From positions 1 through 64,000 of the forward strand of contig SMSL01000008.1 of the NCBI GenBank assembly GCA_007859995.1: DNA of 64,000 bases, given 5' to 3'. The notes beneath the pieces were generated by a model. That model had not been told where the DNA came from, ran no database searches, and saw only the letters and a program-made list of their open reading frames with translations. Within the stretch, counting starts at the first letter, position 1, and each line of letters begins with the position of its first letter. Below are positions 1 through 64,000 of the stretch, in pieces. Source of the stretch: Candidatus Brocadiaceae bacterium S225 (GTDB lineage Bacteria; Planctomycetota; Brocadiia; Brocadiales; Scalinduaceae). The translations under genes were made by a program, and so were the position numbers.

Positions 1-107
1 GCTTCTGTCGCCGCCCATATTCTTCGCCCTTTTTCATTCAGGTATTTTGATACCTCTTTATATTTCTCCGATATCCCTTCTATAATCTGACGTCGTAGTT
101 TTTCCAC
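1..107 (-). CDS. ISAzo13-like transposase, N-terminal fragment (cut by window edge)
   Basis: Reading leftward from a GTG at 107, about 35 codons stay open to the window edge. They end in a segment with YLNEKGRRIWAATEA. A predicted helical start followed by a '(Y)LNEKxRRLWAAxEA' block is typical of the N-terminus of ISAzo13-family transposases. An in-frame TAA at 117-119 limits the start to within a few codons of 107. The rest of the gene lies outside the window, so intactness cannot be judged. The family call rests on this short block only. Confidence 0.55.
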   Translation of the reverse strand, partial: MEKLRRQIIEGISEKYKEVSKYLNEKGRRIWAATE

Positions 108-126
108 ATCGCCATCTTAGCATATA

Positions 127-258
127 TCAGTATTTATGGAAGTTATTTTTGCTTAATTCCTGAATTTCAGAAAACTTTGAGTTTACTGCAACCGATACTG
201 TTGTAAGAAATGATCGTATGGCATCTAGTTCTATATCAAGCGTGATTATATTGCTCAT
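127..258 (-). CDS. Small ORF of 43 aa upstream of the transposase fragment
   Basis: An ATG at 258 opens a 43-residue frame (begins MSNIITLDIELDAIRSF) that stops 20 bp before the GTG of the transposase fragment. It is in a different frame from that gene. The predicted protein looks helical and amphipathic. I do not recognise it. It could be a small gene belonging to the insertion sequence, the remains of an interrupted gene, or chance. Confidence 0.25.
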   Translation of the reverse strand: MSNIITLDIELDAIRSFLTTVSVAVNSKFSEIQELSKNNFHKY

Positions 259-398
259 AGATGTTGTTTTAATAGCATAACAAGTTTACTTTATATTATC
301 ATTATTGTAATGATATATAGAAAGGTAAGATTACTACTTCGTTTAAAAGCCGTGTGAAAGTTCATTCATTTACTTGTTACTAGTTAACTAAAAATTAA

Positions 399-434
399 GG
401 GGACTTTGTGGAACGTCAGTGGAGCAAAGTTCCC
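399..434 (-). terminator. Hairpin terminator after the HEPN-like gene
   Basis: The arms GGGGACTTTG (399-408) and CAAAGTTCCC (425-434) pair with one imperfection. Read on the minus strand the stem is followed by TTAATTTTT. The site lies 15 bp past the stop codon of the leftward gene ending at 449, which is the right position and polarity for an intrinsic terminator. Confidence 0.5.
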
Positions 435-448
435 TCTTAAATGATTTG

Positions 449-1036
449 TTATCTGATTTCATCTGAAAGCAATAAAACTCCATTCTTAAATTCTCTTTTG
501 CATTTTGCTTCAATGCTGCTATTGCTATTTTCTGCGGCTTGATAGTAACGATTCCAGATATCCCAGTTTCCATCTAAATTCTGCCTAAGGGCTATCTGTA
601 CAAATTCTGCCATTATAACTCTCAGTTCTTCGGCTTGTACTCTGCACAAATCAATTCTATAGAATACGGTATTGCTGCCAATTTCTTTATGAGCAATAAA
701 TTGATTTCTACATGATTTTACTTCTTTCCAAAAATTCTCATATTCGGTGTCATTCATTTTCAAAGCAGTTAACATTCTAGCTTCTATGTTAATTCGTGAA
801 AAGTTCCTTCCAGTTATTCTTTCAATATCATCATTAAAAAATTTAGAATAATGTAAATCATCTTTTTTGTTACCAAAAACATGACTCCAAAAAATGCATA
901 CTGACTCACCAAGCGAATTTTGAACAATGGGCCAAAATTGATTTTCTCGGCCACTTACCAATTTGAAATAATGCTCACAGGATATTAACCGATATAAGAC
1001 ATTCTCCAGCCACTTTATATATTCGATACGGTCCAT
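449..1036 (-). CDS. HEPN-like protein, possibly AbiU2-type RNase/abortive-infection protein
   Basis: This is a 195-aa soluble, mostly helical protein. Around residue 110 it carries CRNQFIAHKE, which fits the RX4-6H catalytic motif of HEPN-fold RNases (R and H five residues apart). Long helices before the motif and aromatic-rich helices after it fit HEPN proteins of the AbiU2/apea-like kind found in defence and toxin-antitoxin settings. There is no adjacent nucleotidyltransferase or antitoxin gene; the gene stands alone between a transposase fragment and radC. The start at 1036 is the only good ATG at the 5' end. The fold call is from the motif and general character only; the exact family is uncertain. 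Confidence 0.45.
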   Translation of the reverse strand: MDRIEYIKWLENVLYRLISCEHYFKLVSGRENQFWPIVQNSLGESVCIFWSHVFGNKKDDLHYSKFFNDDIERITGRNFSRINIEARMLTALKMNDTEYENFWKEVKSCRNQFIAHKEIGSNTVFYRIDLCRVQAEELRVIMAEFVQIALRQNLDGNWDIWNRYYQAAENSNSSIEAKCKREFKNGVLLLSDEIR

Positions 1037-1545
1037 GGTAAATTCCTTTCAAAGATAATTTTTATACTCAGCGGTATTATCCGCTGTAGTGGATTGTTGG
1101 CGTGCAGGTCTCCTGTTGAAGCCAACAAGTTATTATAAAGTTCTGAATAACACCACTATAGTAACGTTATTCAATTTCACAACGAATAGAAGACATGTAT
1201 GTATATTAGATAGTACTTTAATCAATACAAGAGTGGTATGTCAAGTATGCTGTTTGAGGAAATTTCTTGAGTATCTTAATAAGGTCCGTTAGCATTTGTG
1301 CTAATTTTGTGCTAGAATTAACCGAAATAGGTATAATTGATTGAACCTGTTAGAACAGATAAAGTGCTATCAACCCCTTATTATTCAGGTTAAAACGGGA
1401 AACCAGTCCAATATCAAGGACTTATAATTTTAGCAGGTTCAGGCTTGCAGCCTGAACTAATACGTTTAGGTTCAATCAACATGATTGAATCAGCAAGAAG
1501 CCATAAATCCTTATAATCTGCGGCTACCCGCATCCTATTCAGTCT
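1037..1545. repeat. Intergenic stretch with a 12-bp inverted repeat and a small hairpin
   Basis: No convincing gene is seen in these 509 bp. A perfect 12-bp inverted pair, TTGATTGAACCT at 1337-1348 and AGGTTCAATCAA at 1468-1479, brackets about 120 bp. Inside it, GTTCAGGC-TTGCA-GCCTGAAC near 1437-1457 forms an 8-bp stem. A second short stem, TGCGG-CTAC-CCGCA, lies near 1518-1531 just past the radC stop codon. The set could be a small non-autonomous element or a structured termination region for radC. Confidence 0.35.
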
Positions 1546-2286
1546 TTATTTCCTCATATCAAAATTTGTATTGTAGCGTTTTATCAACCCTTCATCCGCA
1601 AAACTGAAATATTTCTTCTCACCTATTATAATATGATCTAATACTTTTATTTTCATAATCCTGCCGGCAAAGACAAGTTCTTCAGTAATCCCTTCGTCTT
1701 CGTTACTTGGTTTTGGTTCACCGGATGGATGGTTATGCGAGAAGATCATGGCTGCCGCGCCAAACTTATTCGCCAAATTGATAATCTCTCTTACATACAC
1801 ATTGCTCATCGTTACCGTGCCCTCATGTGCAGTAACGATGTCTATGACCTGGTTTTGACTGTTAAGGAATATCACCTTAAAAACTTCTTTTTTCAGGTCC
1901 CTCATCCTCGGGAAGAGCAGGTCGTATGCTTTCCTGGATGATGAGGCTATACCTTCTATCTTCCTCTCTTCCTCAAGTATCCTTTTTCCCAACTCTACAG
2001 ATGCTTTTATTTGCGCGATTTTTGCATGACTGAGACCCTTAATGCTGTACATGTCTTTTGCATCCAGCTTGTCCAGACCTCTCAGACCATTTGCCTCTCT
2101 GATTATCTGCCTGGCTAAATCAACAGCACTTTTCCCTTTAACCCCAACTCGCAATAATATTGCAAGTAACTCGGCATTTGTCAAGGTGTGCGCACCAGAC
2201 TTTAACAGCCTTTCCCTCGGCCTCTCTTCCTCAGGCCAATTATTTATTGAGTCTTCATAAATTTTTCCTTCAGACTTTTCTGTCAT
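1546..2286 (-). CDS. radC: RadC/JAB-domain DNA repair-associated protein
   Basis: The product is 246 aa, the usual RadC length. Residues 1-110 hold the N-terminal helix-hairpin-helix-like part (RERLLKSGAHTLTNAELLAILL; GLSHAKIAQIKASVELG). The C-terminal JAB/MPN+ metalloprotease-like domain shows the zinc signature SHNHPSGEPKPSNED near residue 183. RadC proteins are conserved and linked by tradition to recombinational repair, but their true reaction is still unclear, and many copies sit in accessory or mobile regions. The gene is monocistronic on the minus strand. The start at 2286 gives the normal family N-terminus. Nothing appears broken. Confidence 0.9.
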   Translation of the reverse strand: MTEKSEGKIYEDSINNWPEEERPRERLLKSGAHTLTNAELLAILLRVGVKGKSAVDLARQIIREANGLRGLDKLDAKDMYSIKGLSHAKIAQIKASVELGKRILEEERKIEGIASSSRKAYDLLFPRMRDLKKEVFKVIFLNSQNQVIDIVTAHEGTVTMSNVYVREIINLANKFGAAAMIFSHNHPSGEPKPSNEDEGITEELVFAGRIMKIKVLDHIIIGEKKYFSFADEGLIKRYNTNFDMRK

Positions 2287-2912
2287 GATATTTCACATCC
2301 ATGTTGAAATGCTAATCCTCACGCCGAGTAGCAAGAACGCGAAGAGATATAATACCTTTTCTTTCATTTGTTTTGTTAAATTTTGTTAACTTGGCGCTCT
2401 TGGCGGCTCTGCGTGAGAACTTTTTGTGTCCTCTCGCCAAAATGCCAAAAACACAAAGGAGTTATAATTCCAAGCCGTTTACGACCAGCGCAATACTATC
2501 CCGCATGAAGTGTCTTTGTGTGATTGTTTTTTTTGGTGCTATATTTGGCAAGATAGTTCATTTATTTACTTCCCTGTAAAAATAAACTTACTTATGAAAA
2601 CGCATCCATCATCTGATGGATTTTATACCTGTGTGGTATGAAATATAGTAGACATTACAGATACCTGGATTATATTAGTCAGGTTACATACTAAATGCAA
2701 TAGGAAAAATGATGCAAATCAGAACAGGTACAAGAAGATATTGCATGTATATGGCAAGCGGCTTTATAGTCTTTTGATCTATAAAATACTGTCAATTCTA
2801 AATAATTTGAGAAAAATTTTTAATTACTAACCACCCCATTGCCCCTCCTTCGTAAGGTGGGGATTAGTGTCCTCTGCTTTTTTTGTCCGGGGGATATGAG
2901 GTCATTCTCTAA
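2287..2912. repeat. Gene-free stretch with degenerate dispersed repeats
   Basis: I see no supportable gene in these 626 bp. The first 200 bp contain decayed copies of a short dispersed repeat (CTCACGCCGAGTAGCAAGAA near 2317; GGCGGCTCTGCGTGAGAAC near 2402; CGCCAAAATGCCAAAAACAC near 2435). Related text recurs in the 29-36 kb island near 29775, 33545, 33885 and 35265. The remainder to 2912 is AT-rich with no clear feature. A GC-rich CCACCCC...GGTGGGG segment at about 2831-2858 may help terminate the leftward gene that ends at 2913. Confidence 0.4.
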
Positions 2913-3968
2913 TCATCGAGAATTTGTGGTATTCTTAAGCATTTCAACAAACGCTTCTATCCTTGTTCGCATAGAACCGCTTAATCGTCCGGGACGATCA
3001 CAATCAAGTGTTAGCACCGGAATATCAACATGCTTGCGAACAAGGCTGTCATATATATGTCTGTGGCAGAAATTTTGAACATAGTGAATAATGCCGTCAA
3101 TTTTTCTCTTAGCAATCTGTTTTTTTATATCATCAATATGGTAGCGCATTTCGTAAGGATAGGTATAAGAAGTATACTGATCTACTAATGTATCTGTTTT
3201 GTACGGCATACTGAACTGCCTCTGTACTTCGTTGAAAACAACATGCACATTCAACGCTCCCAGGAAAGAGTACAGGTCACTACAGATTGGAGGAACACCG
3301 ATGTACCCTAATCTTACATCCGGTTGAAGAGTCGGACGCTTTTCAGCTTCACCAAGAAATTTCAATGCCTTTTGCCCAAAAAGTTTATAGTCTCCCATTA
3401 GATCGCTTGTAGAGACATTCCAGATATGATTTTCCTCACCAGTAACCCTGTTTTCCTCCCACGTAAGACGATCAATCTCATGCACAGTTTTTCTTATGTT
3501 ATCCAATACAAGTTTCATCTGATGCGCCTTCTCCAGATTTGTCCCCAGAGTATTAGACAGAAAATTTAACTGCTGAGAGAGTGAATCACTGTCTCTATTA
3601 TGAGGATATGAAAAGGGAATAGCCTCAATACCTTCAGCCTGCAGCACCTCGATTAAGGCATGATTATTACTACAATCGCCCTGGACAACACCTATGATTT
3701 TCTTTATTCCTGTTTTCTTTGTTGCTGAATATATACCTTTTATCCATGCACACGTATTCCTGGGTAATCCTTTAATTTCAGCATAATCAACAAGTGCATC
3801 CGAATCGTCATTACAAATAAAAATATTGTTCAAATCAATAGGTACATAACCCGCAGCATAAACAATTTCAATTGGCACAGTTGTCGTAATCCCAATTGCT
3901 TTGTCAACCGATATGCGGTAAGACATTGGGAACGACATACCGACATTAACTAAATTTGCAGAATTCAT
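2913..3968 (-). CDS. 2-hydroxyacyl-CoA dehydratase D-component family protein (HgdB/BcrC/BadD-like)
   Basis: This 351-aa protein has the layout of the Fe-S subunits of 2-hydroxyacyl-CoA dehydratases and benzoyl-CoA reductases. Its N-terminal part carries PIEIVYAAGYVPIDL and GLPRNTCAWIKGIY, the middle has GVVQGDCSNN, and the C-terminal half has HYVQNFCHRH and LTLDCDRPG. The Cys residues of the CAW, DCS, FCH and LDCDR motifs are candidate [4Fe-4S] ligands. True dehydratases need a second homologous subunit and an ATP-dependent activator, and neither is encoded nearby. It may therefore be an orphan member, such as the double-cubane-cluster type or an uncharacterised reductase. The substrate cannot be inferred. 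It is monocistronic. Confidence 0.75.
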   Translation of the reverse strand: MNSANLVNVGMSFPMSYRISVDKAIGITTTVPIEIVYAAGYVPIDLNNIFICNDDSDALVDYAEIKGLPRNTCAWIKGIYSATKKTGIKKIIGVVQGDCSNNHALIEVLQAEGIEAIPFSYPHNRDSDSLSQQLNFLSNTLGTNLEKAHQMKLVLDNIRKTVHEIDRLTWEENRVTGEENHIWNVSTSDLMGDYKLFGQKALKFLGEAEKRPTLQPDVRLGYIGVPPICSDLYSFLGALNVHVVFNEVQRQFSMPYKTDTLVDQYTSYTYPYEMRYHIDDIKKQIAKRKIDGIIHYVQNFCHRHIYDSLVRKHVDIPVLTLDCDRPGRLSGSMRTRIEAFVEMLKNTTNSR

Positions 3969-4046
3969 ATGTGATTTAAAAATTTAGAGATTGAGGAATT
4001 CAGGAATTCCAGAAATGTCTTTAATTTAGTTGCGCTTTGCTGCATC

Positions 4047-4457
4047 CTACGGTTTTTGTACTTCAAGATTTTCTATTCGTCTAAAATCCTTTTCATCGTA
4101 TGTGTAAACTACAAATATATCTCTTTCCATGCCCCAGTATCCCATCACGACATCTGCAAATTTTATGTTCTTTTCTTCATAAGTTCTTATCGCCATTCTG
4201 AAAACACTCTCCATTTCACATCTCAGTTCAGGGGTATTTAATATAGCGTCTATATGTTCTCTAATAGTCTTTTTGTCATATTTGTATACCTTTTCCAATA
4301 CCCATACTATCTCAAGAATTACGACAGGAAGAATATGCAAAATTATACCCCTTTTTTTGGACTCTCTAATTAACTTTACAGATGCTTTTATTTTTATATT
4401 ATCATCCTGAACCAATATCCTGAGGATAACACTTGTATCTATAAAGGCTTTATGCAC
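4047..4457 (-). CDS. vapC: PIN-domain toxin, VapC-like
   Basis: The 136-aa product has the acidic layout of a PIN RNase: AFIDTSVILRIL at the N-terminus (first Asp), an ILEIVWVLE segment with the conserved Glu, FADVVMG with the third acidic residue, and TYDEKDF near the C-terminus. VapC-type toxins cut tRNA or rRNA and are neutralised by a co-transcribed DNA-binding antitoxin. Its start overlaps the AbrB-like antitoxin gene by 8 bp, the usual antitoxin-first arrangement. Length and motifs look intact. Confidence 0.85.
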   Translation of the reverse strand: MHKAFIDTSVILRILVQDDNIKIKASVKLIRESKKRGIILHILPVVILEIVWVLEKVYKYDKKTIREHIDAILNTPELRCEMESVFRMAIRTYEEKNIKFADVVMGYWGMERDIFVVYTYDEKDFRRIENLEVQKP

Positions 4458-4683
4458 GGTCTTTCGCTGCCTCCTTTATCGCCTTTTTTCTCATCTCTTT
4501 AATAGACATCCCAATATCAGGTAGAGTGCCTGCATAATCAAAAATAGTTTTACCTTTTTTCAAAACAACCTTATCGTTATCCTTTTCTATTACCAACGTA
4601 TCACCTTCTTTTATCCCCATATGCTTCCTGACATCTTTAGGTATTGTTATCTGCCCTTTGGGCAATACTTTTACTGTCTTCAT
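4450..4683 (-). CDS. vapB: AbrB/MazE-type antitoxin, VapB-like
   Basis: This 77-aa protein opens with a swapped-hairpin AbrB fold: VKVLPKGQITIPKDVRKHMG, then IKEGDTLVIEKDNDKVVLKK. The C-terminal tail (residues 45-77, charged and helical, SIKEMRKKAIKEAAKDRA) is the likely toxin-binding arm. It lies directly upstream of the PIN toxin with 8 bp overlap. Such antitoxins normally bind their own promoter, so autoregulation is expected from the family; no operator was identified here. Confidence 0.85.
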   Translation of the reverse strand: MKTVKVLPKGQITIPKDVRKHMGIKEGDTLVIEKDNDKVVLKKGKTIFDYAGTLPDIGMSIKEMRKKAIKEAAKDRA

Positions 4684-4785
4684 GTTTTTATCCTATTAAT
4701 ATTTAAATTCCTACATGCTAACTTTGTAGCACGCTTTGGCCATTTTGTCAAGGTTTTGATTTGTCTGAATAATATAACCTTAATA

Positions 4786-4814
4786 TTGACATAAATTTTA
4801 TGCTCTGTTATAAA
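4786..4814 (+). promoter_or_regulatory. Sigma-70-type promoter for the acetyl-CoA synthetase gene
   Basis: TTGACA at 4786-4791 and TATAAA at 4809-4814 are separated by exactly 17 bp. They stand about 70 bp before the ATG at 4885. A GGAGA ribosome-binding site follows at about 4873, also well spaced from that ATG. Confidence 0.6.
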
Positions 4815-4884
4815 TAGCTGCTTTTACGGTTGGACCATTAATATGGAAGGCAGTCGCTAATTTAAAACTTTTGGAGATTACACT

Positions 4885-6615
4885 ATGGAATATAAAGATA
4901 CAATTTATAAAACTCCCGTCAAACACGGATTAATAAATTACGAAAATACATATAAAAATTTTGACTGGAACGGTATCAGCAGTAACTTTGATCACTTTTC
5001 TGATGATGGAGTAAACATTGCTCACGAGGCAATCGACAGGCATGTTAATAACGGATGTAAGGACAAGATTGCCCTCTACTGGGAAGATGAAGACAATACC
5101 AGGAAGCAATTTACATTTTCAGACATTAAAAACCAATCTTCCAAATTAGCCAACGTATTAAGAAACCTGGGTGTAGAGAAAGGTGACCGGGTTTTTCTGT
5201 TTTTACCAAGGACGCATGAGCTTTACGTAAGTATTATTGCAATAGCAAAGCTTGGAGCAATCGCCGGACCCATGTTCTCAGCATTCGGGCCGGAAGCGGT
5301 TATGGACCGTCTTCATGATAGTGAGGCAAAGGTACTCATAACTACCCCGGAACTGAGCCAGAGAATAAATGAGATAAAAGAAGAGTTACCAGCGCTCAAA
5401 CACATCATACTGGTCAATGCTAAACAGAATCTCAATGAAAATGAAATCAGTTATGAATCAGAAATGAATAAGGCATCAGAATCATTTAACATAAGATGGG
5501 TCGATCCTGAAGATGATCTATTCATCCTGTATACATCAGGAACCACCGGAAAACCCAAGGGAGTAACCCACGTTCACAATGATATGATCTCCCAATATAT
5601 TACGACCAAGTGGGCCTTAGATTTAAGGGAGGATGATGTATATTGGTGCACGGCAGATCCCGGATGGGTAACCGGAACCGTGTATGGCATATGGGGCCCA
5701 TGGTTAAACAAGATTTCACAAGTCGTATACAACGGAAGGTATGATGCGGAAAAATGGTACTCAATTATAGAAAAATATAAGGTAACAGTATGGTATACCG
5801 CGCCAACCGCTTTAAGGATGCTCATGAAAGCAGGTGACAAAATCATTAAAAAGTACGATTTAAGCAGTCTGAGATATATATGTAGTGTAGGAGAACCCCT
5901 CAATCCGGAAGTTATCAGATGGGGCCTGCAGGTTTATAAGCTGCCTATTCACGACAACTGGTGGCAGACGGAAACCGGCTCAATTATGATAGCTAATTAC
6001 CCCAGCTTACCAATAAAACCCGGTTCAATGGGCAAGCCGTTCCCGGGTATCTACGCAAAGATTATTAATTCAAAAGGTAAAGAGTTAGCCCCGGGGAAAC
6101 ACGGTCTTTTGGGTTTAAAGTCTGGATGGCCATCAATGCTGAGAAAGGTATGGGCAAACAAAAAGAAATATAATGAATATTTCAGGATACCCGGATGGTA
6201 CACCACGGGAGATACGGCTTATGTCGATGAGGATGGTTATTTCTGGTTTGTAGGAAGAGCGGATGATGTCATCAACACTGCCGGTCACCGTGTCGGTCCG
6301 TTTGAGGTAGAAAGCGCTTTAGTTGAACATAAAGCAGTTGCTGAAGCAGGTGTTATTGGAATACCGGATGCAGAAAGAAGTGAAATTATAAAGGCATTTA
6401 TTGTCCTCAATCAAGGATACAAACCTTCACCGAAACTCAAGAAGGAGGTACAAGGATTTATTAAAAAACGATTAGCTGCTCACGCATATCCGAGAGAAAT
6501 CGAATTCACAAAAGATGTTCCTAAAACAAGAAGTGGTAAAATAATGAGAAGGTTATTAAAGGCAAGGGAGTTAGGGCTGCCGACAGGGGATTTATCTACA
6601 CTGGAAGATGAATAA
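4885..6615 (+). CDS. acsA: AMP-forming acetyl-CoA synthetase (acyl-CoA synthetase family)
   Basis: The 576-aa protein is an ANL-superfamily adenylating enzyme, activating acetate or a related short acid to acyl-CoA via acyl-AMP. It shows the P-loop-like motif YTSGTTGKPKG (about residue 217), DNWWQTETG (about 363), TGDTAYVDEDGYFWFVGRAD with the hinge region, the AGHRVGPFEVESALVEH block, and the C-terminal catalytic lysine context PKTRSGKIMRRLL. It is shorter than the 640-650 aa Acs of E. coli and closer to AcsA-type proteins. It has its own promoter and a strong terminator. An acetate salvage or scavenging role fits an organism with the Wood-Ljungdahl pathway. Acyl-chain preference is not certain. 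Confidence 0.88.
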   Translation: MEYKDTIYKTPVKHGLINYENTYKNFDWNGISSNFDHFSDDGVNIAHEAIDRHVNNGCKDKIALYWEDEDNTRKQFTFSDIKNQSSKLANVLRNLGVEKGDRVFLFLPRTHELYVSIIAIAKLGAIAGPMFSAFGPEAVMDRLHDSEAKVLITTPELSQRINEIKEELPALKHIILVNAKQNLNENEISYESEMNKASESFNIRWVDPEDDLFILYTSGTTGKPKGVTHVHNDMISQYITTKWALDLREDDVYWCTADPGWVTGTVYGIWGPWLNKISQVVYNGRYDAEKWYSIIEKYKVTVWYTAPTALRMLMKAGDKIIKKYDLSSLRYICSVGEPLNPEVIRWGLQVYKLPIHDNWWQTETGSIMIANYPSLPIKPGSMGKPFPGIYAKIINSKGKELAPGKHGLLGLKSGWPSMLRKVWANKKKYNEYFRIPGWYTTGDTAYVDEDGYFWFVGRADDVINTAGHRVGPFEVESALVEHKAVAEAGVIGIPDAERSEIIKAFIVLNQGYKPSPKLKKEVQGFIKKRLAAHAYPREIEFTKDVPKTRSGKIMRRLLKARELGLPTGDLSTLEDE

Positions 6616-6724
6616 CGAGTACAGAATTGGGCCGGTTCAAAAATAACTGTGGACGTTTACCTTCAAACACATGATAAACCTTGTTATTACAAGTCATGCC
6701 AGAGGCAGATCCACCTGGACGGAG

Positions 6725-6761
6725 AATCCAATACTGAAACCTGCCCTTTCAGTATTGGATT
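6725..6761. terminator. Bidirectional terminator, perfect 15-bp stem
   Basis: AATCCAATACTGAAA (6725-6739) and TTTCAGTATTGGATT (6747-6761) form a perfect 15-bp stem with a 7-nt loop. It sits between two convergent genes, the rightward acetyl-CoA synthetase and the leftward UDP-glucose dehydrogenase, and probably ends transcription of both. Confidence 0.85.
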
Positions 6762-6768
6762 TGTATAG

Positions 6769-8145
6769 TTAAAAATGACTTAACTCAGGCATGCCAAGAG
6801 GAACTACATTAAACCCCATTTCAAAAAGATCTTTATGTGGTAAAATATTCCTGCCATCAAAGATGAATGCCGGTTTCTCCATTGATTCGAAAATCTTCTG
6901 ATAATCCAAAGTCTTATAACACTCCCATTCAGTTAATACCGCAATCGCATGAGCACTCTTCGCAGCTGCATACGGGTCTGAACAATATTCAACATTTTCT
7001 TTACATTCTTTCAGTTCAATTTTTGCATTTTCAAGTGCCTGTGGATCTGAAACAGCGACATTTGCCATTTCTTTTAACAGCTTCTTTGTAACATAAATTG
7101 CGGGAGATTCCCTTGTATCGCCGGTATTTGCTTTAAAAGCAAAACCGAATATCGCAATCCTTTTCCCGGCAATGGTATTAAACATCGACTTCAACATTTT
7201 CAGTACAAACCGCTCCGTCTGATATATATTCATTCTGACTACACTTTCCCAATAATCTGCGACCTCATCCAATCCGTAGTGCTTGCAAAGATATACAAGA
7301 TTAAATATATCTTTCTTAAAACAAGACCCTCCAAATCCAACGCTTGCATTTAAAAATTTCTGGCCTATTCTGCTGTCAGTGCCAACTGCATGTGCTACTT
7401 CGTGAACATTGGCTCCTGTTTCTTCACAAAGTGAAGCAATACTGTTTATTGATGAAATGCGCTGAGCTAAAAATGCATTTGCGACCAACTTTGATAATTC
7501 CGTACTCCACACATTGGACGTTAGTATCTTTTCCTTATCAATCCATGAAGAATATAACTGAACAATTTTATCACGTGCTCTTAATCCTGATTCGGTCTCC
7601 CTGGATCCGACTAACACCCTGTCAGGGTTTTCAAGGTCATTAATCGCGGTACCTTCAGCAAGAAATTCCGGGTTAGACAATACATCAAATACAATACCCT
7701 TCTCATTCGAATTAAGTATTCTCTCCATGGCTTCTGCTGTTTTAACAGGCAGGGTGCTTTTTTCAACAATAATTTTACTTGAATCAGACATCTTCAATAT
7801 TTGACGGGCCGTCTTCTCCCAGTATTGCAAATCCGAGGCATATCCCGCTCCATATCCAAACGTTTTTGTAGGCGTATTAACGCTCACAAAGATTATATGA
7901 GCTTCTCTAATGCTATTATCTACGTCAGAACTAAAGAATAGATTTTTATCACGCACCTTGTGCACAACTTCCAACAGCCCAGGCTCGTATATAGGGAGAT
8001 TTTCAGAATTCCAGGCCCTTATTCGTTCGCTATTAATATCAACGACTATCACCTTGTAATCGGGGTTTTTCAAGGCAAGCATCGCCATCGTCGGTCCACC
8101 TACATAACCAGCGCCTATGCACAAAATAGTTTTTTCTTTATCCAT
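6769..8145 (-). CDS. ugd: UDP-glucose 6-dehydrogenase, animal/plant-like subtype
   Basis: The 458-aa enzyme oxidises UDP-glucose to UDP-glucuronate with two NAD+. It has the Rossmann start ILCIGAGYVGGPTMAMLA, SVNTPTKTFGYGAGYASDL, the SNPEFLAEGTAINDL block, LSKLVANAFLAQRISSINS, the catalytic-cysteine motif GFGGSCFKKD, and GFAFKANTGDTRESPAIYV. These segments match the long eukaryotic UGDH type far more closely than the roughly 390-aa or 430-aa bacterial Ugd types; for instance the NTPTKT-G-G-G-A-DL run and AWNSENLPIYEPGL are hallmark eukaryote-type stretches. It likely supplies UDP-GlcA for surface glycans. It is monocistronic, with 112 bp separating it from dnaA. Confidence 0.93.
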   Translation of the reverse strand: MDKEKTILCIGAGYVGGPTMAMLALKNPDYKVIVVDINSERIRAWNSENLPIYEPGLLEVVHKVRDKNLFFSSDVDNSIREAHIIFVSVNTPTKTFGYGAGYASDLQYWEKTARQILKMSDSSKIIVEKSTLPVKTAEAMERILNSNEKGIVFDVLSNPEFLAEGTAINDLENPDRVLVGSRETESGLRARDKIVQLYSSWIDKEKILTSNVWSTELSKLVANAFLAQRISSINSIASLCEETGANVHEVAHAVGTDSRIGQKFLNASVGFGGSCFKKDIFNLVYLCKHYGLDEVADYWESVVRMNIYQTERFVLKMLKSMFNTIAGKRIAIFGFAFKANTGDTRESPAIYVTKKLLKEMANVAVSDPQALENAKIELKECKENVEYCSDPYAAAKSAHAIAVLTEWECYKTLDYQKIFESMEKPAFIFDGRNILPHKDLFEMGFNVVPLGMPELSHF

Positions 8146-8257
8146 TAATAAATACCTCTTTTACCCATCTTACCTCCCATAGAATGTAAAATCCTCTGCA
8201 ACACTCATATGCGACTCTGTTGACTAAAAGTGAGGAAAAACGAAGGTTTTCAAATAA

Positions 8258-9613
8258 TTATTGTTTCTTTACCATTCTAATCAAATTTTCCATGTGTGAT
8301 TCGAACTCAGCGCTACTCTTAATTTTTTCCTTTATCTTTTTAATGGCAAAGATAGCTGTTGTATGTCTTTTATTCCCAAAATATTTACCTATTTCCTGAT
8401 ACGAGGATTCTGTAAGTACTTTTGCAAGGTACATACATATTTGTCGGGTAAGAGCAATATTCTTTGATTTGATACCTGAATGGATATCGTTGCGTGAAAC
8501 ATTATAGTGACTGATTACGACGCTCTCTATATCCTTTAAAGTAATACTCTTTTTGTTATTGTACAGATCACTGAGGGTTTCAGTAGCTAATTTCAAATCG
8601 ATCTTTACCTTGCTCATGTTCGCATAAGCCATCACGGTAGTTACCGCGCTTTCCATTGATCTTACGCTATCATTAAATTTTTCAGAAATAAATTCAAGAA
8701 CATTATCAGGAACTTTCTTTCGCGAATCCTCAGTCTTAGACCGTAAAATCTGCATAGAAGTATTGAAGCCCGGTGGTTCAATTTTTGCGATCATCCCTGA
8801 CATAAACCTGCTGACAAGACTCTCTTTAAGCTGATCCATAAACCTCGGATGCGCATCGCTGGCAAAAACGATTCTCTTGGACAAGCCGTGCAAGGTATTA
8901 AAGGTATGAAGAAACTCTTCCTGCACTCCATTTTTATTGGCAAGAAAATGAACGTCATCAACAAGAAATATGTCTACACTCCGATATTTTTTCCTGAATG
9001 ATTCAAGCCTGCCCCCCTTAAGAGCATAAACAAATTCATTCGTCCAATTCTCAGCAGGCATGTACACGGCGCTTACGGAACTTGATTCTGATTTCAATCG
9101 GTTCCAGATACCCTGAAGGAGGTGAGTCTTGCCTACTCCAATAGACCCATGTATAAATAGTGTATTAAATGCTACAGGCCCAGGTTTTGAAATCTCAAGT
9201 GCAGTAGCATAAGCTAACCTGTTACAACCACCAACAACATAGTTGTCTAATAACAATTTTTTGTTACTTATAAAACCATTGCCTTGGTTTAATGGTTTCT
9301 CAAATTTAATATTACCGGTAACTCCTTTGCTACTATTCTTAGAATGACCATTGTTTTCTATATGAAGATTTATCGAAGGATTAATTTTGGTTATGTTCCT
9401 TATCAACTCTTTTATCAGTGGTTCGTAGCTTTCACGAATCTTCGCCTGGACAAACTGATTTGGCACGCCTATGCTTAAAGATTCATTATCAAAGGAAATC
9501 AAGTGGGTATTCTTAAACCACAGATTGAATTGTCGTATGCCAACTTTCTTCTTGATGGCACAAAGTACATCTTCCCAAATATCAGTAGATTTTTTTGTTG
9601 TGGAAATGTTCAT
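8258..9613 (-). CDS. dnaA: Chromosomal replication initiator DnaA
   Basis: At 451 aa it has the normal DnaA layout. Residues 1-85 form domain I (WEDVLCAIKKKVGIRQFNLW; IGVPNQFVQAKI). A short, poorly conserved domain II follows. The AAA+ domain carries Walker A GSIGVGKTHLLQG and Walker B IFLVDDVHFLANK. The C-terminal DNA-binding domain IV has TRQICMYLAKVLTESSYQEIG and the HTT signature in NKRHTTAIFAIKKI. The usual Gly-Gly-Arg-Asp before HTT is replaced by GNKR, a mild divergence. No dnaN, recF or gyrB follows, so the classic origin operon is absent. The AT-rich upstream region has DnaA boxes. Confidence 0.97.
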   Translation of the reverse strand: MNISTTKKSTDIWEDVLCAIKKKVGIRQFNLWFKNTHLISFDNESLSIGVPNQFVQAKIRESYEPLIKELIRNITKINPSINLHIENNGHSKNSSKGVTGNIKFEKPLNQGNGFISNKKLLLDNYVVGGCNRLAYATALEISKPGPVAFNTLFIHGSIGVGKTHLLQGIWNRLKSESSSVSAVYMPAENWTNEFVYALKGGRLESFRKKYRSVDIFLVDDVHFLANKNGVQEEFLHTFNTLHGLSKRIVFASDAHPRFMDQLKESLVSRFMSGMIAKIEPPGFNTSMQILRSKTEDSRKKVPDNVLEFISEKFNDSVRSMESAVTTVMAYANMSKVKIDLKLATETLSDLYNNKKSITLKDIESVVISHYNVSRNDIHSGIKSKNIALTRQICMYLAKVLTESSYQEIGKYFGNKRHTTAIFAIKKIKEKIKSSAEFESHMENLIRMVKKQ

Positions 9614-10312
9614 AAAAAGTGGGTAATGATGGAACGGTACAGACTGTGAATGAAAAAAACTACAAATTAAAAATAGGTTTTCTAATTTTTTTGTGCCTTA
9701 ATGAGACGGCAATATTATCAAAATGAAACTTTGTGTCAAACTTTAAAACCATAATGTTTTTTTATTTCTTCTGGCACATAATTCTAAAATCCATAAGACT
9801 ATTGATAGCAATAAGATTGAGATTTAAGAGACAAATAAATAATTTTTAAATTTTTTTTCAAATCTTTACTATTAATTAAAACTATGCATAAAAAAAGATT
9901 TTTTCTTTCTACCAGATTTGAGCATCTCAAACCAAAACAGGCTAACGCATTGACACAAATACACTTAAGCGAGCAACCCTCCATGACTATCTGTATTTCA
10001 GCTTACAACTTTCTTATTCATAAAATGTGGATAACTTGTGGATAACTTGTGTATTTATGTAAATGCATTGTTTTGGCATCCGAATGGTTCATCTAATTCA
10101 TAAATAGTATACAAATTGATAAATTGGCCCTAGAGTAATGATATTTGCAACCCTGACCAAAAACTCTCGAACGAGTTTATGCAAAAAATAATATTAAATT
10201 GACTAAAAGAACAGCGGTATTTTACTGTATTACAAATCCTACTGACACGCTCATATTTTGTCTATTGTGGAAAACCTTTGTCGCGCACAAATAAATACTT
10301 TGCTACTCGTTT
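9614..10312. other. AT-rich region upstream of dnaA, candidate replication origin
   Basis: No credible gene lies in these 700 bp. A very AT-rich block at about 9825-9910, with long A and T runs, could be a DNA unwinding element. About 120 bp away are two perfect DnaA boxes. A third weaker match, TGTGGAAAA, lies near 10265. A TTGACA on the minus strand (TGTCAA at about 9736) may be the -35 of a dnaA promoter with a poorer -10 about 17 bp on. Origin function is an inference from position and boxes; only two consensus boxes were found. Confidence 0.5.
10026..10045. promoter_or_regulatory. Two tandem perfect DnaA boxes
   Basis: TGTGGATAA occurs at 10026-10034 and again at 10037-10045, each the exact complement of the TTATCCACA consensus, 11 bp apart and in the same orientation. 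They lie about 410 bp upstream of the dnaA start codon. They could serve origin binding, dnaA autoregulation, or both. Confidence 0.75.
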
Positions 10313-10390
10313 TTGCTTTACATATTTGAAAAGTTTTTCTACCATTACCACCTGATCATTATTTTCCACCAAACAAATTTGTACAATGAC

Positions 10391-11959
10391 ATGGCAAAAT
10401 ATTTTGTAAAACGAAAACGCCAATGCCCTGGTGACGGTTATGAGGTTAGCGTATCCGTCTGTAAAGGTCGGCAGAGGGCGCTTTATCCAAAATGTTCAGT
10501 TTGTCACCATAGAGACAATTCTATTGTGACACGAACAAAAGAAGAAATAGAATATACACCTATGGAAACCGGCACAAGGACGATTTTGCAATTGTCTACA
10601 AATCAGGACGAAGCAATTAACCAACAAATATTTAAAAGCTATGATATACGTGGTGAATACCCGGAACAATTGAACGAATATACTTCCGAAAAAATAGGAA
10701 TGGCAACAGTGCTTTTTTTAAAGAGCATAAAAGATGTTAAAAACATCGTAGTAGCAAGAGACATCAGGCTTTCTTCGAATTCGCTAGCCAACGCCTTGAT
10801 GAACGGTATTATAAAAGCTGGAGTAAATGTAATTGATATCGGAGAAGTGTCTACAGATACTACATATTTTGCCGTAGGTCATTATAACTACGATGCTGGA
10901 ATTATGGTAACTGCATCACACAACCCGTCAAATTACAACGGATTCAAGCTGTGCCATGAACAAGCGATGCCGATCAGCTTTGATACCGGTTTATCTACAA
11001 TATCGGAAATAGCACGACAAATTGACTTACCTGCTTCTGAACAACGCGGCAAAATCATTGAGAAAGATGTACTTAACGATTACAAAAAATATATTCTTAA
11101 TTTTGCCGCCAATTTAAGGCCATTAAAAATAGTAATCGATGCGGGAAACGGGATGGCAGGAAAGATGATACCTATCGTTTTTAAAGACCTACCCTGCATA
11201 ATAGTACCGCTGTTTTTCGAACTCGACGGGACATTTCCAAACCACGAGCCAAACCCTTTAGATAGTAGTAATTTACGAGATTTACAAGACAAAGTACGTG
11301 AAACCAAAAGCCATCTTGGCGTCGCATTTGACGGTGACGCAGATCGATGTGTCTTTGTTGATGAAAAAGGGCGGGAAATAGGATGCGATCTAATTACGGC
11401 TATCATTGCAGGAAAGCTTCTGCAGAAGGAAAAAGGGGCTACAATTCTATACGACCTGAGATCCAGCTGGATACTGCCTGAAGAGATCAAAAAAGCCGGT
11501 GGCCATCCTTATCGTGAAAGAGTCGGTCACTCTCATATAAAGGCTACTATGAGAGAAGAAAATGCCATTTTCGGCGGTGAACTATCCGGACACTACTATT
11601 TCAGAGAAAACTTCTTTGCAGACTCGGCAATAATCGCTCTGATAGAGATCTTAAATATTCTTAGCAGTAAGAATATACCAATGTCTAGCTTGATTGAACC
11701 TCTGAGAAAATATTGCTCAACTGGTGAAATAAATTTTGAGGTTGCGGACAAGGATAAAAAGATCGAACAGATTGCCGAGCACTTTAAAGACGGCAAGATT
11801 GATTATCTGGACGGAGTTACTATCGAGTATAGCGATTGGTGGTTTAATGTAAGAAAATCAAATACTGAACCGTTACTCAGATTAAACTTGGAAGGGAAAA
11901 CAAAAACCATAATGGAACAAAGAAAGAAACAGGTGATAGATATTATCGAGGGGGCATAA
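10391..11959 (+). CDS. Phosphomannomutase/phosphoglucomutase with N-terminal cysteine-rich extension
   Basis: The hexose-phosphate mutase core begins near residue 90 of the open frame (FKSYDIRGEYPEQLNE). It carries the phosphoserine loop TASHNPSNYNGFKL, the metal loop GVAFDGDADRCVF, the sugar-binding loop GGELSGHYYF and the phosphate-binding KSNTEPLLRLNLEG. It should interconvert Man-6-P/Man-1-P or Glc-6-P/Glc-1-P to feed nucleotide-sugar synthesis. I start it at the ATG at 10391 (MAKYFVKRKRQC) rather than the longer frame from 10313. The first 65 residues hold four cysteines (CPGD, VCKG, KCSVC) that could form a small zinc ribbon, an unusual addition for this family. It converges on xerC/D with a 14-bp gap. 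Confidence 0.88.
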   Translation: MAKYFVKRKRQCPGDGYEVSVSVCKGRQRALYPKCSVCHHRDNSIVTRTKEEIEYTPMETGTRTILQLSTNQDEAINQQIFKSYDIRGEYPEQLNEYTSEKIGMATVLFLKSIKDVKNIVVARDIRLSSNSLANALMNGIIKAGVNVIDIGEVSTDTTYFAVGHYNYDAGIMVTASHNPSNYNGFKLCHEQAMPISFDTGLSTISEIARQIDLPASEQRGKIIEKDVLNDYKKYILNFAANLRPLKIVIDAGNGMAGKMIPIVFKDLPCIIVPLFFELDGTFPNHEPNPLDSSNLRDLQDKVRETKSHLGVAFDGDADRCVFVDEKGREIGCDLITAIIAGKLLQKEKGATILYDLRSSWILPEEIKKAGGHPYRERVGHSHIKATMREENAIFGGELSGHYYFRENFFADSAIIALIEILNILSSKNIPMSSLIEPLRKYCSTGEINFEVADKDKKIEQIAEHFKDGKIDYLDGVTIEYSDWWFNVRKSNTEPLLRLNLEGKTKTIMEQRKKQVIDIIEGA

Positions 11960-11973
11960 ATCAATAAAGATAA

Positions 11974-12870
11974 TCATGCTCTCGGGTGAAACTTCTGATG
12001 CGTGGTTTTAAGATGTTTTCTGTCTATGTGTGTGTAGATCTGAGTAGTAGAAATATTGGAATGTCCCAGCATCTCTTGAACTGACCGCAAATCCGCCCCC
12101 CCTTCCAACAGATGCGTTGCAAATGAATGTCTAAGGGTATGGGGAGATATGTTTGATCTAATCCCTGCCTTCATGGCATATTTTTTCACTAAGCTCCATA
12201 TATTCTCACGTCTTAACTTTTTACCTGTCCTGGACAAAAACAACAAAGGCTCATCATCTTCTATCTTCAAAAGCTGCGGACGCACCTCCTGTAAGTATCT
12301 TCTAATCGCTTTAGATGCTTCTGAGCCCATGGGTACGATACGTTGTTTAGAGCCTTTCCCCTGGCATCTGATAAAACCGTAGTCAAAGTTTATCCAACTT
12401 ACTTTAATTGACGCAACCTCAGAAACCCTCGCACCTGTCGCATACATTAGCTCTAACATGGCCTTATCCCGTATCCCGAGCTTATCATTACAATCCGGTG
12501 CCCGCAGCATTTCCTCTACTGCGTTATAATGTAGCACTTCCGGTAAATATTTCCTGAGTTTAAGTGTACTGACAGCTGACATCGGATTTACAGAAATCTG
12601 TCCTTCCATGACCATGTATTTATAGAGCATTTTTACAGTAACGAGACATCTGGAGATTGAATTCTCAGAAAGCCCTCTCTGTTTTTCGTTTTCTATAAAA
12701 CTTACTATCATCTTCGCACGTAAATCCTGAAAACGCTTAATACCCGTGCCGTGTAGATAATTTGAAAAATTACGCAGATCTCCCTTATATCCCTTTATGG
12801 TGTTGTCAGAAAGACCGCATTCGACGATGAGGTAGTTCAGAAATGAATCGACAAGTGCATCATCTATCAT
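11974..12870 (-). CDS. xerD: XerC/XerD-type tyrosine recombinase
   Basis: This is a 298-aa site-specific recombinase from the ATG at 12870. The N-terminal SAM-like core-binding domain has LSDNTIKGYKGDLRNFSNYL. The catalytic domain shows Arg in ATGARVSEV, Lys in CQGKGSKQRIVP, HTLRHSFATHLL, LGHSNISTTQIYTH, and the nucleophilic Tyr in IYTH. Length and motifs fit the housekeeping XerC/XerD that resolves chromosome dimers, not an integron or phage integrase. The start I prefer overlaps the glyS stop by 11 bp; an upstream start at 12909 would overlap by 50 bp. It is likely co-transcribed with glyS. XerC and XerD cannot be told apart with certainty. Confidence 0.88.
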   Translation of the reverse strand: MIDDALVDSFLNYLIVECGLSDNTIKGYKGDLRNFSNYLHGTGIKRFQDLRAKMIVSFIENEKQRGLSENSISRCLVTVKMLYKYMVMEGQISVNPMSAVSTLKLRKYLPEVLHYNAVEEMLRAPDCNDKLGIRDKAMLELMYATGARVSEVASIKVSWINFDYGFIRCQGKGSKQRIVPMGSEASKAIRRYLQEVRPQLLKIEDDEPLLFLSRTGKKLRRENIWSLVKKYAMKAGIRSNISPHTLRHSFATHLLEGGADLRSVQEMLGHSNISTTQIYTHIDRKHLKTTHQKFHPRA

Positions 12871-15031
12871 GTTCAACGATAAATGCGAGGTTTGCAATGT
12901 TTTCGACATAGAGTTCGTTCACCTTTTTGACCAATAAAAGCCTGTTATTCTTTATCTGTTCGTCCTCTACATTTACAAAGACCTTTTCAAAAAAATCATG
13001 GACCGGTTCTGCAAATGCCTTATTATATTCAATCGACAACTCTTCAAATCTTCCTGGCTTCACATATTTAAGCAGCTTTTCTTTTTCTTTCTCATATACC
13101 ACCCACAATCTTCGTTCTTCTTCCTCTACTAATAGATCTTCGTCTACCTCACCATCGCTTTCACAATTTTTCCCTATATTGAATGTTCTCTCTACCACTG
13201 CTACAAGATTCTGCCAGATAGAGGATTTGGAGATTTTAGTTATGGTCTCTAATCTACAAAGAAGATCTGATATATTGTCAAAACCGGATTTCATTACTGA
13301 TTCGACAATGTCGTAACGATAACCCCTATCAGTATAAATGTTATTTATTCTATCCTTAAAGAAATCTATTATCTGTTCGTAGATCTTGATCGGATCACCA
13401 TCAGGGAGAATTTTTGTTACGGTCTGCAGTGATTTTCCACCTTCAGACGATATTCTTATTACATCATTCCACTGCTCCATCGGAATATGATCACTTATTT
13501 TGAAAAATGATTTTTGAATCACTTTAATTAAAGATACGCGCAGGTCTTTGGCCTCCAGGATACGAATTATCCCTTGTGATTGCCTTCTCAACCCGTAAGG
13601 GTCTTGAGAACCAGTAGGAATCAAACCCGCCGCGAAACAACCTGCAATAATATCAAACTTGTCTGCCAGACTGAGTACGGTGCCTATTTCAGTCTCCGGC
13701 AGCACATCATCAGCATATCTCGGTAAATAATGCTCTGCTATTGACCTTGCCACCTCTTCATCCTCACCTTGTACGAGGGCATATTCACGACCCATAATTC
13801 CCTGCAACTTTGGAAACTCCCCAACCATCTCTGTCAAAAGGTCTGTTTTGCATAAGCTGGACGCACGTTTAACCAGTCCCAACCTGTCGGGAGAAAACCC
13901 CAGCATTTCGGCAATAAAACATGCCAGGTCGCCAATTCTCTTACCTCTATCCATATAACTCCCCATATCTTCATGAAATACAACTCCTTCCAGGTCCTTG
14001 AGCCTGTCATGGAGGGTTATCTTTTTATCCTCATCCCAGAAAAAATTTGCATCAGCCAGTCTTGCCCGCAGAACGCGCTCATTCCCCTTCCTGATGATCT
14101 TGCCATCTCCAGAGTCTCTGTCAGTAATTACAATAAATTCAGGTAACAGCTTACCATCTTTATCCTTAACAGGAAAATATCGTTGATGATCCTTCATCGA
14201 AGTTACGACAACTTCTGATGGAATTGCCAGAAACTCCTTGTCAAAACTACACTTTACCGCACCCGGAAACTCAACAAGGTTTGTCACCTCTTCAAGTAGC
14301 TCTTCATCTTCCAGTGTAGTACCGTAAACGGAAAGGAGAGAGTTTATCTCTTTCCTGATAATGTCTCGTCTTTCGTCTATCTCCACTATTACATTTTCAC
14401 TTTTTAATCTCTCTTTATAAATTCCATAATCAGCATCAAGAATATCTATAACATTGCCAGACAGAAACTGATGTCCGCTTGTACTACGACCGGCTTTTAA
14501 GCCACTTAATTCCAGGTTGACAATATCCTTATCGAAAATCGCCATTATTGAACGTATCGGGCGCGCAAAATATAATTTGTCGGATTTCCATCTCATTGAT
14601 TTTGGGAAATTGATAGACGTTATGATAGATGTTAACATTTCCGGGAGAAGGTCAAAAACCGTCTTTCCTTCTACCTCTTTTACGGCATAACAATATTTTC
14701 CCTTGGGCGTGTCCTTTACTATCATGTCTTCAGCTTTGACTCCCTGTGAACTCGCAAAACCAACAGCTGCTTTCGTTAAAGTGCCACTCGCATCAAAGGC
14801 AACTTTTGCAGAAGGGCCTTTTATCTCCTGTACAATATCTCCCTGATTTTGCGGTAATCCGCTGGCAAATAACACCAGACGTCTTGGCGTACCGGTTGTA
14901 TGTATACTGTCAAAACCCAGACGGGTCTTTTTCACCTGCCCTGCAAACAACTCCTCCATTTGTTTGAGAGCCGGAACTATATAACCTGCCGGTATCTCTT
15001 CGGTCCCTATTTCTAATAACAGATTTGACAT
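12860..15031 (-). CDS. glyS: Glycine--tRNA ligase beta subunit
   Basis: The 723-aa protein is full length for GlyS. It opens with LLLEIGTEEIPAGYIVPALKQ, then HTTGTPRRLVLFASGLP. The middle contains DHQRYFPVKDKDGKLLPEF and the HD-like FHEDMGSYMDRGKRI, with MGREYALVQGEDEEVA and GSQDPYGLRRQSQGIIRIL. The C-terminal part has the anticodon-binding-like RFEELSIEYNKAFAEPVHDFFEKVFVN. It partners with the alpha subunit GlyQ in an (alpha-beta)2 synthetase; glyQ is not in this window, so the two genes are unlinked or glyQ lies elsewhere. Downstream xerC/D overlaps its end. Confidence 0.96.
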   Translation of the reverse strand: MSNLLLEIGTEEIPAGYIVPALKQMEELFAGQVKKTRLGFDSIHTTGTPRRLVLFASGLPQNQGDIVQEIKGPSAKVAFDASGTLTKAAVGFASSQGVKAEDMIVKDTPKGKYCYAVKEVEGKTVFDLLPEMLTSIITSINFPKSMRWKSDKLYFARPIRSIMAIFDKDIVNLELSGLKAGRSTSGHQFLSGNVIDILDADYGIYKERLKSENVIVEIDERRDIIRKEINSLLSVYGTTLEDEELLEEVTNLVEFPGAVKCSFDKEFLAIPSEVVVTSMKDHQRYFPVKDKDGKLLPEFIVITDRDSGDGKIIRKGNERVLRARLADANFFWDEDKKITLHDRLKDLEGVVFHEDMGSYMDRGKRIGDLACFIAEMLGFSPDRLGLVKRASSLCKTDLLTEMVGEFPKLQGIMGREYALVQGEDEEVARSIAEHYLPRYADDVLPETEIGTVLSLADKFDIIAGCFAAGLIPTGSQDPYGLRRQSQGIIRILEAKDLRVSLIKVIQKSFFKISDHIPMEQWNDVIRISSEGGKSLQTVTKILPDGDPIKIYEQIIDFFKDRINNIYTDRGYRYDIVESVMKSGFDNISDLLCRLETITKISKSSIWQNLVAVVERTFNIGKNCESDGEVDEDLLVEEEERRLWVVYEKEKEKLLKYVKPGRFEELSIEYNKAFAEPVHDFFEKVFVNVEDEQIKNNRLLLVKKVNELYVENIANLAFIVEHDR

Positions 15032-15244
15032 ATATATTCTTTCTTCTAATAAATTTCTTTTGGTTTTTAAGAATAATATAACATTTTGTATTTATAATAA
15101 TCAGGACAAAGCGATATATAATATTTCACATCACGCTGGCTAAAGTTTTGGCAGTAGAACATTAATAAGTAATTACAAAAAAAACGAATAATTATGTCAG
15201 CGCAAAGTTTAAAAGCGCGGTTGCTAAGACATGTTAGTAACACC

Positions 15245-15529
15245 TTACAACTTCAACAATTTACTCCCATGAAGTACTGTAATTATTTCTAAATAACCTT
15301 CCTTAATTTGGTAGATAATTCTATAACCCTTATAGATTAAGTCTCTAACATTGTGATCATCCGATTCTGGTACTTGTCCACCCATTTCAGGGAATAATTC
15401 TAAATGTTCCACCATCTCAAAGACTCTATCATTAAATAACTTGGCATAGTATGGTGAATCTAAAGCAATAAACTTATATATTTCTTTTAAGTCATTAATT
15501 GAATCTTTCGACCACTTTATCTTTGCCAT
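15245..15529 (-). CDS. RelE/ParE-family toxin
   Basis: The 94-aa basic protein has the RelE/ParE fold pattern: IKWSKDSINDLKEIYKFIA at the start, GGQVPESDDHNVRDLIYKGYRIIYQI in the middle, and a C-terminal ITVLHGSKLL. The RDLIYKGYRIIYQI strand pair is the most characteristic part. ParE members poison gyrase; RelE members cut ribosome-bound mRNA. These residues fit ParE/RelE generally and do not decide between them. It overlaps the upstream antitoxin by 13 bp. Confidence 0.82.
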   Translation of the reverse strand: MAKIKWSKDSINDLKEIYKFIALDSPYYAKLFNDRVFEMVEHLELFPEMGGQVPESDDHNVRDLIYKGYRIIYQIKEGYLEIITVLHGSKLLKL

Positions 15530-15702
15530 TCTTTCATCATTTCCTTTGCCTCTTCATGAGTATAAAACTGGTCTGTCTCTAGTTGATTTTGTCCTTTTAA
15601 TATCTTTTGTTTTACATATAAATGTTCCATAATGTCCTCTAATGTAGAATTTGCAGGTAGTTTTTTCACTAATGAAATCACTTCTTCCTTTATTGTTGAC
15701 AT
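15517..15702 (-). CDS. Small antitoxin partner of the RelE/ParE toxin
   Basis: A 61-aa protein, MSTIKEEVISLVKKLPANST onward, predicted helical and charged, directly upstream of and overlapping the toxin. The sequence resembles the short addiction-module antitoxins that pair with RelE/ParE (DIMEHLYVKQKILKG; THEEAKEMMKEWQR). A good AGGAGG ribosome-binding site lies 7-12 bp upstream. That site is embedded in the last codons of a decayed cyclophilin-like gene. Confidence 0.7.
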   Translation of the reverse strand: MSTIKEEVISLVKKLPANSTLEDIMEHLYVKQKILKGQNQLETDQFYTHEEAKEMMKEWQR

Positions 15703-15707
15703 TTCAA

Positions 15708-16067
15708 TTACCTCCTTGATAAATCACAATTTATTCTTTCCAAATTAATATTTTCACAATCCCGTACACTTTTAAATACATCTGTATTCCCTTCGACCCG
15801 GCCAACTATGTTAACGGCACTGGCAGGACGTATCTCATCACCATGACTGGCCGGTGTCGGGCCAGTAACCTAAATCTCCTTTTCAACCACTTCTTTTGCA
15901 GTCTCATCCAAAGTTGATGTAACAGGGATATCAAAATATATTCCATCTCCCCACGTGTTCACGGTATTTTCAATCGGTAATGAGTCCCAGATAGCATCAG
16001 ATGCCTTACCGCTTGAAAGCTATGCTACAGCAGAAATATCACCTGCAATTATTTTAATCTTTCTCAT
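15708..16067 (-). pseudogene. Decayed cyclophilin-like (TM1367-type) protein gene
   Basis: From an ATG at 16067 the frame reads MRKIKIIAGDISAVA, then a TAG, then SSGKASDAIWDSLPIENTVN TWGDGIYFDIP, to VVEKEI and another stop. In a shifted frame GDLGYWP follows. The first frame then resumes as TGPTPASHGDEIRPASAVN and VGRVEGNTDVFK, ending at 15708. This is the course of the small cyclophilin-like proteins of the TM1367 family (about 120 aa; hallmarks WGDEIYF and GPTPASRGDEIRPASAVNV). The part expected between GYWP and GPTP, a NAFCIFF-like stretch, is lost. So there is one nonsense codon, one frameshift and a small deletion. Its final codons double as the ribosome-binding region of the antitoxin downstream. 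Confidence 0.75.
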
Positions 16068-16179
16068 CAGTATATAATTCCTAGCCAGTAATTACTCAAT
16101 AACTTGAAGCGATCGTACATGCATAGTGCGGCAAGCCACAGCCAGGTTTGAAGTGTTCAAATAGAACTAACGTGTAAAG

Positions 16180-16348
16180 GGGAGCATTCCCATTTTACTG
16201 TATATAACAGAGGTAGATTCACTTCGTTTAATCCACCCTGCCTCGCACCACACGTTTGCTTATTTGTAAGCGTGGATTAAGGCCGAAAGCCGAATCCACG
16301 TATTCATAGATATCATACCTGATTCACAAAAAATTGGGAATGCTCCCA
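16180..16348. mobile_element. MITE-like element, copy 1, with 8-bp target duplication
   Basis: The element starts GGGAGCATTCCCATTTT and ends AATTGGGAATGCTCCC, giving terminal inverted repeats of about 12-16 bp. Inner nested palindromes (GTAGATTC/GAATCCAC and TTTAATCCACCCT/AGCGTGGATTAA) make the whole unit foldable. GTGTAAAG stands at 16172-16179 and again at 16349-16356, an exact 8-bp direct repeat flanking it. A second copy lies at 16840-17007. It encodes no protein, so it must be mobilised in trans; the source transposase was not seen here. Confidence 0.75.
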
Positions 16349-16379
16349 GTGTAAAGTGCCTTCTAACCTTTTCCGGTTT

Positions 16380-16634
16380 TCATTGTCGTCTCATGTTTTT
16401 GATAAAAAAGAAAGTGCCTGCGGCAAATAGAATTGAATACGTAATTGTATTATGCTTTGAATATTCGATAGTACCTGTTAAATTAAAAATTATCAATGTT
16501 AAGGCCAACGCAATCAAAACACCAGATATCAGCATTAACAACCTATTTCTATTATTTAATATATCCAATGCTCTTACCCTCCATATTTCCAGTTTCCATT
16601 TTAAAATACCATAAATAAACCTGTGATTATACAT
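16380..16634 (-). CDS. Small two-helix membrane protein, unknown function
   Basis: The 84-aa frame has a basic N-terminal third (residues 1-30) and two strongly hydrophobic segments, about residues 32-52 (LLMLISGVLIALALTLIIFN) and 64-78 (ITYSILFAAGTFFFI), followed by a positively charged end (KNMRRQ). This fits a two-pass inner-membrane peptide. It lies between two MITE copies and has no recognisable family. It may be real or a remnant. Confidence 0.4.
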   Translation of the reverse strand: MYNHRFIYGILKWKLEIWRVRALDILNNRNRLLMLISGVLIALALTLIIFNLTGTIEYSKHNTITYSILFAAGTFFFIKNMRRQ

Positions 16635-16839
16635 TCCAATATCGATATCGTTTGCGGCAAACCCTTTCTATAGCAGAACAAGTACTATTACAATAGAAAG
16701 ACAGAATATAATTTGAATTAACTGTCAATAAGTTTGGTGTGTAGAAAATCTTATATTAAAATTATTCCACTATAACCAGAATCTGTTTATGTCCTACTTT
16801 GGCAGGCCTTACAAATCAAGCACTCACTATAGAAGCCCT

Positions 16840-17007
16840 GGGAGCATTCCCATTTTATTGTATATAAAAGAGGTGGATTCACTTCGTTTAATCCACCCTA
16901 CCTCGCACCATACGTTTGCTTATTTGTAAGGGTGGATTAAGGCCGGAGGCCGAATCCACGTATTCATGGGCATCATACCTGATTTCCAAAAAAATGGGAA
17001 TGCTCCC
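16840..17007. mobile_element. MITE-like element, copy 2
   Basis: This is a 168-bp near-identical relative of the element at 16180 (same ends GGGAGCATTCCCATTTT and AAAATGGGAATGCTCCC, same internal GTGGATTC...GAATCCAC palindrome). The differences are scattered single bases. Here the termini pair perfectly over 17 bp. I do not see a clear target duplication around it, so it may be older or have inserted differently. Both copies are in the same orientation, 660 bp apart. Confidence 0.75.
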
Positions 17008-17496
17008 CCTTTTTACTCACAAATCATCCTCATAAATATCGCAGATATTAACTACCCTAAGAACTTTTCTTTCATGTAACTTTTTGGCATATTTCTAAGT
17101 ATCTCAAATTTGCTCAATTTATCATAAGTTATAGATCATTACAAGGAGATTAAGCAAAACCCGCTTGATATTTGTCTTTGATGTTGAGGTGGCGCGGTAA
17201 ATATAGGATAGGGGTTCGATATATTTTAATGACGTCAACAATTGATAATGCAAGCACTGTTACCACCTCTCAAACACAATTAATGTATCAAGCGTAATTG
17301 GTTTATAAAGCAGAGATATCAGTATACCAGATTTTCTCTCCACCCTCTTACCAAAGTAGATCAATTTGGAGCATATTTCCAAAAAATACTTGAGTTTTAT
17401 TAACCATCTTACTACCCTTACTAAATCTTAAAAAAAATTTATACTCATCTCAAATCAGTAGCCTCCGGTTAGGTTTTTTGCTGAAAACTTCCGATA
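17008..17496. other. Gene-free stretch before the SGNH/MBOAT genes
   Basis: I find no supportable gene, RNA or repeat in these 489 bp. The stretch is AT-rich and presumably carries the promoter for the rightward genes starting at 17497, but I could not pick a convincing -35/-10 pair. Confidence 0.4.
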
Positions 17497-18741
17497 ATGA
17501 CAAGCACAACAGGACAAAAGAAAAATAGACCATTAAGAATTATTTTAATTGTTGGAATGATACTGATGCGTCTCTCTGTATTAGAGGTGGCAATACGTAT
17601 TTTCGATCCCCAGTCTGATCTCAGAAGAAGAGATCTTTTCTTGCGTTATGAACCATTCATAGGTGTTGAAGGGATCCCAAACAAAAAGGGAATATATGCC
17701 ACCAGATCATTTAAGTCAACCATAGAACTGAACAACGAAGGGCTTCGAGATTATGATCATGAGAAACTTAACACTCAAAAGAAATTTCGTATTATTGGGC
17801 TGGGGGATAGTTTTACATTTGGGAATGGTGTTAATAATGACCAGGTATTTTTGAAAGTATTAGAAAAGTTGAATTCAGGCATTGAAACCATTAATATGAG
17901 TATTTTTGGCGGAAATCCACAGACGTCACTTAAGATATATATGTCACGTGGCCTCAAATATGAGCACAACATAGCCATGCTGGGTATTTTCCTGGGAAGT
18001 GATCTCGCTACATATTATCCAAAAGATAGCGACTCTCCCCCCCAATGGGGTTTCGATAGTGAAGACAATTTCGTTTTAATAGGAAAAATGTTAGGCCAGG
18101 AGGAAGTAGAAAAAATAAGAAAATCCAGCGAAGACAATTATTCTCCCACAAAAAACAGGAACTTGAGGAAACGAATAAACTATTGGTTAGTTCGTCACAT
18201 TCAGCTTCTTACTTTCATCGGTAATTATCGTAATCATTTTTCTAATGTAATTAAAGGATCTTCTCTTTATATAAAGATATTCAAAACTTTTGGTGCGGAG
18301 AATAAGGGTTCGTATGGTTTTCCAAATCATTGCAGAAAAAAAGATTCCACAGATATGGATTATGGGTGGAGATTGTTATCTAAATCGCTAGAAACCATGA
18401 GAGATTATGCTGGTGAAACAGGTGCAGAATTATATGTTGTTCTTATTCCATCTCAGCTTCAGAGTTCAAAAATACTTTATGAAAGAACTTTAAGAAAGCA
18501 CGGCCAGGATCCATCAGAATTTGACCTGGAGAAACCAAACAGAAAATTAGCGCAACTGTGCGAAAGCCTGGAAATTGCCTGTCTTGATCTTTTACCGGCG
18601 GTGAAAGAAGCTGTATCTAAAGGTTATCAACTGTATTTTATCCGTGACGGACACATGAATGTTCATGGCAATAATTTTGTGGCTAAAGAAATTTATAAAG
18701 ATCTGAAGAGAAGGTGGCCTGGACAGATTGAAAGCCAATAG
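17497..18741 (+). CDS. Membrane-anchored SGNH-fold protein, probable acyl transfer/esterase partner of MBOAT
   Basis: The 414-aa protein starts with a short cytoplasmic tail and one hydrophobic anchor (residues about 13-32, PLRIILIVGMILMRLSVLEV). A periplasmic SGNH/GDSL-type domain follows. The nucleophile block is GLGDSFTFGNGV (about residue 102) and the C-terminal Asp/His pair lies in FIRDGHMNVHGNNFVAKEI (about 385). Proteins of this type sit beside MBOAT acyltransferases such as AlgI and complete O-acetylation of exopolysaccharide, as AlgJ/AlgX do. The next gene is exactly such an MBOAT. Assigning it to polysaccharide acylation is therefore well supported by context, but the acceptor is unknown. 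Confidence 0.7.
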   Translation: MTSTTGQKKNRPLRIILIVGMILMRLSVLEVAIRIFDPQSDLRRRDLFLRYEPFIGVEGIPNKKGIYATRSFKSTIELNNEGLRDYDHEKLNTQKKFRIIGLGDSFTFGNGVNNDQVFLKVLEKLNSGIETINMSIFGGNPQTSLKIYMSRGLKYEHNIAMLGIFLGSDLATYYPKDSDSPPQWGFDSEDNFVLIGKMLGQEEVEKIRKSSEDNYSPTKNRNLRKRINYWLVRHIQLLTFIGNYRNHFSNVIKGSSLYIKIFKTFGAENKGSYGFPNHCRKKDSTDMDYGWRLLSKSLETMRDYAGETGAELYVVLIPSQLQSSKILYERTLRKHGQDPSEFDLEKPNRKLAQLCESLEIACLDLLPAVKEAVSKGYQLYFIRDGHMNVHGNNFVAKEIYKDLKRRWPGQIESQ

Positions 18742-18927
18742 AGACTCATTAACATAAAAGTGATACTTAGTTTTTCTCCTTACTCCCTGCTATAGATGCC
18801 AGCAGCGTGTCTGGGCTGGAAGATGCAATGACAAAACCAAAAAATTCTTACTGATTGTAATACAATTTTATTTATTTACCAAATGCTGAAATCTTGAAAG
18901 ATTTTTACAAAAAAAAACAGGTGCTGA

Positions 18928-20421
18928 ATGCTTTTTAATTCTCTTCATTTTATTTTCTTTTTTCCTGTAGTGGTATTGTTGTATTTTTCCATTCCACAGC
19001 GCTGGAGATGGGTACTTCTTCTTCTGGCAAGCTACTATTTTTATACCCGCTGGAAGGTTAATTACGCAATACTGCTGGTAACTTCTACCATAGTTGATTA
19101 TACCGCTGGTATGCTCATGGTCAGATTTCCTAAGAAAGGGATAGGAAGAAAATGTTTATTGACATCAAGCCTGGTTGCCAATTTAGGCATGTTGTTTACA
19201 TTTAAATATTATAATTTTGTGAGTGCCAATCTACAGGAATTATGTGACAGGTTTGATACTATTTACCATGTGCCTCAATTGGATATTCTTTTGCCTTTAG
19301 GTATATCATTTTATACATTTCAAACCATTAACTATACCATAGACGTGTACCGTGGTCATATTGAACCGGAAAAGCACCTGGGTCGTTTTGCGGTTTATGT
19401 GGCCTTTTTCCCACAGCTGGTGGCTGGACCAATTGAAAGGGCTTCACATTTAATTCCCCAATTTCTGCAAGATCACCGATTTAATTACCAGCGTCTTGTT
19501 GACGGATTCAGGATAATGCTCTGGGGTTTTTTTCTGAAAGTAGTTGTGGCTGATCGCTTAGCTGTCTATGTTGACAACGTTTACAGTGCTCCACATCAAT
19601 ATCATGGTGCGCCGCTATTGTTGGCTACCTACTTCTTCGCTTTTCAGATATATGCTGATTTTGCCGGGTATTCTGCTATAGCAATTGGTTCTGCAAAGAT
19701 TATGGGTTTCGATCTGATGGAAAATTTTCGTTACCCCTATTTAGCCGCTTCTGTCTCTGAATTCTGGAAAAGATGGCATATTTCACTTTCTACCTGGTTT
19801 CGGGATTATGTGTATATACCAATGGGTGGCAATCGTGTATCCAAGTCTCGCTGGATATATAATATCATGGTCCTCTTCCTTATAAGTGGAGTGTGGCATG
19901 GTGCAAACTGGACGTTTCTGGTTTGGGGTGCGATACACGGCGTCTATTTGATTACTTATCTACGAACTAAAAGACTACAGGTTAAAATTCTGAGAATTAT
20001 CGGTATAGAAAACAAACCACGATTTAAAAAAATTCTTGCTGTATTTCTTACCTTCCACCTTGTACTTGTAGCATGGATTTTTTTCAGAGCCAATTCTATT
20101 GAGGATGCTGGTACTATCCTCTCAAATATGGTTAGCGGGCTCCCTTATGATATTTACAGATTTCTAAATATGGATTTGAATGGTATTTACGAAGATTCGC
20201 TCATGTTCGTAAATATAACTGGATTTGAATTTTGCCTAAGCATTACTCTCATATTATTTGTAATGATGCATGATATTTTACGTGGCGCATTGTGTCTGCA
20301 CCAGAAACTGGGCAGGAATACAAGGTATTATTTTCGTATGGCCTATTATGATGTATTGATAATCGCTCTGATACTTTTTGGCGTATATGGGCAAAAGCAA
20401 TTTATCTATTTTCAATTTTAA
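18928..20421 (+). CDS. MBOAT-family O-acyltransferase, AlgI-like
   Basis: A 497-aa multipass protein with about ten membrane segments, starting MLFNSLHFIFFFPVVVLLYF. It has the MBOAT landmarks: FFPQLVAGPIERASHLIPQF, the FWKRWHISLSTWFRDYVYIP block with conserved Trp/Arg, and the catalytic-histidine context GVWHGANWTFLVWGAIHG. AlgI-type enzymes move acetyl groups across the inner membrane to periplasmic polysaccharide or peptidoglycan acceptors. With the SGNH protein just upstream (186-bp gap) it forms a two-gene acylation unit. The C-terminus is complete, ending QKQFIYFQF. Confidence 0.9.
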   Translation: MLFNSLHFIFFFPVVVLLYFSIPQRWRWVLLLLASYYFYTRWKVNYAILLVTSTIVDYTAGMLMVRFPKKGIGRKCLLTSSLVANLGMLFTFKYYNFVSANLQELCDRFDTIYHVPQLDILLPLGISFYTFQTINYTIDVYRGHIEPEKHLGRFAVYVAFFPQLVAGPIERASHLIPQFLQDHRFNYQRLVDGFRIMLWGFFLKVVVADRLAVYVDNVYSAPHQYHGAPLLLATYFFAFQIYADFAGYSAIAIGSAKIMGFDLMENFRYPYLAASVSEFWKRWHISLSTWFRDYVYIPMGGNRVSKSRWIYNIMVLFLISGVWHGANWTFLVWGAIHGVYLITYLRTKRLQVKILRIIGIENKPRFKKILAVFLTFHLVLVAWIFFRANSIEDAGTILSNMVSGLPYDIYRFLNMDLNGIYEDSLMFVNITGFEFCLSITLILFVMMHDILRGALCLHQKLGRNTRYYFRMAYYDVLIIALILFGVYGQKQFIYFQF

Positions 20422-20424
20422 AGT

Positions 20425-20754
20425 GTGTGCTGCAAAACAGCTTTGTCAGAATACGTGGTAGAGATTGTAGCCAGGAGCATCTGCTTGCTTTTAGCTGAAA
20501 TAGCCGCTTATTTTGTTCTTCATGCAATGAAAAAAAGTGATCCGGTTTGGAGAATATTACGGAACAATATACCCAGCCCGGTAGCCCTTCTCCAATACGT
20601 CATCACTATTCCCATTATTTTCTTGTCTGTATATGCAGATTACCTTACCATTACGCAAAAACTTAACCGGACGACACTGAGCAAAAGTGATTATTCTGCT
20701 CACAAATCAAACAATTTTTGCTACGACAAGCGCGTGTTACTCTTAAAATATTAA
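20425..20754 (+). CDS. Possible small membrane protein downstream of the MBOAT gene
   Basis: A 109-aa frame opens with GTG only 3 bp after the MBOAT stop. It has two hydrophobic stretches (about residues 14-35 and 51-72, the latter ALLQYVITIPIIFLSVYADY). No family is recognised and there is no obvious ribosome-binding site. It could be a small operon member or chance. Confidence 0.3.
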   Translation: MCCKTALSEYVVEIVARSICLLLAEIAAYFVLHAMKKSDPVWRILRNNIPSPVALLQYVITIPIIFLSVYADYLTITQKLNRTTLSKSDYSAHKSNNFCYDKRVLLLKY

Positions 20755-20856
20755 ATAGCAAACTGTACTGTGTCATTCAACGATTTTTAAAGGGTATAAT
20801 TCAAACGACTGTCCTTAAAACCGTCTCAGAATAGCCGTAAGTCCTTATATGAAAAA

Positions 20857-20930
20857 TGGGCCCACTAGGACTCGAACCTAGGACACACGGATTATGAGTC
20901 CGTTGCTCTAACCAACTGAGCTATGGGCCC
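20857..20930 (-). tRNA. tRNA with CAU anticodon (elongator Met or Ile2)
   Basis: The minus strand folds as a normal cloverleaf. The acceptor stem GGGCCCA pairs with TGGGCCC, the D-arm is GCTCAGTTGGTTAGAGC, and the anticodon stem ACGGA/TCCGT encloses the loop CTCATAA (anticodon CAT). The T-arm is CTAGG-TTCGAGT-CCTAG, followed by discriminator A. CCA is not encoded. The gene is not initiator-like, since the anticodon stem lacks three G-C pairs next to the loop. It is either elongator Met or the tRNA-Ile that TilS converts to lysidine; the sequence alone does not let me decide. Confidence 0.95.
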
Positions 20931-21331
20931 CGAAATGATCTGCGGAGTGATCAAGTACTCTTTTTTTTTACTTTATATAGGAATCTCAAAATAAGCCGAG
21001 ATGCCACAAATACAACGAGTAGGAGTTTATCAATTTTTCGGTCGGGTTTCAAGTGTTTTGTTTTACTGGGCTGAAGAGCACTCACATATCTTTTACTTTC
21101 TGACTGCTTATTTAATAAAAATACTAAATCAATACAATTCACAGAAACATTACAAGCGAAACCGATCCTGAGATAAATGAATATTTCTAGCCGGATTAAG
21201 CTTAACTGATGAGCGTGGTTATAAACAGGTCTACCTGTTATATAGATAGATGAACCGGACGGTAAAAAAAACGCTGCGTGTCATCCTTAGCGGAACATTT
21301 CCTTTTATGATCTTCGTAAATTCAATTTCAC

Positions 21332-21360
21332 TTGACATAATGTAATTATCAAAATAGAAT
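21332..21360 (+). promoter_or_regulatory. Sigma-70-type promoter for the oxidoreductase gene
   Basis: TTGACA (21332-21337) and TAGAAT (21355-21360) are 17 bp apart and about 62 bp before the ATG at 21422. This is a near-consensus promoter in the right orientation for the oxidoreductase/metF unit. Confidence 0.6.
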
Positions 21361-21421
21361 ATTCCACTCATAAAAAACAAGAAACTTGTTAAGTTTTTTA
21401 CATGATAAGGGTTACAAATAT

Positions 21422-23497
21422 ATGACGGATGTTTTTGGGGACAAATCAAAAATAAACAGATACGATATTGACGAAGAAGCTCCATGTATCGTTGCCTGTC
21501 CAATCCGACAGGATGCTCGGGATTATATACAATTGATTGCAAGGGGTCGTTTTTCTGAAGCGATGCTGGTCGTCGCGGAAAGAAACGCTTTACCGTCGGC
21601 GTGTGGACGCATATGCACCCATCCATGTGAGACTGAATGTAGAAGGAAAGATATTGACAAACCTATCGCAATTGCATGGCTGAAACGTTTCCTTGCCGAT
21701 GGCTTTTTCAATGACACTACACAAGGTATAGACAGGCAGACAGAAATCAAATATTCTGAGAAGATTGCGATCATTGGCGCTGGACCGGCAGGATTAGCAG
21801 CCGCAAAGGATCTGTCACTCCTTGGATATAAATGTACTATCTTTGAAGCGCATTCCGGTCCCGGAGGTATGCTTCGTATGGGAGTACCGACATACCGCCT
21901 GCCAAGAGAGTTCATGGATAAAGACATCAATTTTATAACAGACCTTGGTGTAGAAATAAAATATAATACGACTATCGGCAAGGATATATCCTTCGACGAT
22001 TTAAAAAATGATTTTGATATTACGTTTTTAGCTGTAGGTTTGCCCGTTACCAGACGGCTGCCTATTGAAGGCACCGATTTAGATGGGGTGCAGGACGCTA
22101 TAACATTTCTTAAGAGCGCAAACTGCCATGGCAACGCAAAGGTTGGAAATAATGTCCTAGTTATTGGTGGTGGAGCGGTTGCTATGGATTGTGCGAGAAC
22201 GGCCTTAAGGCTTGGACCCAGGGAAGTTAATATAGTATGCCTGGAGCATCGAAATGAAATGCCAACATCTGATTATGAGATTGAAGAAACGCTACAGGAA
22301 AAAGCAGTACTTCACGCCTCATTAGGCCCAAAAAGGATTATAGGAAAAAATGGCAAGGTCACGGGGCTTGAGACGCTTAAAGTAAAATCTGTTTTTGACA
22401 GCCAGGGAAGATTTAATCCCTCATTTCACGAAGGCAGTGAATCTATCATAAATGCAGATACTGTAATTCTGGCTATAGGCCAATCATCAGATCTATCGTT
22501 TCTTGAAGGGCATGAAGAGATAGGTGTTACCGGGGGAGGCACAATAGCCGCAGACGCCGATACTTTACACACCGGTATGCCGGGTGTTTTTGCGGGTGGT
22601 GATGTGGTTTTAGGCAGAGGTACACTCACTATGGGTTTAGGACATGGTAAGAAAGCCGCATTATCTATACATAATTATCTCAGAAAGAGTTCTGAGACTG
22701 ATCATAAATTCAGAGATGTTAAACCTATTGATGAACTGTCAAAGACAAAAACAAGAGTAGACAAAATAAAGAGAGAGGAGAGGGATGAAATGCCAGCCCT
22801 CGATCCGGATACAAGGATCGGAAATTTTGACGAAGTTGAGCTGGGTTTTACAAAAGAGATTGCAGTACGTGAAGCAATGCGTTGCATGAACTGCGGTAAT
22901 GGCGCCTCCGTCTCTCCAGAAACATGCATTGCGTGTCTGACCTGTGTCAGAGTATGCCCTTTTGAAATACCAAAAATAACAGAAGATGAAAATTTTGCTT
23001 ACATAGATAATGATTGCCAATCATGTGGAATGTGTGTTGTAGAATGCCCTGCAAAGGCAATAGAGTTTAAGGGGTCGTATGAGGATATGGGCAAAGATCA
23101 ATTACAAGAAGCTTTCACAAAAGCAAAAACATCTGAGCCGTTGATAATAAACTTCTATTGCAGCTATAATCTGAATCTGGTACTCTCCAAAGAAGAACTA
23201 CCGGAAAACATCAGGCAGGTAAATTTACTCAGTTTAGGAAAGTTAAGCCCGGGATTAATTCTCGACGCATTTGAGAAAGGTGCCGATGGAGTTTTAATTA
23301 CATCATGTGACGACTCGTGTCATTTCGGTGATTCATGTAATACCTGGGCAGAACAAAGAGCGGAAACGGCAATCGATTTCTTAACTTCAATTGGCATTGA
23401 AAAGGAAAGGATAAAACATCATATTCTTCCAGGCCAAAACGGAGATAGTTTCTTACAAACAGCGAATCAATTGATAGAAAAGATAAAAAAACTATAA
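21422..23497 (+). CDS. FAD/NAD(P) oxidoreductase fused to ferredoxin and MvhD-like domains
   Basis: About 691 aa in three parts. Residues 1-110 are the GltD-like N-terminal Fe-S segment (CIVACPIRQDARDYIQLI; CGRICTHPCETECRR). Residues about 112-445 are a GltB/D-type flavin dehydrogenase with two Rossmann motifs (IAIIGAGPAGLAAAKDL; VLVIGGGAVAMDCARTAL) and GVFAGGDVVLGRGTL. Then comes a 2x[4Fe-4S] ferredoxin (CIACLTCVRVCPFEIPK; CQSCGMCVVECPAKAI). Last is an MvhD/FlpD-like hydrogenase-delta domain (about residues 560-691, NFYCSYN, ITSCDDSCHFGDSCN). I start at 21422 (MTDVFGDK), since this gives the family N-terminus. It probably delivers electrons from NAD(P)H or another donor to a partner. metF follows, suggesting methylene-THF reduction. 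Confidence 0.85.
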   Translation: MTDVFGDKSKINRYDIDEEAPCIVACPIRQDARDYIQLIARGRFSEAMLVVAERNALPSACGRICTHPCETECRRKDIDKPIAIAWLKRFLADGFFNDTTQGIDRQTEIKYSEKIAIIGAGPAGLAAAKDLSLLGYKCTIFEAHSGPGGMLRMGVPTYRLPREFMDKDINFITDLGVEIKYNTTIGKDISFDDLKNDFDITFLAVGLPVTRRLPIEGTDLDGVQDAITFLKSANCHGNAKVGNNVLVIGGGAVAMDCARTALRLGPREVNIVCLEHRNEMPTSDYEIEETLQEKAVLHASLGPKRIIGKNGKVTGLETLKVKSVFDSQGRFNPSFHEGSESIINADTVILAIGQSSDLSFLEGHEEIGVTGGGTIAADADTLHTGMPGVFAGGDVVLGRGTLTMGLGHGKKAALSIHNYLRKSSETDHKFRDVKPIDELSKTKTRVDKIKREERDEMPALDPDTRIGNFDEVELGFTKEIAVREAMRCMNCGNGASVSPETCIACLTCVRVCPFEIPKITEDENFAYIDNDCQSCGMCVVECPAKAIEFKGSYEDMGKDQLQEAFTKAKTSEPLIINFYCSYNLNLVLSKEELPENIRQVNLLSLGKLSPGLILDAFEKGADGVLITSCDDSCHFGDSCNTWAEQRAETAIDFLTSIGIEKERIKHHILPGQNGDSFLQTANQLIEKIKKL

Positions 23498-23578
23498 CAA
23501 GTTAAGTCGTTATCGCGACAAAGGACTATCCTTCGACTCCGCTCAGAGGATGACGTCACACTGAGCAGAGTCGAAGTG
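23498..23578 (+). repeat. Palindromic dispersed repeat, copy 1
   Basis: CTTCGACTCCGCTCAG and CTGAGCAGAGTCGAAG pair in 15 of 16 positions around GATGACGTCACA. The 5' shoulder CAAGTTAAGTCGTTATCGCGACAAAGG is partly shared with a second copy at 25435-25542 in the opposite orientation. It lies between the oxidoreductase and metF genes and can form a strong stem, which might attenuate read-through. Confidence 0.6.
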
Positions 23579-23647
23579 TCATCAACATTGAATTTCCTAT
23601 GCATTAAACTAATCTTATCCTTTTCTTAACAATCATTTTATATCACT

Positions 23648-24598
23648 ATGAGCGAAGAACACAACACAAACAATAATTTTAAATCAGGAAGTAATTTAGA
23701 GAAACTTCTCAAGAAGGGTGAATTCGTTGTTACGTCAGAACTGGGGCCGCCCAGAGGAGCCAGCCGGCAAGCAGTTGAAAAGAAGGCAGAGCTTTTAAAA
23801 GGTTATGCTGACGCATTTAATTTAACTGACTGCCAGACCGCGATGGTACGCCTTTCCAGTATCGCAAGTGGCGCTATACTCCTTGATATGGGAATGGAAC
23901 CCGTTGTGCAATTGACCTGTAGAGATAGAAATAGAATAGCAATGCAAAGTGATATCCTTGGGGCAGCAGCTCTGGGCATGAAAAATCTTCTGTGCTTGAC
24001 CGGAGACCATCAGTGCTTCGGTGACCATCCTGAGGCCAAAGGTGTTTTTGATCTGGACTCCATAAATCAACTGGATATGTTCAGACAAATGAGAGATGAG
24101 AAAAAATTTCAATCAGGTGAAGAGCTGAAAACAGAAGGGCCAAAACTCTTTTTAGGCGCTGCGGAAAATCCTTTTGCGGATCCCTTCCAATATAGGGCTG
24201 CCCGTCTTGCAAAGAAAGTGAAAGCGGGAGCTGATTTCATTCAAACTCAAATCATCTATAATGTGGAAAAGTTTGAGGAGTGGATGGGTATGGTCAGGGC
24301 CATGGGATTGCATAAGAAAGTATCTATTCTGGCAGGAGTTACACCTATCAGATCTCTCGGTATGGCCAAGTACATGAAGAAAAATGTTCCCGGTATGGAT
24401 GTGCCTGATGAGTTAATAAAACGTCTGGAAGGTGCGGAAAAGAAGAAAGCTGAAGGTATAAACATCTGCCTTGAAGTAATTGAGAGAGTAAGGGAAATTG
24501 AAGGGGTTTCAGGAGTTCACATCATGGCTGTTGAGTGGGAAGAGATAGTTCCGGAAATTACAGAAAGAGCAGGATTACTCCCGAGACCGACACTATAA
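23648..24598 (+). CDS. metF: Methylenetetrahydrofolate reductase (Wood-Ljungdahl type)
   Basis: The 316-aa protein is a MetF-type TIM-barrel flavoprotein reducing 5,10-methylene-THF to 5-methyl-THF. Visible signatures are VVTSELGPPRGASRQAVEKKAELL at the start (written here in two linked parts: VVTSELGPPRGAS and RQAVEKKAELL), LTCRDRNRIAMQSDILGAA, the LLCLTGDHQCFGDHPEAKG flavin/substrate region, GAAENPFADPFQYR, and AGADFIQTQIIYNVEKFEEW. Many acetogens and other Wood-Ljungdahl bacteria place this gene beside a MetV or an Fe-S/flavin partner; here the partner looks like the preceding oxidoreductase-MvhD fusion. Methyl-branch CO2 fixation is the likely role, with methionine synthesis also possible. 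Confidence 0.88.
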   Translation: MSEEHNTNNNFKSGSNLEKLLKKGEFVVTSELGPPRGASRQAVEKKAELLKGYADAFNLTDCQTAMVRLSSIASGAILLDMGMEPVVQLTCRDRNRIAMQSDILGAAALGMKNLLCLTGDHQCFGDHPEAKGVFDLDSINQLDMFRQMRDEKKFQSGEELKTEGPKLFLGAAENPFADPFQYRAARLAKKVKAGADFIQTQIIYNVEKFEEWMGMVRAMGLHKKVSILAGVTPIRSLGMAKYMKKNVPGMDVPDELIKRLEGAEKKKAEGINICLEVIERVREIEGVSGVHIMAVEWEEIVPEITERAGLLPRPTL

Positions 24599-24616
24599 TC
24601 GATCCATTATTTTATG

Positions 24617-25369
24617 CTAGCATCTGATTTCAATTTTAAAAACGAATGGCGATACCTTCTGTCCAACTATTATTTCATTCTCGCCCATATCCAACACACT
24701 CTGAACATCTATTCTCTTTCCGTTAACAATGGTACCAAGACGACTCCCGCGATCAACAACTACATATCTACCTTCTACTTTATCTATCAAAAAGTGGTTT
24801 CTTGAAACATTAAAAGGTGGCAAATCTTGAAGATACAGATCATTATCAGAAAGGACATCAACCTCATCTAATTCATGTTTACGTCCAACCTTAAAAGGGA
24901 ATTTGTTTATCTTCATTTCACGGTTATCTAATACGTCTGAACTGATTACATTTAAACCAGATAGCGTGATAAATTCTGAACCGTGCACTCGCTTATTTAC
25001 ACCTGCCTTCACCGTATCAGAACCTTCCTTACTCACCAGCATACTGTTTATAGTTCTCAATCTTTCAAAAAGTGCTTTTATGATTGGCAAAAGCACTTTG
25101 GGATCTTTTTCAAACAGTTGATTAAAATTATCACGGTTGAGCACCGCTAATTGTACATCTTCAAGAGCTGTAACCGTAGCAGATCTCGGTTGATCATCGA
25201 CCAAGCCCATTTCACCAAATATCTGCCCTTCGCCTAATATAGCGAGTACAACCTTATTATTGGTTATATCAACCACCTCTACCTTTCCTGACTTTATAAC
25301 GTATGCAGATGTTCCGTATGATCCTTTTTCAATTATCACATCACCTTTTTCAAATGTTTTCAGTTCCAT
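24617..25369 (-). CDS. Cyclic-nucleotide-binding domain plus FHA domain protein
   Basis: A 250-aa protein with two sensor domains and no visible effector. Residues 1-115 are a cNMP-binding fold (KGDVIIEKGSYGTSAYVI, GQIFGEMGLVDDQPRSATV, the phosphate-binding cassette). Residues about 150-248 are a forkhead-associated domain (FPFKVGRKHELDEVD, PPFNVSRNHFLID, VVDRGSRLGTIVNGKRI), which binds phosphothreonine. There is no DNA-binding HTH, so this is not a Crp/Fnr transcription factor. It probably connects a nucleotide or lipid-like ligand to a Ser/Thr kinase pathway. It converges on metF with an 18-bp gap. Confidence 0.88.
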   Translation of the reverse strand: MELKTFEKGDVIIEKGSYGTSAYVIKSGKVEVVDITNNKVVLAILGEGQIFGEMGLVDDQPRSATVTALEDVQLAVLNRDNFNQLFEKDPKVLLPIIKALFERLRTINSMLVSKEGSDTVKAGVNKRVHGSEFITLSGLNVISSDVLDNREMKINKFPFKVGRKHELDEVDVLSDNDLYLQDLPPFNVSRNHFLIDKVEGRYVVVDRGSRLGTIVNGKRIDVQSVLDMGENEIIVGQKVSPFVFKIEIRC

Positions 25370-25434
25370 AAAGTACTCCCAAAGAAGATATATGTATTAT
25401 AATTAATTTATACATAAAAATTCAATATTGATAA

Positions 25435-25542
25435 CACTTCGACTCCGCTCAGTGTGACAACTCTACTCTAAGCGGCAGAGTGACGACGTCATCCTTCTGA
25501 GCGGAGTCGAAGGATAGACCTTTATCGCGAAGCGCTTAACTT
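25435..25542 (-). repeat. Palindromic dispersed repeat, copy 2
   Basis: Read on the minus strand this repeats the element at 23498-23578: CAAGTTAAGCGCTTCGCGAT, then CTATCCTTCGACTCCGCTCA, GATGACGTCGTCACTCTGCC and CACTGAGCGGAGTCGAAG. Its centre is about 25 bp longer. The two copies bracket metF and the cNMP/FHA gene in inverted orientation, so a crossover between them would flip that 2-kb segment. Confidence 0.6.
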
Positions 25543-25550
25543 GTAACATC

Positions 25551-26417
25551 CTAAAAAACCGTGATCATAATTATACCGGAAACCATAACAGTTGCCCCCA
25601 ATAACCTTTCTTTAATATTAGTTTCCTTAAAAAACATAACACCGTAAATAACGCCAAAAAGAATACTCAACCGCTTTACTGAGACCATATAAGATACTTC
25701 AATAAGGCTAATTGCCTTAAGATGTGTAATTATCATTATAGTGATCAGTATGCCGATAAGAAGAAAAAGTACAGGCCTGGAAAACGCTTTCGAGTGGAAA
25801 TGTTTGGTTCTGAAGCTGATTACCAGATAGAAAAAAAATGATAATAGAAATGAGTAAACAACACTGAAAAAAAGAGGATCGGAATGTTGTACTGCTATTT
25901 TACCAATACAAGCCCCTATACTGAAGACGAAGGCAACAATAATCATTAATACGGAACCTTGTTCTTTCGCAATTGCCTTAAATGGCTCAAAAAAACCTTC
26001 ACTGATCGTGTGAACGTTTAGCAAATAAGCGCCTATTACGACTAAAACGATGCCTGTGAAACCAGACCTATCAGGTCTTTCTCCCAGAATAATGAATGAT
26101 GTGCCTATCAAAAAGACAGGGGTTAATGACAAAAATGGAAGTGTTAATGAAAGAGGTGATATCTTTATTGCCTTCATATATAACAACAAAGCTATTATAT
26201 CAAGCGGAACAGCCATCAGTGTCGCCACATAGAAAACTCTATCCAGTTCAGGCTTTTCTATGAATGGTATGATAAAAGCCATAAACGGGAGAGCGTATCC
26301 GGTCCTGACCCAGGCAACTATAGATGGATCAGTATTATCATCTAATGCCTTTTTACTCAATGCATCTGCAGTTGCCAGACTTAAGGCACAAACAAGTGCA
26401 TATACAAACCAGCTCAT
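25551..26417 (-). CDS. EamA/DMT-superfamily membrane transporter
   Basis: A 288-aa protein of about ten hydrophobic helices arranged as two EamA repeats. The N-terminal repeat begins WFVYALVCALSLATADALSKKALDD and has IVAWVRTGYALPFMAF; the second repeat includes VVYSFLLSFFFYLVISF and VSYMVSVKRLSILFGVIYGV, with the final GATVMVSGIIMITVF. DMT members export or exchange metabolites; in some glycan loci such proteins act as lipid-linked sugar flippases. It leads straight into the glycan locus (21-bp gap to the next gene), which makes a glycan-linked role possible but not proven. Confidence 0.8.
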   Translation of the reverse strand: MSWFVYALVCALSLATADALSKKALDDNTDPSIVAWVRTGYALPFMAFIIPFIEKPELDRVFYVATLMAVPLDIIALLLYMKAIKISPLSLTLPFLSLTPVFLIGTSFIILGERPDRSGFTGIVLVVIGAYLLNVHTISEGFFEPFKAIAKEQGSVLMIIVAFVFSIGACIGKIAVQHSDPLFFSVVYSFLLSFFFYLVISFRTKHFHSKAFSRPVLFLLIGILITIMIITHLKAISLIEVSYMVSVKRLSILFGVIYGVMFFKETNIKERLLGATVMVSGIIMITVF

Positions 26418-26438
26418 TTATATTTATTATTAAGGATT

Positions 26439-27842
26439 TCAGTATGCATGTTTGTTTACAAGACCTCTCCAGATAGTTAGCCACATTATCTCCATATCAA
26501 ATCTGAGACTCCAGTTTTCTATGTAATATAGATCATACTCAATTCTTTTCTCCAGCGAAGTATTCCCTCTCCATCCACTGATTTGTGCCCAGCCCGTTAT
26601 ACCAGCCTTCATTTTATGTCTCAACATATACTTAGGGATTTTGCTTCTAAACTGCTGTATAAAAAATTCTCTCTCCGGCCGTGGACCGACAATACTCATA
26701 TCTCCTTTGAGCACATTAAAAAACTGAGGAAGTTCATCCATGCTTGTCTTTCTCAAAAAAGCGCCAATTATTGTTTTCCGAGAATCGCCCTTTGTTGCCC
26801 ATACAGGCCCAGTCTCTTTTTCCGCCTGAGTTTCCATCGTCCTGAATTTCAGCATACTAAAAACTTTTCCATCCAGACCCATACGTTCCTGTTTGTAGAA
26901 AACAGGTCCTTTTGACGTTGCCCTTACCAAAACCGAAATAACAAGCATTAAAGGAGATACCGCTAATAATATGGTTATCGACAGTACTACATCTGCAACT
27001 CTTTTGATCACAAGATTCCAGCCATATAGAGGAGTATCCCTTAAACTGATTATAGGCATGCCTTCAAACTCACCAATACCTCCCCGTAATGTCGCAAGCT
27101 CAATCAAATCCGGAATTAGCATGATTGAAACCATCTCGTCGCCTATACTGTCAAGAATCCTCTTTAGCCTCTCATGAGCACTCAAAGGCAGCGTTATTAA
27201 AACCATGTCAATCTTTTGATCCATTACAATACTTCGGATATTGCTACAAGTATCAAGTACCTTAAAACCTTTCAGTTCATTACCAATCTGTGATTTATCA
27301 TCACTTAAAAAGCCTCTAATTTTGATTCCAAGTTCCGGATGATTATGTACCTTATCCGTAACATCCATTGCCAAGTTCCCTGTCCCTACGATTAAAGCAT
27401 GTCTTAAATTATATCCTCTCTTTCTAATAAACCTTAAAAACTCACGAAAAAGTATCCTTTCAACACACAAGATAATCATACAAATTATCCAAAAGTACAG
27501 AAAGGTAAGCCTTGAAAACTCATATTTTCTCACGAAAAACGTCAATGAAACCAAAATCAAGATAGCAATCGTAGTTCCCTTTGCAATATCAATTATCTCT
27601 GCAAACCTGGACGAAATTCTTCTTGGTCGGTACAGACCAAATGCCTTAAAAACAGTATACCAGAGTGGAAGCATAATAATGAGAAGCGTAAGATACGTGA
27701 CAAATGGAGGTATTCCTTTAGAAACGGGAATAACTGGAAAATAGAAACGCAAATAATAAGCCAGCATCCAGGAACAGCATAATGCTATCCAATCAAAAAT
27801 CAGAACCAGCGTTTCAAAAAATTTACTGTGTTTTTTTAACAT
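26439..27842 (-). CDS. Undecaprenyl-phosphate glycosyl-1-phosphate transferase (initiating enzyme)
   Basis: The 467-aa protein is a WbaP/WcaJ/CpsE-type polyprenyl glycosylphosphotransferase. Four N-terminal membrane helices (residues about 10-130) are followed by a CoA-binding-like soluble domain (HALIVGTGNLAMDV; DQKIDMVLITLPL). A fifth re-entrant helix (VADVVLSITILLAVSPLMLV) precedes the catalytic bacterial-sugar-transferase domain (GPVFYKQERMGLDGKVFSMLKFRTM, TSMDELPQFFNVLKGDMSIVGPRP, GITGWAQISGWRGNT). It starts repeat-unit assembly by moving a hexose-1-phosphate onto undecaprenyl phosphate. The gene is 3 bp from the glycosyltransferase upstream, so the two are translated together. Confidence 0.92.
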   Translation of the reverse strand: MLKKHSKFFETLVLIFDWIALCCSWMLAYYLRFYFPVIPVSKGIPPFVTYLTLLIIMLPLWYTVFKAFGLYRPRRISSRFAEIIDIAKGTTIAILILVSLTFFVRKYEFSRLTFLYFWIICMIILCVERILFREFLRFIRKRGYNLRHALIVGTGNLAMDVTDKVHNHPELGIKIRGFLSDDKSQIGNELKGFKVLDTCSNIRSIVMDQKIDMVLITLPLSAHERLKRILDSIGDEMVSIMLIPDLIELATLRGGIGEFEGMPIISLRDTPLYGWNLVIKRVADVVLSITILLAVSPLMLVISVLVRATSKGPVFYKQERMGLDGKVFSMLKFRTMETQAEKETGPVWATKGDSRKTIIGAFLRKTSMDELPQFFNVLKGDMSIVGPRPEREFFIQQFRSKIPKYMLRHKMKAGITGWAQISGWRGNTSLEKRIEYDLYYIENWSLRFDMEIMWLTIWRGLVNKHAY

Positions 27843-27845
27843 TTC

Positions 27846-29003
27846 TTATCTGTCCTGTAAGCCCTGTCTAAACTCTTTATATTCCTTTTCAATATATTTA
27901 TTAATTCTGTCTTTAAATATTGTCCTGTCAAAAGACTCTGCATTTTTTCTAATTACCTGCCAGTTAAACAAACCCTGTGTCTCCTCAAAACGAACTACAG
28001 CTTGTGCCAGAGACTCAGGAGCCTGCTCGCAAAAGAACATACCGGTAGCGTTACCTGATTGCCCCTTCTCGTTTTTAATATTTTCATCAAGAGGAACAAT
28101 TGTTTCCAGCGCACCACCCTTCCCATAGGCAATCACAGGCTTTCCGCATGCCTGTGCCTCTAAAGGTACAATACCAAAGTCCTCCACGCCCGGAAATATC
28201 AATGCCTTACAATTAACATAGTGTTCTCTAACTGTCTCATCTGACTGCCATCCCATAAGTTTGATATTTTTACCAGCCATTTTTTTTAATTTTTTTTCTT
28301 CCTGCCCTGAACCGATTACTATAAGCGGCAGAGCAATGGCATTGAACGCCTCAACGGCAATATCAACACGTTTATTTGGTGCAAGAGGTGAAACCATTAG
28401 ATAAAAATTCTCATTTGCTGACCCGGGTTTGAAATAAGAACAATCAACCGGCGGATATATCAAATCAGAATCCCTGCCATAGTTTTTTTTAATCCTTTCA
28501 GCAATGTATCTGGAAATAGCCACATACTTATTCACTCGCTTACTGCTTGCTACGTCCCATTTCCGCAAATAATTCAAAACAAGAGAAGTCGCGAATCTGG
28601 TAATAATGCCAGATCTCTCCTTGCTGAAATATAAATTGTACAAATCCCAAATATACCTCATTGGAGTGAAGCAATAGCATATGTGCAATGTATCTGCGCC
28701 GGTTATCACACCTTTTGCGACACAATGACTGCTAGACAAGACAAGATCATATCCCCGCAAATCAAAACGCTCTATAGCAGTTGGGAATATTGGCAGGAGA
28801 TGGCGGTACTTTTTCCTGATGAGAGGTAATTTCTGAATGAAAGAGGTTCTGATGTCCATGCCTTCTATGGTATCGGAAAGGCTTCCTTTATTATGCAACA
28901 GGGTGTATAGATGGGCATCCGGGAAAAGTTCACAAAAGACTTCAAGGACCTTCTCTCCACCACGCATTCCGGTAAGCCAATCATGTACAAGTGCGACCTT
29001 CAT
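27846..29003 (-). CDS. GT4 glycosyltransferase
   Basis: The 385-aa protein has a GT-B fold. The N-terminal half starts MKVALVHDWLTGMRGGEKVLEV, the acceptor-side signature of a WcaI-like GT4 group. The C-terminal half has NKRVDIAVEAFNAIALPLIV, KLMGWQSDETVREHYVNCKA and the donor-site EDFGIVPLEAQACGKPVIAY with the conserved Glu pair. It is expected to add a nucleotide-sugar-derived residue to the polyprenol-linked repeat unit. Its first codons overlap the stop of a HepT-like gene by 4 bp, so a toxin-antitoxin pair is translationally linked to an exopolysaccharide gene. Confidence 0.9.
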   Translation of the reverse strand: MKVALVHDWLTGMRGGEKVLEVFCELFPDAHLYTLLHNKGSLSDTIEGMDIRTSFIQKLPLIRKKYRHLLPIFPTAIERFDLRGYDLVLSSSHCVAKGVITGADTLHICYCFTPMRYIWDLYNLYFSKERSGIITRFATSLVLNYLRKWDVASSKRVNKYVAISRYIAERIKKNYGRDSDLIYPPVDCSYFKPGSANENFYLMVSPLAPNKRVDIAVEAFNAIALPLIVIGSGQEEKKLKKMAGKNIKLMGWQSDETVREHYVNCKALIFPGVEDFGIVPLEAQACGKPVIAYGKGGALETIVPLDENIKNEKGQSGNATGMFFCEQAPESLAQAVVRFEETQGLFNWQVIRKNAESFDRTIFKDRINKYIEKEYKEFRQGLQDR

Positions 29004-29458
29004 ATTCCTGAGATATAATTACATTTCTTACAATACGCTCTTATCTTTTCTGTACAATCTAAAAGATACGGAGTTAATTCTAATACCTTTTTATAAATGT
29101 CCTTTAATGCTTCAATATGATATTCATGGGCAATATCATTTCTTACTATTCTTATTTGAATAAATATATCCGCACTTTCAATCAGTCCTTTCTTTTCAGC
29201 CCTGTTAATCCTGTCTCTTATTGTACCCTCATCCTCAAGCTCGATCTTATCTAATACCCTGAAAACCTTTTGAATCAGCATATCGCTCATTCGCGCAAAC
29301 CTACTTGTAAACGCTTCAAATTGATCCATATCTTCAATTACATAATCTTCTTGAATGCCAATCTTTTGGCAATTTCCATAAGAATATTTTAAAATCCCTG
29401 TTGAATCTTCCAATAATTTCAATTCCTTACTCAATAATTCAAGTAAATCATCTTTCAC
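29000..29458 (-). CDS. hepT: HEPN toxin of the HepT family
   Basis: A 152-aa all-helical protein with the HepT catalytic motif RNDIAHEY near residue 106 (RX4HXY), the residues used by HEPN RNases. The N-terminal helices are charged (LLELLSKELKLLEDSTGILK). Located directly downstream of a minimal nucleotidyltransferase and overlapping it by 4 bp, it completes a HepT/MntA pair in which MntA AMPylates a tyrosine of HepT. The Tyr of HEY is the expected target. It overlaps the next gene, a glycosyltransferase, by 4 bp. Confidence 0.85.
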   Translation of the reverse strand: MKDDLLELLSKELKLLEDSTGILKYSYGNCQKIGIQEDYVIEDMDQFEAFTSRFARMSDMLIQKVFRVLDKIELEDEGTIRDRINRAEKKGLIESADIFIQIRIVRNDIAHEYHIEALKDIYKKVLELTPYLLDCTEKIRAYCKKCNYISGI

Positions 29459-29736
29459 AATAACGCCCCTTCTCTGTATGCAATTTTTACAAATGGATCG
29501 GTCGTATCCTGTGCTATAATTATGTGAATTTTCTGTTCCTCTAACTTTTCGTACAAATTCTTTCTTATTGTTATAGTATCATCATAACTTAACTTTTCAG
29601 ATATTATTAACAAATCTATATCGCCGCCTTTTGCGTGATCTATATTACGAGATCCAAAGAGATAAATTTCTGCACCTTTGTCCAATGAATTAACACTTTC
29701 TTTAATTGCTTTGATTTCATTTTCACTTATACGCAT
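29455..29736 (-). CDS. mntA: MntA-type minimal nucleotidyltransferase antitoxin
   Basis: A 93-aa protein with the polymerase-beta nucleotidyltransferase signature: IYLFGSRNIDHAKGGDIDLLI, in which GS and the DxD pair bind nucleotide and metal, with one residue fewer between GS and DID than usual. A third acidic site follows in KIHIIIAQDTTDPFVKIA. MntA transfers AMP to its HepT partner, here the gene 4 bp into its end. Complete and in its normal antitoxin-first order. Confidence 0.87.
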   Translation of the reverse strand: MRISENEIKAIKESVNSLDKGAEIYLFGSRNIDHAKGGDIDLLIISEKLSYDDTITIRKNLYEKLEEQKIHIIIAQDTTDPFVKIAYREGALL

Positions 29737-29807
29737 AGGCTAAATCTATTCTCGTTACATTTTTTCGGCTTAACTTTCCTGCCACAAAAGGCGCAAAAGA
29801 CGCAAAG

Positions 29808-30101
29808 TTAATCACGACTTGATAAAATATACTTTTTGACCTCCAGCCTGGGCGCTCCAAAATTTATCAGTAAGCCATGCTCTATCCTCGATGCACGAAG
29901 ATAACTAGGTAATTGAGCTGTATGATCACCAATAATTGTTTTACAAGCTTTCAGCTCTACGATCAAACAGTTTTCTACATACAAATCAGCAATAAAATCG
30001 CCCAAAATCGTTCCGTCTTCGTCTACAACCTGGAGAGGATACTGCTGTTCAACTTTTAGCTCTGCTTTTCTTAAACGATGTGCCAATCCATTTTCATTCA
30101 C
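29808..30101 (-). pseudogene. GxxExxY protein, C-terminal fragment
   Basis: The 97-aa frame begins NENGLAHRLRKAELKVEQQY and carries VVDEDGTILGDFIADLYVEN, LIVELKACKTI and ASRIEHGLLINFGAPRLEVKKY, the C-terminal three quarters of GxxExxY-family proteins. These have a PD-(D/E)XK-like nuclease look (DFIADL...LIVELKA). The expected N-terminal quarter is missing here but exists in the same orientation at 30367-30480, separated by a GIY-YIG gene. The gene was therefore split by insertion. The short 5' frame might still be translated from its own ATG, so function cannot be excluded. Confidence 0.75.
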
Positions 30102-30352
30102 CCAGTTAAATAAGATTTGAGCCTTTTCTTCAGGAACATTCTTCCATGGTATGATTTCAGATACTTTTCCCGTTTAGTTACATCGTTTTGGTCAAGACAT
30201 GCTTCGTAGTATATCAGTCTTAAAGGCATACGATCCTTAGTCGATTCCACATGCTCTTTGTTGTGCTGCTCAAATCTTAGTTTGAGATCTTTTGTAAACC
30301 CTACATAGAATTTATTATCCTTCTCGCTTTGAAGAACGTATGTATACAGCAT
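30098..30352 (-). CDS. Small GIY-YIG nuclease
   Basis: An 84-aa single-domain GIY-YIG nuclease: YTYVLQSEKDNKFYVGFTKDLKLRFEQHN supplies the GIY-YIG strands in variant form (split here as YTYVLQSEKDNKFYVG and FTKDLKLRFEQHN), with the catalytic Arg (LRFEQH), PLRLIYYEACLDQNDVTKRE with the metal-binding Glu in TKRE, and KSYHGRMFLKKRLK. The final residues KSYLTG and the stop are encoded by one arm of an inverted repeat that bounds the gene. It lies inside the split GxxExxY gene. Such mini GIY-YIG proteins resemble the UPF0213-like family, whose role is mostly unknown. Confidence 0.85.
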   Translation of the reverse strand: MLYTYVLQSEKDNKFYVGFTKDLKLRFEQHNKEHVESTKDRMPLRLIYYEACLDQNDVTKREKYLKSYHGRMFLKKRLKSYLTG

Positions 30353-30380
30353 CAGCAGCCCTCAAACTATTTAACCGGGT
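30100..30380 (-). mobile_element. Inverted-repeat-bounded GIY-YIG element interrupting the GxxExxY gene
   Basis: The 13-mer ACCCAGTTAAATA at 30100-30112 is the inverted match, 12 of 13, of TATTTAACCGGGT at 30368-30380. The interval holds only the GIY-YIG frame plus short leader sequence. On the minus strand the GxxExxY N-terminal part reads GHLERGY just before the left end, and NENGLAHRL resumes just after the right end. The element thus entered directly behind the Tyr of the GxxExxY motif. This is either a homing-endonuclease-like mini element or a transposon remnant. The boundary call is from sequence; mobility is inference. Confidence 0.55.
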
Positions 30381-30480
30381 AACCTCTTTCCAGGTGACCG
30401 TGACGAAGGTATTGATGCAATGAAAAACTGTTTTCCCTGATTAGATCACACAATCTAAATATTTCAGTTTGACTTTTCAT
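30367..30480 (-). pseudogene. GxxExxY protein, N-terminal fragment
   Basis: From an ATG at 30480 the frame gives MKSQTEIFRLCDLIRENSFS then LHQYLRHGHLERGYPVK and a stop. It contains the family-naming motif G-HL-E-RG-Y, after which the frame runs into the inverted repeat of the GIY-YIG element. Upstream, in frame with it, is a conserved leader block that recurs before the second copy at 35430. Joined with the fragment at 29808-30101 it would make a protein of about 130 aa, the normal GxxExxY length. Confidence 0.7.
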
Positions 30481-30497
30481 AATTTTTCTTGTGTTTA

Positions 30498-30529
30498 CCC
30501 CGTGAAACATGTACTTAATTTCACTGGGG
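30498..30529. repeat. Conserved leader hairpin upstream of the GxxExxY fragment
   Basis: CCCC-GTGAAA and TTTCAC-T-GGGG form a stem of ten pairs with a single bulge around a CATGTACTTAA loop. The same hairpin, with one base changed, stands at 35448-35479 ahead of the second GxxExxY remnant. Its position 18 bp before the fragment's ATG suggests a 5' leader structure or an element end. Confidence 0.45.
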
Positions 30530-30629
30530 TCTTTTGCCCTTTTTTGCGACAAATTTTCTTTTTCTTAAAAATTCTTATACGTTTCCTCAATTGCTCTCGA
30601 AAACACCTCTTTTTGTTTGTTATCTAATC

Positions 30630-31601
30630 TCATAATCCCTCTTTAACCAGATCGTGCATCCTCAACATACCAACAACAAGATTTTCCCTATTTAAGACAG
30701 ATAAAATTGTAATTGGCTTCTCTCTTTCCTGCATTATTCTTAGTGCTGAAAAGGCTTTTTCGCCCTCATAAACAAATACGGGATCGGGATTCATTATATC
30801 CTTAATTTTCATTGAAAAAATATTCTCCTCTTTCTCGATATGTTTTCTAATGTCATAATCTGTAACAAGCCCTATAAGCTTACCATCATTATCAACAATC
30901 GAAACCGCACCCGCAAATTTTCTAGATATTTCTGATATACAATTTTTGACACTTTCAGTGATATTGATTATCGGATTATTACCGCCTTTTAACATGACAT
31001 CAGAAACTCTCATCGTCAACCTTTTACCAATCTGCCCACCAGGATGAAGTAATGCGTAATCTGCCAAATCAAAGTCCCTCATCTTCATTAGGGCAACCGC
31101 CATAGCATCACCTAATACCATAGTAACTGTTGAACTAGTTGTAGGAGCCATATTGAGAGGACAAGCTTCTTCCAAATTTCCTATTTTAATAACTACATCT
31201 GAGTATTTAGCTAATGTAGAATTGACATTCCCCATTATTCCAATTATTTTTGCGCCAACACTCTTTATTGAAGGAAGGACACCATTTAGCTCAGAACTTT
31301 CCCCGCTTTTTCCAATAGCGATAACAACGTCTTCAGCGGCAATAATCCCCAAATCACCATGCATTCCCTCTGCAGGATGCATGAAGATAGCAGGAGTTCC
31401 AACACTTGACATGGTAGATGCTATTTTCTTCGCTACCAAACCGGACTTCCCAATTCCTGTCAGTACAACCTTTCCTCTACAGTTGAATATAGTTTCTACC
31501 GCGTTTTTAACGGAAGAATCAATATGCTCTCTCAGAAGAGAGAGACCTTTCATTTCGATATCAATGACCCTTGTTATTTCAGATTCTATATCTATATTCA
31601 T
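30630..31601 (-). CDS. kdsD: D-arabinose-5-phosphate isomerase (KdsD/KpsF/GutQ family)
   Basis: The 323-aa enzyme converts ribulose-5-P to arabinose-5-P, the first step to Kdo. The N-terminal SIS domain has GKVVLTGIGKSGLVAKKIAS (P-loop-like), MHPAEGMHGDLG with the catalytic His, and AIGKSGESSELNGVLP. Two CBS domains follow (residues about 205-323; VSDVMLKGGNNPII and IKDIMNPDPVFVYE). Length and motifs are complete. It lies in the accessory island between TA modules, and a mutated partial copy lies at 35981-36397. It probably feeds the KdsB-like enzyme at 48946. Confidence 0.9.
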   Translation of the reverse strand: MNIDIESEITRVIDIEMKGLSLLREHIDSSVKNAVETIFNCRGKVVLTGIGKSGLVAKKIASTMSSVGTPAIFMHPAEGMHGDLGIIAAEDVVIAIGKSGESSELNGVLPSIKSVGAKIIGIMGNVNSTLAKYSDVVIKIGNLEEACPLNMAPTTSSTVTMVLGDAMAVALMKMRDFDLADYALLHPGGQIGKRLTMRVSDVMLKGGNNPIINITESVKNCISEISRKFAGAVSIVDNDGKLIGLVTDYDIRKHIEKEENIFSMKIKDIMNPDPVFVYEGEKAFSALRIMQEREKPITILSVLNRENLVVGMLRMHDLVKEGL

Positions 31602-31677
31602 CCAAACCCTTTAATATACAAAGATAAACTACCAGATCACAACGCCTCTCTGATTCTTATTTTATTTACCGTGATAA

Positions 31678-31773
31678 CTACAAACTTACCAGTATAACTT
31701 TAAAATCTTTATTTCTTAGTGCTTTCACAATTCTATAATCAACACTCTCATCAGCAAGTATCCTAAGACTCAA
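31678..31773 (-). pseudogene. Truncated DUF5615 PIN-like toxin
   Basis: A TTG inside the end of the DUF433 gene opens LSLRILADESVDYRIVKALR then NKDFKVILVSL and a stop. The start (ILADESVD-RIVKALR) is the N-terminus of DUF5615 PIN/Mut7-C-like proteins, which are toxins paired with DUF433. Only about 31 residues survive of a usual 110-120, so the toxin is dead while the antitoxin remains. Confidence 0.6.
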
Positions 31774-31987
31774 TAAGTTCCTCCCTTGATATCACATCAG
31801 CAGAATAGGATAGCGCCGCCAAGATATCTTCCTTTGCCAAATTTGGATATGCCTCTAATAACTCTTGTATCGTTACTCCTTCTGAAAGCTTTTCAAGTAA
31901 AAGCGCTACCGTCACTCTTGTCCCCCTAATTACTGGTTTCCCAAGCATCACACTTGCACTTGCTGTTATTCTTTCTTTATAGTCCAC
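31763..31987 (-). CDS. DUF433 family antitoxin, copy 1
   Basis: A 74-aa protein with the DUF433 signature: MDYKERITASASVMLGKPVI, RGTRVTVALLLEKLSEG, ELLEAYPNLAKEDILAALSY. It is a small helical DNA-binding-like domain that accompanies DUF5615 PIN-like toxins. The paired toxin just downstream is truncated after about 30 aa. A second copy at 35720-35944 differs by one residue, and the surrounding DNA (31751-32034) differs by two bases in 284. Confidence 0.85.
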   Translation of the reverse strand: MDYKERITASASVMLGKPVIRGTRVTVALLLEKLSEGVTIQELLEAYPNLAKEDILAALSYSADVISREELIES

Positions 31988-32003
31988 GATTCAATCCTCC
32001 CTA

Positions 32004-32198
32004 TTAAATATTAAGCAACTCGTTTACAATGCTTTCATACGCCTCTACCTCTCTAATCCATAATATGGTAGCATCGAACAATCTCAATTTTATCTTAGTT
32101 CTTGAAACCTGTTCATCTTTAGTAAATTCAATGACCTCAACGGAATCAATAAATCCAGCAAACTCCTTTACCAACTTAACAACTTCATGTTCAGTCAT
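32004..32198 (-). CDS. TumE/DUF6516-like toxin, probably truncated
   Basis: The 64-aa frame has an alternating beta pattern (VEVIEFTKDEQVSRTKIKLRLFDATILWIREVE) like the N-terminal half of TumE/DUF6516 proteins, where IKLRLxDGTxLxVRE is typical. The usual second half with conserved W and H residues is missing; the frame ends in ESIVNELLNI. Its ATG overlaps the stop of the upstream pseudogene as ATGA, as in a TA operon. Its last 20-odd bases belong to the block also found at 35708-35991. Function is probably lost. Confidence 0.45.
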   Translation of the reverse strand: MTEHEVVKLVKEFAGFIDSVEVIEFTKDEQVSRTKIKLRLFDATILWIREVEAYESIVNELLNI

Positions 32199-32545
32199 TT
32201 ACCAAGCAATAGTTTAAGTTTCTTAATGTTAGAAGCTAACTCATCAGATACTTTCTGTAAATATGACCATTCTATCCAATCACCATGTCCTTTTTGAGTA
32301 TCAGGTACACTTACAGAAAAAGCACTGTAACCCATTCCATATTTTGATTCAAATATTGCTATTTTTTTGTATAACTTCTCCAGTTTTTTTTCTGGGCTAG
32401 TTTCTTTTGAACAATTTCCTTGGGAGCTTCTACATATATTGGTTCATCTATCTCGCCTAGAATATCCTTTATATCAGATGGTATTTTAATAGAGACACAA
32501 AGAACAAAAGAATTTTTCAATCGTCCGTAAAAGGAAAGACCGAGG
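32195..32545 (-). pseudogene. Frameshifted gene upstream of the TumE-like frame (possible antitoxin)
   Basis: Two overlapping frames join into one protein. The first gives LSFYGRLKNSFVLCVSIKIP then SDIKDILGEIDEPIYVEAPK and EIVQK. The second, shifted, continues SPEKKLEKLYKKIAIFESKY then GMGYSAFSVSVPDTQKGHGD and WIEWSYLQKVSDELASNIKK. The shift lies near an A-rich run around 32395. The helical C-terminal half (long E/K helix, DWIEWSYL) resembles the small partners of TumE-type toxins. I cannot name the family, and no normal start codon is visible upstream. Confidence 0.4.
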
Positions 32546-32613
32546 TCAATTCTTTTTCTTTGACATGCAATAAAAGTGATCTAAAGTTTAAAGTGCACTA
32601 AAGTGACTAAAAC

Positions 32614-32820
32614 ATGACCACGAAATACCCCGAAGATATAGACTACCTGGTGGAATATACCGATTCCACCCTGAAGGAATACGCATTGCATTCCGATTGG
32701 GCACGCAGGACAGGTTGTATTCCATGGGGTATACGCGATATAATTGAGATTGGAATTCTACTTGTGATCGGTGCTCAGGGTTCAGAGAAAGATTCCCAAT
32801 TGAAAAAACAAGGCAGATAA
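32614..32820 (+). pseudogene. Possible remnant of an acyl-CoA dehydrogenase N-terminus
   Basis: The 68-aa frame includes LKEYALHSDWARRTGCIPWG then IRDIIEIGILLVI, which resembles the N-terminal RTGxxPWxxxRxxxELGLLGI of acyl-CoA dehydrogenases. The remaining 500+ residues are absent. The leading ATGACCACGAAATACCCCGA also occurs, without an ATG, near 34524, so the first codons belong to a dispersed repeat. Alternatively the frame is chance. Confidence 0.3.
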
Positions 32821-33136
32821 GATACTTTCTTGCCGTTTTACCAAATCAATCGTTCCAAGTTTCTTTATCAATCGCTTTTTGTCCAATGTTCGGATTTGAT
32901 AACATAAGACGATGGACTCTTTCGTTAGTCCCCCCAACGCCCTTTGGAATCAAAGCTTCGTTTGGATAAACCTTTCGACCAGCTTTTCTTGAGGTGATCG
33001 GAAGCACATTTATAACAGGCATAATTTGATTGATTTGGTCTTCGCTAATTATCAGAACAGGACGAGTTTTACCTTGCTCGGAGCCGATGGCAGGATCAAG
33101 ATTAGCGAGGTAAACGTCCCATTTAAAGAAAGTCAT
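32782..33136 (-). pseudogene. mazF: MazF/PemK-type toxin disrupted by a frameshift at a G6 run
   Basis: The start is a normal MazF: FKWDVYLANLDPAIGSEQGK then TRPVLIISEDQINQIMPVIN, VLPITSRK. After PKGVGG the open frame turns to TNERVHRLMLSN and stops at 32846. In the other frame the same DNA reads LTKESIVLCYQIRTLDKKRL then IKKLGTIDLVKRQES, the expected MazF C-terminus (SIVLCxQIRTxDKxRL, LGTL). The join is at GGGGGG on the minus strand (32931-32936); five Gs would restore the whole protein of about 118 aa. The toxin is thus either inactivated or phase-variable, while the antitoxin gene is intact. Confidence 0.8.
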
Positions 33137-33139
33137 TTA

Positions 33140-33379
33140 TTACTGCCACTCCTCTAAGTCAACATGTTTTAAATCTTCAGATACCTCTCTTAAATCACCC
33201 AGGAAAAGCTTATCCCGCGTCGCATTTTTAAGTTCGTTCATTTTATTATTATAATCTTCAGTCTTTTTACTGAAAAATATAATGATCTCAACGGGATCGT
33301 TTTCCGGAATATGAGCAGGAATCTTGATTCGAATTTCATGATTCTTGGGAGTTCTTACAATTCGCTTGATTGCTTCCAT
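33140..33379 (-). CDS. Antitoxin partner of the MazF/PemK toxin
   Basis: A 79-aa protein with a beta-rich N-terminus (KNHEIRIKIPAHIPENDPVEIIIF) and a charged helical C-terminal half (NELKNATRDKLFLGDLREVS), the plan of a small addiction-module antitoxin. The stop codon lies 3 bp before the mazF start. I place it by context; the exact antitoxin family is not recognised. Confidence 0.6.
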   Translation of the reverse strand: MEAIKRIVRTPKNHEIRIKIPAHIPENDPVEIIIFFSKKTEDYNNKMNELKNATRDKLFLGDLREVSEDLKHVDLEEWQ

Positions 33380-33974
33380 ATTTTTCCTCTTTTGGGTATA
33401 GAATTTTTTGATATAAAAATGTATGAATAATTATAACTTAATGGAGCATAAGCCTCTACTACAAAATTAGCCAATAGCCAGTGTGCTATAATCACTGATC
33501 AAGGTGTGATTATCAAACCTGTAAAAATTCTTCTTTTTTTCTTTGCGGCTTCGTGTCTTTGTGTGATTACTTCCCACAAGGGCTGCCCAGCCTGAGGCAT
33601 AGAGGGTTACCCATCTCGCCACTTGACACAATCTTTTTTATTTTAATATTTAGTTTCTATCCTTCAAAAGACGGTTACGAAAACGGCTTACTACTTTATT
33701 AACAGCAGAATCACTTATTCCTCCACACCTTTGTTCAATTACCCTTAATGTAAAAAAACATTAAGGGGATCAAGTCTGCTTTTGACCTTTCTTTGCCAAG
33801 TTGGACTATAATTGATTATCAAATTTCCACAAAACCACACACCATCGTTAACAAATTTTATTCATTTGCAAAAAAAACTTCTTGCCACAAAAAGGCTCAA
33901 AAAGCACAAAATAGTTAACTACTAATTCTCACTCACCCGCCAAACAACACGTCGGACAAGAAGTATTATTTTAT
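33380..33974. other. Gene-poor stretch with a transposase-like fragment and dispersed repeats
   Basis: No intact gene is visible. On the minus strand at 33650-33755 a short frame reads RVIEQRCGGISDSAVNKVVS then RFRNRLLKDRN before a stop. This resembles the DnaA-C-like helix-turn-helix end of IS200/REP-type transposases, but is too short to be sure. Near 33545 and 33885 are copies of the degenerate dispersed repeat (CTTTGCGGCTTCGTGTCTTT; CTTGCCACAAAAAGGCTCAA). Confidence 0.35.
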
Positions 33975-34193
33975 CTAAAGAGCTTCCCAATCTACTTTAT
34001 CAATCCCTGCTTCTCTGTGGATTCGTTTAAGCAGATTTCTCCCAATATCACCTCTGTGCGGATTAGGGATTCGTACACGCAGACCTTCTTTAACCATAAA
34101 TTGGTGTTTTCTACCAGAGTATGGGCCTATAAAGCCAAGTTGCCGCAGATAGTAAATTAACTCCTTCCGTTTAATTGATCCAAACTTTGGCAT
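33975..34193 (-). CDS. hicA: HicA toxin
   Basis: The 72-aa protein is a YcfA/HicA mRNA interferase with a dsRBD-like fold. It starts SIKRKELIYYLRQLGFIGPY, followed by SGRKHQFMVKEGLRVRIPNP with the catalytic His in KHQFM, and HRGDIGRNLLKRIHREAGI. The start overlaps the last base of the HicB gene, so the pair is here in HicB-first order, the less usual arrangement. It appears intact. Confidence 0.9.
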   Translation of the reverse strand: MPKFGSIKRKELIYYLRQLGFIGPYSGRKHQFMVKEGLRVRIPNPHRGDIGRNLLKRIHREAGIDKVDWEAL

Positions 34194-34435
34194 TATACTA
34201 CTTCTTTAATATTGATATCAATCCCGTTAATTATTGGAATATTGTGCCCTCTTTTTACACCTAGAATAATCCACTCTTCCAAGACTTCCCTCAATTCTTC
34301 ACGGCAGTCCTCAAGAGTATGTGCATTTGCCCAAACACCATGAAGGCCTTCTATTTTCCCGAAATATCCTTCATTATCAGACAAAACTTCATAGTGTGCC
34401 TTATGCATAGCAGCATTGATAAAAGCAGTTAACAT
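34193..34435 (-). CDS. hicB: HicB antitoxin
   Basis: The 80-aa protein has the degraded-RNase-H-like HicB core: AHYEVLSDNEGYFGKIEGLH, GVWANAHTLEDCREELREVL, EEWIILGVKRGHNIPIING. There is no separate C-terminal DNA-binding domain, so it belongs to the short HicB class. It ends with one base shared with the HicA start. Confidence 0.88.
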   Translation of the reverse strand: MLTAFINAAMHKAHYEVLSDNEGYFGKIEGLHGVWANAHTLEDCREELREVLEEWIILGVKRGHNIPIINGIDINIKEVV

Positions 34436-34771
34436 AGATGTCTCCTTTATAGTTATTTTATGGTTTATTTTTTAGGTTTAGGGTCACCTTGATTAGTGAT
34501 TAGACAAAGTGACTAAAACATAACCACGAAATACCCCGACGAAATAAAAGAAAACAAGATTTCATGGGGCAGGCGTTGATTTTCGCTGATTATAAGTAAT
34601 TTATATTCTTTCTTCCTCCGATTTTCAAGATTTTCTTATCTGCGTTAATCGGCGTAATCTGCGGATAGCATTATTTATCTTTGTCCTTCTTTATGGTTGA
34701 TAATCTCATAAAGTGCACCAAAGTTTCTAAATTTCTTAACCTTATACTCTTGAATAATATCAGAAAATTCG
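34436..34771. repeat. Gene-free stretch with dispersed repeat text
   Basis: These 336 bp hold no gene. Near 34514 the text ATAACCACGAAATACCCCGA repeats the start of the frame at 32614. At 34637-34670 CTTATCTGCGTTAATCGGCG and TAATCTGCGG match the family of 'ATCTGCG' repeats that form a hairpin at 35133. Confidence 0.4.
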
Positions 34772-35068
34772 TCAATTATGCGAAGTATCACGAGTAATTT
34801 CTCCGACAATATTTTGCCAATACTTTTCCCCCTCTACGGAAAACCTCCAAGCCAGCCAATCATTTTCTAACCCAAATGATCCCTTTTTGCTTTGTATATC
34901 TTTGTCAAACCTTTCAAAAGTTGTGTGATATTTACTTCCATAAAATTCTATCTCAGATGTAAACTCTGCTAATTTATTGCATGATATTAAGTAAGCCATT
35001 TCATCAAGCGCTTTTTCATTTGACATATTTAAACTTGAAAAAACTTTTTCTCTAAGCTGTTGTTTCAT
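34772..35068 (-). CDS. Small helical protein, possibly an orphan antitoxin
   Basis: A 98-aa frame rich in charged helices: LNMSNEKALDEMAYLISCNK, LAEFTSEIEFYGSKYHTTFE, RFDKDIQSKKGSFGLENDWL, AWRFSVEGEKYWQNIVGEI. A helix pair ending in an aspartate/tryptophan-rich stretch (ENDWLAWRF) is common in small antitoxin-like proteins that precede toxin genes, but no toxin follows here; the next 300 bp are repeats. I do not recognise the family with confidence. Confidence 0.4.
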   Translation of the reverse strand: MKQQLREKVFSSLNMSNEKALDEMAYLISCNKLAEFTSEIEFYGSKYHTTFERFDKDIQSKKGSFGLENDWLAWRFSVEGEKYWQNIVGEITRDTSHN

Positions 35069-35132
35069 ATCGCCACCTTCCTTCTTTGAGTTTCTGAATT
35101 AAGTTAGGCCTTCGGCAACTTAAAAACAAATA

Positions 35133-35193
35133 GGACGCAGATTTTCGCAGATAAACACAGTTTAATCCTGATAATCTGCGCTTATCTGCGTCC
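35133..35193. repeat. ATCTGCG hairpin repeat
   Basis: GGACGCAGAT (35133-35142) and ATCTGCGTCC (35184-35193) are perfect 10-bp inverted arms, and an inner CGCAGATAA/TAATCTGCG pair adds a second stem. Fragments of the same text occur near 34637. Repeats of this kind accompany GxxExxY genes, as here. Confidence 0.6.
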
Positions 35194-35250
35194 ACTTTGA
35201 AATTCCTAAACATTAAATTTTGTCACATGCACATCATCGTTTTTTATTAT

Positions 35251-35430
35251 TCAGCTTTTTTCTTGACTTCGCGGCTCTGCGTGAGAAAAACTGGCTTCCC
35301 TGATCAGATCGCATATACTAAAACCGGTTTGGTTTTTGGCTTTTCTAAAAACCAAACCTTGGTTGCAGTTATACTCGGGCAAACTTGTTTGTGATGAGTA
35401 CAATCGCAATATTTCAGTTTGGCTTTTCAT
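35251..35430 (-). pseudogene. Second GxxExxY N-terminal remnant, carrying an in-frame insertion
   Basis: From the ATG at 35430 the frame reads MKSQTEILRL, then 29 foreign residues (YSSQTSLPEYNCNQGLVFRK, AKNQTGFSI), then CDLIREASFS as in the copy at 30480. It then diverges into dispersed-repeat text (HAEPRSQEKS) and stops. The GxxExxY motif and everything after it are missing. The conserved leader and hairpin upstream match the first copy. Confidence 0.65.
35314..35400. mobile_element. 87-bp palindromic insertion, in frame with the host ORF
   Basis: Compared with the copy at 30463-30480 this locus has exactly 87 extra bases, 29 codons, splitting the RL-CDL junction without breaking the frame. 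The core is a perfect 12-bp hairpin, GGTTTGGTTTTT (35326-35337) and AAAAACCAAACC (35347-35358), with a 9-nt loop. The design, a small palindrome that keeps a reading frame open, is like Rickettsia palindromic elements, although the sequence is unrelated as far as I can tell. Confidence 0.6.
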
Positions 35431-35488
35431 AATTTTTCTTGTGTTTACCCCGTGAAACATGTACTTAATTTCACTAGGGTCTTTTGCC

Positions 35489-35587
35489 TGCCCGACATCT
35501 CCGTTCAGGCGGGCGTCTTTTTGTTTACCTCGCCTGCCCGACAGTCTATTAGGCGGGTTAAATTCGCTTGTTCCCTTATTTAACCAG
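35489..35587. repeat. REP-like palindromic insertion upstream of the second GxxExxY remnant
   Basis: About 99 bp here are absent from the otherwise matching leader at 30530-30560. They carry GCCTGCCCGA...TCAGGCGGGC, a second CGCCTGCCCGACAG, and end CCTTATTTAACCAGG, which recalls the inverted-repeat ends of the GIY-YIG element. The boundaries are approximate. Confidence 0.5.
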
Positions 35588-35707
35588 GGCGGCAAATTTT
35601 ATTTTTCTTAAAAATTCTGATACGTGTCCTCAATAGCTCTTGAAAATACCTCTTTTTGTTTGCTATCTAATCTCATAATCTGTGGCAAGCCCTATAAGTT
35701 ACCATCA

Positions 35708-35991
35708 TCAGCAAGTATCCTAAGACTCAATAAGTTCCTCCCTTGATATCACATCAGCAGAATAAGATAGCGCCGCCAAGATATCTTCCTTTGCCAAATG
35801 TGGATATGCCTCTAATAACTCTTGTATCGTTACTCCTTCTGAAAGCTTTTCAAGTAAAAGCGCTACCGTCACTCTTGTCCCCCTAATTACTGGTTTCCCA
35901 AGCATCACACTTGCACTTGCTGTTATTCTTTCTTTATAGTCCACGATTCAATCCTCCCTATTAAATATTAAGCAACTCGTTTACAATGCTT
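35708..35991. repeat. 284-bp duplicated block (copy of 31751-32034)
   Basis: Base-by-base comparison gives two differences in 284 positions. The block spans the DUF5615 remnant start, the whole DUF433 gene and the end of the TumE-like frame. On both sides the sequence switches abruptly to kdsD-derived text, so this recent copy was joined to older, diverged kdsD fragments. Confidence 0.8.
35720..35944 (-). CDS. DUF433 family antitoxin, copy 2
   Basis: A 74-aa protein identical to the copy at 31763 except for one residue (YPHLAKEDI instead of YPNLAKEDI). The DUF433 core MLGKPVIRGTRVTVALLLEK is unchanged. Its DUF5615 partner is reduced to LSLRILADDGNL before a stop. It is an orphan antitoxin kept by recent duplication. 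Confidence 0.8.
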   Translation of the reverse strand: MDYKERITASASVMLGKPVIRGTRVTVALLLEKLSEGVTIQELLEAYPHLAKEDILAALSYSADVISREELIES

Positions 35992-36397
35992 CGCCTGAAT
36001 ATCTTGTCAATCTAGAATTGACATCCCCTATTATTCCAATTATTTTTGCACCAACACTCTTTATTGAAGGGAGGATGCCATTTAGTTCAGAACTTCCCCA
36101 GCTTTTTTCAATAGCGATAACAACATCTTCAGCGGCAATAATCCCCAAATCACCGTGCATGCCCTCTGCAGGAGGCATGAAGATAGCAGGAGTTCCAACA
36201 CTTGACATGGTGGATGCTATTTCCTTAGCTACCAAACCGGACTTCCCCATTCCTGTGAGTATAACCTTTCCTCTAAAGTTGAATATAGTTTCTACCGCAT
36301 TTTTAACTGATAAATTTATCCTCTCCTTTAGAAGAGAAAGACCATTTATCTCAACACCTATGACTTTAATTATTTCCAATTCTATATCGATGTTCAT
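35981..36397 (-). pseudogene. Truncated, mutated kdsD copy
   Basis: The 138-aa frame matches the first 135 residues of the intact KdsD at about 80% identity by eye, then ends in foreign residues (RYSGEAL). Conserved positions are damaged: MHPAEGMHGDLG became MPPAEGMHGDLG, losing the His, and GKSGESSEL became EKSWGSSEL. The second half of the SIS domain and both CBS domains are gone. A scrap of kdsD interior (CAAGCCCTATAAG) lies detached near 35690. This is a decayed paralog or a rearranged duplicate, not an active isomerase. Confidence 0.85.
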
Positions 36398-36483
36398 CCC
36401 AACCCTCTTTTATAGATTAATGCCTGCATATAAAAATAAAAATTGTCAAAATAGTCCCCCACCTCCCCCTCCACATCTTTCTA

Positions 36484-37638
36484 TTATTTTTCAAGTATAG
36501 TAAAGGCAGAAGTCATTTTTTTTGTTTTTAACAACTCGTAATACAGACCCTCTGTATTACGTATCATTCTTTCTAGAGTATAAGTTTCGTTTACTAAAGC
36601 CATCCCTTCTTCTACAAGCTCATTGCTTAGCTTAGGATTATTGATTAGGGCACAAAGTTTTCTAGCAATATCTCGAGGGCATTCAGTCTTAGCCAGTAAA
36701 CCATTTTTTATTAGACTCCGATTGCCAGGAATATCAGTTGCAACTATTGGCACACCGATACCCATCGCCTCCAACAGGGTTAATGACATACTTTCCTCCC
36801 GCGAAGCAGAAAGATAAATATCCATCATTTTTAAAAGCCCCGGCACATCACCTCTAAACCCTAGAAGTAATACCTGATCATTCATGTGACAATCATTTAT
36901 TTCTTTTATAATTTCTTCTTTCAACTCTCCATCACCAATTAAAATATACTTAATATTTTTGTGATATTCTTTTAAATATTTCATTGCATGTATCGCCACA
37001 TCAATACCTTTTACATAATCAAAACGGGCAACGGAACATATTAAAATATTATCTCTTTTAAACGAATTTATTAAATATTTTGTTTTTGAATCTACATTAC
37101 ATTCTCGCATTCTTTCCACATTAATTCCGTTAAATATTATTCTGGTTTTTGACTTTGGGAATAACTTCAACTGTATACCTTCAACATTTTCACTATCAGA
37201 TACATTGATAATATACTTTGTAAATATGGACAATGTCTTTTCAATGAAAAAGTATAATCTTTGCTTCCAATACGAATACTTTTTATAATGAATCCCATGA
37301 AATGTATGAACTACTGGCGTTTTGGTCAAGATGCCTAATAATCTGCTGTAAATACCCGCACCTTTCCCATGAGAATGTATAACATCTATATAGTTCCCTT
37401 TTGTAAACCACACTAATTTCGCAAAGCTAATGACAGAAAACATCCTAACAGGCAAAGGAAATATCTTTATTTTTTCTTCTTCATACATATTATAAAATGG
37501 CTTTTGAATCGGGCAAGCAACATACTTCTCAAAGGTATTATTCAAACCAGTAACAATATCAAACATGTGCATAGGCCCACCACCATAGTCAGATCTGAGA
37601 CTTATAAACAATATCCTAACCTTTTTAGTATCGCTCAT
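36484..37638 (-). CDS. GT4 glycosyltransferase
   Basis: A 384-aa GT-B enzyme. The N-terminal half has RILFISLRSDYGGGPMHMFD and DVIHSHGKGAGIYSRLLG. The C-terminal half has ICSVARFDYVKGIDVAIHAM, VLLLGFRGDVPGLLKMMDIY and the donor-site motif SASREESMSLTLLEAMGIGV with conserved Glu residues. It resembles PelF/WbnK-like GT4 enzymes. It should add a sugar to a lipid-linked repeat unit; donor and acceptor are unknown. It is the last gene (downstream end) of the long leftward run that begins beyond the right edge, before the accessory island. Confidence 0.88.
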   Translation of the reverse strand: MSDTKKVRILFISLRSDYGGGPMHMFDIVTGLNNTFEKYVACPIQKPFYNMYEEEKIKIFPLPVRMFSVISFAKLVWFTKGNYIDVIHSHGKGAGIYSRLLGILTKTPVVHTFHGIHYKKYSYWKQRLYFFIEKTLSIFTKYIINVSDSENVEGIQLKLFPKSKTRIIFNGINVERMRECNVDSKTKYLINSFKRDNILICSVARFDYVKGIDVAIHAMKYLKEYHKNIKYILIGDGELKEEIIKEINDCHMNDQVLLLGFRGDVPGLLKMMDIYLSASREESMSLTLLEAMGIGVPIVATDIPGNRSLIKNGLLAKTECPRDIARKLCALINNPKLSNELVEEGMALVNETYTLERMIRNTEGLYYELLKTKKMTSAFTILEK

Positions 37639-37863
37639 ATTAATTTTAATTTATGAGCACACAATAATTACTTATTTAAGTGAAACAAGAATATTGTGGA
37701 ACTCAAGAGGAATAAGTCTTATATAAAGCGGTACAATGTTCTGTAATATAATAAGCCTTCTTTTAATTATTGTACGTGAGATCTAATCAGTGAAAAATGG
37801 TAGGGTTGTTATAAAAGCATATATATACAATAATGTATCTTCTTAGTGAAAGTTATTATTTAG

Positions 37864-38679
37864 CTAATCGCTCTTGCAAGGTAGTGAACTAAATTTCTTA
37901 ATTACTAACAGAAAAATTGTCGCAATGATTAATAGGTATTTCTCTATTAATAATATCTTACCTACATCATGACGGTTTTTTTTTACTACATGTAGATATC
38001 TCAAAAAATATGGCTTAATTCCAATCGAAGTGTTACCCCCGTGCTCTCTATAAGCAACTAACGGCTCATCAACATAATCAATTCGTTTGTTCTTCGCGAT
38101 TCTAAGCCAAAGATCATAGTCCTCAATAGCTCTAAATTTTATGTCGATATCAAAATGATAATCTTCATTTACAAAATTCCTTAACAAAACAGTGCTAGTT
38201 CCAATGAAATTATTAGATAAGAATAGAGGAATAAAAACATTGCCAGATCTTAATTTTTTTCTCTTAGGCAAGGTTTTTAATACTAATCCATCTTTGACAA
38301 TAATATACCTTGTGTAAACAAGGAAAATATTATCATTATCTTCTAATAATTTAATTTGTTTTTCTATTTTGGTAGGTTTCCACATATCATCTGAATCCAG
38401 AAAAGCTATATATTTACCACAAGATTGGCTGATTCCTACATTTCTAGATGCAGCAATAATTCCGTTATTTCTGAACTTTTCATACTTTATTCTTGTATCA
38501 CTAAAAGAAACAATGATTTCTTCTGTATTATCCTCGGAATAGTTGTCAATAATAATGAGTTCAATGTTTGTATACGTCTGATCTAATACAGATCCAATAG
38601 CATCACCTATAAATTGAGCATGATTATAGGTAGGCATTACAACAGATACAAGCGGTTGTTTAATACGAAGAGATTTCAT
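37864..38679 (-). CDS. GT2 family glycosyltransferase
   Basis: This 271-aa GT-A protein starts with PLVSVVMPTYNHAQFIGDAI and has the nucleotide-sugar motifs IELIIIDNYSEDNTEEII and SQSCGKYIAFLDSDDMW (DxD = DSD). A later segment, KFRAIEDYDLWLRIAKNKRI, carries the catalytic-base-type ED. The last 20 residues are hydrophobic (LIIATIFLLVIKKF), suggesting membrane association. It overlaps the upstream reductase gene by 20 bp, so both are read together. Confidence 0.88.
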   Translation of the reverse strand: MKSLRIKQPLVSVVMPTYNHAQFIGDAIGSVLDQTYTNIELIIIDNYSEDNTEEIIVSFSDTRIKYEKFRNNGIIAASRNVGISQSCGKYIAFLDSDDMWKPTKIEKQIKLLEDNDNIFLVYTRYIIVKDGLVLKTLPKRKKLRSGNVFIPLFLSNNFIGTSTVLLRNFVNEDYHFDIDIKFRAIEDYDLWLRIAKNKRIDYVDEPLVAYREHGGNTSIGIKPYFLRYLHVVKKNRHDVGKILLIEKYLLIIATIFLLVIKKFSSLPCKSD

Positions 38680-39646
38680 CCGATACTATAAATTGTTCAC
38701 ACAAATCCATTGTTCTCTTAATTTCCAGAGTCATATTTTCTTGTATACAAAAGTCTGTTCCCATAATTTTTTGAATTGAATATTTTACAGGCTTTGAGAC
38801 TATTGAATTTCTATTATTTGGGGTGGTTCTTATTTCTTTTATGTCTTTTTTGTACTTTGTTCTATAAACATCAGATATTTTCTGTGCCACATCTAATATT
38901 GACATAGTGCAATCCCCCCCCAAATTATAAATCCCGTCACCCCACTTATCAGGAATTACAAAAACGAAATGATAAACTGCATTTGCAACATCATACAGTG
39001 AAATAAAATCTCTATATTGTTTACCGGAGGAATTCAAAAGTATCTTCCCGTTAGTAACAGCTTGTCGGCAAATATCATTAAAAACCAGTTTCCACCTATC
39101 AATGCTTATATCCATAGGATAACCATAACCATTCGACATTCTGAATATTAGGGTTTTCATGCCTTGGCAGTGATTAAAATAGTTTACGAAATCTTCAGCT
39201 ACCTTGTGTGTTATTGCATAAGGGTGAAAAGGTTTCGGAAGTGTTTCTTCTGTAATAACAGTATCGGAAATATCCCCGTATACATGAAATGTTGAAAAGA
39301 AGACAAATCTGTTTACATTATTAATCTTTGCTGCATTTAATACCCTATAAGTTCCTTTAGCATTTACCTCTATAGCTAACTCCGGATTATTTGCAGACTC
39401 TGTCTCATTCAGGGCTGCCAGATGAACTATAATATCAATACTTTTATCTTTTAAACACTCAGCAATAGAAGCCTCATCCAAAACGTTCATATGTAGTACT
39501 GTAAATTTTTCTGTCCAGGAAGGAAGTTTTCGATGCTTATTTCTTGTTGTAAGAAATACTTTAGAACCTGGTTCTCTCTCTTTGATATGACATGCCACCC
39601 TCCCACCAACATACCCCAATCCTCCAGTAATCAGAATATTTCTCAT
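38660..39646 (-). CDS. NAD-dependent sugar epimerase/reductase (SDR)
   Basis: A 328-aa extended SDR with the Rossmann motif NILITGGLGYVGGRVACHI and VHLAALNE, the catalytic FFSTFHVYGD Ser/Thr region and the YAITHKVAED motif (Tyr and Lys four apart). It lies between a 3,5-epimerase-like gene and a GT2 gene, downstream of rfbG and rfbF. A 4-ketoreductase acting on the CDP-4-keto-6-deoxyhexose made by RfbG is the best guess; a simple epimerase role is also possible. Confidence 0.8.
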   Translation of the reverse strand: MRNILITGGLGYVGGRVACHIKEREPGSKVFLTTRNKHRKLPSWTEKFTVLHMNVLDEASIAECLKDKSIDIIVHLAALNETESANNPELAIEVNAKGTYRVLNAAKINNVNRFVFFSTFHVYGDISDTVITEETLPKPFHPYAITHKVAEDFVNYFNHCQGMKTLIFRMSNGYGYPMDISIDRWKLVFNDICRQAVTNGKILLNSSGKQYRDFISLYDVANAVYHFVFVIPDKWGDGIYNLGGDCTMSILDVAQKISDVYRTKYKKDIKEIRTTPNNRNSIVSKPVKYSIQKIMGTDFCIQENMTLEIKRTMDLCEQFIVSDEISSY

Positions 39647-40092
39647 TTTTCCTCAATATGCCATTGATAAGGAATAAAACTATCCAATGGACTCATTTGT
39701 TCTGCTTCATCTTGGTCATGAGGAATGTCCGTACAATTTGCTATAAGAGCTTGTGTAGAAGAGGCACATTGGAACCCATACCATAAAAGAGGAGGTATTT
39801 TCACAAGGCAGTAATTATCTTCACCGATTTCCAAAACTTCAGTTCTCCCGTAACTTTTTGTACCGTCACGATTGTCATATATGACGAGTTTTATCATACC
39901 AATCGGCACAGCAAAATTTTGTATCATTTCCTTGTGTCTTTTCCACGCTTTTACTACTCTAGGGTTTACAACAGAGAAATATATCTCTCCAAATTTCTTA
40001 AAAAGAGGAGAATCGTTCCTCAGCATATGCATAACCTTTCCTCTTTCATCCACAATCTGTTTTAAGCTTTGAATAATTACACCATCAATCAT
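39643..40092 (-). CDS. dTDP-4-dehydrorhamnose 3,5-epimerase-like cupin
   Basis: A 149-aa RmlC-like cupin. It has QIVDERGKVMHMLRNDSPLF, KFGEIYFSVVNPRVVKAWKR and HKEMIQNFAVPIGMIKLVIY. VKAWKRHKEMIQNF replaces the usual VIRGLHYQ, so substrate handling likely differs, but the WKRHK... histidine context is kept. RmlC enzymes are normally 180 aa; this short form fits CDP- or dTDP-sugar 3- or 5-epimerases of deoxyhexose loci. It overlaps the SDR gene by 4 bp. Confidence 0.75.
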   Translation of the reverse strand: MIDGVIIQSLKQIVDERGKVMHMLRNDSPLFKKFGEIYFSVVNPRVVKAWKRHKEMIQNFAVPIGMIKLVIYDNRDGTKSYGRTEVLEIGEDNYCLVKIPPLLWYGFQCASSTQALIANCTDIPHDQDEAEQMSPLDSFIPYQWHIEEK

Positions 40093-40154
40093 TTAATCTC
40101 AATTCCATTCACTATTCTAGTATTTATTAAATCCTACAAATTTTCTAAACTTTT

Positions 40155-41294
40155 TCATTTTGCCCAAATCAACCCTCTCTTTTGTGCCAAACACTTATAT
40201 CCATCAATCTGCTTAGTAGTAAAATCATACATGTCCTTATCAGTACTATCATAATAGTTTTTATACCATTCAGAAGTTATTTTAACCGTTTCTTCGAAAG
40301 AGAGGACTGCATGCCAGTTTAAATAAGATAACGCTTTTTCACAATTAAGATGTAAAAGGACAGACTCCTTTTTCTCCTTATCGCCTTCCTTTGATATACA
40401 CCATTTACCATTCTTCAATGTCTTAGTAAATTCGCATAAAAGTTCTTCCACTGTACGATTAACATCACTCAACGGCCCGAAATTAAAAGACTCTCCCGAA
40501 ACTCTTTCATTTCTAAGTAAAAAATTAGCGCCCAACCACAAATAGCCACTCAAAGGCTCAAGAACATGTTGCCATGGGCGAGTAGCCAACGGATTTCTTA
40601 TCTCAAGACGTTTACCCTTAAAAAATGCTCTCACACAGTCAGGCACAATCCTGTCTACAGCCCAATCACCTCCTCCGATCACATTTCCAGCCCTTGCTGT
40701 AGAAATCTTTGGAGAACCATCCTCTGAGAAAAACGATTTGATATAAGAATTACTAGCAATTTCAACACAAGCTTTTGAAGCGCTATATGGATCATCACCT
40801 CCTAATCTATCATTCTCACGATACCCCCATATCCACTCTACATTTTGGTAACATTTGTCGCTTGTAATTATAACTGCAGCCTTGACCGTTTTTGATCTTC
40901 GTATACATTCAAGAATATTCACAGTGCCAACCAGATTAGTATTAAATGTATCTTGTGGCATATCATATGAAAGACGTGTTATCGCTTGTGCTGCTAAATG
41001 AAATACTATATCTGGTGAGCATTCATCAAACACCTGTTCCAAATGATTCAAGTCTTTAACATCACCTGTAATATGTTCTAACTTATTTACAAGGTTTAAT
41101 ACGTTGAAGTTTGATGGATTGGTTGGTATGTTAAGTGAATATCCTATAACATTAGCCCCAAGATTTAAGAGCCATGTGCTTAGCCACGAACCTTTAAAAC
41201 CAGTGTGGCCGGTAATGAGTACGCGCTTTCCAGAGTAAATATTTTTGAAAGAGTGAGTCAAAGGATCGGAAGATTGGTTGTCTGAACTTATCAT
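40155..41294 (-). CDS. rfbG: CDP-glucose 4,6-dehydratase
   Basis: The 379-aa SDR converts CDP-glucose to CDP-4-keto-6-deoxyglucose. It shows KRVLITGHTGFKGSWLSTWL, the YSLNIPTNPSNFNV region, FHLAAQAITRLSYDMPQDTF, ITSDKCYQN, the YSASKACVE catalytic Tyr-Lys pair and RAGNVIGGGDWAVDRIVPDC, all classic RfbG. The upstream rfbF supplies the CDP-glucose. Full length. Confidence 0.93.
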   Translation of the reverse strand: MISSDNQSSDPLTHSFKNIYSGKRVLITGHTGFKGSWLSTWLLNLGANVIGYSLNIPTNPSNFNVLNLVNKLEHITGDVKDLNHLEQVFDECSPDIVFHLAAQAITRLSYDMPQDTFNTNLVGTVNILECIRRSKTVKAAVIITSDKCYQNVEWIWGYRENDRLGGDDPYSASKACVEIASNSYIKSFFSEDGSPKISTARAGNVIGGGDWAVDRIVPDCVRAFFKGKRLEIRNPLATRPWQHVLEPLSGYLWLGANFLLRNERVSGESFNFGPLSDVNRTVEELLCEFTKTLKNGKWCISKEGDKEKKESVLLHLNCEKALSYLNWHAVLSFEETVKITSEWYKNYYDSTDKDMYDFTTKQIDGYKCLAQKRGLIWAK

Positions 41295-41460
41295 TTAGCA
41301 CATCTTGAATGGTTATTCTTGTTAAATTGTAAAACTGAGAGGTTTTGGTGAAAACAAGATTTGTTTACTTCATACCCATGTTTTTCAGCGTCTCCAATAT
41401 TTTGCATATTCATTAAACTCCCAGATCTCATACATTCCTCAATCTTTCCATCTCTTTTTA

Positions 41461-42240
41461 CTATTCATCCCACACCTTCCATGGAGCCTTTCCACTATCC
41501 CATAACTCCTCTAGAAAACGAAAGTCTCTATAAGTATCCATACATTGCCAAAAACCTTTATGATTAAAAACCTTTAATTCATTATCTAAGGCTAATTTTT
41601 CTAAAGGGGCTTTTTCTAGAATGCAATTGTCTTCATCATTCAAATATTTAAAAAATTCCTTCTCGAATATAAAATATCCACCATTTATTTTATTATCAGT
41701 TCCTGTTGGTTTTTCACTAAATGATATTACTCGGTCTTTACAAATCGAAAGCTCTCCATACCTTGATGGAGGAGATGCACCCGTCACGGTGCCTATATTA
41801 CCATGCTTCTTATGAAAACTTAACAGTTCCATCATATTCATACCAGTAACCCCATCGCCATATGTCAGCATAAAGCGATCCTCATTAATGAACCTTTCTA
41901 TTCTTTTTAATCTGGCACCCGTCATAGCATTTAATCCTGTATCAACTAGTGTAATCTTCCAGCCATGTTCTGAATGACGGGGATGTATTTTAATATCATT
42001 TGTTCCCAATTCAATTGTAAAATCATTTGAGATCATTTCATAATTATAAAAATATTCTTTTATTACATTACCTTTATAACCGAGGCATAGTATAAACTCT
42101 TTAAAACCATAGCAGGAGTAAGTCTTCATAATATGCCAGAGAATCGGCATTCCACCTATTTCAACCATTGGTTTGGGCTTAATCTCTGTTTCCTCTCTAA
42201 GACGAGTACCCTGACCACCACACAATATAACAACTTTCAT
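41461..42240 (-). CDS. rfbF: Glucose-1-phosphate cytidylyltransferase
   Basis: I start the gene at the ATG at 42240, giving 259 aa that begin MKVVILCGGQGTRLREETEI, the exact RfbF N-terminus. The longer frame adds 18 lysine-rich residues and would overlap the upstream gene. Other motifs are KPKPMVEIGGMPILWHIMKT, FMLTYGDGVTGMNM, and GGYFIFEKEFFKYL. It makes CDP-glucose from CTP and glucose-1-phosphate, the first step of the CDP-deoxyhexose branch with RfbG. The dehydrase RfbH is absent. Confidence 0.93.
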   Translation of the reverse strand: MKVVILCGGQGTRLREETEIKPKPMVEIGGMPILWHIMKTYSCYGFKEFILCLGYKGNVIKEYFYNYEMISNDFTIELGTNDIKIHPRHSEHGWKITLVDTGLNAMTGARLKRIERFINEDRFMLTYGDGVTGMNMMELLSFHKKHGNIGTVTGASPPSRYGELSICKDRVISFSEKPTGTDNKINGGYFIFEKEFFKYLNDEDNCILEKAPLEKLALDNELKVFNHKGFWQCMDTYRDFRFLEELWDSGKAPWKVWDE

Positions 42241-42272
42241 ATCATAATCTCTCTTTTTAGTCTTAATTCTTT

Positions 42273-44261
42273 TCAACTTAAAAGTTTTTCCCAATCTTTA
42301 AGGGTTTCATCTAAATACCAATAGCTTGATATAAATTGTTTGGAACTTGTAATGAGTGCCTCCTCAACATCTTTTTCCAATAGTGTTTGAACTGAATGTC
42401 TTAATCCATCCGGATCATAAATCTTTGTATAATATTTATCATGTCCATTCAATGGACTCATAAACATATAATCACTGAAAACAGGCAATACGACTTTACA
42501 CCCAACTGCCAGAGCTTCTAATGCAACAATAGTAGATCCGGCCATAACAATAGTTGCATCATTTAAAAGTATATCTACTGGGCTATCCTTTATTTCATAT
42601 CCGCATTTCTGGTCATCAATATCCAAAACTCTCAGAATCTCATCTACCGGCTGAGCTGGATGTCCTTTCAGCCATATTTTAAAATTTCTTTTACCGGGGA
42701 ATGCTTCATTGAGTAGTGATATTAATAAAATAGTCTCATTTCGGTCGAAGGAACATGCAACCAACAAAATGGGTACTTTATTCCCTATCTTAACATTACT
42801 ATTTGATAGATATTTGTTTAAATACAATTGTCTGATTGCTTCAACTTTTTTCAAATTGGGATACCCCTGTTTAGCCATTAAATGATAGGATATATCACCA
42901 TTACATGCTAACACGTCTGGCAAAGGAAATTTTATCTCCTTCCTGTCATCTTTCATCTCTTCATCATGGTGAAAATAATGAAAGAAGTTTCTAGGTACAG
43001 AAGTGTGCTGAAATCCTATAGTCTTTACCTTTTGAGATCGTAATTCATTTGCAGCATTTAACGCATTTTCCCATGCATGCATCTCCGCAAGATATATACA
43101 ATGCGAGACAGTCTTAAGGCTATTAAATGCTCTCTTGTATAACTCAAAATAAACAATCCCCCGAATACCTGTTTCACCGACAAAAGACCGTCTCCAGAGT
43201 GCATACAAAAGTATCATTGATTCCGAATCAGTCAACCCATTTATTAAAAACCTTGGGTTTAACATTACTGTTAAAATCAAATATTTATATATTTGATTGA
43301 GCCATACAAATATTGAATATAAAATAGTGCGAACTGACAATAATTCTTCAAGAAAAAACAGTACTTCTCCATTATTGGCAAGTTTTCTCCCCAACCTTAA
43401 TGCGTCACTATATGAATATCCATCAATGGGAACATACATAAAAAGCCAAGTAATCGGCTTGTTTTTTTTTGCTAATTTATCTTGAAGTGGAATAAAGTAC
43501 TTATTCCTTAATGATCCTTTTTCAGATGCCTTCTTGTCTACTGCTGGAAAATAACTTACAACAAGAATTGAATTTTTTTTGATACTGCGATTAGCAAGAG
43601 AACCCATTATTTTTTTTGCCTTAAAACCCTTAATTACATAATCAACAATCCATACTAAAGAATATACAACGTCTCCACAGAATCCAATCCTGTCAAGACT
43701 CTTTCTGATCAATTCTTTACTGATATGTGGCGCTGTAACTATAGAATTTGAGATTTTTACTTGAACAGAATGTATCTTACATATATTTTTTACAACCTTT
43801 TTAAATCTTCTTTCTTTGATTGACAGACGACATACATCATAATCTTTATATTTAAGCAACTCTTCAAAAGCCTGTACCTGAGCAATACGAAAGAAAACAT
43901 CTGTCTTCAAGGTATTTTTCTCTGATAGTAGTGAAAACCACCAAGTTGTTATTTCCCCTTTCGGAGTGAGAAACCATTCTTTAATCGACTTATCCCATAC
44001 CTTACAATCACCAAGGTTTGAAGACCATTCCGAAACTCGCGTTCTAATCTTATCAACCTCATCATTGATTAACCTCGCAGAGTCCAACAGATTTATAGCA
44101 GAATCGTCTACGCACATCTCGGATGTACAAATATTTCTAACCGCATTTATAACAGACCAGTTAGAAGTTAAAGGAAATATATCAACCTCTTCTGACTTAT
44201 TAATATTTTTTAATTCATTAATATTTATATGTTCATCAAATAGCAGTATAGCTTTAGACAT
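42273..44261 (-). CDS. Large surface-carbohydrate biosynthesis protein, unknown reaction
   Basis: A 662-aa soluble protein. The first 230 residues are helical with no known motif. The second half looks GT-B/CDP-glycerol-transferase-like: HCIYLAEMHAWENALNAANE, KVKTIGFQHTSVPRNFFHYF, PDVLACNGDISYHLMAKQGY and KIWLKGHPAQPVDEILRVL. An ATIVMAGSTIVALEALAVGC stretch near residue 590 recalls the nucleotide-binding end of such transferases. TIGR-type 'surface carbohydrate biosynthesis protein' families have this look. A related-looking protein lies at 55469. The reaction cannot be read from the sequence. Confidence 0.6.
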   Translation of the reverse strand: MSKAILLFDEHININELKNINKSEEVDIFPLTSNWSVINAVRNICTSEMCVDDSAINLLDSARLINDEVDKIRTRVSEWSSNLGDCKVWDKSIKEWFLTPKGEITTWWFSLLSEKNTLKTDVFFRIAQVQAFEELLKYKDYDVCRLSIKERRFKKVVKNICKIHSVQVKISNSIVTAPHISKELIRKSLDRIGFCGDVVYSLVWIVDYVIKGFKAKKIMGSLANRSIKKNSILVVSYFPAVDKKASEKGSLRNKYFIPLQDKLAKKNKPITWLFMYVPIDGYSYSDALRLGRKLANNGEVLFFLEELLSVRTILYSIFVWLNQIYKYLILTVMLNPRFLINGLTDSESMILLYALWRRSFVGETGIRGIVYFELYKRAFNSLKTVSHCIYLAEMHAWENALNAANELRSQKVKTIGFQHTSVPRNFFHYFHHDEEMKDDRKEIKFPLPDVLACNGDISYHLMAKQGYPNLKKVEAIRQLYLNKYLSNSNVKIGNKVPILLVACSFDRNETILLISLLNEAFPGKRNFKIWLKGHPAQPVDEILRVLDIDDQKCGYEIKDSPVDILLNDATIVMAGSTIVALEALAVGCKVVLPVFSDYMFMSPLNGHDKYYTKIYDPDGLRHSVQTLLEKDVEEALITSSKQFISSYWYLDETLKDWEKLLS

Positions 44262-44294
44262 CGATCGAAGTTTACAATCCTATTTAATAATGAA

Positions 44295-45359
44295 TTAGGT
44301 ATTAACTCTAAAGTAAGCTAGTATTAAGTCTCTTAGCTCATCGTTGAGGGGGACATACTCTTTTCTCATAGAACCAGGCCCATTAGTCAGAATACAACCA
44401 AGATTATTGCCCATATTCTTCTTATCTTTAGAAAGGGCTCTAATATAATCATCTATCATATCTTCATTTATCCTAAAAGTTGGTAAATTCCGCGACATAA
44501 TCTTGCGCATATCCTCAAACACATTTTTATCTAAATATCCTAAACGGAGTGATACAAAATTAGCAATGTCCATTCCCAAAGTTACAGCTTGTCCATGAGG
44601 CACACTATAATTGCTAATTGTTTCAATTGCATGCCCGAAAGTATGGCCATAATTAAACAAATTTCTTTCATTCTTGTCTAGCTCGTCTATTTCAATAATT
44701 TTCTTCTTAATTTTTAAACTTGCTTTTATATATTTTTCTAAAAGTGAAGGTGTCTTTAATATATTATCATAACTATCCATCATTTCTCTTGCCAATCTAC
44801 TTCCGTCATTAAAATAAAAGTGAAGTATCTCTCCTATGCCTGATTTGATTTCACCAACAGGCAAGGTTTTCAGAAAATTGATATCAATAAATACCTTTGA
44901 AGGAGGGTAAAAAGATCCTAATAAATTCTTATACTCGTTCAGATTAATTGAAGTCTTACTACCGATACAGCTATCAGACTGAGATAGTAAAGTTGTTGGG
45001 AAAAACACCCACTCGATACCACGAAACAGAATTGTGCTTACAAACGATGTAATATCTTGTATTATTCCACCACCTATGGCAATAAGACAATTGTCTCTTC
45101 TAACATTGGCTGTAATAAGCCGTTGAATTAAACCAGTGCAATAATCAAGGGTTTTATTCTGCTCTACGGCCTCAACGATTAAAGTACGTTCTCCAGTCAA
45201 TTTACAACTAATTTGTTTCCCAAAAAGGTCCATCACTCTTTTATCAATTATAAAAAATGAGTTAATATTCGCATAGTGTTCGATAGTAGAATTTATATCT
45301 TCGAGAAAACAAACTTCATAATCTCTTAGTCTGGATTTAACAATAAATTTTTCAGACAT
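44295..45359 (-). CDS. 3-dehydroquinate-synthase-like sugar-phosphate cyclase
   Basis: The 354-aa frame (start at 45359, overlapping the SDR stop as ATGTCTGA) is an AroB-superfamily NAD/metal enzyme: IAIGGGIIQDITSFVSTILF, LLSQSDSCIGSKTSINLNEY and LFNYGHTFGHAIETISNYSV. In true dehydroquinate synthases the substrate loop reads SGLAEVIKYGLI; here it is SGIGEILHFYFNDG, with the catalytic-site Lys replaced by His, and QVDSSVGGKT is QSDSCIGSKT. These changes and the glycan setting argue for another sugar phosphate as substrate. A carbocyclic or cyclitol product is therefore possible; this is inference. Confidence 0.75.
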   Translation of the reverse strand: MSEKFIVKSRLRDYEVCFLEDINSTIEHYANINSFFIIDKRVMDLFGKQISCKLTGERTLIVEAVEQNKTLDYCTGLIQRLITANVRRDNCLIAIGGGIIQDITSFVSTILFRGIEWVFFPTTLLSQSDSCIGSKTSINLNEYKNLLGSFYPPSKVFIDINFLKTLPVGEIKSGIGEILHFYFNDGSRLAREMMDSYDNILKTPSLLEKYIKASLKIKKKIIEIDELDKNERNLFNYGHTFGHAIETISNYSVPHGQAVTLGMDIANFVSLRLGYLDKNVFEDMRKIMSRNLPTFRINEDMIDDYIRALSKDKKNMGNNLGCILTNGPGSMRKEYVPLNDELRDLILAYFRVNT

Positions 45360-46104
45360 TAACAAATCCACCATCCGCTATAATATTCTGCCCTGTTATA
45401 TATGTATTAAATGAACTCGCTAGAAAAAGTACTACATTTGAAATGTCAACAGGTCCTGCAAGCCGTTGTGCTGGTATCTGCGTGGCAAGATCTTCTATCT
45501 CTTTCTCACTTAATATACTTCTGGTTAAGTCTGTAAGCACAAATCCAGGTGAGACCGAATTTACTAATACATTATGCTTTGCCAGTTCATTGGACACTGC
45601 TACTGTCATCCCCATAATGCCAAACTTGCTGGTGGAATAAGCAGATCTCTTCTCCTTGCTGATTACACCTAATATAGAAGCAATATTAATGATACGACCA
45701 TAAGCATTTCTTTTCATAATCCCACTGACTACACGTATGACCATAAAAGGTGCCCTTAAATTTACCGACATAACGTCATCCCAATCCGTAGTCTTTACTT
45801 CCGCTATATAGTCAATCTTATTAATCCCCGCATTGTTGACACATACATCGATCTTTTCATATCTCTTAAGTTCCTCTATAAATCCTTCAGTACTCTCAGC
45901 ATTGGTAAAGTCCACACAATAAAATTTCCTCTTGCCTTTTTCAGTTTTCTCAGATGTTTCGTTTAGTATCTTAACCTGATCTTTATTTGTACCAGTAAGT
46001 ATAAGCTTAGCTCCCAATCCAGCAAAATCATCGGCTATCTGTTTCCCGATTCCGCGAGTGGCCCCAGTAACAAGCACAACCTGATTACTATAATCAATTT
46101 TCAT
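45352..46104 (-). CDS. FabG-like short-chain dehydrogenase
   Basis: The 250-aa classical SDR has NQVVLVTGATRGIGKQIADD, VCVNNAGINKIDYIAE, IINIASILGVISKEKRSAYS and the YSTSKFGIMGM catalytic Tyr-Lys, with NSVSPGFVLTDLTRS. FabG-like enzymes reduce or oxidise keto/hydroxy groups. Overlap with the AroB-like cyclase gene downstream (8 bp) suggests it oxidises or reduces that enzyme's substrate or product. Confidence 0.88.
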   Translation of the reverse strand: MKIDYSNQVVLVTGATRGIGKQIADDFAGLGAKLILTGTNKDQVKILNETSEKTEKGKRKFYCVDFTNAESTEGFIEELKRYEKIDVCVNNAGINKIDYIAEVKTTDWDDVMSVNLRAPFMVIRVVSGIMKRNAYGRIINIASILGVISKEKRSAYSTSKFGIMGMTVAVSNELAKHNVLVNSVSPGFVLTDLTRSILSEKEIEDLATQIPAQRLAGPVDISNVVLFLASSFNTYITGQNIIADGGFVNV

Positions 46105-46236
46105 ATTAAATATATTGACTCCTATATAACTCTTTTGATTGTTAGTTCATATGTCATTCAGATTTCATAATTCTGGCATTGTCATTTTTCATGTTAAAAA
46201 CCACCAGTCCCATTATGAGCGTAACAAACTAAATTG

Positions 46237-47142
46237 TCACCCTTTCAATCCTTTTATTAAATTCTCAACAGACTCCATCTCCATTTGCCTTCTACATTCC
46301 TGAGTATAAGAACCAATATGTGGTGTTAAAATAACTTGTTCGTAATCACAAAGATGGCCACTATATGGTTCTTCCACAAAAGTATCTAAGCATGCACCTG
46401 CAACATGTCCACTATCAAGAGCATGAGTGAGCGATATTTCGTCAATCAGATGACCTCTTGCGATATTTATCAAATATACTCCTTTTTTCATCATTCCAAA
46501 CTCTCGTTCCCCAAGTAAGACACCGCTACCACTACAATGCAGAATTATGATATCCGCTTTTTTCAGCGCATCATCCATGTTCAGAATCTGGGTACCGTCT
46601 ACCTCACCCGAGAGCTCCGGCTCAACTGCTACTACATCTGATTCAAATGCCATTAAAAGTTGGCCAACTTTTCGACCAATACGCCCAAACCCTATTATTG
46701 CTACCACTTTCCCCTTTAGCTGAGTGCCTATCTGCTTGTCCCACTTCCTTTGATGCATAGACATGTTCATTTTATAAAGCTGGCGCATCATTGACAGCAA
46801 CAAGCCTAAAGTTAATTCGGCTACTGAAGTTGTTGGGGCATCTGGTGTTGAGAACACCTTAATACCTAGCTTCACCGCTGTTTTTAAGTCTACATTAGAC
46901 AACCCTGAACCACAGCGTGAAATAACCTTGAGTTCAGATTGTTCTAATACCCCTCTATTTAAGTCCTCCAGACCTGCAATTAAACCTATAAGTCCAGGTA
47001 AGAAATCTACCAACTCTTTTATTGTAAGTTTCCTTCCAAAAGGATTATCAACCACTTCAAACCCCTCATCAATGAGTTTATCCATGGGTGAAGAATCCAA
47101 AGCAGCAAACGTTGATGGGCCAATCAATATTCTTCTCTTCAT
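46237..47142 (-). CDS. D-2-hydroxyacid dehydrogenase (SerA/PdxB-like)
   Basis: The 301-aa enzyme has the two-domain D-2-hydroxyacid dehydrogenase plan. Substrate-domain motifs are ISRCGSGLSNVDLKTAVKLG and TPDAPTTSVAELTLGLLLSM. The NAD domain has GKVVAIIGFGRIGRKVGQLL, HCSGSGVLLGEREFGMMKKG, NIARGHLIDEISLTHALDSG (catalytic Arg) and the HIGSYTQE catalytic His. It probably interconverts a 2-keto and 2-hydroxy acid sugar intermediate. The gene overlaps the SIS isomerase gene by 4 bp. Confidence 0.88.
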   Translation of the reverse strand: MKRRILIGPSTFAALDSSPMDKLIDEGFEVVDNPFGRKLTIKELVDFLPGLIGLIAGLEDLNRGVLEQSELKVISRCGSGLSNVDLKTAVKLGIKVFSTPDAPTTSVAELTLGLLLSMMRQLYKMNMSMHQRKWDKQIGTQLKGKVVAIIGFGRIGRKVGQLLMAFESDVVAVEPELSGEVDGTQILNMDDALKKADIIILHCSGSGVLLGEREFGMMKKGVYLINIARGHLIDEISLTHALDSGHVAGACLDTFVEEPYSGHLCDYEQVILTPHIGSYTQECRRQMEMESVENLIKGLKG

Positions 47143-47765
47143 TTAGTTTCTACTTTCTCACTCATTAATCTAAAAGTCAGAAATGAAGTGATTATGTGAT
47201 CTAAGATCATATGGATATCTTCAACTGGGCCGTACTCACCTTTGTTCGCTTTAACACGAACAACATAATCACACATTTTCAAAAGTTTGCCCCCATCAAA
47301 ACCAACTAAACCTATTGTAATTCCACCCATTTCCTTTGCCTGTTTAACCGCTTCTATGATATTAGGACTGTTTCCACTTGCCGAAATAGCCACAAGCACA
47401 TCACCCTCACTGCACAATTCACTAATCTGAATAGAGAACAGTTTATCATAACCATAATCATTGCCAAGTGCAGTAAGCAAAGCGGCACTACCTGTTAAAC
47501 TATGAGTCTTGAAACAATGTACTCCTGCTTTTCGGCCAACCTCTCCAAGATCCTGCGCAAAATGGGATGCTGTAGCAGCGCTACCGCCATTGCCAGCAAA
47601 ATATATTGTTTTTCCATTTTCTCTAGCATTAATGAAACAATTAATCACACCTTTAATAGCGCTTGCATCAAGTGTTTTCTGTAGATCATTTAAATATTTA
47701 AAATAACTATTAAAATAATCTACACCTTCATTACATTCTTCAAATAATTTTTCGAGATATTTCAA
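47139..47765 (-). CDS. SIS-domain isomerase, GmhA-like
   Basis: The 208-aa protein resembles sedoheptulose-7-phosphate isomerase (GmhA/LpcA) and its relatives. Visible are TIYFAGNGGSAATASHFAQD, LTALGNDYGYDKLFSIQ, VAISASGNSPNIIEAVKQAK, and PVEDIHMILDHIITSFL with the metal/catalytic Glu-His area. It should act on a sedoheptulose- or other ketose-phosphate, giving either a heptose intermediate or the precursor for the AroB-like cyclase. It overlaps the 2-hydroxyacid dehydrogenase by 4 bp. Confidence 0.87.
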   Translation of the reverse strand: MKYLEKLFEECNEGVDYFNSYFKYLNDLQKTLDASAIKGVINCFINARENGKTIYFAGNGGSAATASHFAQDLGEVGRKAGVHCFKTHSLTGSAALLTALGNDYGYDKLFSIQISELCSEGDVLVAISASGNSPNIIEAVKQAKEMGGITIGLVGFDGGKLLKMCDYVVRVKANKGEYGPVEDIHMILDHIITSFLTFRLMSEKVETK

Positions 47766-47783
47766 AAACCTCTCCCTCCTCCT

Positions 47784-48830
47784 CTAGTCCGGATTAGATA
47801 TGTTAAATTTATTTCTCCATTCAGGATCTGCCCAGTATATTCTATAAACAAGTTTCATTGTATTAAGCGCCTCCGAACTAGTACCATGCAGTATCTCTTT
47901 CCCATTACAAATTGCATCTGCAAATTCATTTATTTCATCACGCCATGAGTTATCTTCGAGATATGTTATTATCTCTTCACGGTCAGTCCCCGTATGTGAT
48001 TTACCACAACGTTTACCAATAATAAGTTTTTCTTCTCCGTAACTTTTTGAACCGGCAAGAATCCCCTGAAGCTCCAAATATCCGTCAGACAGTGTGATCT
48101 CTAATCGAAACCGGTGTTGCCACTGAGTGGCACTGGAGTGAATCACGGCAACCCTTCCATTAATATCCTTCATTAAAGCATAAGCATTATCTTCTACATC
48201 TAGACCCCAATACTGATTTGACACAAAACTTTTCACCTCTTTAAACTCATCGCAAAAAAGACTTATTAAATCTACCATATGAATTCCCTGATCAAGAAGT
48301 ATTCCACCACCAGAATACTTTCTCTCTGATCTCCATTCACCAACAAAAGGAACAATTTTACTCTTACCATATACACCTAGGATATTAATAATCTCTCCCA
48401 TTTCACCAGACTTGACTATTTCCAAGGCATCTATTACGGAATAATGATAACGATGATTAAAGCCATATTTAAGGCATAATGAATGATTTCTATTTTCGGC
48501 CTCTATCACACTTTCAATATCAGAGATACTCCTCCCTGGTGGTTTCTCACAAAAAACATGTATGCCTCTTTCAAGCCCGGCAATAGTAACCTGTGGAGCC
48601 AAATAGTTAGGTAAACTTACAAACAGCATATCTATTGGTTCTTCAAGCAGATGTTTGAAGTCTTTATAACAACGCAAGCCGTCATGCATTATACCAGAGT
48701 TTGAAAATTTCTGATCACAAACAGCTATTGTTTCTAGTTTCGGATGACGATCAATAAATACTCGCCTGCGTTCTCCAACCACTCCATAGCCAGCAATACC
48801 AACTCTTAATTTGTCTTTTATTATTGACAA
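47784..48830 (-). CDS. Gfo/Idh/MocA-family oxidoreductase
   Basis: A 348-aa protein with the N-terminal Rossmann fold (LRVGIAGYGVVGERRRVFID), ETIAVCDQKF, the GIHVFCEKPPGRSISDIESV catalytic Lys motif, and a C-terminal alpha/beta domain with GGGILLDQGIHMVDLISLFC. Enzymes of this family oxidise or dehydrate sugars and inositols, often myo-inositol-like substrates. Its presence next to an AroB-like cyclase fits cyclitol-type chemistry but does not prove it. Confidence 0.85.
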   Translation of the reverse strand: MSIIKDKLRVGIAGYGVVGERRRVFIDRHPKLETIAVCDQKFSNSGIMHDGLRCYKDFKHLLEEPIDMLFVSLPNYLAPQVTIAGLERGIHVFCEKPPGRSISDIESVIEAENRNHSLCLKYGFNHRYHYSVIDALEIVKSGEMGEIINILGVYGKSKIVPFVGEWRSERKYSGGGILLDQGIHMVDLISLFCDEFKEVKSFVSNQYWGLDVEDNAYALMKDINGRVAVIHSSATQWQHRFRLEITLSDGYLELQGILAGSKSYGEEKLIIGKRCGKSHTGTDREEIITYLEDNSWRDEINEFADAICNGKEILHGTSSEALNTMKLVYRIYWADPEWRNKFNISNPD

Positions 48831-48945
48831 TATGTTATCCTAATTTCTATTAATATTAAGACTACAGCTTGTTCTGTCATATCTAAGGACACGGAGTGTT
48901 AGAGTAAAGGCATTTAGGATAAAGCAATGCTTTGTTCTGTTGTTT

Positions 48946-49698
48946 TTAAATATACTTCTTCACCAAAGGATCTGACGATAGTACATTTTCCACAAGTTTA
49001 ATATCTCCGGGTACGTCGACCCCTATCATTAGATTTTCAGTTTCTACTATCCGCACGCAATACCCATGCTCCACAGCCCGCAACATATCAACAGACTCAA
49101 TTTTCTCAAGTGGTGTTGGCTCTAATTGAGAAAATTGTAGAAGAAATTCTTTTCGAAATGCAATAATCCCTAATTGTTTTAACCCGGTGTAATTATTTGA
49201 AACAGCTTTTTTCCGAGAGGGAATTGGCTCTCGTGAAATGTATAGTAAATCTCCAAATGTATTGGTTACTACTTTGGGTGCATTAGGGTTCTTAAACTCC
49301 TGCAGGTCTACTATTTTAGTTACAAGATTAGTACACTGCAAACCTAAGTCTTCTATCAGGGGAGATACTGCTTTATCCACCATTTCAGGTAGTACCAGAG
49401 GCTCATCCCCTTGAACGTTAATAACTATATCGCATTCCAAATCCTCAGCGGCCTCAGCAACTCTATCAGTACATCTATCATATGTATCGGCAGTCATAAT
49501 CACTTTACCTCCAAATGATTCTACTACCTTCTTTATTTCCACGTCACAAGTTGCAACAATTGTCTCATCTACCAACTCGCACATCGATGTTCGCCTTCGT
49601 ACATGTTCGATCATCGGCAATCCTAAAATTGGAACGAGCGGTTTTCCAGGAAATCTGGTGGCTGCCATCCTTGACGGTATTATAGCGACTATTTTCAT
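48946..49698 (-). CDS. kdsB: 3-deoxy-manno-octulosonate cytidylyltransferase-like enzyme (CMP-Kdo synthetase)
   Basis: I start at the ATG at 49698, giving 250 aa that begin MKIVAIIPSRMAATRFPGKP, the exact KdsB N-terminus; the longer frame would add 31 residues and overlap the methyltransferase. It has DIVINVQGDEPLVLPEMVDK, ISREPIPSRKK and LEKIESVDMLRAVEHGYCVR. It couples CMP to a 3-deoxy-2-ulosonic acid. Classical KdsB would need kdsA and kdsC, absent here; only kdsD is in the window. It may instead activate a relative of Kdo made by the aldolase. Confidence 0.85.
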   Translation of the reverse strand: MKIVAIIPSRMAATRFPGKPLVPILGLPMIEHVRRRTSMCELVDETIVATCDVEIKKVVESFGGKVIMTADTYDRCTDRVAEAAEDLECDIVINVQGDEPLVLPEMVDKAVSPLIEDLGLQCTNLVTKIVDLQEFKNPNAPKVVTNTFGDLLYISREPIPSRKKAVSNNYTGLKQLGIIAFRKEFLLQFSQLEPTPLEKIESVDMLRAVEHGYCVRIVETENLMIGVDVPGDIKLVENVLSSDPLVKKYI

Positions 49699-49730
49699 TT
49701 TTTTATTTAAACGATTATAAATATTATTCC

Positions 49731-50720
49731 CTAATAACTCTTTTGTCCCAAAACTCTCATGTGCGAGCTGAATAGATTCCTGCGGATCCATGTTTGAAGT
49801 TCATTTTTTGCCTTTGGACTTCCTTCGTTTATAAGTAAATTACAAAATCGCCCGGCATCAAAACCTTCGCCCTTAACCATGCCCTCTATAATATCAACAT
49901 CCAGTTGACCCGGTGTCTCAATCTCTTTTATATTGAAACCGCTGGAATTAAGAAGCAATGATATGGACTTCGGATTAAAAAAGTTTAGATGGTGAGGAGG
50001 AAATATACTTTTTGATTTTTCCCAAAGTGTCTGCATATCGAATCCATACACGTTTAATGTGGTCAATAAAACATAACCTCCTGGCTTGAGAAGTTTGAAA
50101 ATGTCATTGAAAAACAACCCGGGATTAAATAAATGCTCTGTTAATTCAAAAACAGTTAAATAATCAAAACGATTTTCCATGTCTTCTATATTTTCCAGAC
50201 ATCTATCCAAAACCTCAAACCCTTTTTTACCACAGATTTCTGCCATATCTCTTGATGGCTCAATTGCAATAAAATGATTATCTGGCAGCAGTCTTTTTAA
50301 CTCTTCAAGGAACAAACCAAATCCTGCACCAATATCACCTATAACGTTATTCTTTCCATTGACAATCAACCTGCTAATATGTTCAGCTCTCGGTTTGAAA
50401 ATCTTTTCCCTTCTTACCTCGGCTACCGGTTTAAAAAAATCATTTATCCAGAAACTCGTTGATTCAGAATTTGAATAAAACTCTTTCAAAGACTCAAAAC
50501 TGGGCCTGGGATTTACAAATAGAGTTGCGCATATATTACATGAGACATATTTAAATCCTATTTTTACAAACTCATAATTATAATCATTATTATCACAGGC
50601 GGGACAGTTTGTTTCTATAAATGAATTGAATTCAAATAAATCCTTTACATCATTTTCTACAAGTTCAAGATATTTGTTGAATACGTCACGTTTCCTGATT
50701 TCTTCTTCCTTCATCCTCAT
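49731..50720 (-). CDS. SAM-dependent methyltransferase with N-terminal zinc ribbon
   Basis: A 329-aa protein. Residues about 37-70 form a four-cysteine ribbon: TNCPACDNNDYNYEFVK, VSCNICATLFVNPRPSFESL. The class I methyltransferase fold follows, with NVIGDIGAGFGLFLEELKRL, HFIAIEPSRDMAEICGKKG, VFELTEHLFNPGLFFNDIFK, and GGYVLLTTLNVYGFDMQTLW. This is the layout of the Methyltransf_23 proteins common in glycan loci, acting on sugars (C- or O-methylation). It ends 33 bp before kdsB. Confidence 0.87.
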   Translation of the reverse strand: MRMKEEEIRKRDVFNKYLELVENDVKDLFEFNSFIETNCPACDNNDYNYEFVKIGFKYVSCNICATLFVNPRPSFESLKEFYSNSESTSFWINDFFKPVAEVRREKIFKPRAEHISRLIVNGKNNVIGDIGAGFGLFLEELKRLLPDNHFIAIEPSRDMAEICGKKGFEVLDRCLENIEDMENRFDYLTVFELTEHLFNPGLFFNDIFKLLKPGGYVLLTTLNVYGFDMQTLWEKSKSIFPPHHLNFFNPKSISLLLNSSGFNIKEIETPGQLDVDIIEGMVKGEGFDAGRFCNLLINEGSPKAKNELQTWIRRNLFSSHMRVLGQKSY

Positions 50721-50839
50721 TGTTTTTATCTATTTGTTACATTAATTCTTCGTGGAATATCCTTAACGATCCTATTTGTCCTGTAAATACTGACCTACTT
50801 CTACCGGTATTTTTTCAGTTTTTTAATATTCTTTATTCT

Positions 50840-51613
50840 TCAATATTTTAAATCTCTGGTATGACTTAGGGCTTGCCGAGTTGCATTCTCAAGGAAAATC
50901 ATATCTACCCCATATGCAATAAAGCGAAACCCTTTTTTCATGCATTCTTCAAGTTTTTCCCTATCAGGATGAACAATATGAATCCCTGGTGCAACTCCAC
51001 ACTTCATACAACTGCGCAGAAATATTATCTCTGCCTTAATAACCTCCGGGTGATTTAATTCACCTAAAACACCCAAAGAGTTTGACAAATCATATGGACC
51101 AATCATTGCAGCATCTACTCTGTCAACAGACAAAATGTTATCTATATTGTTGATCGCCTCTTTTGATTCAATTTGCACAACAACAACACTATTTCCCAAT
51201 AACCATTCCTTGTACTCCTTAAAACCGTTACCATATTTTTGTGCTCGATATAAACCTACTCCCCGAATCCCTTTTGGAGGATAATGAATTGACGCAACCG
51301 CTTGTTCAGCTTCTTCTGGTGTATTCACCATTGGAACTATTATTCCATGAGCCCCGCAATCCATCACTCTTTTTACCTGGATAGGATCATTTTCTGATAC
51401 CCGAACAATTGGAACAGAACCTGAAAGTTCTATAACGCGTATAAGTGATTCCGCAGTCTTTATGTCAATTCCTGTATGTTCTAAATCAATAGTTACAAAA
51501 GAGAATCCGCTCGTCGCAATTATTTCTGCAGCCTCTACGCTACCCAGCGATACCCAGCTTCCAACAACAGTATCGGATTCTAATCTGTGTTTAATTAATA
51601 ATTCCTTTTTCAT
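50840..51613 (-). CDS. HpcH/HpaI-family aldolase
   Basis: The 257-aa class II pyruvate aldolase has VGSWVSLGSVEAAEIIATSG, FVTIDLEHTGIDIKTAESLI, the catalytic Arg in PIVRVSENDPIQVKRVMDCG, GAHGIIVPMVNTPEEAEQAV and KGIRGVGLYRAQKYG, VQIESKEAI (metal ligand Glu) and AAMIGPYDLSNSLG. It joins or splits pyruvate and an aldehyde, a route to 2-keto-3-deoxy sugar acids. Near kdsB-like and cyclase genes it could build a novel ulosonic acid from an aldose. Confidence 0.88.
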   Translation of the reverse strand: MKKELLIKHRLESDTVVGSWVSLGSVEAAEIIATSGFSFVTIDLEHTGIDIKTAESLIRVIELSGSVPIVRVSENDPIQVKRVMDCGAHGIIVPMVNTPEEAEQAVASIHYPPKGIRGVGLYRAQKYGNGFKEYKEWLLGNSVVVVQIESKEAINNIDNILSVDRVDAAMIGPYDLSNSLGVLGELNHPEVIKAEIIFLRSCMKCGVAPGIHIVHPDREKLEECMKKGFRFIAYGVDMIFLENATRQALSHTRDLKY

Positions 51614-51651
51614 TTCACTTCACTTCAACACCAGGTTGCCTAAACGTTTTT

Positions 51652-52662
51652 TCAACTACCGTCATTAATCAATTTACTCATTTTTATTCTTAAATCATTA
51701 ATGTATATTCCGATTTCAAAACCGTCAGAATCAGCCCACCCAACTTGTATCCCTTTTGGTCTCAAAACATTAGCCATAAATTTTTTGAATAAACGACTAA
51801 CTCTTCTTATCTGGTTCACTGGTTTTATACAAAGTAATTGTTCAATCTGATTTTTATCTTCTTGATTAAAAATATCGTATTTAAAAAATAACTCATTCAG
51901 GTGCCTACCATAATCATAATAGCCGTGTAATGCAGCTATTATGATCATTTTTATCCCTTTTGTTCTACTTATAGATTTGACATCTTCTCCAAAATCGGTT
52001 CTAAAATACAATGCATCACCAAAAATTATTTGTCCCCTAGCTGGCATATTTGCTGGTATATTTTCTCTTTTCCACCGGTGTCTGTTTAAGTCAAATAATG
52101 TAAAACCATTCTCTCTTAGGTATTTGTCTACATCCGCGAATAAAGGTTGATCTTCATATAATTGAGCAAATTCAACCTCAACCGCAATTCCAAAAACATC
52201 TTTTGACAATACCTGTCCAGAACCTTGAAAAATTTTTAACTCAGTCCCCTGTGTGTCTACTTTTATAAAATCAATATCCCTAATACGGTTCTCCTCAAGT
52301 ACAGAGTTCAGAGAATTTGTAGATAATTGAGTTTTCTTTACAATATTAAAACGTTCAAAATCGGGAAACTGATTTAGCAACTTCGTATTAGGCTTTAATA
52401 GCGAAGAGCAACCTGGGCTTTTTGTAATATTTAGAGTGGCATCTTTCTTTCCGTCAAGAAGAGCAATCGGTAGGTATTTTATAAACACATCTTTCTCCCG
52501 AATTTGCGCATTTAGTTTCTTACACTCTGTTTCGTCTGGCTCAAATCCAATGATATTAATAATATCTCCAAAATGAACCCAAGGTTCTGTAATCCCCCAG
52601 CGAGCACCAACATCCACATATAAAATTTTGTCTTTTTTCAGTTCTTTAAAGATATTATTCAA
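51652..52662 (-). CDS. FkbM-family methyltransferase
   Basis: The 336-aa protein carries the FkbM methyltransferase domain at residues about 10-205: LYVDVGARWGITEPWVHFGD, IIGFEPDETECKKLNAQI, RDIDFIKVDTQGTELKIFQG, GIAVEVEFAQLYEDQPLFAD. FkbM enzymes O-methylate polyketides or glycans. The C-terminal third has no recognised domain. It lies between the aldolase and a second methyltransferase, likely tailoring the surface glycan. Confidence 0.85.
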   Translation of the reverse strand: MNNIFKELKKDKILYVDVGARWGITEPWVHFGDIINIIGFEPDETECKKLNAQIREKDVFIKYLPIALLDGKKDATLNITKSPGCSSLLKPNTKLLNQFPDFERFNIVKKTQLSTNSLNSVLEENRIRDIDFIKVDTQGTELKIFQGSGQVLSKDVFGIAVEVEFAQLYEDQPLFADVDKYLRENGFTLFDLNRHRWKRENIPANMPARGQIIFGDALYFRTDFGEDVKSISRTKGIKMIIIAALHGYYDYGRHLNELFFKYDIFNQEDKNQIEQLLCIKPVNQIRRVSRLFKKFMANVLRPKGIQVGWADSDGFEIGIYINDLRIKMSKLINDGS

Positions 52663-52847
52663 AGGGACTCTTTCCTAATTTTCGTTACAAATCAGATTAT
52701 TTCAGTGCTCTTTAACCTAATACTTGATTTTTCTGGACCGAATGTATTGTTTTATTCTTTTCCTAAGTTTCAAACACTACGCCTGCCTTAAACGTAAAAG
52801 CAGCTTTACCCTAAAGAGCTCACAAATCTTTTTTTTGCCCATAAAAA

Positions 52848-53666
52848 CTACCAATCTTTATATCGAGAAGACCACTCGTCATTTCTCTCAAGAACCATAC
52901 CATAAAAACCTTCAAAATCATATTTCCTCCACAAGGCTTTTGTGATCCTCAGCAAACTTCTTTTAGGATATTGAAGATATACTCTTTCCTTGGTAACACT
53001 CCAACCAGAATGCCTTACAATCAATTTCCAATCTTCTGGATTAAGTTCAAAGATATGAGTATTCTCTGCACAAGCATCATCTTTATCCCCACACCTTATA
53101 TGATATAAACCAATACGACTGTTTTTCAGATACGGTACTGTAATAATAAGATATTTTGCCGTTGTTCTTGATGACAATTTATACAGAAAGTTTATCGGAT
53201 TCATTAAATGCTCAAGTGTTTGAAAGCATAGAAATACATCAGCGTTTATATTATAATCGTGTAAGTTTTCTGCTCTTGCTTGAATGGCTTCAAACCCTTT
53301 TTCCTTTATTTTTTTTATGGCTTCCGGATCAAGATTAACACTTATGCATCTTATATTATTGTTTTCGGAATAAAGTTCTTGAATATATTGCAAATGAGTT
53401 CCAGCAGAATCACCAATATCTACTATAACCGGATTTTCAAGTTTATTTATTACATTATCAAGAAGTGATATTTGAAAAGCATGTTGGTTCCGTACCTTAG
53501 TTTCCAAATACGGACTATTAACCTCAAACCCTGAATACTGTAATCTTATATCAAAAACTTTCTTCTTAAGCTTTTCTATCAACACATTTAAGCCCTGTTC
53601 TTCAGCCGATTTATTTAATGACTTTATCTGTATTAAAGATAAACATTTTCTCAAATAAGTTTTCAT
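52848..53666 (-). CDS. Class I SAM-dependent methyltransferase
   Basis: A 272-aa protein with PVIVDIGDSAGTHLQYIQEL, IRCISVNLDPEAIKKIKEKG, DVFLCFQTLEHLMNPINFLY and KYLIITVPYLKNSRIGLYH. The DIGDSAGTHL glycine motif and CFQTLEHL post-motif are typical of class I sugar/lipid methyltransferases. The C-terminal region is basic and aromatic (LYLQYPKRSLLRITKALWRK). The donor/acceptor pair is unknown; surface-glycan tailoring is the context. Confidence 0.83.
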   Translation of the reverse strand: MKTYLRKCLSLIQIKSLNKSAEEQGLNVLIEKLKKKVFDIRLQYSGFEVNSPYLETKVRNQHAFQISLLDNVINKLENPVIVDIGDSAGTHLQYIQELYSENNNIRCISVNLDPEAIKKIKEKGFEAIQARAENLHDYNINADVFLCFQTLEHLMNPINFLYKLSSRTTAKYLIITVPYLKNSRIGLYHIRCGDKDDACAENTHIFELNPEDWKLIVRHSGWSVTKERVYLQYPKRSLLRITKALWRKYDFEGFYGMVLERNDEWSSRYKDW

Positions 53667-53910
53667 ACATTATGAGATTAATGGCTCAATGAGCACTAAT
53701 CTTTACAAATAAAGTAACCTATGTTACAAAAGCTCTCAATGAATTGTAGATAAGCTCTTCGCCACCTAAAACACTGATAATTTTCTATGTTATAAAATTA
53801 TTTTTCTCACTCCCAAGATAATACACAATTTCTGCCACATTATCAGTACATCATATTTTTTTCATCAATTCTAAATACTAACATACAATTCCTGTAAATC
53901 ATTTTGAAAC

Positions 53911-55416
53911 TTAAGCCAGTTTTAATTTTAACAAAAAACTCTGCGGCAGACTGATCACTAAAATTTTTTTAAGCCCTTCATTATTTTTTGACCGCCATAC
54001 TATCGATATAAACAGCATTGATGCAAAAAGAAATGAACCTGCAACCTTAAATGCGTAATTATCTATTGGAAATAAACGCAACTTCCACTGTACTAATGGA
54101 AACGTTAAAACAATCATTATAGGTACTATTGTTTCAACCAGATTCCTGATAACCCCATGCCAACTTTTAAATACAAATTTTGCGGAAAGGTAATACATTA
54201 TCATTACAATTAACAGGTAAGAGCTCACTGTCGCAATAGCAACACCTTCCATACCATACCCTTTTTTTATTAAAAAAAAATTCAAAGCTATATTTACTAT
54301 TGCAGCGGCACCATAGGTGCAACAACTAAGCCAGGTCTTTTTCGTTACATTATTATTTAAAGCCAGGCTGGGCGCTATGTTCAAAGAAAAAATAATCTGA
54401 CCAACAATCAATATCTCTAATACTATTATTGACGATTCATATTTCGGCAAAAACAACGCAATGACCGGCGACCAAAGAAAGGTAAGCAAGAGAATCCCGG
54501 AACCGAGATACCCGGACAAAATTGTTGGAGCCCAAAAATAGTCATTCATTTTTCCGTAATCACCATTAACTAAACTCAATTTCTCTTGAAATATCGGGGT
54601 ATACACCTGTGCAAACGACTCAAAAAAAATCACGGCTAAGGTCACGAAAGCTATTGCAAAACTATAAAATCCCATATCCCTGATTGGGAGCATAGAGGCA
54701 ATCATGATCTGGTCACATCTCACAAAACCGAAAAACGTCAGGTTCAACATTAAAAAGGGAAACCCAAATAGGAACAGACGTTTAATTTCTTTTCTGTCAA
54801 ATACCGGTTTGAAATTAAGTGGAATTTTTGACTTCAAAAGAATACATTGGGTAGATGCCGCCACCAGAATTGCCACTAATGATGCGTACAATCCTAACAA
54901 TGGCAGCAGTGAAACAACTACAACAAACCCGATCAGCGACTGACATATGATTACTCTAGGTAATACACTGAATTTCTTTTGAATATAACAAAGAATCGTA
55001 TAAAAGCTGACGGCCCTGTTTGCCATTATCGTTAATAACACAATAATCATACCCAGCCAGATTTTTTTATTGCTACCATATTGAATAAACGTATAAATTA
55101 TAACACCTGCACAAGATAGTGTAGTCATTATAATTGCTATGGTTATCGTCTGGTTCTTAATGTATTCTGCACGCTCAAGCTCATTTCGTGCCAGATAATA
55201 TGGCATTTCCTTGTTGAGCCCCGCGTCCACACCCATTGTAGCAACCAAGTTTACCCAAAAAGCAATCAAGCAGAATGTCCTCAATATACCGTACTCTGCA
55301 GGGCTGAGATACCATGCCGTCACTATGGTCGCCCCAAAACCTAAAGGCGCTACAAGCAACCTGGCATTACTCAGATAGAAAACACCCTTAAGAACATTTT
55401 TCCCTGTAGTTGACAT
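53911..55416 (-). CDS. wzx: Wzx-like polysaccharide flippase (MATE/MOP superfamily)
   Basis: A 501-aa membrane protein of about 14 helices. Segments include GVFYLSNARLLVAPLGFGAT at the start, FGFPFLMLNLTFFGFVRCDQ, PIRDMGFYSFAIAFVTLAVI and VEILIVGQIIFSLNIAPSLALN-like stretches. This is the Polysacc_synt/MVF type of O-antigen/capsule flippase that moves undecaprenyl-linked repeat units across the inner membrane. No Wzy polymerase was recognised in the window. Confidence 0.87.
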   Translation of the reverse strand: MSTTGKNVLKGVFYLSNARLLVAPLGFGATIVTAWYLSPAEYGILRTFCLIAFWVNLVATMGVDAGLNKEMPYYLARNELERAEYIKNQTITIAIIMTTLSCAGVIIYTFIQYGSNKKIWLGMIIVLLTIMANRAVSFYTILCYIQKKFSVLPRVIICQSLIGFVVVVSLLPLLGLYASLVAILVAASTQCILLKSKIPLNFKPVFDRKEIKRLFLFGFPFLMLNLTFFGFVRCDQIMIASMLPIRDMGFYSFAIAFVTLAVIFFESFAQVYTPIFQEKLSLVNGDYGKMNDYFWAPTILSGYLGSGILLLTFLWSPVIALFLPKYESSIIVLEILIVGQIIFSLNIAPSLALNNNVTKKTWLSCCTYGAAAIVNIALNFFLIKKGYGMEGVAIATVSSYLLIVMIMYYLSAKFVFKSWHGVIRNLVETIVPIMIVLTFPLVQWKLRLFPIDNYAFKVAGSFLFASMLFISIVWRSKNNEGLKKILVISLPQSFLLKLKLA

Positions 55417-55468
55417 TTTTCTAATTATTTTTAATTAGGATTTAGTCCTTTGAAAGGTTCAAATTTTA

Positions 55469-57505
55469 TCATCGAGAAACACCTTGATTGATAATGGTAT
55501 CCGCTAAACGATCAACAACCATTTTTTCTGTATCAATATTTTCTCCGCAAATACCATAGCGAAAAAGAAACTCATCATCAGGATTTTCAGACTCTGACCA
55601 ATCAAGATCTTTACAATACTTTTCAATAGTAGTAAAATATCCATCTTCGGTATTACACAATTCTGCTCTCTTTTCTAAAAGTTTCCGGGCCTCTAATGAT
55701 AGCTTGAAATAGTCTGGGTTATAATAAGCAATTATCGGCTTTCGAGAACAAACCATCTTTAATAAACTTGTTGTAGGAAAATCTATGATAAATAGATCAG
55801 TCATATCAATAAATTCCACCATATCAACATTATGAGGTAAAAATATTACGTTATTAATGTCATTATCATTTATATACTTTATTAATGGGTTTTCTATGAG
55901 TTGTGAAGGATAGGGTTTTATGTAAAGCTTAATATTTTGGAAACCTTTGAAGACATCTACTAACCTTCTCTGTAAACGGCTATACCAAATGTTAGGATAA
56001 CAATTCCATCCAAAGTAAAAAAGATTCGATATAAAATGAGTATCTACATACAATGCTTGCCGTCTTAACTTATTGGAACGGAGAGGTTTTCTCCGGCATT
56101 TGACAAAAAGTTCTTTTAATATCGGATTACCAACAGGGATAGGTACAGCAATATCGACCATGGAATTATCTTTGAACTCTTGCAGGAAAAAATCTGCTAC
56201 CCCAGAACCATAAGTGAACGTATAATCGGTTCCAATGTAATCCATATATTTTATAATTGGTGTCTTAAAGTACCCCATACTTCCGTGCTGGACACTGCAA
56301 ACTTTTATTCCAAGCCTTTTACATGCTAAAACTGCTGCTATTTCATATGTAGTATCAATCGTAGGAGTAATATAGACCGATGCTTTATATCCACTAAGTT
56401 CCCTTTCAATTTTTCCGCCCGCAACAACGCATGTTGGAAAAATTGAACAAATATATTTTTCCAAATACGGTGAGATGACGCTGGAAAAATCAACTTCCCC
56501 ACTGTAAAAATAATTTTTAAATGACTGGCTGCTACTCAGCTTTTTCCAAAAATCTTTAAGCGTTCTCTTTGTTATACCAAATTTTGCCGGAAGTGTGCTG
56601 TTTTCAATTTCCGTGGGTATGACCTTGCAGTTATCAACAATCCTGGCAATGCTCTTAACGGTACCACCTATTTTTCCCCAACCGCTTACATACAATAATA
56701 TCCGTGCCAGTGTATTATTTCTGCCTATGACAATCGTGCATAATTTTGGATTTTTATTCAATCTATATTTTGTATATAGTACTATCTTTTTCAGTACACC
56801 CACCATTACTATGCCAACATTCCTTAAATTTACGTCATGGTCTTGAACAGAAACCTCAATTTTATTTTTTAACATAAATATTATGGATTGCTTAATACTC
56901 TCCCACCTATTATTAACATATGGTTCTTTTCGTGAATCCTCTTTGAGTTCATTAATTTTGTAAGTAATCAATTCGTATTTGTATCTGTTCTTAAGGATTT
57001 GTAATATTTTAGGAATTATGTCACCAATTTCAAAGTTGTGATTATAAAATTCTCTTTCTTCTGGTTCTATAAAACAGATTATTTTTGATGGTACTAATTC
57101 GTCAAGTATTGATTTAAGCAAATATAGCTTGTATAGAATAGAATCAAAAAAAGTTTTAATATAAAAGACAAAATTTATTGACGAAAAAAAACCTTGCGTA
57201 CATATAGCATTGAAATACTCATCGAGTGCTGAATCAATATCCGCTGCAATTTTTTCGCATGACTCAAACCCTTCTGAAGCTATTCTCATAAATTCAGCCA
57301 TATCAAATAGATCCTCCGCAGAAGACCACTGAACATCCATCTTAGAAATTTCATATTCAACAGAAGGAGTTAAGCATATATAATGTATATTATGGTGTGT
57401 TTTTATCATTTCGTTAGAAACAAGATATTTAAACTGTTCTATATTTGAAATAATTGCTATCGTCTTATATTCGTTATTAACGCTCATTTTCCCTTTGCTT
57501 TGCAA
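55469..57505 (-). CDS. Large surface-carbohydrate biosynthesis protein, unknown reaction
   Basis: A 678-aa soluble protein with a helical N-terminal half and a GT-B/CDP-glycerol-transferase-like second half: ACKRLGIKVCSVQHGSMGYF, TPIIKYMDYIGTDYTFTYGS, IPVGNPILKELFVKCRRK and LYIKPYPSQLIENPLIKYI. A DMTDLFIIDFPTTSLLKMVC stretch near residue 600 matches the end of such proteins. It resembles the protein at 42273 in plan only. This type may polymerise or transfer glycerol-like or Kdo-like units, but no reaction can be assigned. Confidence 0.6.
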   Translation of the reverse strand: MQSKGKMSVNNEYKTIAIISNIEQFKYLVSNEMIKTHHNIHYICLTPSVEYEISKMDVQWSSAEDLFDMAEFMRIASEGFESCEKIAADIDSALDEYFNAICTQGFFSSINFVFYIKTFFDSILYKLYLLKSILDELVPSKIICFIEPEEREFYNHNFEIGDIIPKILQILKNRYKYELITYKINELKEDSRKEPYVNNRWESIKQSIIFMLKNKIEVSVQDHDVNLRNVGIVMVGVLKKIVLYTKYRLNKNPKLCTIVIGRNNTLARILLYVSGWGKIGGTVKSIARIVDNCKVIPTEIENSTLPAKFGITKRTLKDFWKKLSSSQSFKNYFYSGEVDFSSVISPYLEKYICSIFPTCVVAGGKIERELSGYKASVYITPTIDTTYEIAAVLACKRLGIKVCSVQHGSMGYFKTPIIKYMDYIGTDYTFTYGSGVADFFLQEFKDNSMVDIAVPIPVGNPILKELFVKCRRKPLRSNKLRRQALYVDTHFISNLFYFGWNCYPNIWYSRLQRRLVDVFKGFQNIKLYIKPYPSQLIENPLIKYINDNDINNVIFLPHNVDMVEFIDMTDLFIIDFPTTSLLKMVCSRKPIIAYYNPDYFKLSLEARKLLEKRAELCNTEDGYFTTIEKYCKDLDWSESENPDDEFLFRYGICGENIDTEKMVVDRLADTIINQGVSR

Positions 57506-57524
57506 TCAATTTTCAATAAATAAT

Positions 57525-59462
57525 TTAGTACCATCCAACAATGACAAGAGTTATCAAGGCAACCAAATTATTGAAATCTTTTCCAGTTACTTCTTTACCA
57601 TCAAGATACTCTGAACACAACTTGTCAAGATATTCTATGTTAAAATATTCATCACTAAGAATATCTTTATACGAATGGTTCTTTAATTTATCCTTAAAGA
57701 ATTCAGTCACTCCTGATCTATATACGATCTCCGCAAACAATGAGAACCCTTCCATTACGTCATAAAGATATGCATGTGGTCCTTCATCCAACAACTCAAA
57801 CGGCATTTTTATTTTATTCTTAGCAACCCATTTAAGTGGGTATTTGGTACTATTCAATTCCAGCCCTCGCCCCCATTTTTCAGGCATCTTTGAAAGTAGG
57901 TCAATTAAACGAATGTCGTCAAATGGTAATCGCCATTTGTGGCTGTTGAGTTCCATTGCATGTTTTGGCGTATTAACAGTCGATCCCTGTGCGTGAAAAC
58001 TGTGGTATAAGTATGTCAACCATGAATAGATGTTACTTTCTGACAGATTTGACAAAACATCTGGCATATATTCTCTAAAAGGGAAATTGTATATTGCTTT
58101 TTGTCCCTTTTCTGTTAAGGCTGCATTTACATACGTTTTTGCAAACGGAATACGGGGACTGCCATAAATAAAGGGAAACAGATAACCTTCAATAACGTCC
58201 CTTCTATTATTTCTCACAGATGTAAATTCAACACCTTCACGCATTTTCCTAAAGATTTGAAAAACCTTATCCCCTTCATAAGTACCATCAATTATCTTTT
58301 TAAAGAACGATGGGCCATATAAGTAGCAATTCATCTTGTCGGCATATTCTGTAAATGGTTTACTTGAATGAAAAAATGTTCCAAATTGAGAAAATCCAAA
58401 ATTGTGGAATGAATCGGACGTTTCGCCATTAAATATTAATTGTCCTTTTCCCGCAATATCGCAAAGTTTATCAGAAAGTATTGAGAAATTGTACGTTTCA
58501 AAAGCGTACATATGCTTTGATTTAAAGTAAGGGAGAACCCTTACCCAATATTCTGGCGCAGTTTTGTCAACAAAATCCAGATCCACTATAGTCGGCTCTA
58601 TACCGTAAAAACTGCCAATTTTACTTATTTTATTAATTTCAAATTTGTTAAGAGCATCTAATTTTTTAGAGTATTTCATACGTCCATTTAACATCCTGAC
58701 GTTTTTCGAACCAAATTCATCTACAAGCAAACCTAATATCATCGAAGAATCCCATCCGCTAGAGCTTGCTATCCATTTTTCTCCCTCACAATTAGCTCTG
58801 GAAACAACAGATTCCCTGAGAATAGTATAGTAAGTCTCTAAATGTTTATCACTATAGTCTTCTATTTTAAGAGGTTTAAATTCAATCATACTGGAATCAA
58901 TTCCGGAATCAGACAGTGTAAGAATCTCACCCACCCGTAACTGCTTTACGTTCTTATAAATCGTCAAACCCTTTGGAGTGTACCCACCGGAAACAGAAAA
59001 GAGATGCGCCAGCATTTTTTGGTCATATTCAGCTTTAAGATTTCTAAAGATAGAATCTAAATCTGTTGAAAAATAAAAAGCAGAATCGTTATATGCATAA
59101 AAAGAATCGAGCCGAGTATAACGATCACTGAAAATATGTGCTAAATGCTTATGCTTATCCACATACAGACCAATATACTGTCCTTCAAGATTGGAAATAA
59201 CATCTTCCAAGCTATTTTCCAAGAAGATTTTATTTAAATAGCTCTTGCTGTTTGTATTAATTGGTTTAATTTCGTTATCACCATTTTTTATGTGGTAAAA
59301 AATATCTCCAGCAATGTAAACATGCCTGCCACTCTCCAACTCCAGGCTAAAACTTTGATCCACTATATCAACGTTTAAATTTTTGCCATTATTAAACGTC
59401 ATCATTCTATTCATGCCTGGCCTTATACTGCTATTTTTTGTTATTTCAATATTAATCGTCAT
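57525..59462 (-). CDS. Asparagine synthetase-like amidotransferase
   Basis: A 645-aa protein with an AsnB-like synthetase domain. Residues about 225-310 hold the PP-loop ATP site (KWIASSSGWDSSMILGLLVD; SSGWDS in place of SGGLDS). The N-terminal glutaminase-like domain lacks the catalytic Cys2 (MTINIEITKNSS), so ammonia must come from elsewhere or another nucleophile is used. Relatives in nonulosonic-acid and capsule loci form amides or acetamidino groups on sugars. It lies next to a NeuB/PseI gene, which fits such a role. Confidence 0.78.
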   Translation of the reverse strand: MTINIEITKNSSIRPGMNRMMTFNNGKNLNVDIVDQSFSLELESGRHVYIAGDIFYHIKNGDNEIKPINTNSKSYLNKIFLENSLEDVISNLEGQYIGLYVDKHKHLAHIFSDRYTRLDSFYAYNDSAFYFSTDLDSIFRNLKAEYDQKMLAHLFSVSGGYTPKGLTIYKNVKQLRVGEILTLSDSGIDSSMIEFKPLKIEDYSDKHLETYYTILRESVVSRANCEGEKWIASSSGWDSSMILGLLVDEFGSKNVRMLNGRMKYSKKLDALNKFEINKISKIGSFYGIEPTIVDLDFVDKTAPEYWVRVLPYFKSKHMYAFETYNFSILSDKLCDIAGKGQLIFNGETSDSFHNFGFSQFGTFFHSSKPFTEYADKMNCYLYGPSFFKKIIDGTYEGDKVFQIFRKMREGVEFTSVRNNRRDVIEGYLFPFIYGSPRIPFAKTYVNAALTEKGQKAIYNFPFREYMPDVLSNLSESNIYSWLTYLYHSFHAQGSTVNTPKHAMELNSHKWRLPFDDIRLIDLLSKMPEKWGRGLELNSTKYPLKWVAKNKIKMPFELLDEGPHAYLYDVMEGFSLFAEIVYRSGVTEFFKDKLKNHSYKDILSDEYFNIEYLDKLCSEYLDGKEVTGKDFNNLVALITLVIVGWY

Positions 59463-59560
59463 TGCCTCATCACTTTACCATCGAATCCTAGACTCGATTC
59501 TGAAAGGTTTTATAGCCTCAAAGCTGAAGAGTTTAGTACGTCTTACTAAAGACAACCCTG

Positions 59561-60616
59561 TCACACCAAAAACTCCCAACCCATAGGAGTTCCTCTTTTA
59601 ATGCTGCGACACACTTTTCTACCCAGAAGCATTTCATAGTATTTAGGATCCAAACCACCTCCGGGGCGAATAATACGAATGTTTTGTGATGCTAATGCAT
59701 CACCCTCTTTTACATCCTCCACGACATAAATAGAACGTCGAAACTGAGAAGTGGCCTTTTCTTTATCAGCTAAACCATACTTTACCTCTCCCAATGCCTT
59801 CCATGCAGTGAGAGTTTCATCAACAAGCAGCTTCATTTCATTCGGTTCCATTGAAAATTCCGAATCTACCCCCCCATCTCCTCTTGATAAGGTAAAGTGT
59901 TTTTCAATTACCATAGCCCCCAGAGCAACACCAGCTACACTTACACCAACCCCTGGTGTGTGGTCAGAAAGACCTACTTCTGTATCAAACAACTTTCTTA
60001 AATGCGGAATAGTCAGTAAATTAATATCTTCCGGTGCAGCCGGATATGCATTCGTACACTTCAATAGTATTATTTCATTGCAGCCTGCCTCTCTGGCCGT
60101 TTTCACCATTTCATCCAGTTCAGCAACAGTTGCCATGCCGATAGATATTATTAACGGTTTACCGGTTGTTGCCACCTTTTTAATTAAAGGTAAGTGATTG
60201 TTTTCGAATGATGCAATTTTATATGCCGGTACATTCAGACTCTCCAGGAAATCTACTGCCGTTTCATCAAAGGGAGTGCTGAAACCAATTAAGCCCAACT
60301 TACTACAATATTCAAAAATCTGCTTATGCCATTCCCAAGGGGTATATGCCTTTTGATAGAGGTTATAAAGTGACTGTCCATTCCATAGGCTATTTAGATC
60401 ATTAATGAAAAAGGATGCGCTATCGGCATCAATCGTCATTGTATCTGCAGTGTATGTTTGCAACTTTATGGCGTGTGCACCCGCCTTCGCTGCTGCCTCC
60501 ACAATCTTCAATGCTTTTTCCAGGGACTGGTTATGATTACCTGACATTTCCGCAATGATAAATGGAGGGTCGTTCGGACTAATCTGGCGATTGGCAATTT
60601 TGATACTTCTATTCAT
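59561..60616 (-). CDS. pseI: Nonulosonic acid synthase (PseI/NeuB family)
   Basis: 351 aa from the ATG at 60616 (overlaps the acetyltransferase stop). The TIM barrel has PPFIIAEMSGNHNQSLEKAL, AGAHAIKLQTYTADTMTIDA, STPFDETAVDFLESLNVPAY, KIASFENNHLPLIKKVATTG and GLSDHTPGVGVSVAGVALGA with VIEKHFTL. The C-terminal SAF/antifreeze-like domain has RRSIYVVEDVKEGDALASQN and RIIRPGGGLDPKYYEMLLGR. It condenses PEP with an amino sugar to give a pseudaminic-type acid. PseI is a somewhat better fit than LegI/NeuB because of the GNHN...SLEKAL and SDHTPG pattern, but this is not decisive. Confidence 0.9.
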   Translation of the reverse strand: MNRSIKIANRQISPNDPPFIIAEMSGNHNQSLEKALKIVEAAAKAGAHAIKLQTYTADTMTIDADSASFFINDLNSLWNGQSLYNLYQKAYTPWEWHKQIFEYCSKLGLIGFSTPFDETAVDFLESLNVPAYKIASFENNHLPLIKKVATTGKPLIISIGMATVAELDEMVKTAREAGCNEIILLKCTNAYPAAPEDINLLTIPHLRKLFDTEVGLSDHTPGVGVSVAGVALGAMVIEKHFTLSRGDGGVDSEFSMEPNEMKLLVDETLTAWKALGEVKYGLADKEKATSQFRRSIYVVEDVKEGDALASQNIRIIRPGGGLDPKYYEMLLGRKVCRSIKRGTPMGWEFLV

Positions 60617-61046
60617 GTACTGTGTATACAAAAGTTGAGTGGCTTTCCTTAAAATCTGCTTTCTGAAATGCCTTTATAGACGCTATATTATTTTTTTTGA
60701 TCTCTGCAATTACCGGTTTACAAGGTTTTTTTTCGCCTATAAACCTCTCCGTCCCCAATCTGATTACTTCTGAGCCAAATCCTTTGCCTAAATAATCAGG
60801 ATTAAGCATAACACTTACCTTTATCACATCACCTTTTTCTTCAAATCTAACTATTCCAATTTTATCATCCTTAAAACATGCTATATATATTTGTGAATTC
60901 TTATCTTTACTCTTTTTCTTAAACCATCTTTCATGCTCATCCCGGGATATAGATTCTGTATTAAATGAGTTTTTTCTTATAACAGGGTGATTTCTCCACC
61001 AAAACAAATCATCTATATCTGAAGATCTCACATTTCTCAGCCTCAA
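60609..61046 (-). CDS. PseH-like GNAT N-acetyltransferase
   Basis: A 145-aa GNAT protein starting MRLRNVRSSDIDDLFWWRNH, with the WWRNHPVIRKNSF motif typical of PseH-like amino-sugar acetyltransferases. The acetyl-CoA loop is in LNPDYLGKGFGSEVI (GKGFGS). It should acetylate an amino group of the nucleotide amino sugar upstream of the PseI step. It overlaps the pseI start by 8 bp and therefore belongs to the same module. Confidence 0.85.
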   Translation of the reverse strand: MRLRNVRSSDIDDLFWWRNHPVIRKNSFNTESISRDEHERWFKKKSKDKNSQIYIACFKDDKIGIVRFEEKGDVIKVSVMLNPDYLGKGFGSEVIRLGTERFIGEKKPCKPVIAEIKKNNIASIKAFQKADFKESHSTFVYTVHE

Positions 61047-61158
61047 GTATCCTTTTGCTATATCTATCCTTAACTCTTTGATAATATGCCCTATCCTTCC
61101 TTGTTTTTCAATCTAAACCTGATTCATTCTCGATGCGCTTTAACCAGAGATAGCAATT

Positions 61159-61950
61159 TCATACAGACATCTCACTCAAATTCTTCAAATAATTGACATC
61201 CCTTTCAAAATCATTCAAATGTAATTCAGGATCCTTGTCAGTTTCAACAGAAACATATACATCCGATGGTATTAACTTTATTATCTTGCTTAATTCATAA
61301 TCACCATCACCATAATGAAGATGTAAATCCTTATGAGAATTCATGTTACCATCTGATAAATGATAAACCTTTGGCCCCAGTTTCATAAACTGATCTACGA
61401 CATTTCCCCATCCAATTTGTGCCCATGCCGCATAACATATGGCATGCCCTATATCCAGACAAAACCCAAGATCAGTTTCTTCAATAATTTGTTCTATTTC
61501 TCCAGGAGAAGCACCTACACAAATTTCACCTTTCAAACCAATCTTCGGTTTGTTTTCTATAATTGCCAGATTAAATATATCTGGAAAAACTTTCTTCATA
61601 TCATGAATCTGACGTACTGTCTCATCAATTGAACCCTGTATACCCGGGTGAAAAATTACAAATTCCGGTTCCAGGGCTAACCGGTAAAATTCAACCTCTT
61701 TCAATAAACTCAGGTTCTCAGATTGACATTTCCGCTGGGAAAGATTAAAACCCGAATATGCATGAGGTACATGGAGACAGAATGGTAATCCGCTTTTCTT
61801 CCACTTACCAGGAAGATTTTTTCCGGAACCGGGATCTACATAAAGTTCTACATAATCAAAAACTCCCCGTAGATGAAGTTCAAGAGCAGGTTTTATGTAA
61901 AACGTATTTGATGACCACAACTTCAAGCCAAGTTTTAAATGAAAGTCCAT
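61159..61950 (-). CDS. Xylose-isomerase-like TIM-barrel protein
   Basis: The 263-aa protein has the AP-endonuclease-2/xylose-isomerase barrel pattern. Likely metal ligands are HPGIQGSI, LAIIENKP (Glu), GFCLDIGHAICYA (Asp, His), VYHLSDGNMNSHKDLHLHYG (His) and VYVSVETDKDPE (Glu). Members isomerise or epimerise sugars, or have nuclease relatives; the location between the acetyltransferase and an aminotransferase makes a sugar isomerase role likely. A specific substrate cannot be read. Confidence 0.75.
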   Translation of the reverse strand: MDFHLKLGLKLWSSNTFYIKPALELHLRGVFDYVELYVDPGSGKNLPGKWKKSGLPFCLHVPHAYSGFNLSQRKCQSENLSLLKEVEFYRLALEPEFVIFHPGIQGSIDETVRQIHDMKKVFPDIFNLAIIENKPKIGLKGEICVGASPGEIEQIIEETDLGFCLDIGHAICYAAWAQIGWGNVVDQFMKLGPKVYHLSDGNMNSHKDLHLHYGDGDYELSKIIKLIPSDVYVSVETDKDPELHLNDFERDVNYLKNLSEMSV

Positions 61951-61979
61951 TTTTTAAAAATGTTTTGTTACAAACCTAC

Positions 61980-63269
61980 TTACGCTTTTCTAAATACAGG
62001 CTGTACAATTTCACCATCTAAGCAACTTTCAACATCTCCTCCTTTAATAACTCTGGCAAGGATTTCAAGAGACTCATTATAAACCTCCAATGTCCTTTCG
62101 ATGTCTGTATCTGTATGGGAATAGCACATATTCTGTGCACCGGAAAAAAGCACACCCCTTTTTATTGCTTCCTGCTGAAACAGTGTTTTTAGCTCAAGCG
62201 ATTCCTGCCCGTGTCTGTCCTTAAATGTAATAACCGTCCTTGGTGGAAAGCCAATACATTCAGTAACGGTATTTAGACCGTGCTTTACCGCCAAAGCATT
62301 AAACCCGTCTTTAAGTTTTCTTCCCATACGCCACAAGTATTCTATAACTCCTTTAACCTTCATTTCATTTATTGTAGCAATAGAAGCCGCAAGTGAAATA
62401 GTTTCACCCCCAAAGGTAAAAGAGAAGAAAATTTCATCAAAAATCGTCATAACCTCCCTTTTGCCGACTACTGCTGAAACAGGCATTCCGTTTGCCATAC
62501 CTTTGCCATAGCATGCAAGATCTGGCACCACCCCAAAGTATTCCTGCGCTCCACCTTCCGACAACCTGAACCCAGTTACTATCTCGTCAAATATTAGAAG
62601 TGCTCCATTTTTATGAGTCAGTTCTTTCACCTTTTCAAGGAACCTTTTTTCCGGCCCTACAATACCTATCGGCTCCATAACTACGGCTGCTATTTCACCG
62701 CTATTTTCATCAAACAATTTTCTCAAGCTTTCTATATTGTTGTATTCAAACGTCAATGTCAGTTCCTGAACCGCCTTGGGTATCCCCTTATTCCTCGTAG
62801 TTGTCCCTATATACCAGTCGTGCCATCCATGGTAGCCGCAGCTGATAATCTTATCTCTACCAGTATACGCCCTCGCAGCTCTCACCGCCCCCGTAGTAAC
62901 ATCAGAGCCATTTTTCGCAAATCGAACCATCTCCGCACACGGTATTATTTCAACAAGAGTTTCCGCAAGCTTAACTTCAAGTGGATGAGGTAGTGAATAG
63001 ACAATACCTTTGTTAAGTTGCTCGGATATCGCTTCGTTGACTTCAGGATAAGCGTATCCTAACGTTATAGCACCAAGAGCCATTGAATAATCTATGTATT
63101 CGTTTCCATCAACATCCCAAACATGGCAGCCTTTTGCCATTTCTATAAAAACAGGTGAAACTCTAAATGAAAACTGTGTGTACCCTTTACTGAACGTTTG
63201 AGTACAAGACGGGATTAGATTTCGTGCAATATTATATAATTGTAATGATTTGTTTATCGTATTCTTCAT
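61980..63269 (-). CDS. Class III (PLP) aminotransferase, glutamate-1-semialdehyde mutase-like
   Basis: 429 aa from the ATG at 63269 (MKNTINKSLQLYNIARNLIP); the longer frame adds 53 unlike residues overlapping the upstream gene. The fold-type-I PLP enzyme has GNEYIDYSMALGAITLGYAY, RFAKNGSDVTTGAVRAARAY, CGYHGWHDWYIGTTTRNKGI, LIFDEIVTGFRL (Asp binding PLP pyridine N) and CYGKGMANGMPVSAVVGKRE (Schiff-base Lys in GKGMANG). Class III aminotransferases with this N-terminus are frequent in nonulosonic-acid and legionaminic-like loci and act on nucleotide or phosphate sugars. The usual PseC is a different (DegT/aspartate-type) family, so this step is unusual. Confidence 0.87.
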   Translation of the reverse strand: MKNTINKSLQLYNIARNLIPSCTQTFSKGYTQFSFRVSPVFIEMAKGCHVWDVDGNEYIDYSMALGAITLGYAYPEVNEAISEQLNKGIVYSLPHPLEVKLAETLVEIIPCAEMVRFAKNGSDVTTGAVRAARAYTGRDKIISCGYHGWHDWYIGTTTRNKGIPKAVQELTLTFEYNNIESLRKLFDENSGEIAAVVMEPIGIVGPEKRFLEKVKELTHKNGALLIFDEIVTGFRLSEGGAQEYFGVVPDLACYGKGMANGMPVSAVVGKREVMTIFDEIFFSFTFGGETISLAASIATINEMKVKGVIEYLWRMGRKLKDGFNALAVKHGLNTVTECIGFPPRTVITFKDRHGQESLELKTLFQQEAIKRGVLFSGAQNMCYSHTDTDIERTLEVYNESLEILARVIKGGDVESCLDGEIVQPVFRKA

Positions 63270-63271
63270 AT

Positions 63272-64000
63272 CTATTTTTTCAACTCGGGAAATAATTCTA
63301 AAAACTTTTGAAAGAAAATGTCTGGATTTACCATTCTCTTCATGTCGTCCAGTATTACATACCTGTAATCTGATTGTACTATGGAATAGAGAGGTGCTTC
63401 CGTAAGGTTTGCGCTTTGCTGTTCGCATCCTTTTATACCAATATGCATATTCAGCTTTGCAATTTCCGGATTGTCATCAAGCCATGTATATACATCGTGG
63501 AGTGCAAGTGGACTTCCTTTATAAAGAGCGTCATATATATGACGAATCATCTCGATATCGACTGCTTCATCAATCGTCAGACGATACTCAGGTCTGCATA
63601 AATCTGTATCAATCTCTATTCCTGACACATTAAACTTGCCCATGTTCTCTTTTATGTACATACTGACCGCAGCGCCTCGATAGTGTTTATGAACCTCAAG
63701 AAGGGTATTATATGAAATAAGCTCTGATAACGTGCCCTGTATCATCGTCATATTGGAAACGTAGATGAAATCCCGGTATCTTTTCTTAAATTCATCTACA
63801 AAACTCGAAGCGCTCTCGATATCAAAAATTGGTGAATCGCATGTGACCCTTATCACCGCATCTGCCCCTTCCCTCTCACACAATTTGATATGACGATCAA
63901 CAATATCCTGCTCTGCACCCGCAAACCATCCACAATCAAGCCGTTCCGCTTCCTCGATGAGTTGCTTATTCAATGGGTCTTTTGACGTCGCAAGGAATAC
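63272..64000 (-). CDS. SpsF/PseF-like cytidylyltransferase, C-terminal part (cut by window edge)
   Basis: The frame stays open to the window edge: VFLATSKDPLNKQLIEEAER, GAEQDIVDRHIKLCEREGAD, AVIRVTCDSPIFDIESASSF. This is the sialate/spore-coat (SpsF, NeuA-like) nucleotidyltransferase family, which activates a nonulosonic acid with CMP. CDSP carries the metal-binding Asp. The N-terminal GxG-R-x-P-K start lies outside. It is 2 bp before the aminotransferase gene. Confidence 0.85.
   Translation of the reverse strand, partial: VFLATSKDPLNKQLIEEAERLDCGWFAGAEQDIVDRHIKLCEREGADAVIRVTCDSPIFDIESASSFVDEFKKRYRDFIYVSNMTMIQGTLSELISYNTLLEVHKHYRGAAVSMYIKENMGKFNVSGIEIDTDLCRPEYRLTIDEAVDIEMIRHIYDALYKGSPLALHDVYTWLDDNPEIAKLNMHIGIKGCEQQSANLTEAPLYSIVQSDYRYVILDDMKRMVNPDIFFQKFLELFPELKK

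Follow-up and report, generated by a model that had tools for sequence, protein, structure and literature searches.

What product would call for an AroB-related cyclase to be encoded in one run with a KdsB-like cytidylyltransferase? The window analyzed here (the whole stretch of 64,000 nucleotides from Candidatus Brocadiaceae bacterium S225, contig SMSL01000008.1) raises this question in eight ORFs that form a single leftward run on the minus strand at 44295-51613. A preliminary description had listed these eight genes with their coordinates, and both stand, as do the gene classes, each of which was confirmed by Pfam: the cyclase (AroBL) as DHQ_synthase/DHQS_C, the SDR as adh_short, the D-2-hydroxyacid dehydrogenase (D2HDH) as 2-Hacid_dh, the isomerase as SIS_2, the Gfo/Idh oxidoreductase as GFO_IDH_MocA, the CMP-transferase as CTP_transf_3, the methyltransferase as Methyltransf_23 and the aldolase as HpcH_HpaI. 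The overlap that it reported between the cyclase and SDR genes is real and spans 23 bases (45352-45374). These genes and two others at the locus are as follows:

42273..44261, minus strand: TIGR04326 surface-carbohydrate protein, GT-B-like fold (TIGR04326, 260.8 bits, cut-off 250)
44295..45374, minus strand: AroB-related cyclase (AroBL), 359 aa (TIGR04425, 433 bits)
45352..46104, minus strand: SDR oxidoreductase (SDR1), immediately upstream of AroBL (PF13561/PF00106)
46237..47142, minus strand: D-2-hydroxyacid dehydrogenase, D2HDH (PF02826/PF00389)
47139..47765, minus strand: GmhA-like SIS isomerase (PF13580)
47784..48830, minus strand: Gfo/Idh/MocA oxidoreductase (PF01408/PF22725)
48946..49698 (ORF open to 49791), minus strand: KdsB-like cytidylyltransferase (PF02348, TIGR00466, PRK13368)
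49731..50720, minus strand: SAM methyltransferase (MT1), accessory (PF13489)
50840..51613, minus strand: HpcH/HpaI class II aldolase, accessory (PF03328)
51652..52662, minus strand: FkbM-type methyltransferase, same run (PF05050)

Translation of the cytidylyltransferase (ORF 48946-49791) probably begins at an internal Met near base 49698, because profiles match the ORF's product only from residue 32. It is uncertain whether the FkbM-type methyltransferase is part of the pathway. The window's own island also carries PseI and a PseH-like gene.

The core genes recur with the cyclase

The preliminary description had raised a genome search for co-occurrence of the eight families, which we carried out over 84 loci (the window and 83 relatives; full flanks in 45, named contigs 80) spread under about 19 phylum-level names, as counted from record titles. 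The core partners recurred with the cyclase, and HpaI and MT1 did so in only part of the loci. An SDR, a Gfo/Idh protein and a CMP-sugar-type cytidylyltransferase were each present in 45 of the 45 full-flank loci, D2HDH and SIS each in 41, and HpaI in 27; the SDR, Gfo/Idh, D2HDH and SIS genes occurred jointly in 38. Median distances of the partner families from the cyclase were 0 to 3.3 kb, and in 80 of the 84 loci SDR1 was the immediate upstream neighbor of AroBL, in the same orientation. Two controls led us to reject a chance neighborhood: 20 ordinary aroB loci (SDR in 4, D2HDH in 1, and Gfo/Idh, SIS and cytidylyltransferase in 0) and 20 CDP-glucose dehydratase loci, which are cyclase-free surface-glycan loci (SDR in 1, D2HDH in 2, cytidylyltransferase in 1, and Gfo/Idh and SIS in 0). 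The recurrence under so many phylum-level names thus supports the earlier idea of a dedicated gene set with its CMP-transferase, and these comparisons argue that the genes act as one pathway that includes the CMP-sugar-acid-type cytidylyltransferase.

The aldolase behaves differently. Its relatives were found in 34 of the 84 loci (those of MT1 in 17), and it was absent from 18 of the 45 full loci, six of which had a HisC-like aminotransferase and a second Gfo/Idh gene and 12 of which had neither. Extension with pyruvate, previously envisaged as part of the pathway, is therefore not borne out as a general step, and by this distribution HpaI is not a core enzyme. The window's aldolase scores 136.9 bits against PF03328 without reaching the HpaI or GarL equivalogs, and H46, R71, E149 and D175, which we take to be its metal and catalytic residues, are invariant among 20 aligned proteins; its specificity is not readable from residues. 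No protein fusions hinting at step order were seen among the families scanned.

Literature searches for TIGR04425, TIGR04326 and LIC13510 returned no paper, and gene-plus-sugar searches returned nothing on this gene set in the titles and abstract starts of the hits listed, with most subscription journals outside the scope of both. We dropped a possible link to bradyrhizose, since the accessible text of PMC4743980 names an 11-gene cluster with its genes unlisted, which allows no comparison.

The cyclase belongs to a catalogued family and keeps a DAHP-type pocket

The whole AroBL protein scores 433.2 bits against NCBIfam TIGR04425, above the curated cut-off of 400, and falls under the cut-off of the aroB equivalog TIGR01357 (265.7 bits; cut-off 305). 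The cyclase family itself is thus already catalogued: AroBL is a member of what NCBI terms, as a hypothetical equivalog, an AroB-related putative sugar phosphate phospholyase (cyclizing), in an entry that names no substrate, product or pathway. By an E-value equivalent to ~400 bits, 38 of the 40 members of one cyclase alignment (window included) fall in TIGR04425; the 40 scanned gave no match at E ≤ 1e-90 to any other NCBIfam model, that of aroB among them; and the family forms its own clade in the tree (support 0.857).

AroBL retains Lys250, Arg264 and Asn268, which we take to be pocket positions in A. nidulans numbering, and in the family alignment Lys250 and Arg264 are kept in 84/84 members and Asn268 in 83/84. 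Two solved cyclases of the same superfamily that form carbocycles in natural product paths, the DOI synthase 2d2x (a glucose-6-P cyclase) and the sedoheptulose-7-P cyclase 4p53 (presumably ValA), each depart from DHQS at two of these three sites, and AroBL departs at none. Counted along the alignment, 2d2x has Gly at Arg264 and Glu at Asn268, and 4p53 has Met at Lys250 and Asp at Asn268 while retaining Arg264.

The altered substrate-loop Lys noticed in the preliminary description is genuine: the loop reads SGIGEILHFYF, and His185 of AroBL aligns with Lys181 of DHQS (S. aureus numbering, PMC6262012). This site is His in 45 and Lys in 39 of the 84 family members (83 relatives plus the window), and the 45 His-bearing cyclases form a single clade (support 0.902); on this alignment the change is a trait of a sub-clade, not a mark of the family. 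Lys181 is also the one exception among the 11 DAHP-binding residues that the accessible text of PMC6262012 gives for S. aureus DHQS, the other 10 of which AroBL keeps. Another AroB in the same genome (G000:C22) has all eleven of the residues given there. Because AroBL keeps this DAHP pocket, as far as that text defines it, and both solved relatives have changed theirs, sedoheptulose-7-P itself, earlier suggested as a substrate, is unlikely to be cyclized directly by AroBL, judging from these residues; AroB-type cyclization remains plausible. AroBL resembles AroB in its superfamily, its metal and catalytic residues and 10/11 of these pocket residues, and differs from it in its separate clade, the missed aroB cut-off, His at Lys181, DSC in place of DSS and GGGIIQD in place of GGGVxGD.

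A possible reaction order

What the sequences show is which genes are present, to which classes they belong, that they stay together across loci and that the cyclase has a DAHP-type pocket; the order SIS, Gfo/Idh, D2HDH, AroBL, SDR and cytidylyltransferase is our inference. It is quite possible, if somewhat short of probable, that these enzymes act in this order in a widely shared, dedicated pathway whose product is an acidic, CMP-activated unit for surface glycans. The GmhA-like SIS protein would convert a ketose phosphate, probably sedoheptulose-7-P, to an aldose 7-phosphate, which Gfo/Idh would oxidize at C1 to a lactone; in some loci a 6-phosphogluconolactonase or PF04199 hydrolase would open this to the aldonate. 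D2HDH would then oxidize C2 to yield a hept-2-ulosonate 7-phosphate (DAHP with a C3 hydroxyl), and AroBL would bind the carboxylate of this ulosonate, eliminate phosphate and close the ring as DHQ synthase does, giving a carbocyclic keto acid whose ring ketone the SDR would reduce. After locus-specific tailoring (by the HpaI aldolase, by the HisC-like aminotransferase and second Gfo/Idh protein, or by others), a KdsB- or NeuA/PseF-like cytidylyltransferase would add CMP to the end product, and glycosyltransferases would use the CMP donor. The TIGR04326 protein, with relatives in 12 of the 84 loci, is perhaps a candidate for the last role: its predicted structure, of fair confidence (pLDDT 82), weakly matches generic GT-B folds in Foldseek, with query TM-scores of 0.28-0.37 among the 50 matches listed, which include UGTs, UDP-GlcNAc 2-epimerases and TagF and point to no particular donor, CMP-linked or other.

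Besides the recurrent core partners and the conserved pocket, this order is supported by the lactonase-like and PF04199 genes of some loci and by two solved relatives, a 2-ketogluconate reductase for D2HDH and a glucose-fructose oxidoreductase for Gfo/Idh. In D2HDH, R229, E258 and H275 are invariant (16 aligned), and its profile is closest among solved proteins to phosphoglycerate dehydrogenase, with 2-ketogluconate reductase also among the solved relatives; the Gfo/Idh profile lies closest to myo-inositol 2-dehydrogenase, with glucose-fructose oxidoreductase among its solved relatives. Phosphoheptose isomerases are the solved proteins closest to the SIS profile. Several observations count against the order, however. 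The SIS protein scores 113.1 bits against the GmhA model TIGR00441, under the cut-off of 209.45, and has Asp in 18/18 aligned proteins at the position of Glu65, which we take to be catalytic in GmhA-type isomerases; SIS is missing from 4 of the 45 full loci, and D2HDH likewise from 4; and myo-inositol 2-dehydrogenase oxidizes a ring carbon, which counts against oxidation at C1. The cyclase-free control locus L174 has relatives of four partners (SDR1, D2HDH, PF04199 and TIGR04326). The 6-phosphogluconolactonase-like genes (in L102, 140.5 over a cut-off of 124.45) occur in 8 loci and lie at most 250 bases from D2HDH in 2 and from SIS in 1, which fits the order, but they are more often beside a TIGR04326-type gene (4) or a CDP-glucose cytidylyltransferase gene (5). 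PF04199 genes occur in 24 other loci and never together with them, which could be chance, as about 2 joint loci would be expected.

The CMP step can be compared with known pathways. The window's cytidylyltransferase exceeds the cut-offs of TIGR00466 (167.7 vs 155.2 bits) and PRK13368 (308 vs 255) and misses the stricter KdsB equivalog NF003948 (169.5 of 281); a second KdsB lies at G000:C9:62052-62813, beside an ORF that by eye is CTP-synthase-like. The set resembles the Kdo pathway (KdsD/A/C/B) in its SIS isomerase, KdsB-like enzyme and CMP donor, but has oxidoreductases and a cyclase instead of KdsA and KdsC. The preliminary description had remarked on the lack of these two in the window, and neither was found in the whole genome assembly; this says little, because the assembly is 79% complete and KdsA was above cut-off in 16 of 19 sampled relatives. 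Many cyclase loci share a PseF/NeuA-like cytidylyltransferase and YhcH-type genes with pseudaminic and legionaminic acid pathways, unlike which only 8 of the 84 have a NeuB/PseI-type PEP-dependent synthase near the cyclase. The YhcH-type (sialic anomerase-like) genes, present in 23 of the 84 loci, hint at a real anomeric center and speak against the proposed order. A CMP ester of a ring closed on C2 is also chemically awkward, since such a ring has no anomeric carbon and the usual oxocarbenium donor route is barred. There is also a fuller claim: that a many-phylum pathway takes a heptose 7-phosphate through two oxidations to a hydroxylated DAHP, which the AroB-related cyclase closes to a carbocyclic acid, and that a product of this acid is linked to CMP. 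Such a carbocyclic sugar acid (a carba-sugar acid, and perhaps an ulosonic acid with fused rings) would be a common and overlooked surface-glycan block. We hold this claim to be less likely than not.

Alternative readings of the locus

Two other schemes have a small chance of being right. The aldolase might instead act first, condensing a tetrose phosphate with pyruvate or hydroxypyruvate to supply the cyclase with an ulosonate 7-phosphate, with D2HDH perhaps providing the hydroxypyruvate. Three loci would fit this scheme: in L034, L035 and L036 the cyclase is accompanied by another, diverged aldolase of the HpcH/HpaI type (by Pfam in L034, by similarity in the others), and no Gfo/Idh, SIS, D2HDH or cytidylyltransferase gene is seen, though L036 is a 7.8 kb contig in which gaps mean little. 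HpcH aldolases also take hydroxypyruvate with D-erythrose, according to the accessible part of PMC7610986. An aldolase-first route leaves unexplained, however, the Gfo/Idh gene in 45/45 and the SIS gene in 41/45 loci, as well as the 18 full loci that have no HpaI.

The second scheme, which we consider just as improbable, makes AroBL a non-cyclizing phospholyase: phosphate would be eliminated and the enol protonated to a 7-deoxy-6-keto-hept-2-ulosonate, the SDR would reduce C6, and the resulting 7-deoxyheptulosonic acid would be CMP-activated like Kdo. Every core gene and the cytidylyltransferase would be explained with no extra module, and the product would have a normal anomeric carbon, which fits the YhcH-type genes. 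Yet the DHQS catalytic residues checked are kept apart from Lys/His181, and in DHQS ring closure follows elimination easily.

A slightly slimmer chance attaches to the scheme closest to the preliminary description, in which the cyclase turns sedoheptulose-7-P or another neutral heptose phosphate into a cyclitol that is oxidized, lengthened by HpaI with pyruvate and joined to CMP. HpaI does accompany the cyclase, SDR, Gfo/Idh and cytidylyltransferase in 27 of the 45 full loci, and all four core partners in 25, and the Gfo/Idh profile is nearest the solved myo-inositol 2-dehydrogenase. Against it are the 18 loci lacking HpaI, the GmhA-type isomerase, for which direct cyclization of sedoheptulose-7-P leaves no obvious role, and the DAHP pocket, kept in AroBL and changed in DOI synthase and 4p53 (although 4p53 keeps the Arg). 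If the exocyclic carbon of such a cyclitol were at the aldehyde level, the HpaI reaction would yield a C10 ulosonic acid with a pyranose fused to the carbocycle, and the problem of the missing anomeric carbon would be solved.

An ordinary second aroB beside a Kdo activation set, brought together by chance in a surface-glycan island, is very improbable and was rejected on clade, scores and context: single genes resemble AroB and KdsB (the latter over the TIGR00466 cut-off), 39 of the 84 cyclases keep the pocket residues checked and one member of the whole set lacks Asn268, but the association holds in 45/45 full loci and in neither control, the genome carries a further AroB and a further KdsB away from this locus, and the cyclases have their own clade (0.857) with 0/40 members matching another NCBIfam model at E 1e-90 or better.

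Implications for surface glycans

The locus appears to make an acidic sugar, whose ring may consist of carbon alone, and to link it to CMP so that it can be built into the coat of the cell. The recurring core of oxidoreductases, GmhA-like isomerase and AroB-related cyclase, together with a CMP-sugar-type transferase, implies a widespread surface building block. We know of no precedent for a CMP-linked donor of carbocyclic kind. The set comprises few enzymes, and cultured strains are among the named carriers, which makes direct tests feasible. Should the product prove carbocyclic, DHQ-synthase chemistry would here be directed to glycans, a use distinct from those in the shikimate pathway and in the biosynthesis of cyclitol antibiotics.

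A conserved gene set accompanies the cyclase

All eight ORFs that the preliminary description had read as a possible pathway to a CMP-activated, possibly carbocyclic ulosonic acid were present in our ORF listing, and a Pfam scan assigned them to the same classes as before:

44295-51613, minus strand, the eight-gene set
44295-45374, minus strand, AroB-related cyclase

To place this set in a comparative context, we scanned species genomes with an alignment of five cyclases, which yielded 308 stretches encoding relatives, and kept the best 80. Together with four loci from a phylum sample (L033-L036, the more AroB-like L037 and L038 being excluded), these gave 84 loci, not counting the window. Many of the 84 contigs were short, and the 45 loci spanning 20 kb or more (full loci) were counted separately. 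Partner profiles were built from clusters of these same loci and were thus trained on them, whereas two sets of control loci were outside the training.

Table. Loci with each partner gene. Control one comprises 20 loci of AroB (3-dehydroquinate synthase, DHQS) drawn from that phylum sample, 19 of them 19.9 kb and one 12.5 kb long; control two, a surface-glycan example, takes 20 CDP-glucose-dehydratase loci out of the 27 that lay in genomes other than the window's, with 10 of the 20 spanning 15 kb or more.
Gene	All 84	Full 45	Control one	Control two
SDR	81	45	4	1
Gfo/Idh oxidoreductase	67	45	0	0
D-2-hydroxyacid dehydrogenase	64	41	1	2
GmhA-like (SIS) isomerase	59	41	0	0
Cytidylyltransferase (any of three types)	65	45	0	1
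HpcH/HpaI aldolase	34	27	0	0

The SDR, Gfo/Idh, D-2-hydroxyacid dehydrogenase and isomerase genes occurred all together in 38 of the 45 full loci, and in 80 of all 84 loci the SDR gene immediately precedes that of the cyclase. The core idea of an unknown CMP-activated acid made via an AroB-type cyclase thus survives, strengthened by the conservation of the set in full loci compared with the two controls. That a dedicated pathway exists seems to us nearly certain, and its product is likely CMP-linked.

One control-two locus (L174) has relatives of the upstream SDR, the D-2-hydroxyacid dehydrogenase, the PF04199 hydrolase and the TIGR04326 protein without a cyclase; it may be an incomplete or truncated cassette, or belong to a different pathway.

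The cyclase retains most of the DAHP pocket

The window's cyclase matched TIGR04425 with 433 bits (cut-off 400) and fell short of the aroB equivalog cut-off (266 bits versus 305); another AroB, carrying the DHQS residues, is encoded on contig C22 of the same genome. Among 40 scanned members of the AroB-related family, 38 matched TIGR04425 at an E-value equivalent to roughly its cut-off, and no other NCBIfam model matched at 1e-90 or better. In a FastTree phylogeny of 84 AroB-related proteins (83 relatives of at least 320 amino acids plus the window's), six DHQS, one DOI synthase and four PRK06203-type proteins, all 84 formed one clade (support 0.857).

For S. aureus DHQS, 11 residues have been listed in the DAHP pocket: Asp130, Lys136, Asn146, Glu178, Lys181, Lys221, Arg235, Asn239, His242, His246 and Lys314 (PMC6262012). 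By alignment, the window's cyclase keeps 10 of these 11, with His185 replacing Lys181. Across the 84 AroB-related proteins this place is His in 45, which form one clade (support 0.902), and Lys in 39; Lys221, Arg235 and Asn239 are kept in 84, 84 and 83, respectively. This trio presumably corresponds to residues 250, 264 and 268 in A. nidulans numbering, and we take its Lys and Arg to face the substrate carboxylate.

Counting along the printed alignment, the solved glucose-6-phosphate cyclase 2d2x (a DOI synthase, which we take to be BtrC) has Gly at the Arg235 place and Glu at the Asn239 place, and the solved sedoheptulose-7-phosphate cyclase 4p53 (presumably ValA) has Met at the Lys221 place and Asp at the Asn239 place, with Arg235 kept. 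A plasmid-encoded protein annotated as a DOI synthase carries Ala for Arg235 and Glu for Asn239, and four PRK06203-type proteins, which NCBIfam names 3-dehydroquinate synthase, have His, Ala or Ser, and Asp at the three. An acid at the Asn239 place is common to all seven of these proteins. Because the trio is kept in the AroB-related family and altered in the seven, we read the sequences as pointing to a carboxylate-bearing substrate, a ulosonate phosphate rather than the sedoheptulose-7-phosphate that had been proposed and that no longer stands as given.

A working model with interchangeable ends

Family chemistry suggests a core order in which the GmhA-like isomerase would be followed by Gfo/Idh as C1 oxidase, a lactonase where present, the D-2-hydroxyacid dehydrogenase as C2 oxidase, the cyclase and the SDR. 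PdxB is a precedent for C2 oxidation, as is 2-ketogluconate reductase, which is among the solved relatives of the dehydrogenase. The cyclase would thereby receive the kind of substrate predicted from its pocket, a heptulosonate 7-phosphate, and the SDR would reduce the ketone that the cyclase leaves. We offer the full order tentatively, as a working model. Its weak point is the CMP acceptor, as a carbocycle closed on C2 has no anomeric carbon; a tailoring module (HpaI, or an aminotransferase plus Gfo/Idh) might restore one, the AroB-related enzyme might leave the ring unclosed, or the cytidylyltransferase might form an unusual ester.

Pyruvate extension, previously taken as a general step, has to be given up in that form, as HpaI is present in 27 of the 45 full loci. 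HpaI, present in 34 loci, never occurred jointly with the HisC-like aminotransferase of 10 others (the two scanned were both below the HisC cut-off), with about 4 joint loci expected if independent, and a second Gfo/Idh accompanied the aminotransferase in all 10. The 18 full loci without HpaI comprise 6 with this pair and 12 without it.

Cytidylyltransferases of a KdsB-like type occur in 31 loci and those of a NeuA/PseF-like type in 34 (both in 3), and a further PseF-like type occurs in 6, in 4 of which it is as long as the cupin fusion of L033. At L033:5495-8321, L060 and L106 the PseF-like enzyme carries a cupin domain (by Pfam for L033 only) and adjoins a DUF4862-type protein and an additional SDR; such loci are a third flavour of the pathway end. 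A YhcH-type gene occurs in 23 loci, 19 of them also with the NeuA/PseF type, and the one protein scanned is related to N-acetylneuraminate anomerase (86.7 bits versus a cut-off of 160).

The 8 loci with a 6-phosphogluconolactonase-like gene and the 24 with a PF04199 hydrolase likewise do not overlap, which could be chance; the lactonase-like gene lies beside TIGR04326-type or CDP-glucose genes more often than beside the dehydrogenase or isomerase gene.

A smaller cyclase context (L034:7511-12837, L035:9283-13644 and L036:4606-7375) pairs the cyclase with a diverged HpcH/HpaI-type aldolase, joined in L034 and L035 by an acetolactate-synthase-like TPP enzyme and an SDR. Isomerase, Gfo/Idh, D-2-hydroxyacid dehydrogenase and cytidylyltransferase were not found in these three loci (the L036 contig being only 7.8 kb), and the product is probably another one.

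The surrounding glycan island

A large surface-glycan island, with a flippase-like gene and glycosyltransferases, surrounds the eight genes:

38660-42294, CDP-glucose pathway: glucose-1-phosphate cytidylyltransferase, CDP-glucose 4,6-dehydratase, small PF00908 epimerase-like protein, NAD-dependent epimerase (at 40.2-42.3 kb, TIGR02623 360 bits and TIGR02622 475 bits, both above cut-off)
42273-44261, TIGR04326 protein
57525-59462, 645-aa protein weakly resembling asparagine synthase (40.7 bits versus 267)
59561-64000, pseudaminic-type genes, including a PLP aminotransferase-like ORF named by eye (at 59.6-61.0 kb, PseI, 499 bits versus a cut-off of 340, and a weak PseH-like gene)
Window edge, ORF whose continuation matches kdsB weakly (21.5 bits)

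Of the 45 full loci, 16 have a glucose-1-phosphate cytidylyltransferase gene close to the cyclase and 13 a CDP-glucose 4,6-dehydratase gene. The TIGR04326 protein has a Lys-x-His-Pro motif in which His534 and Pro535 are invariant and Lys532 nearly so (family alignment, n=13); because this motif goes together with a GT-B-like model, the protein looks like a glycosyltransferase. The 645-aa protein is a possible amide-forming tailoring enzyme. Because pseudaminic-type genes and the kdsB-like edge ORF are both present, the island may direct the synthesis of two distinct acids linked to CMP.

The window is positions 1-64000 of contig C8. A second kdsB lies on contig C9 of the same genome (L147:7919-10326), adjoining a CTP-synthase-like ORF. 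KdsA was not found in this genome (2.96 Mb, 28 contigs, 79% complete) and is present in 16 of 19 sampled relatives; its absence reflects either an assembly gap or loss. Missing KdsA and KdsC do not serve, in the form first given, as an argument for the pathway.

Distribution

By record titles, with family and class names assigned by us, the best 80 loci span about 19 phylum-level names, among them Omnitrophota, Bacteroidota, Desulfobacterota, Actinomycetota, Verrucomicrobiota, Spirochaetota and one Thaumarchaeota. Cultured environmental strains such as Pedobacter yonginense and Mucilaginibacter segetis are among the carriers. Because most records are metagenome bins, an isolated unexpected host may stem from misbinning. 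In the genus to which the window belongs, the cyclase was found in 1 of 13 genomes, its own; other matches to the cyclase search, at 32-34% identity, occurred in 10 of the 12 congeners. Such patchy presence is as expected for a mobile surface-glycan module.
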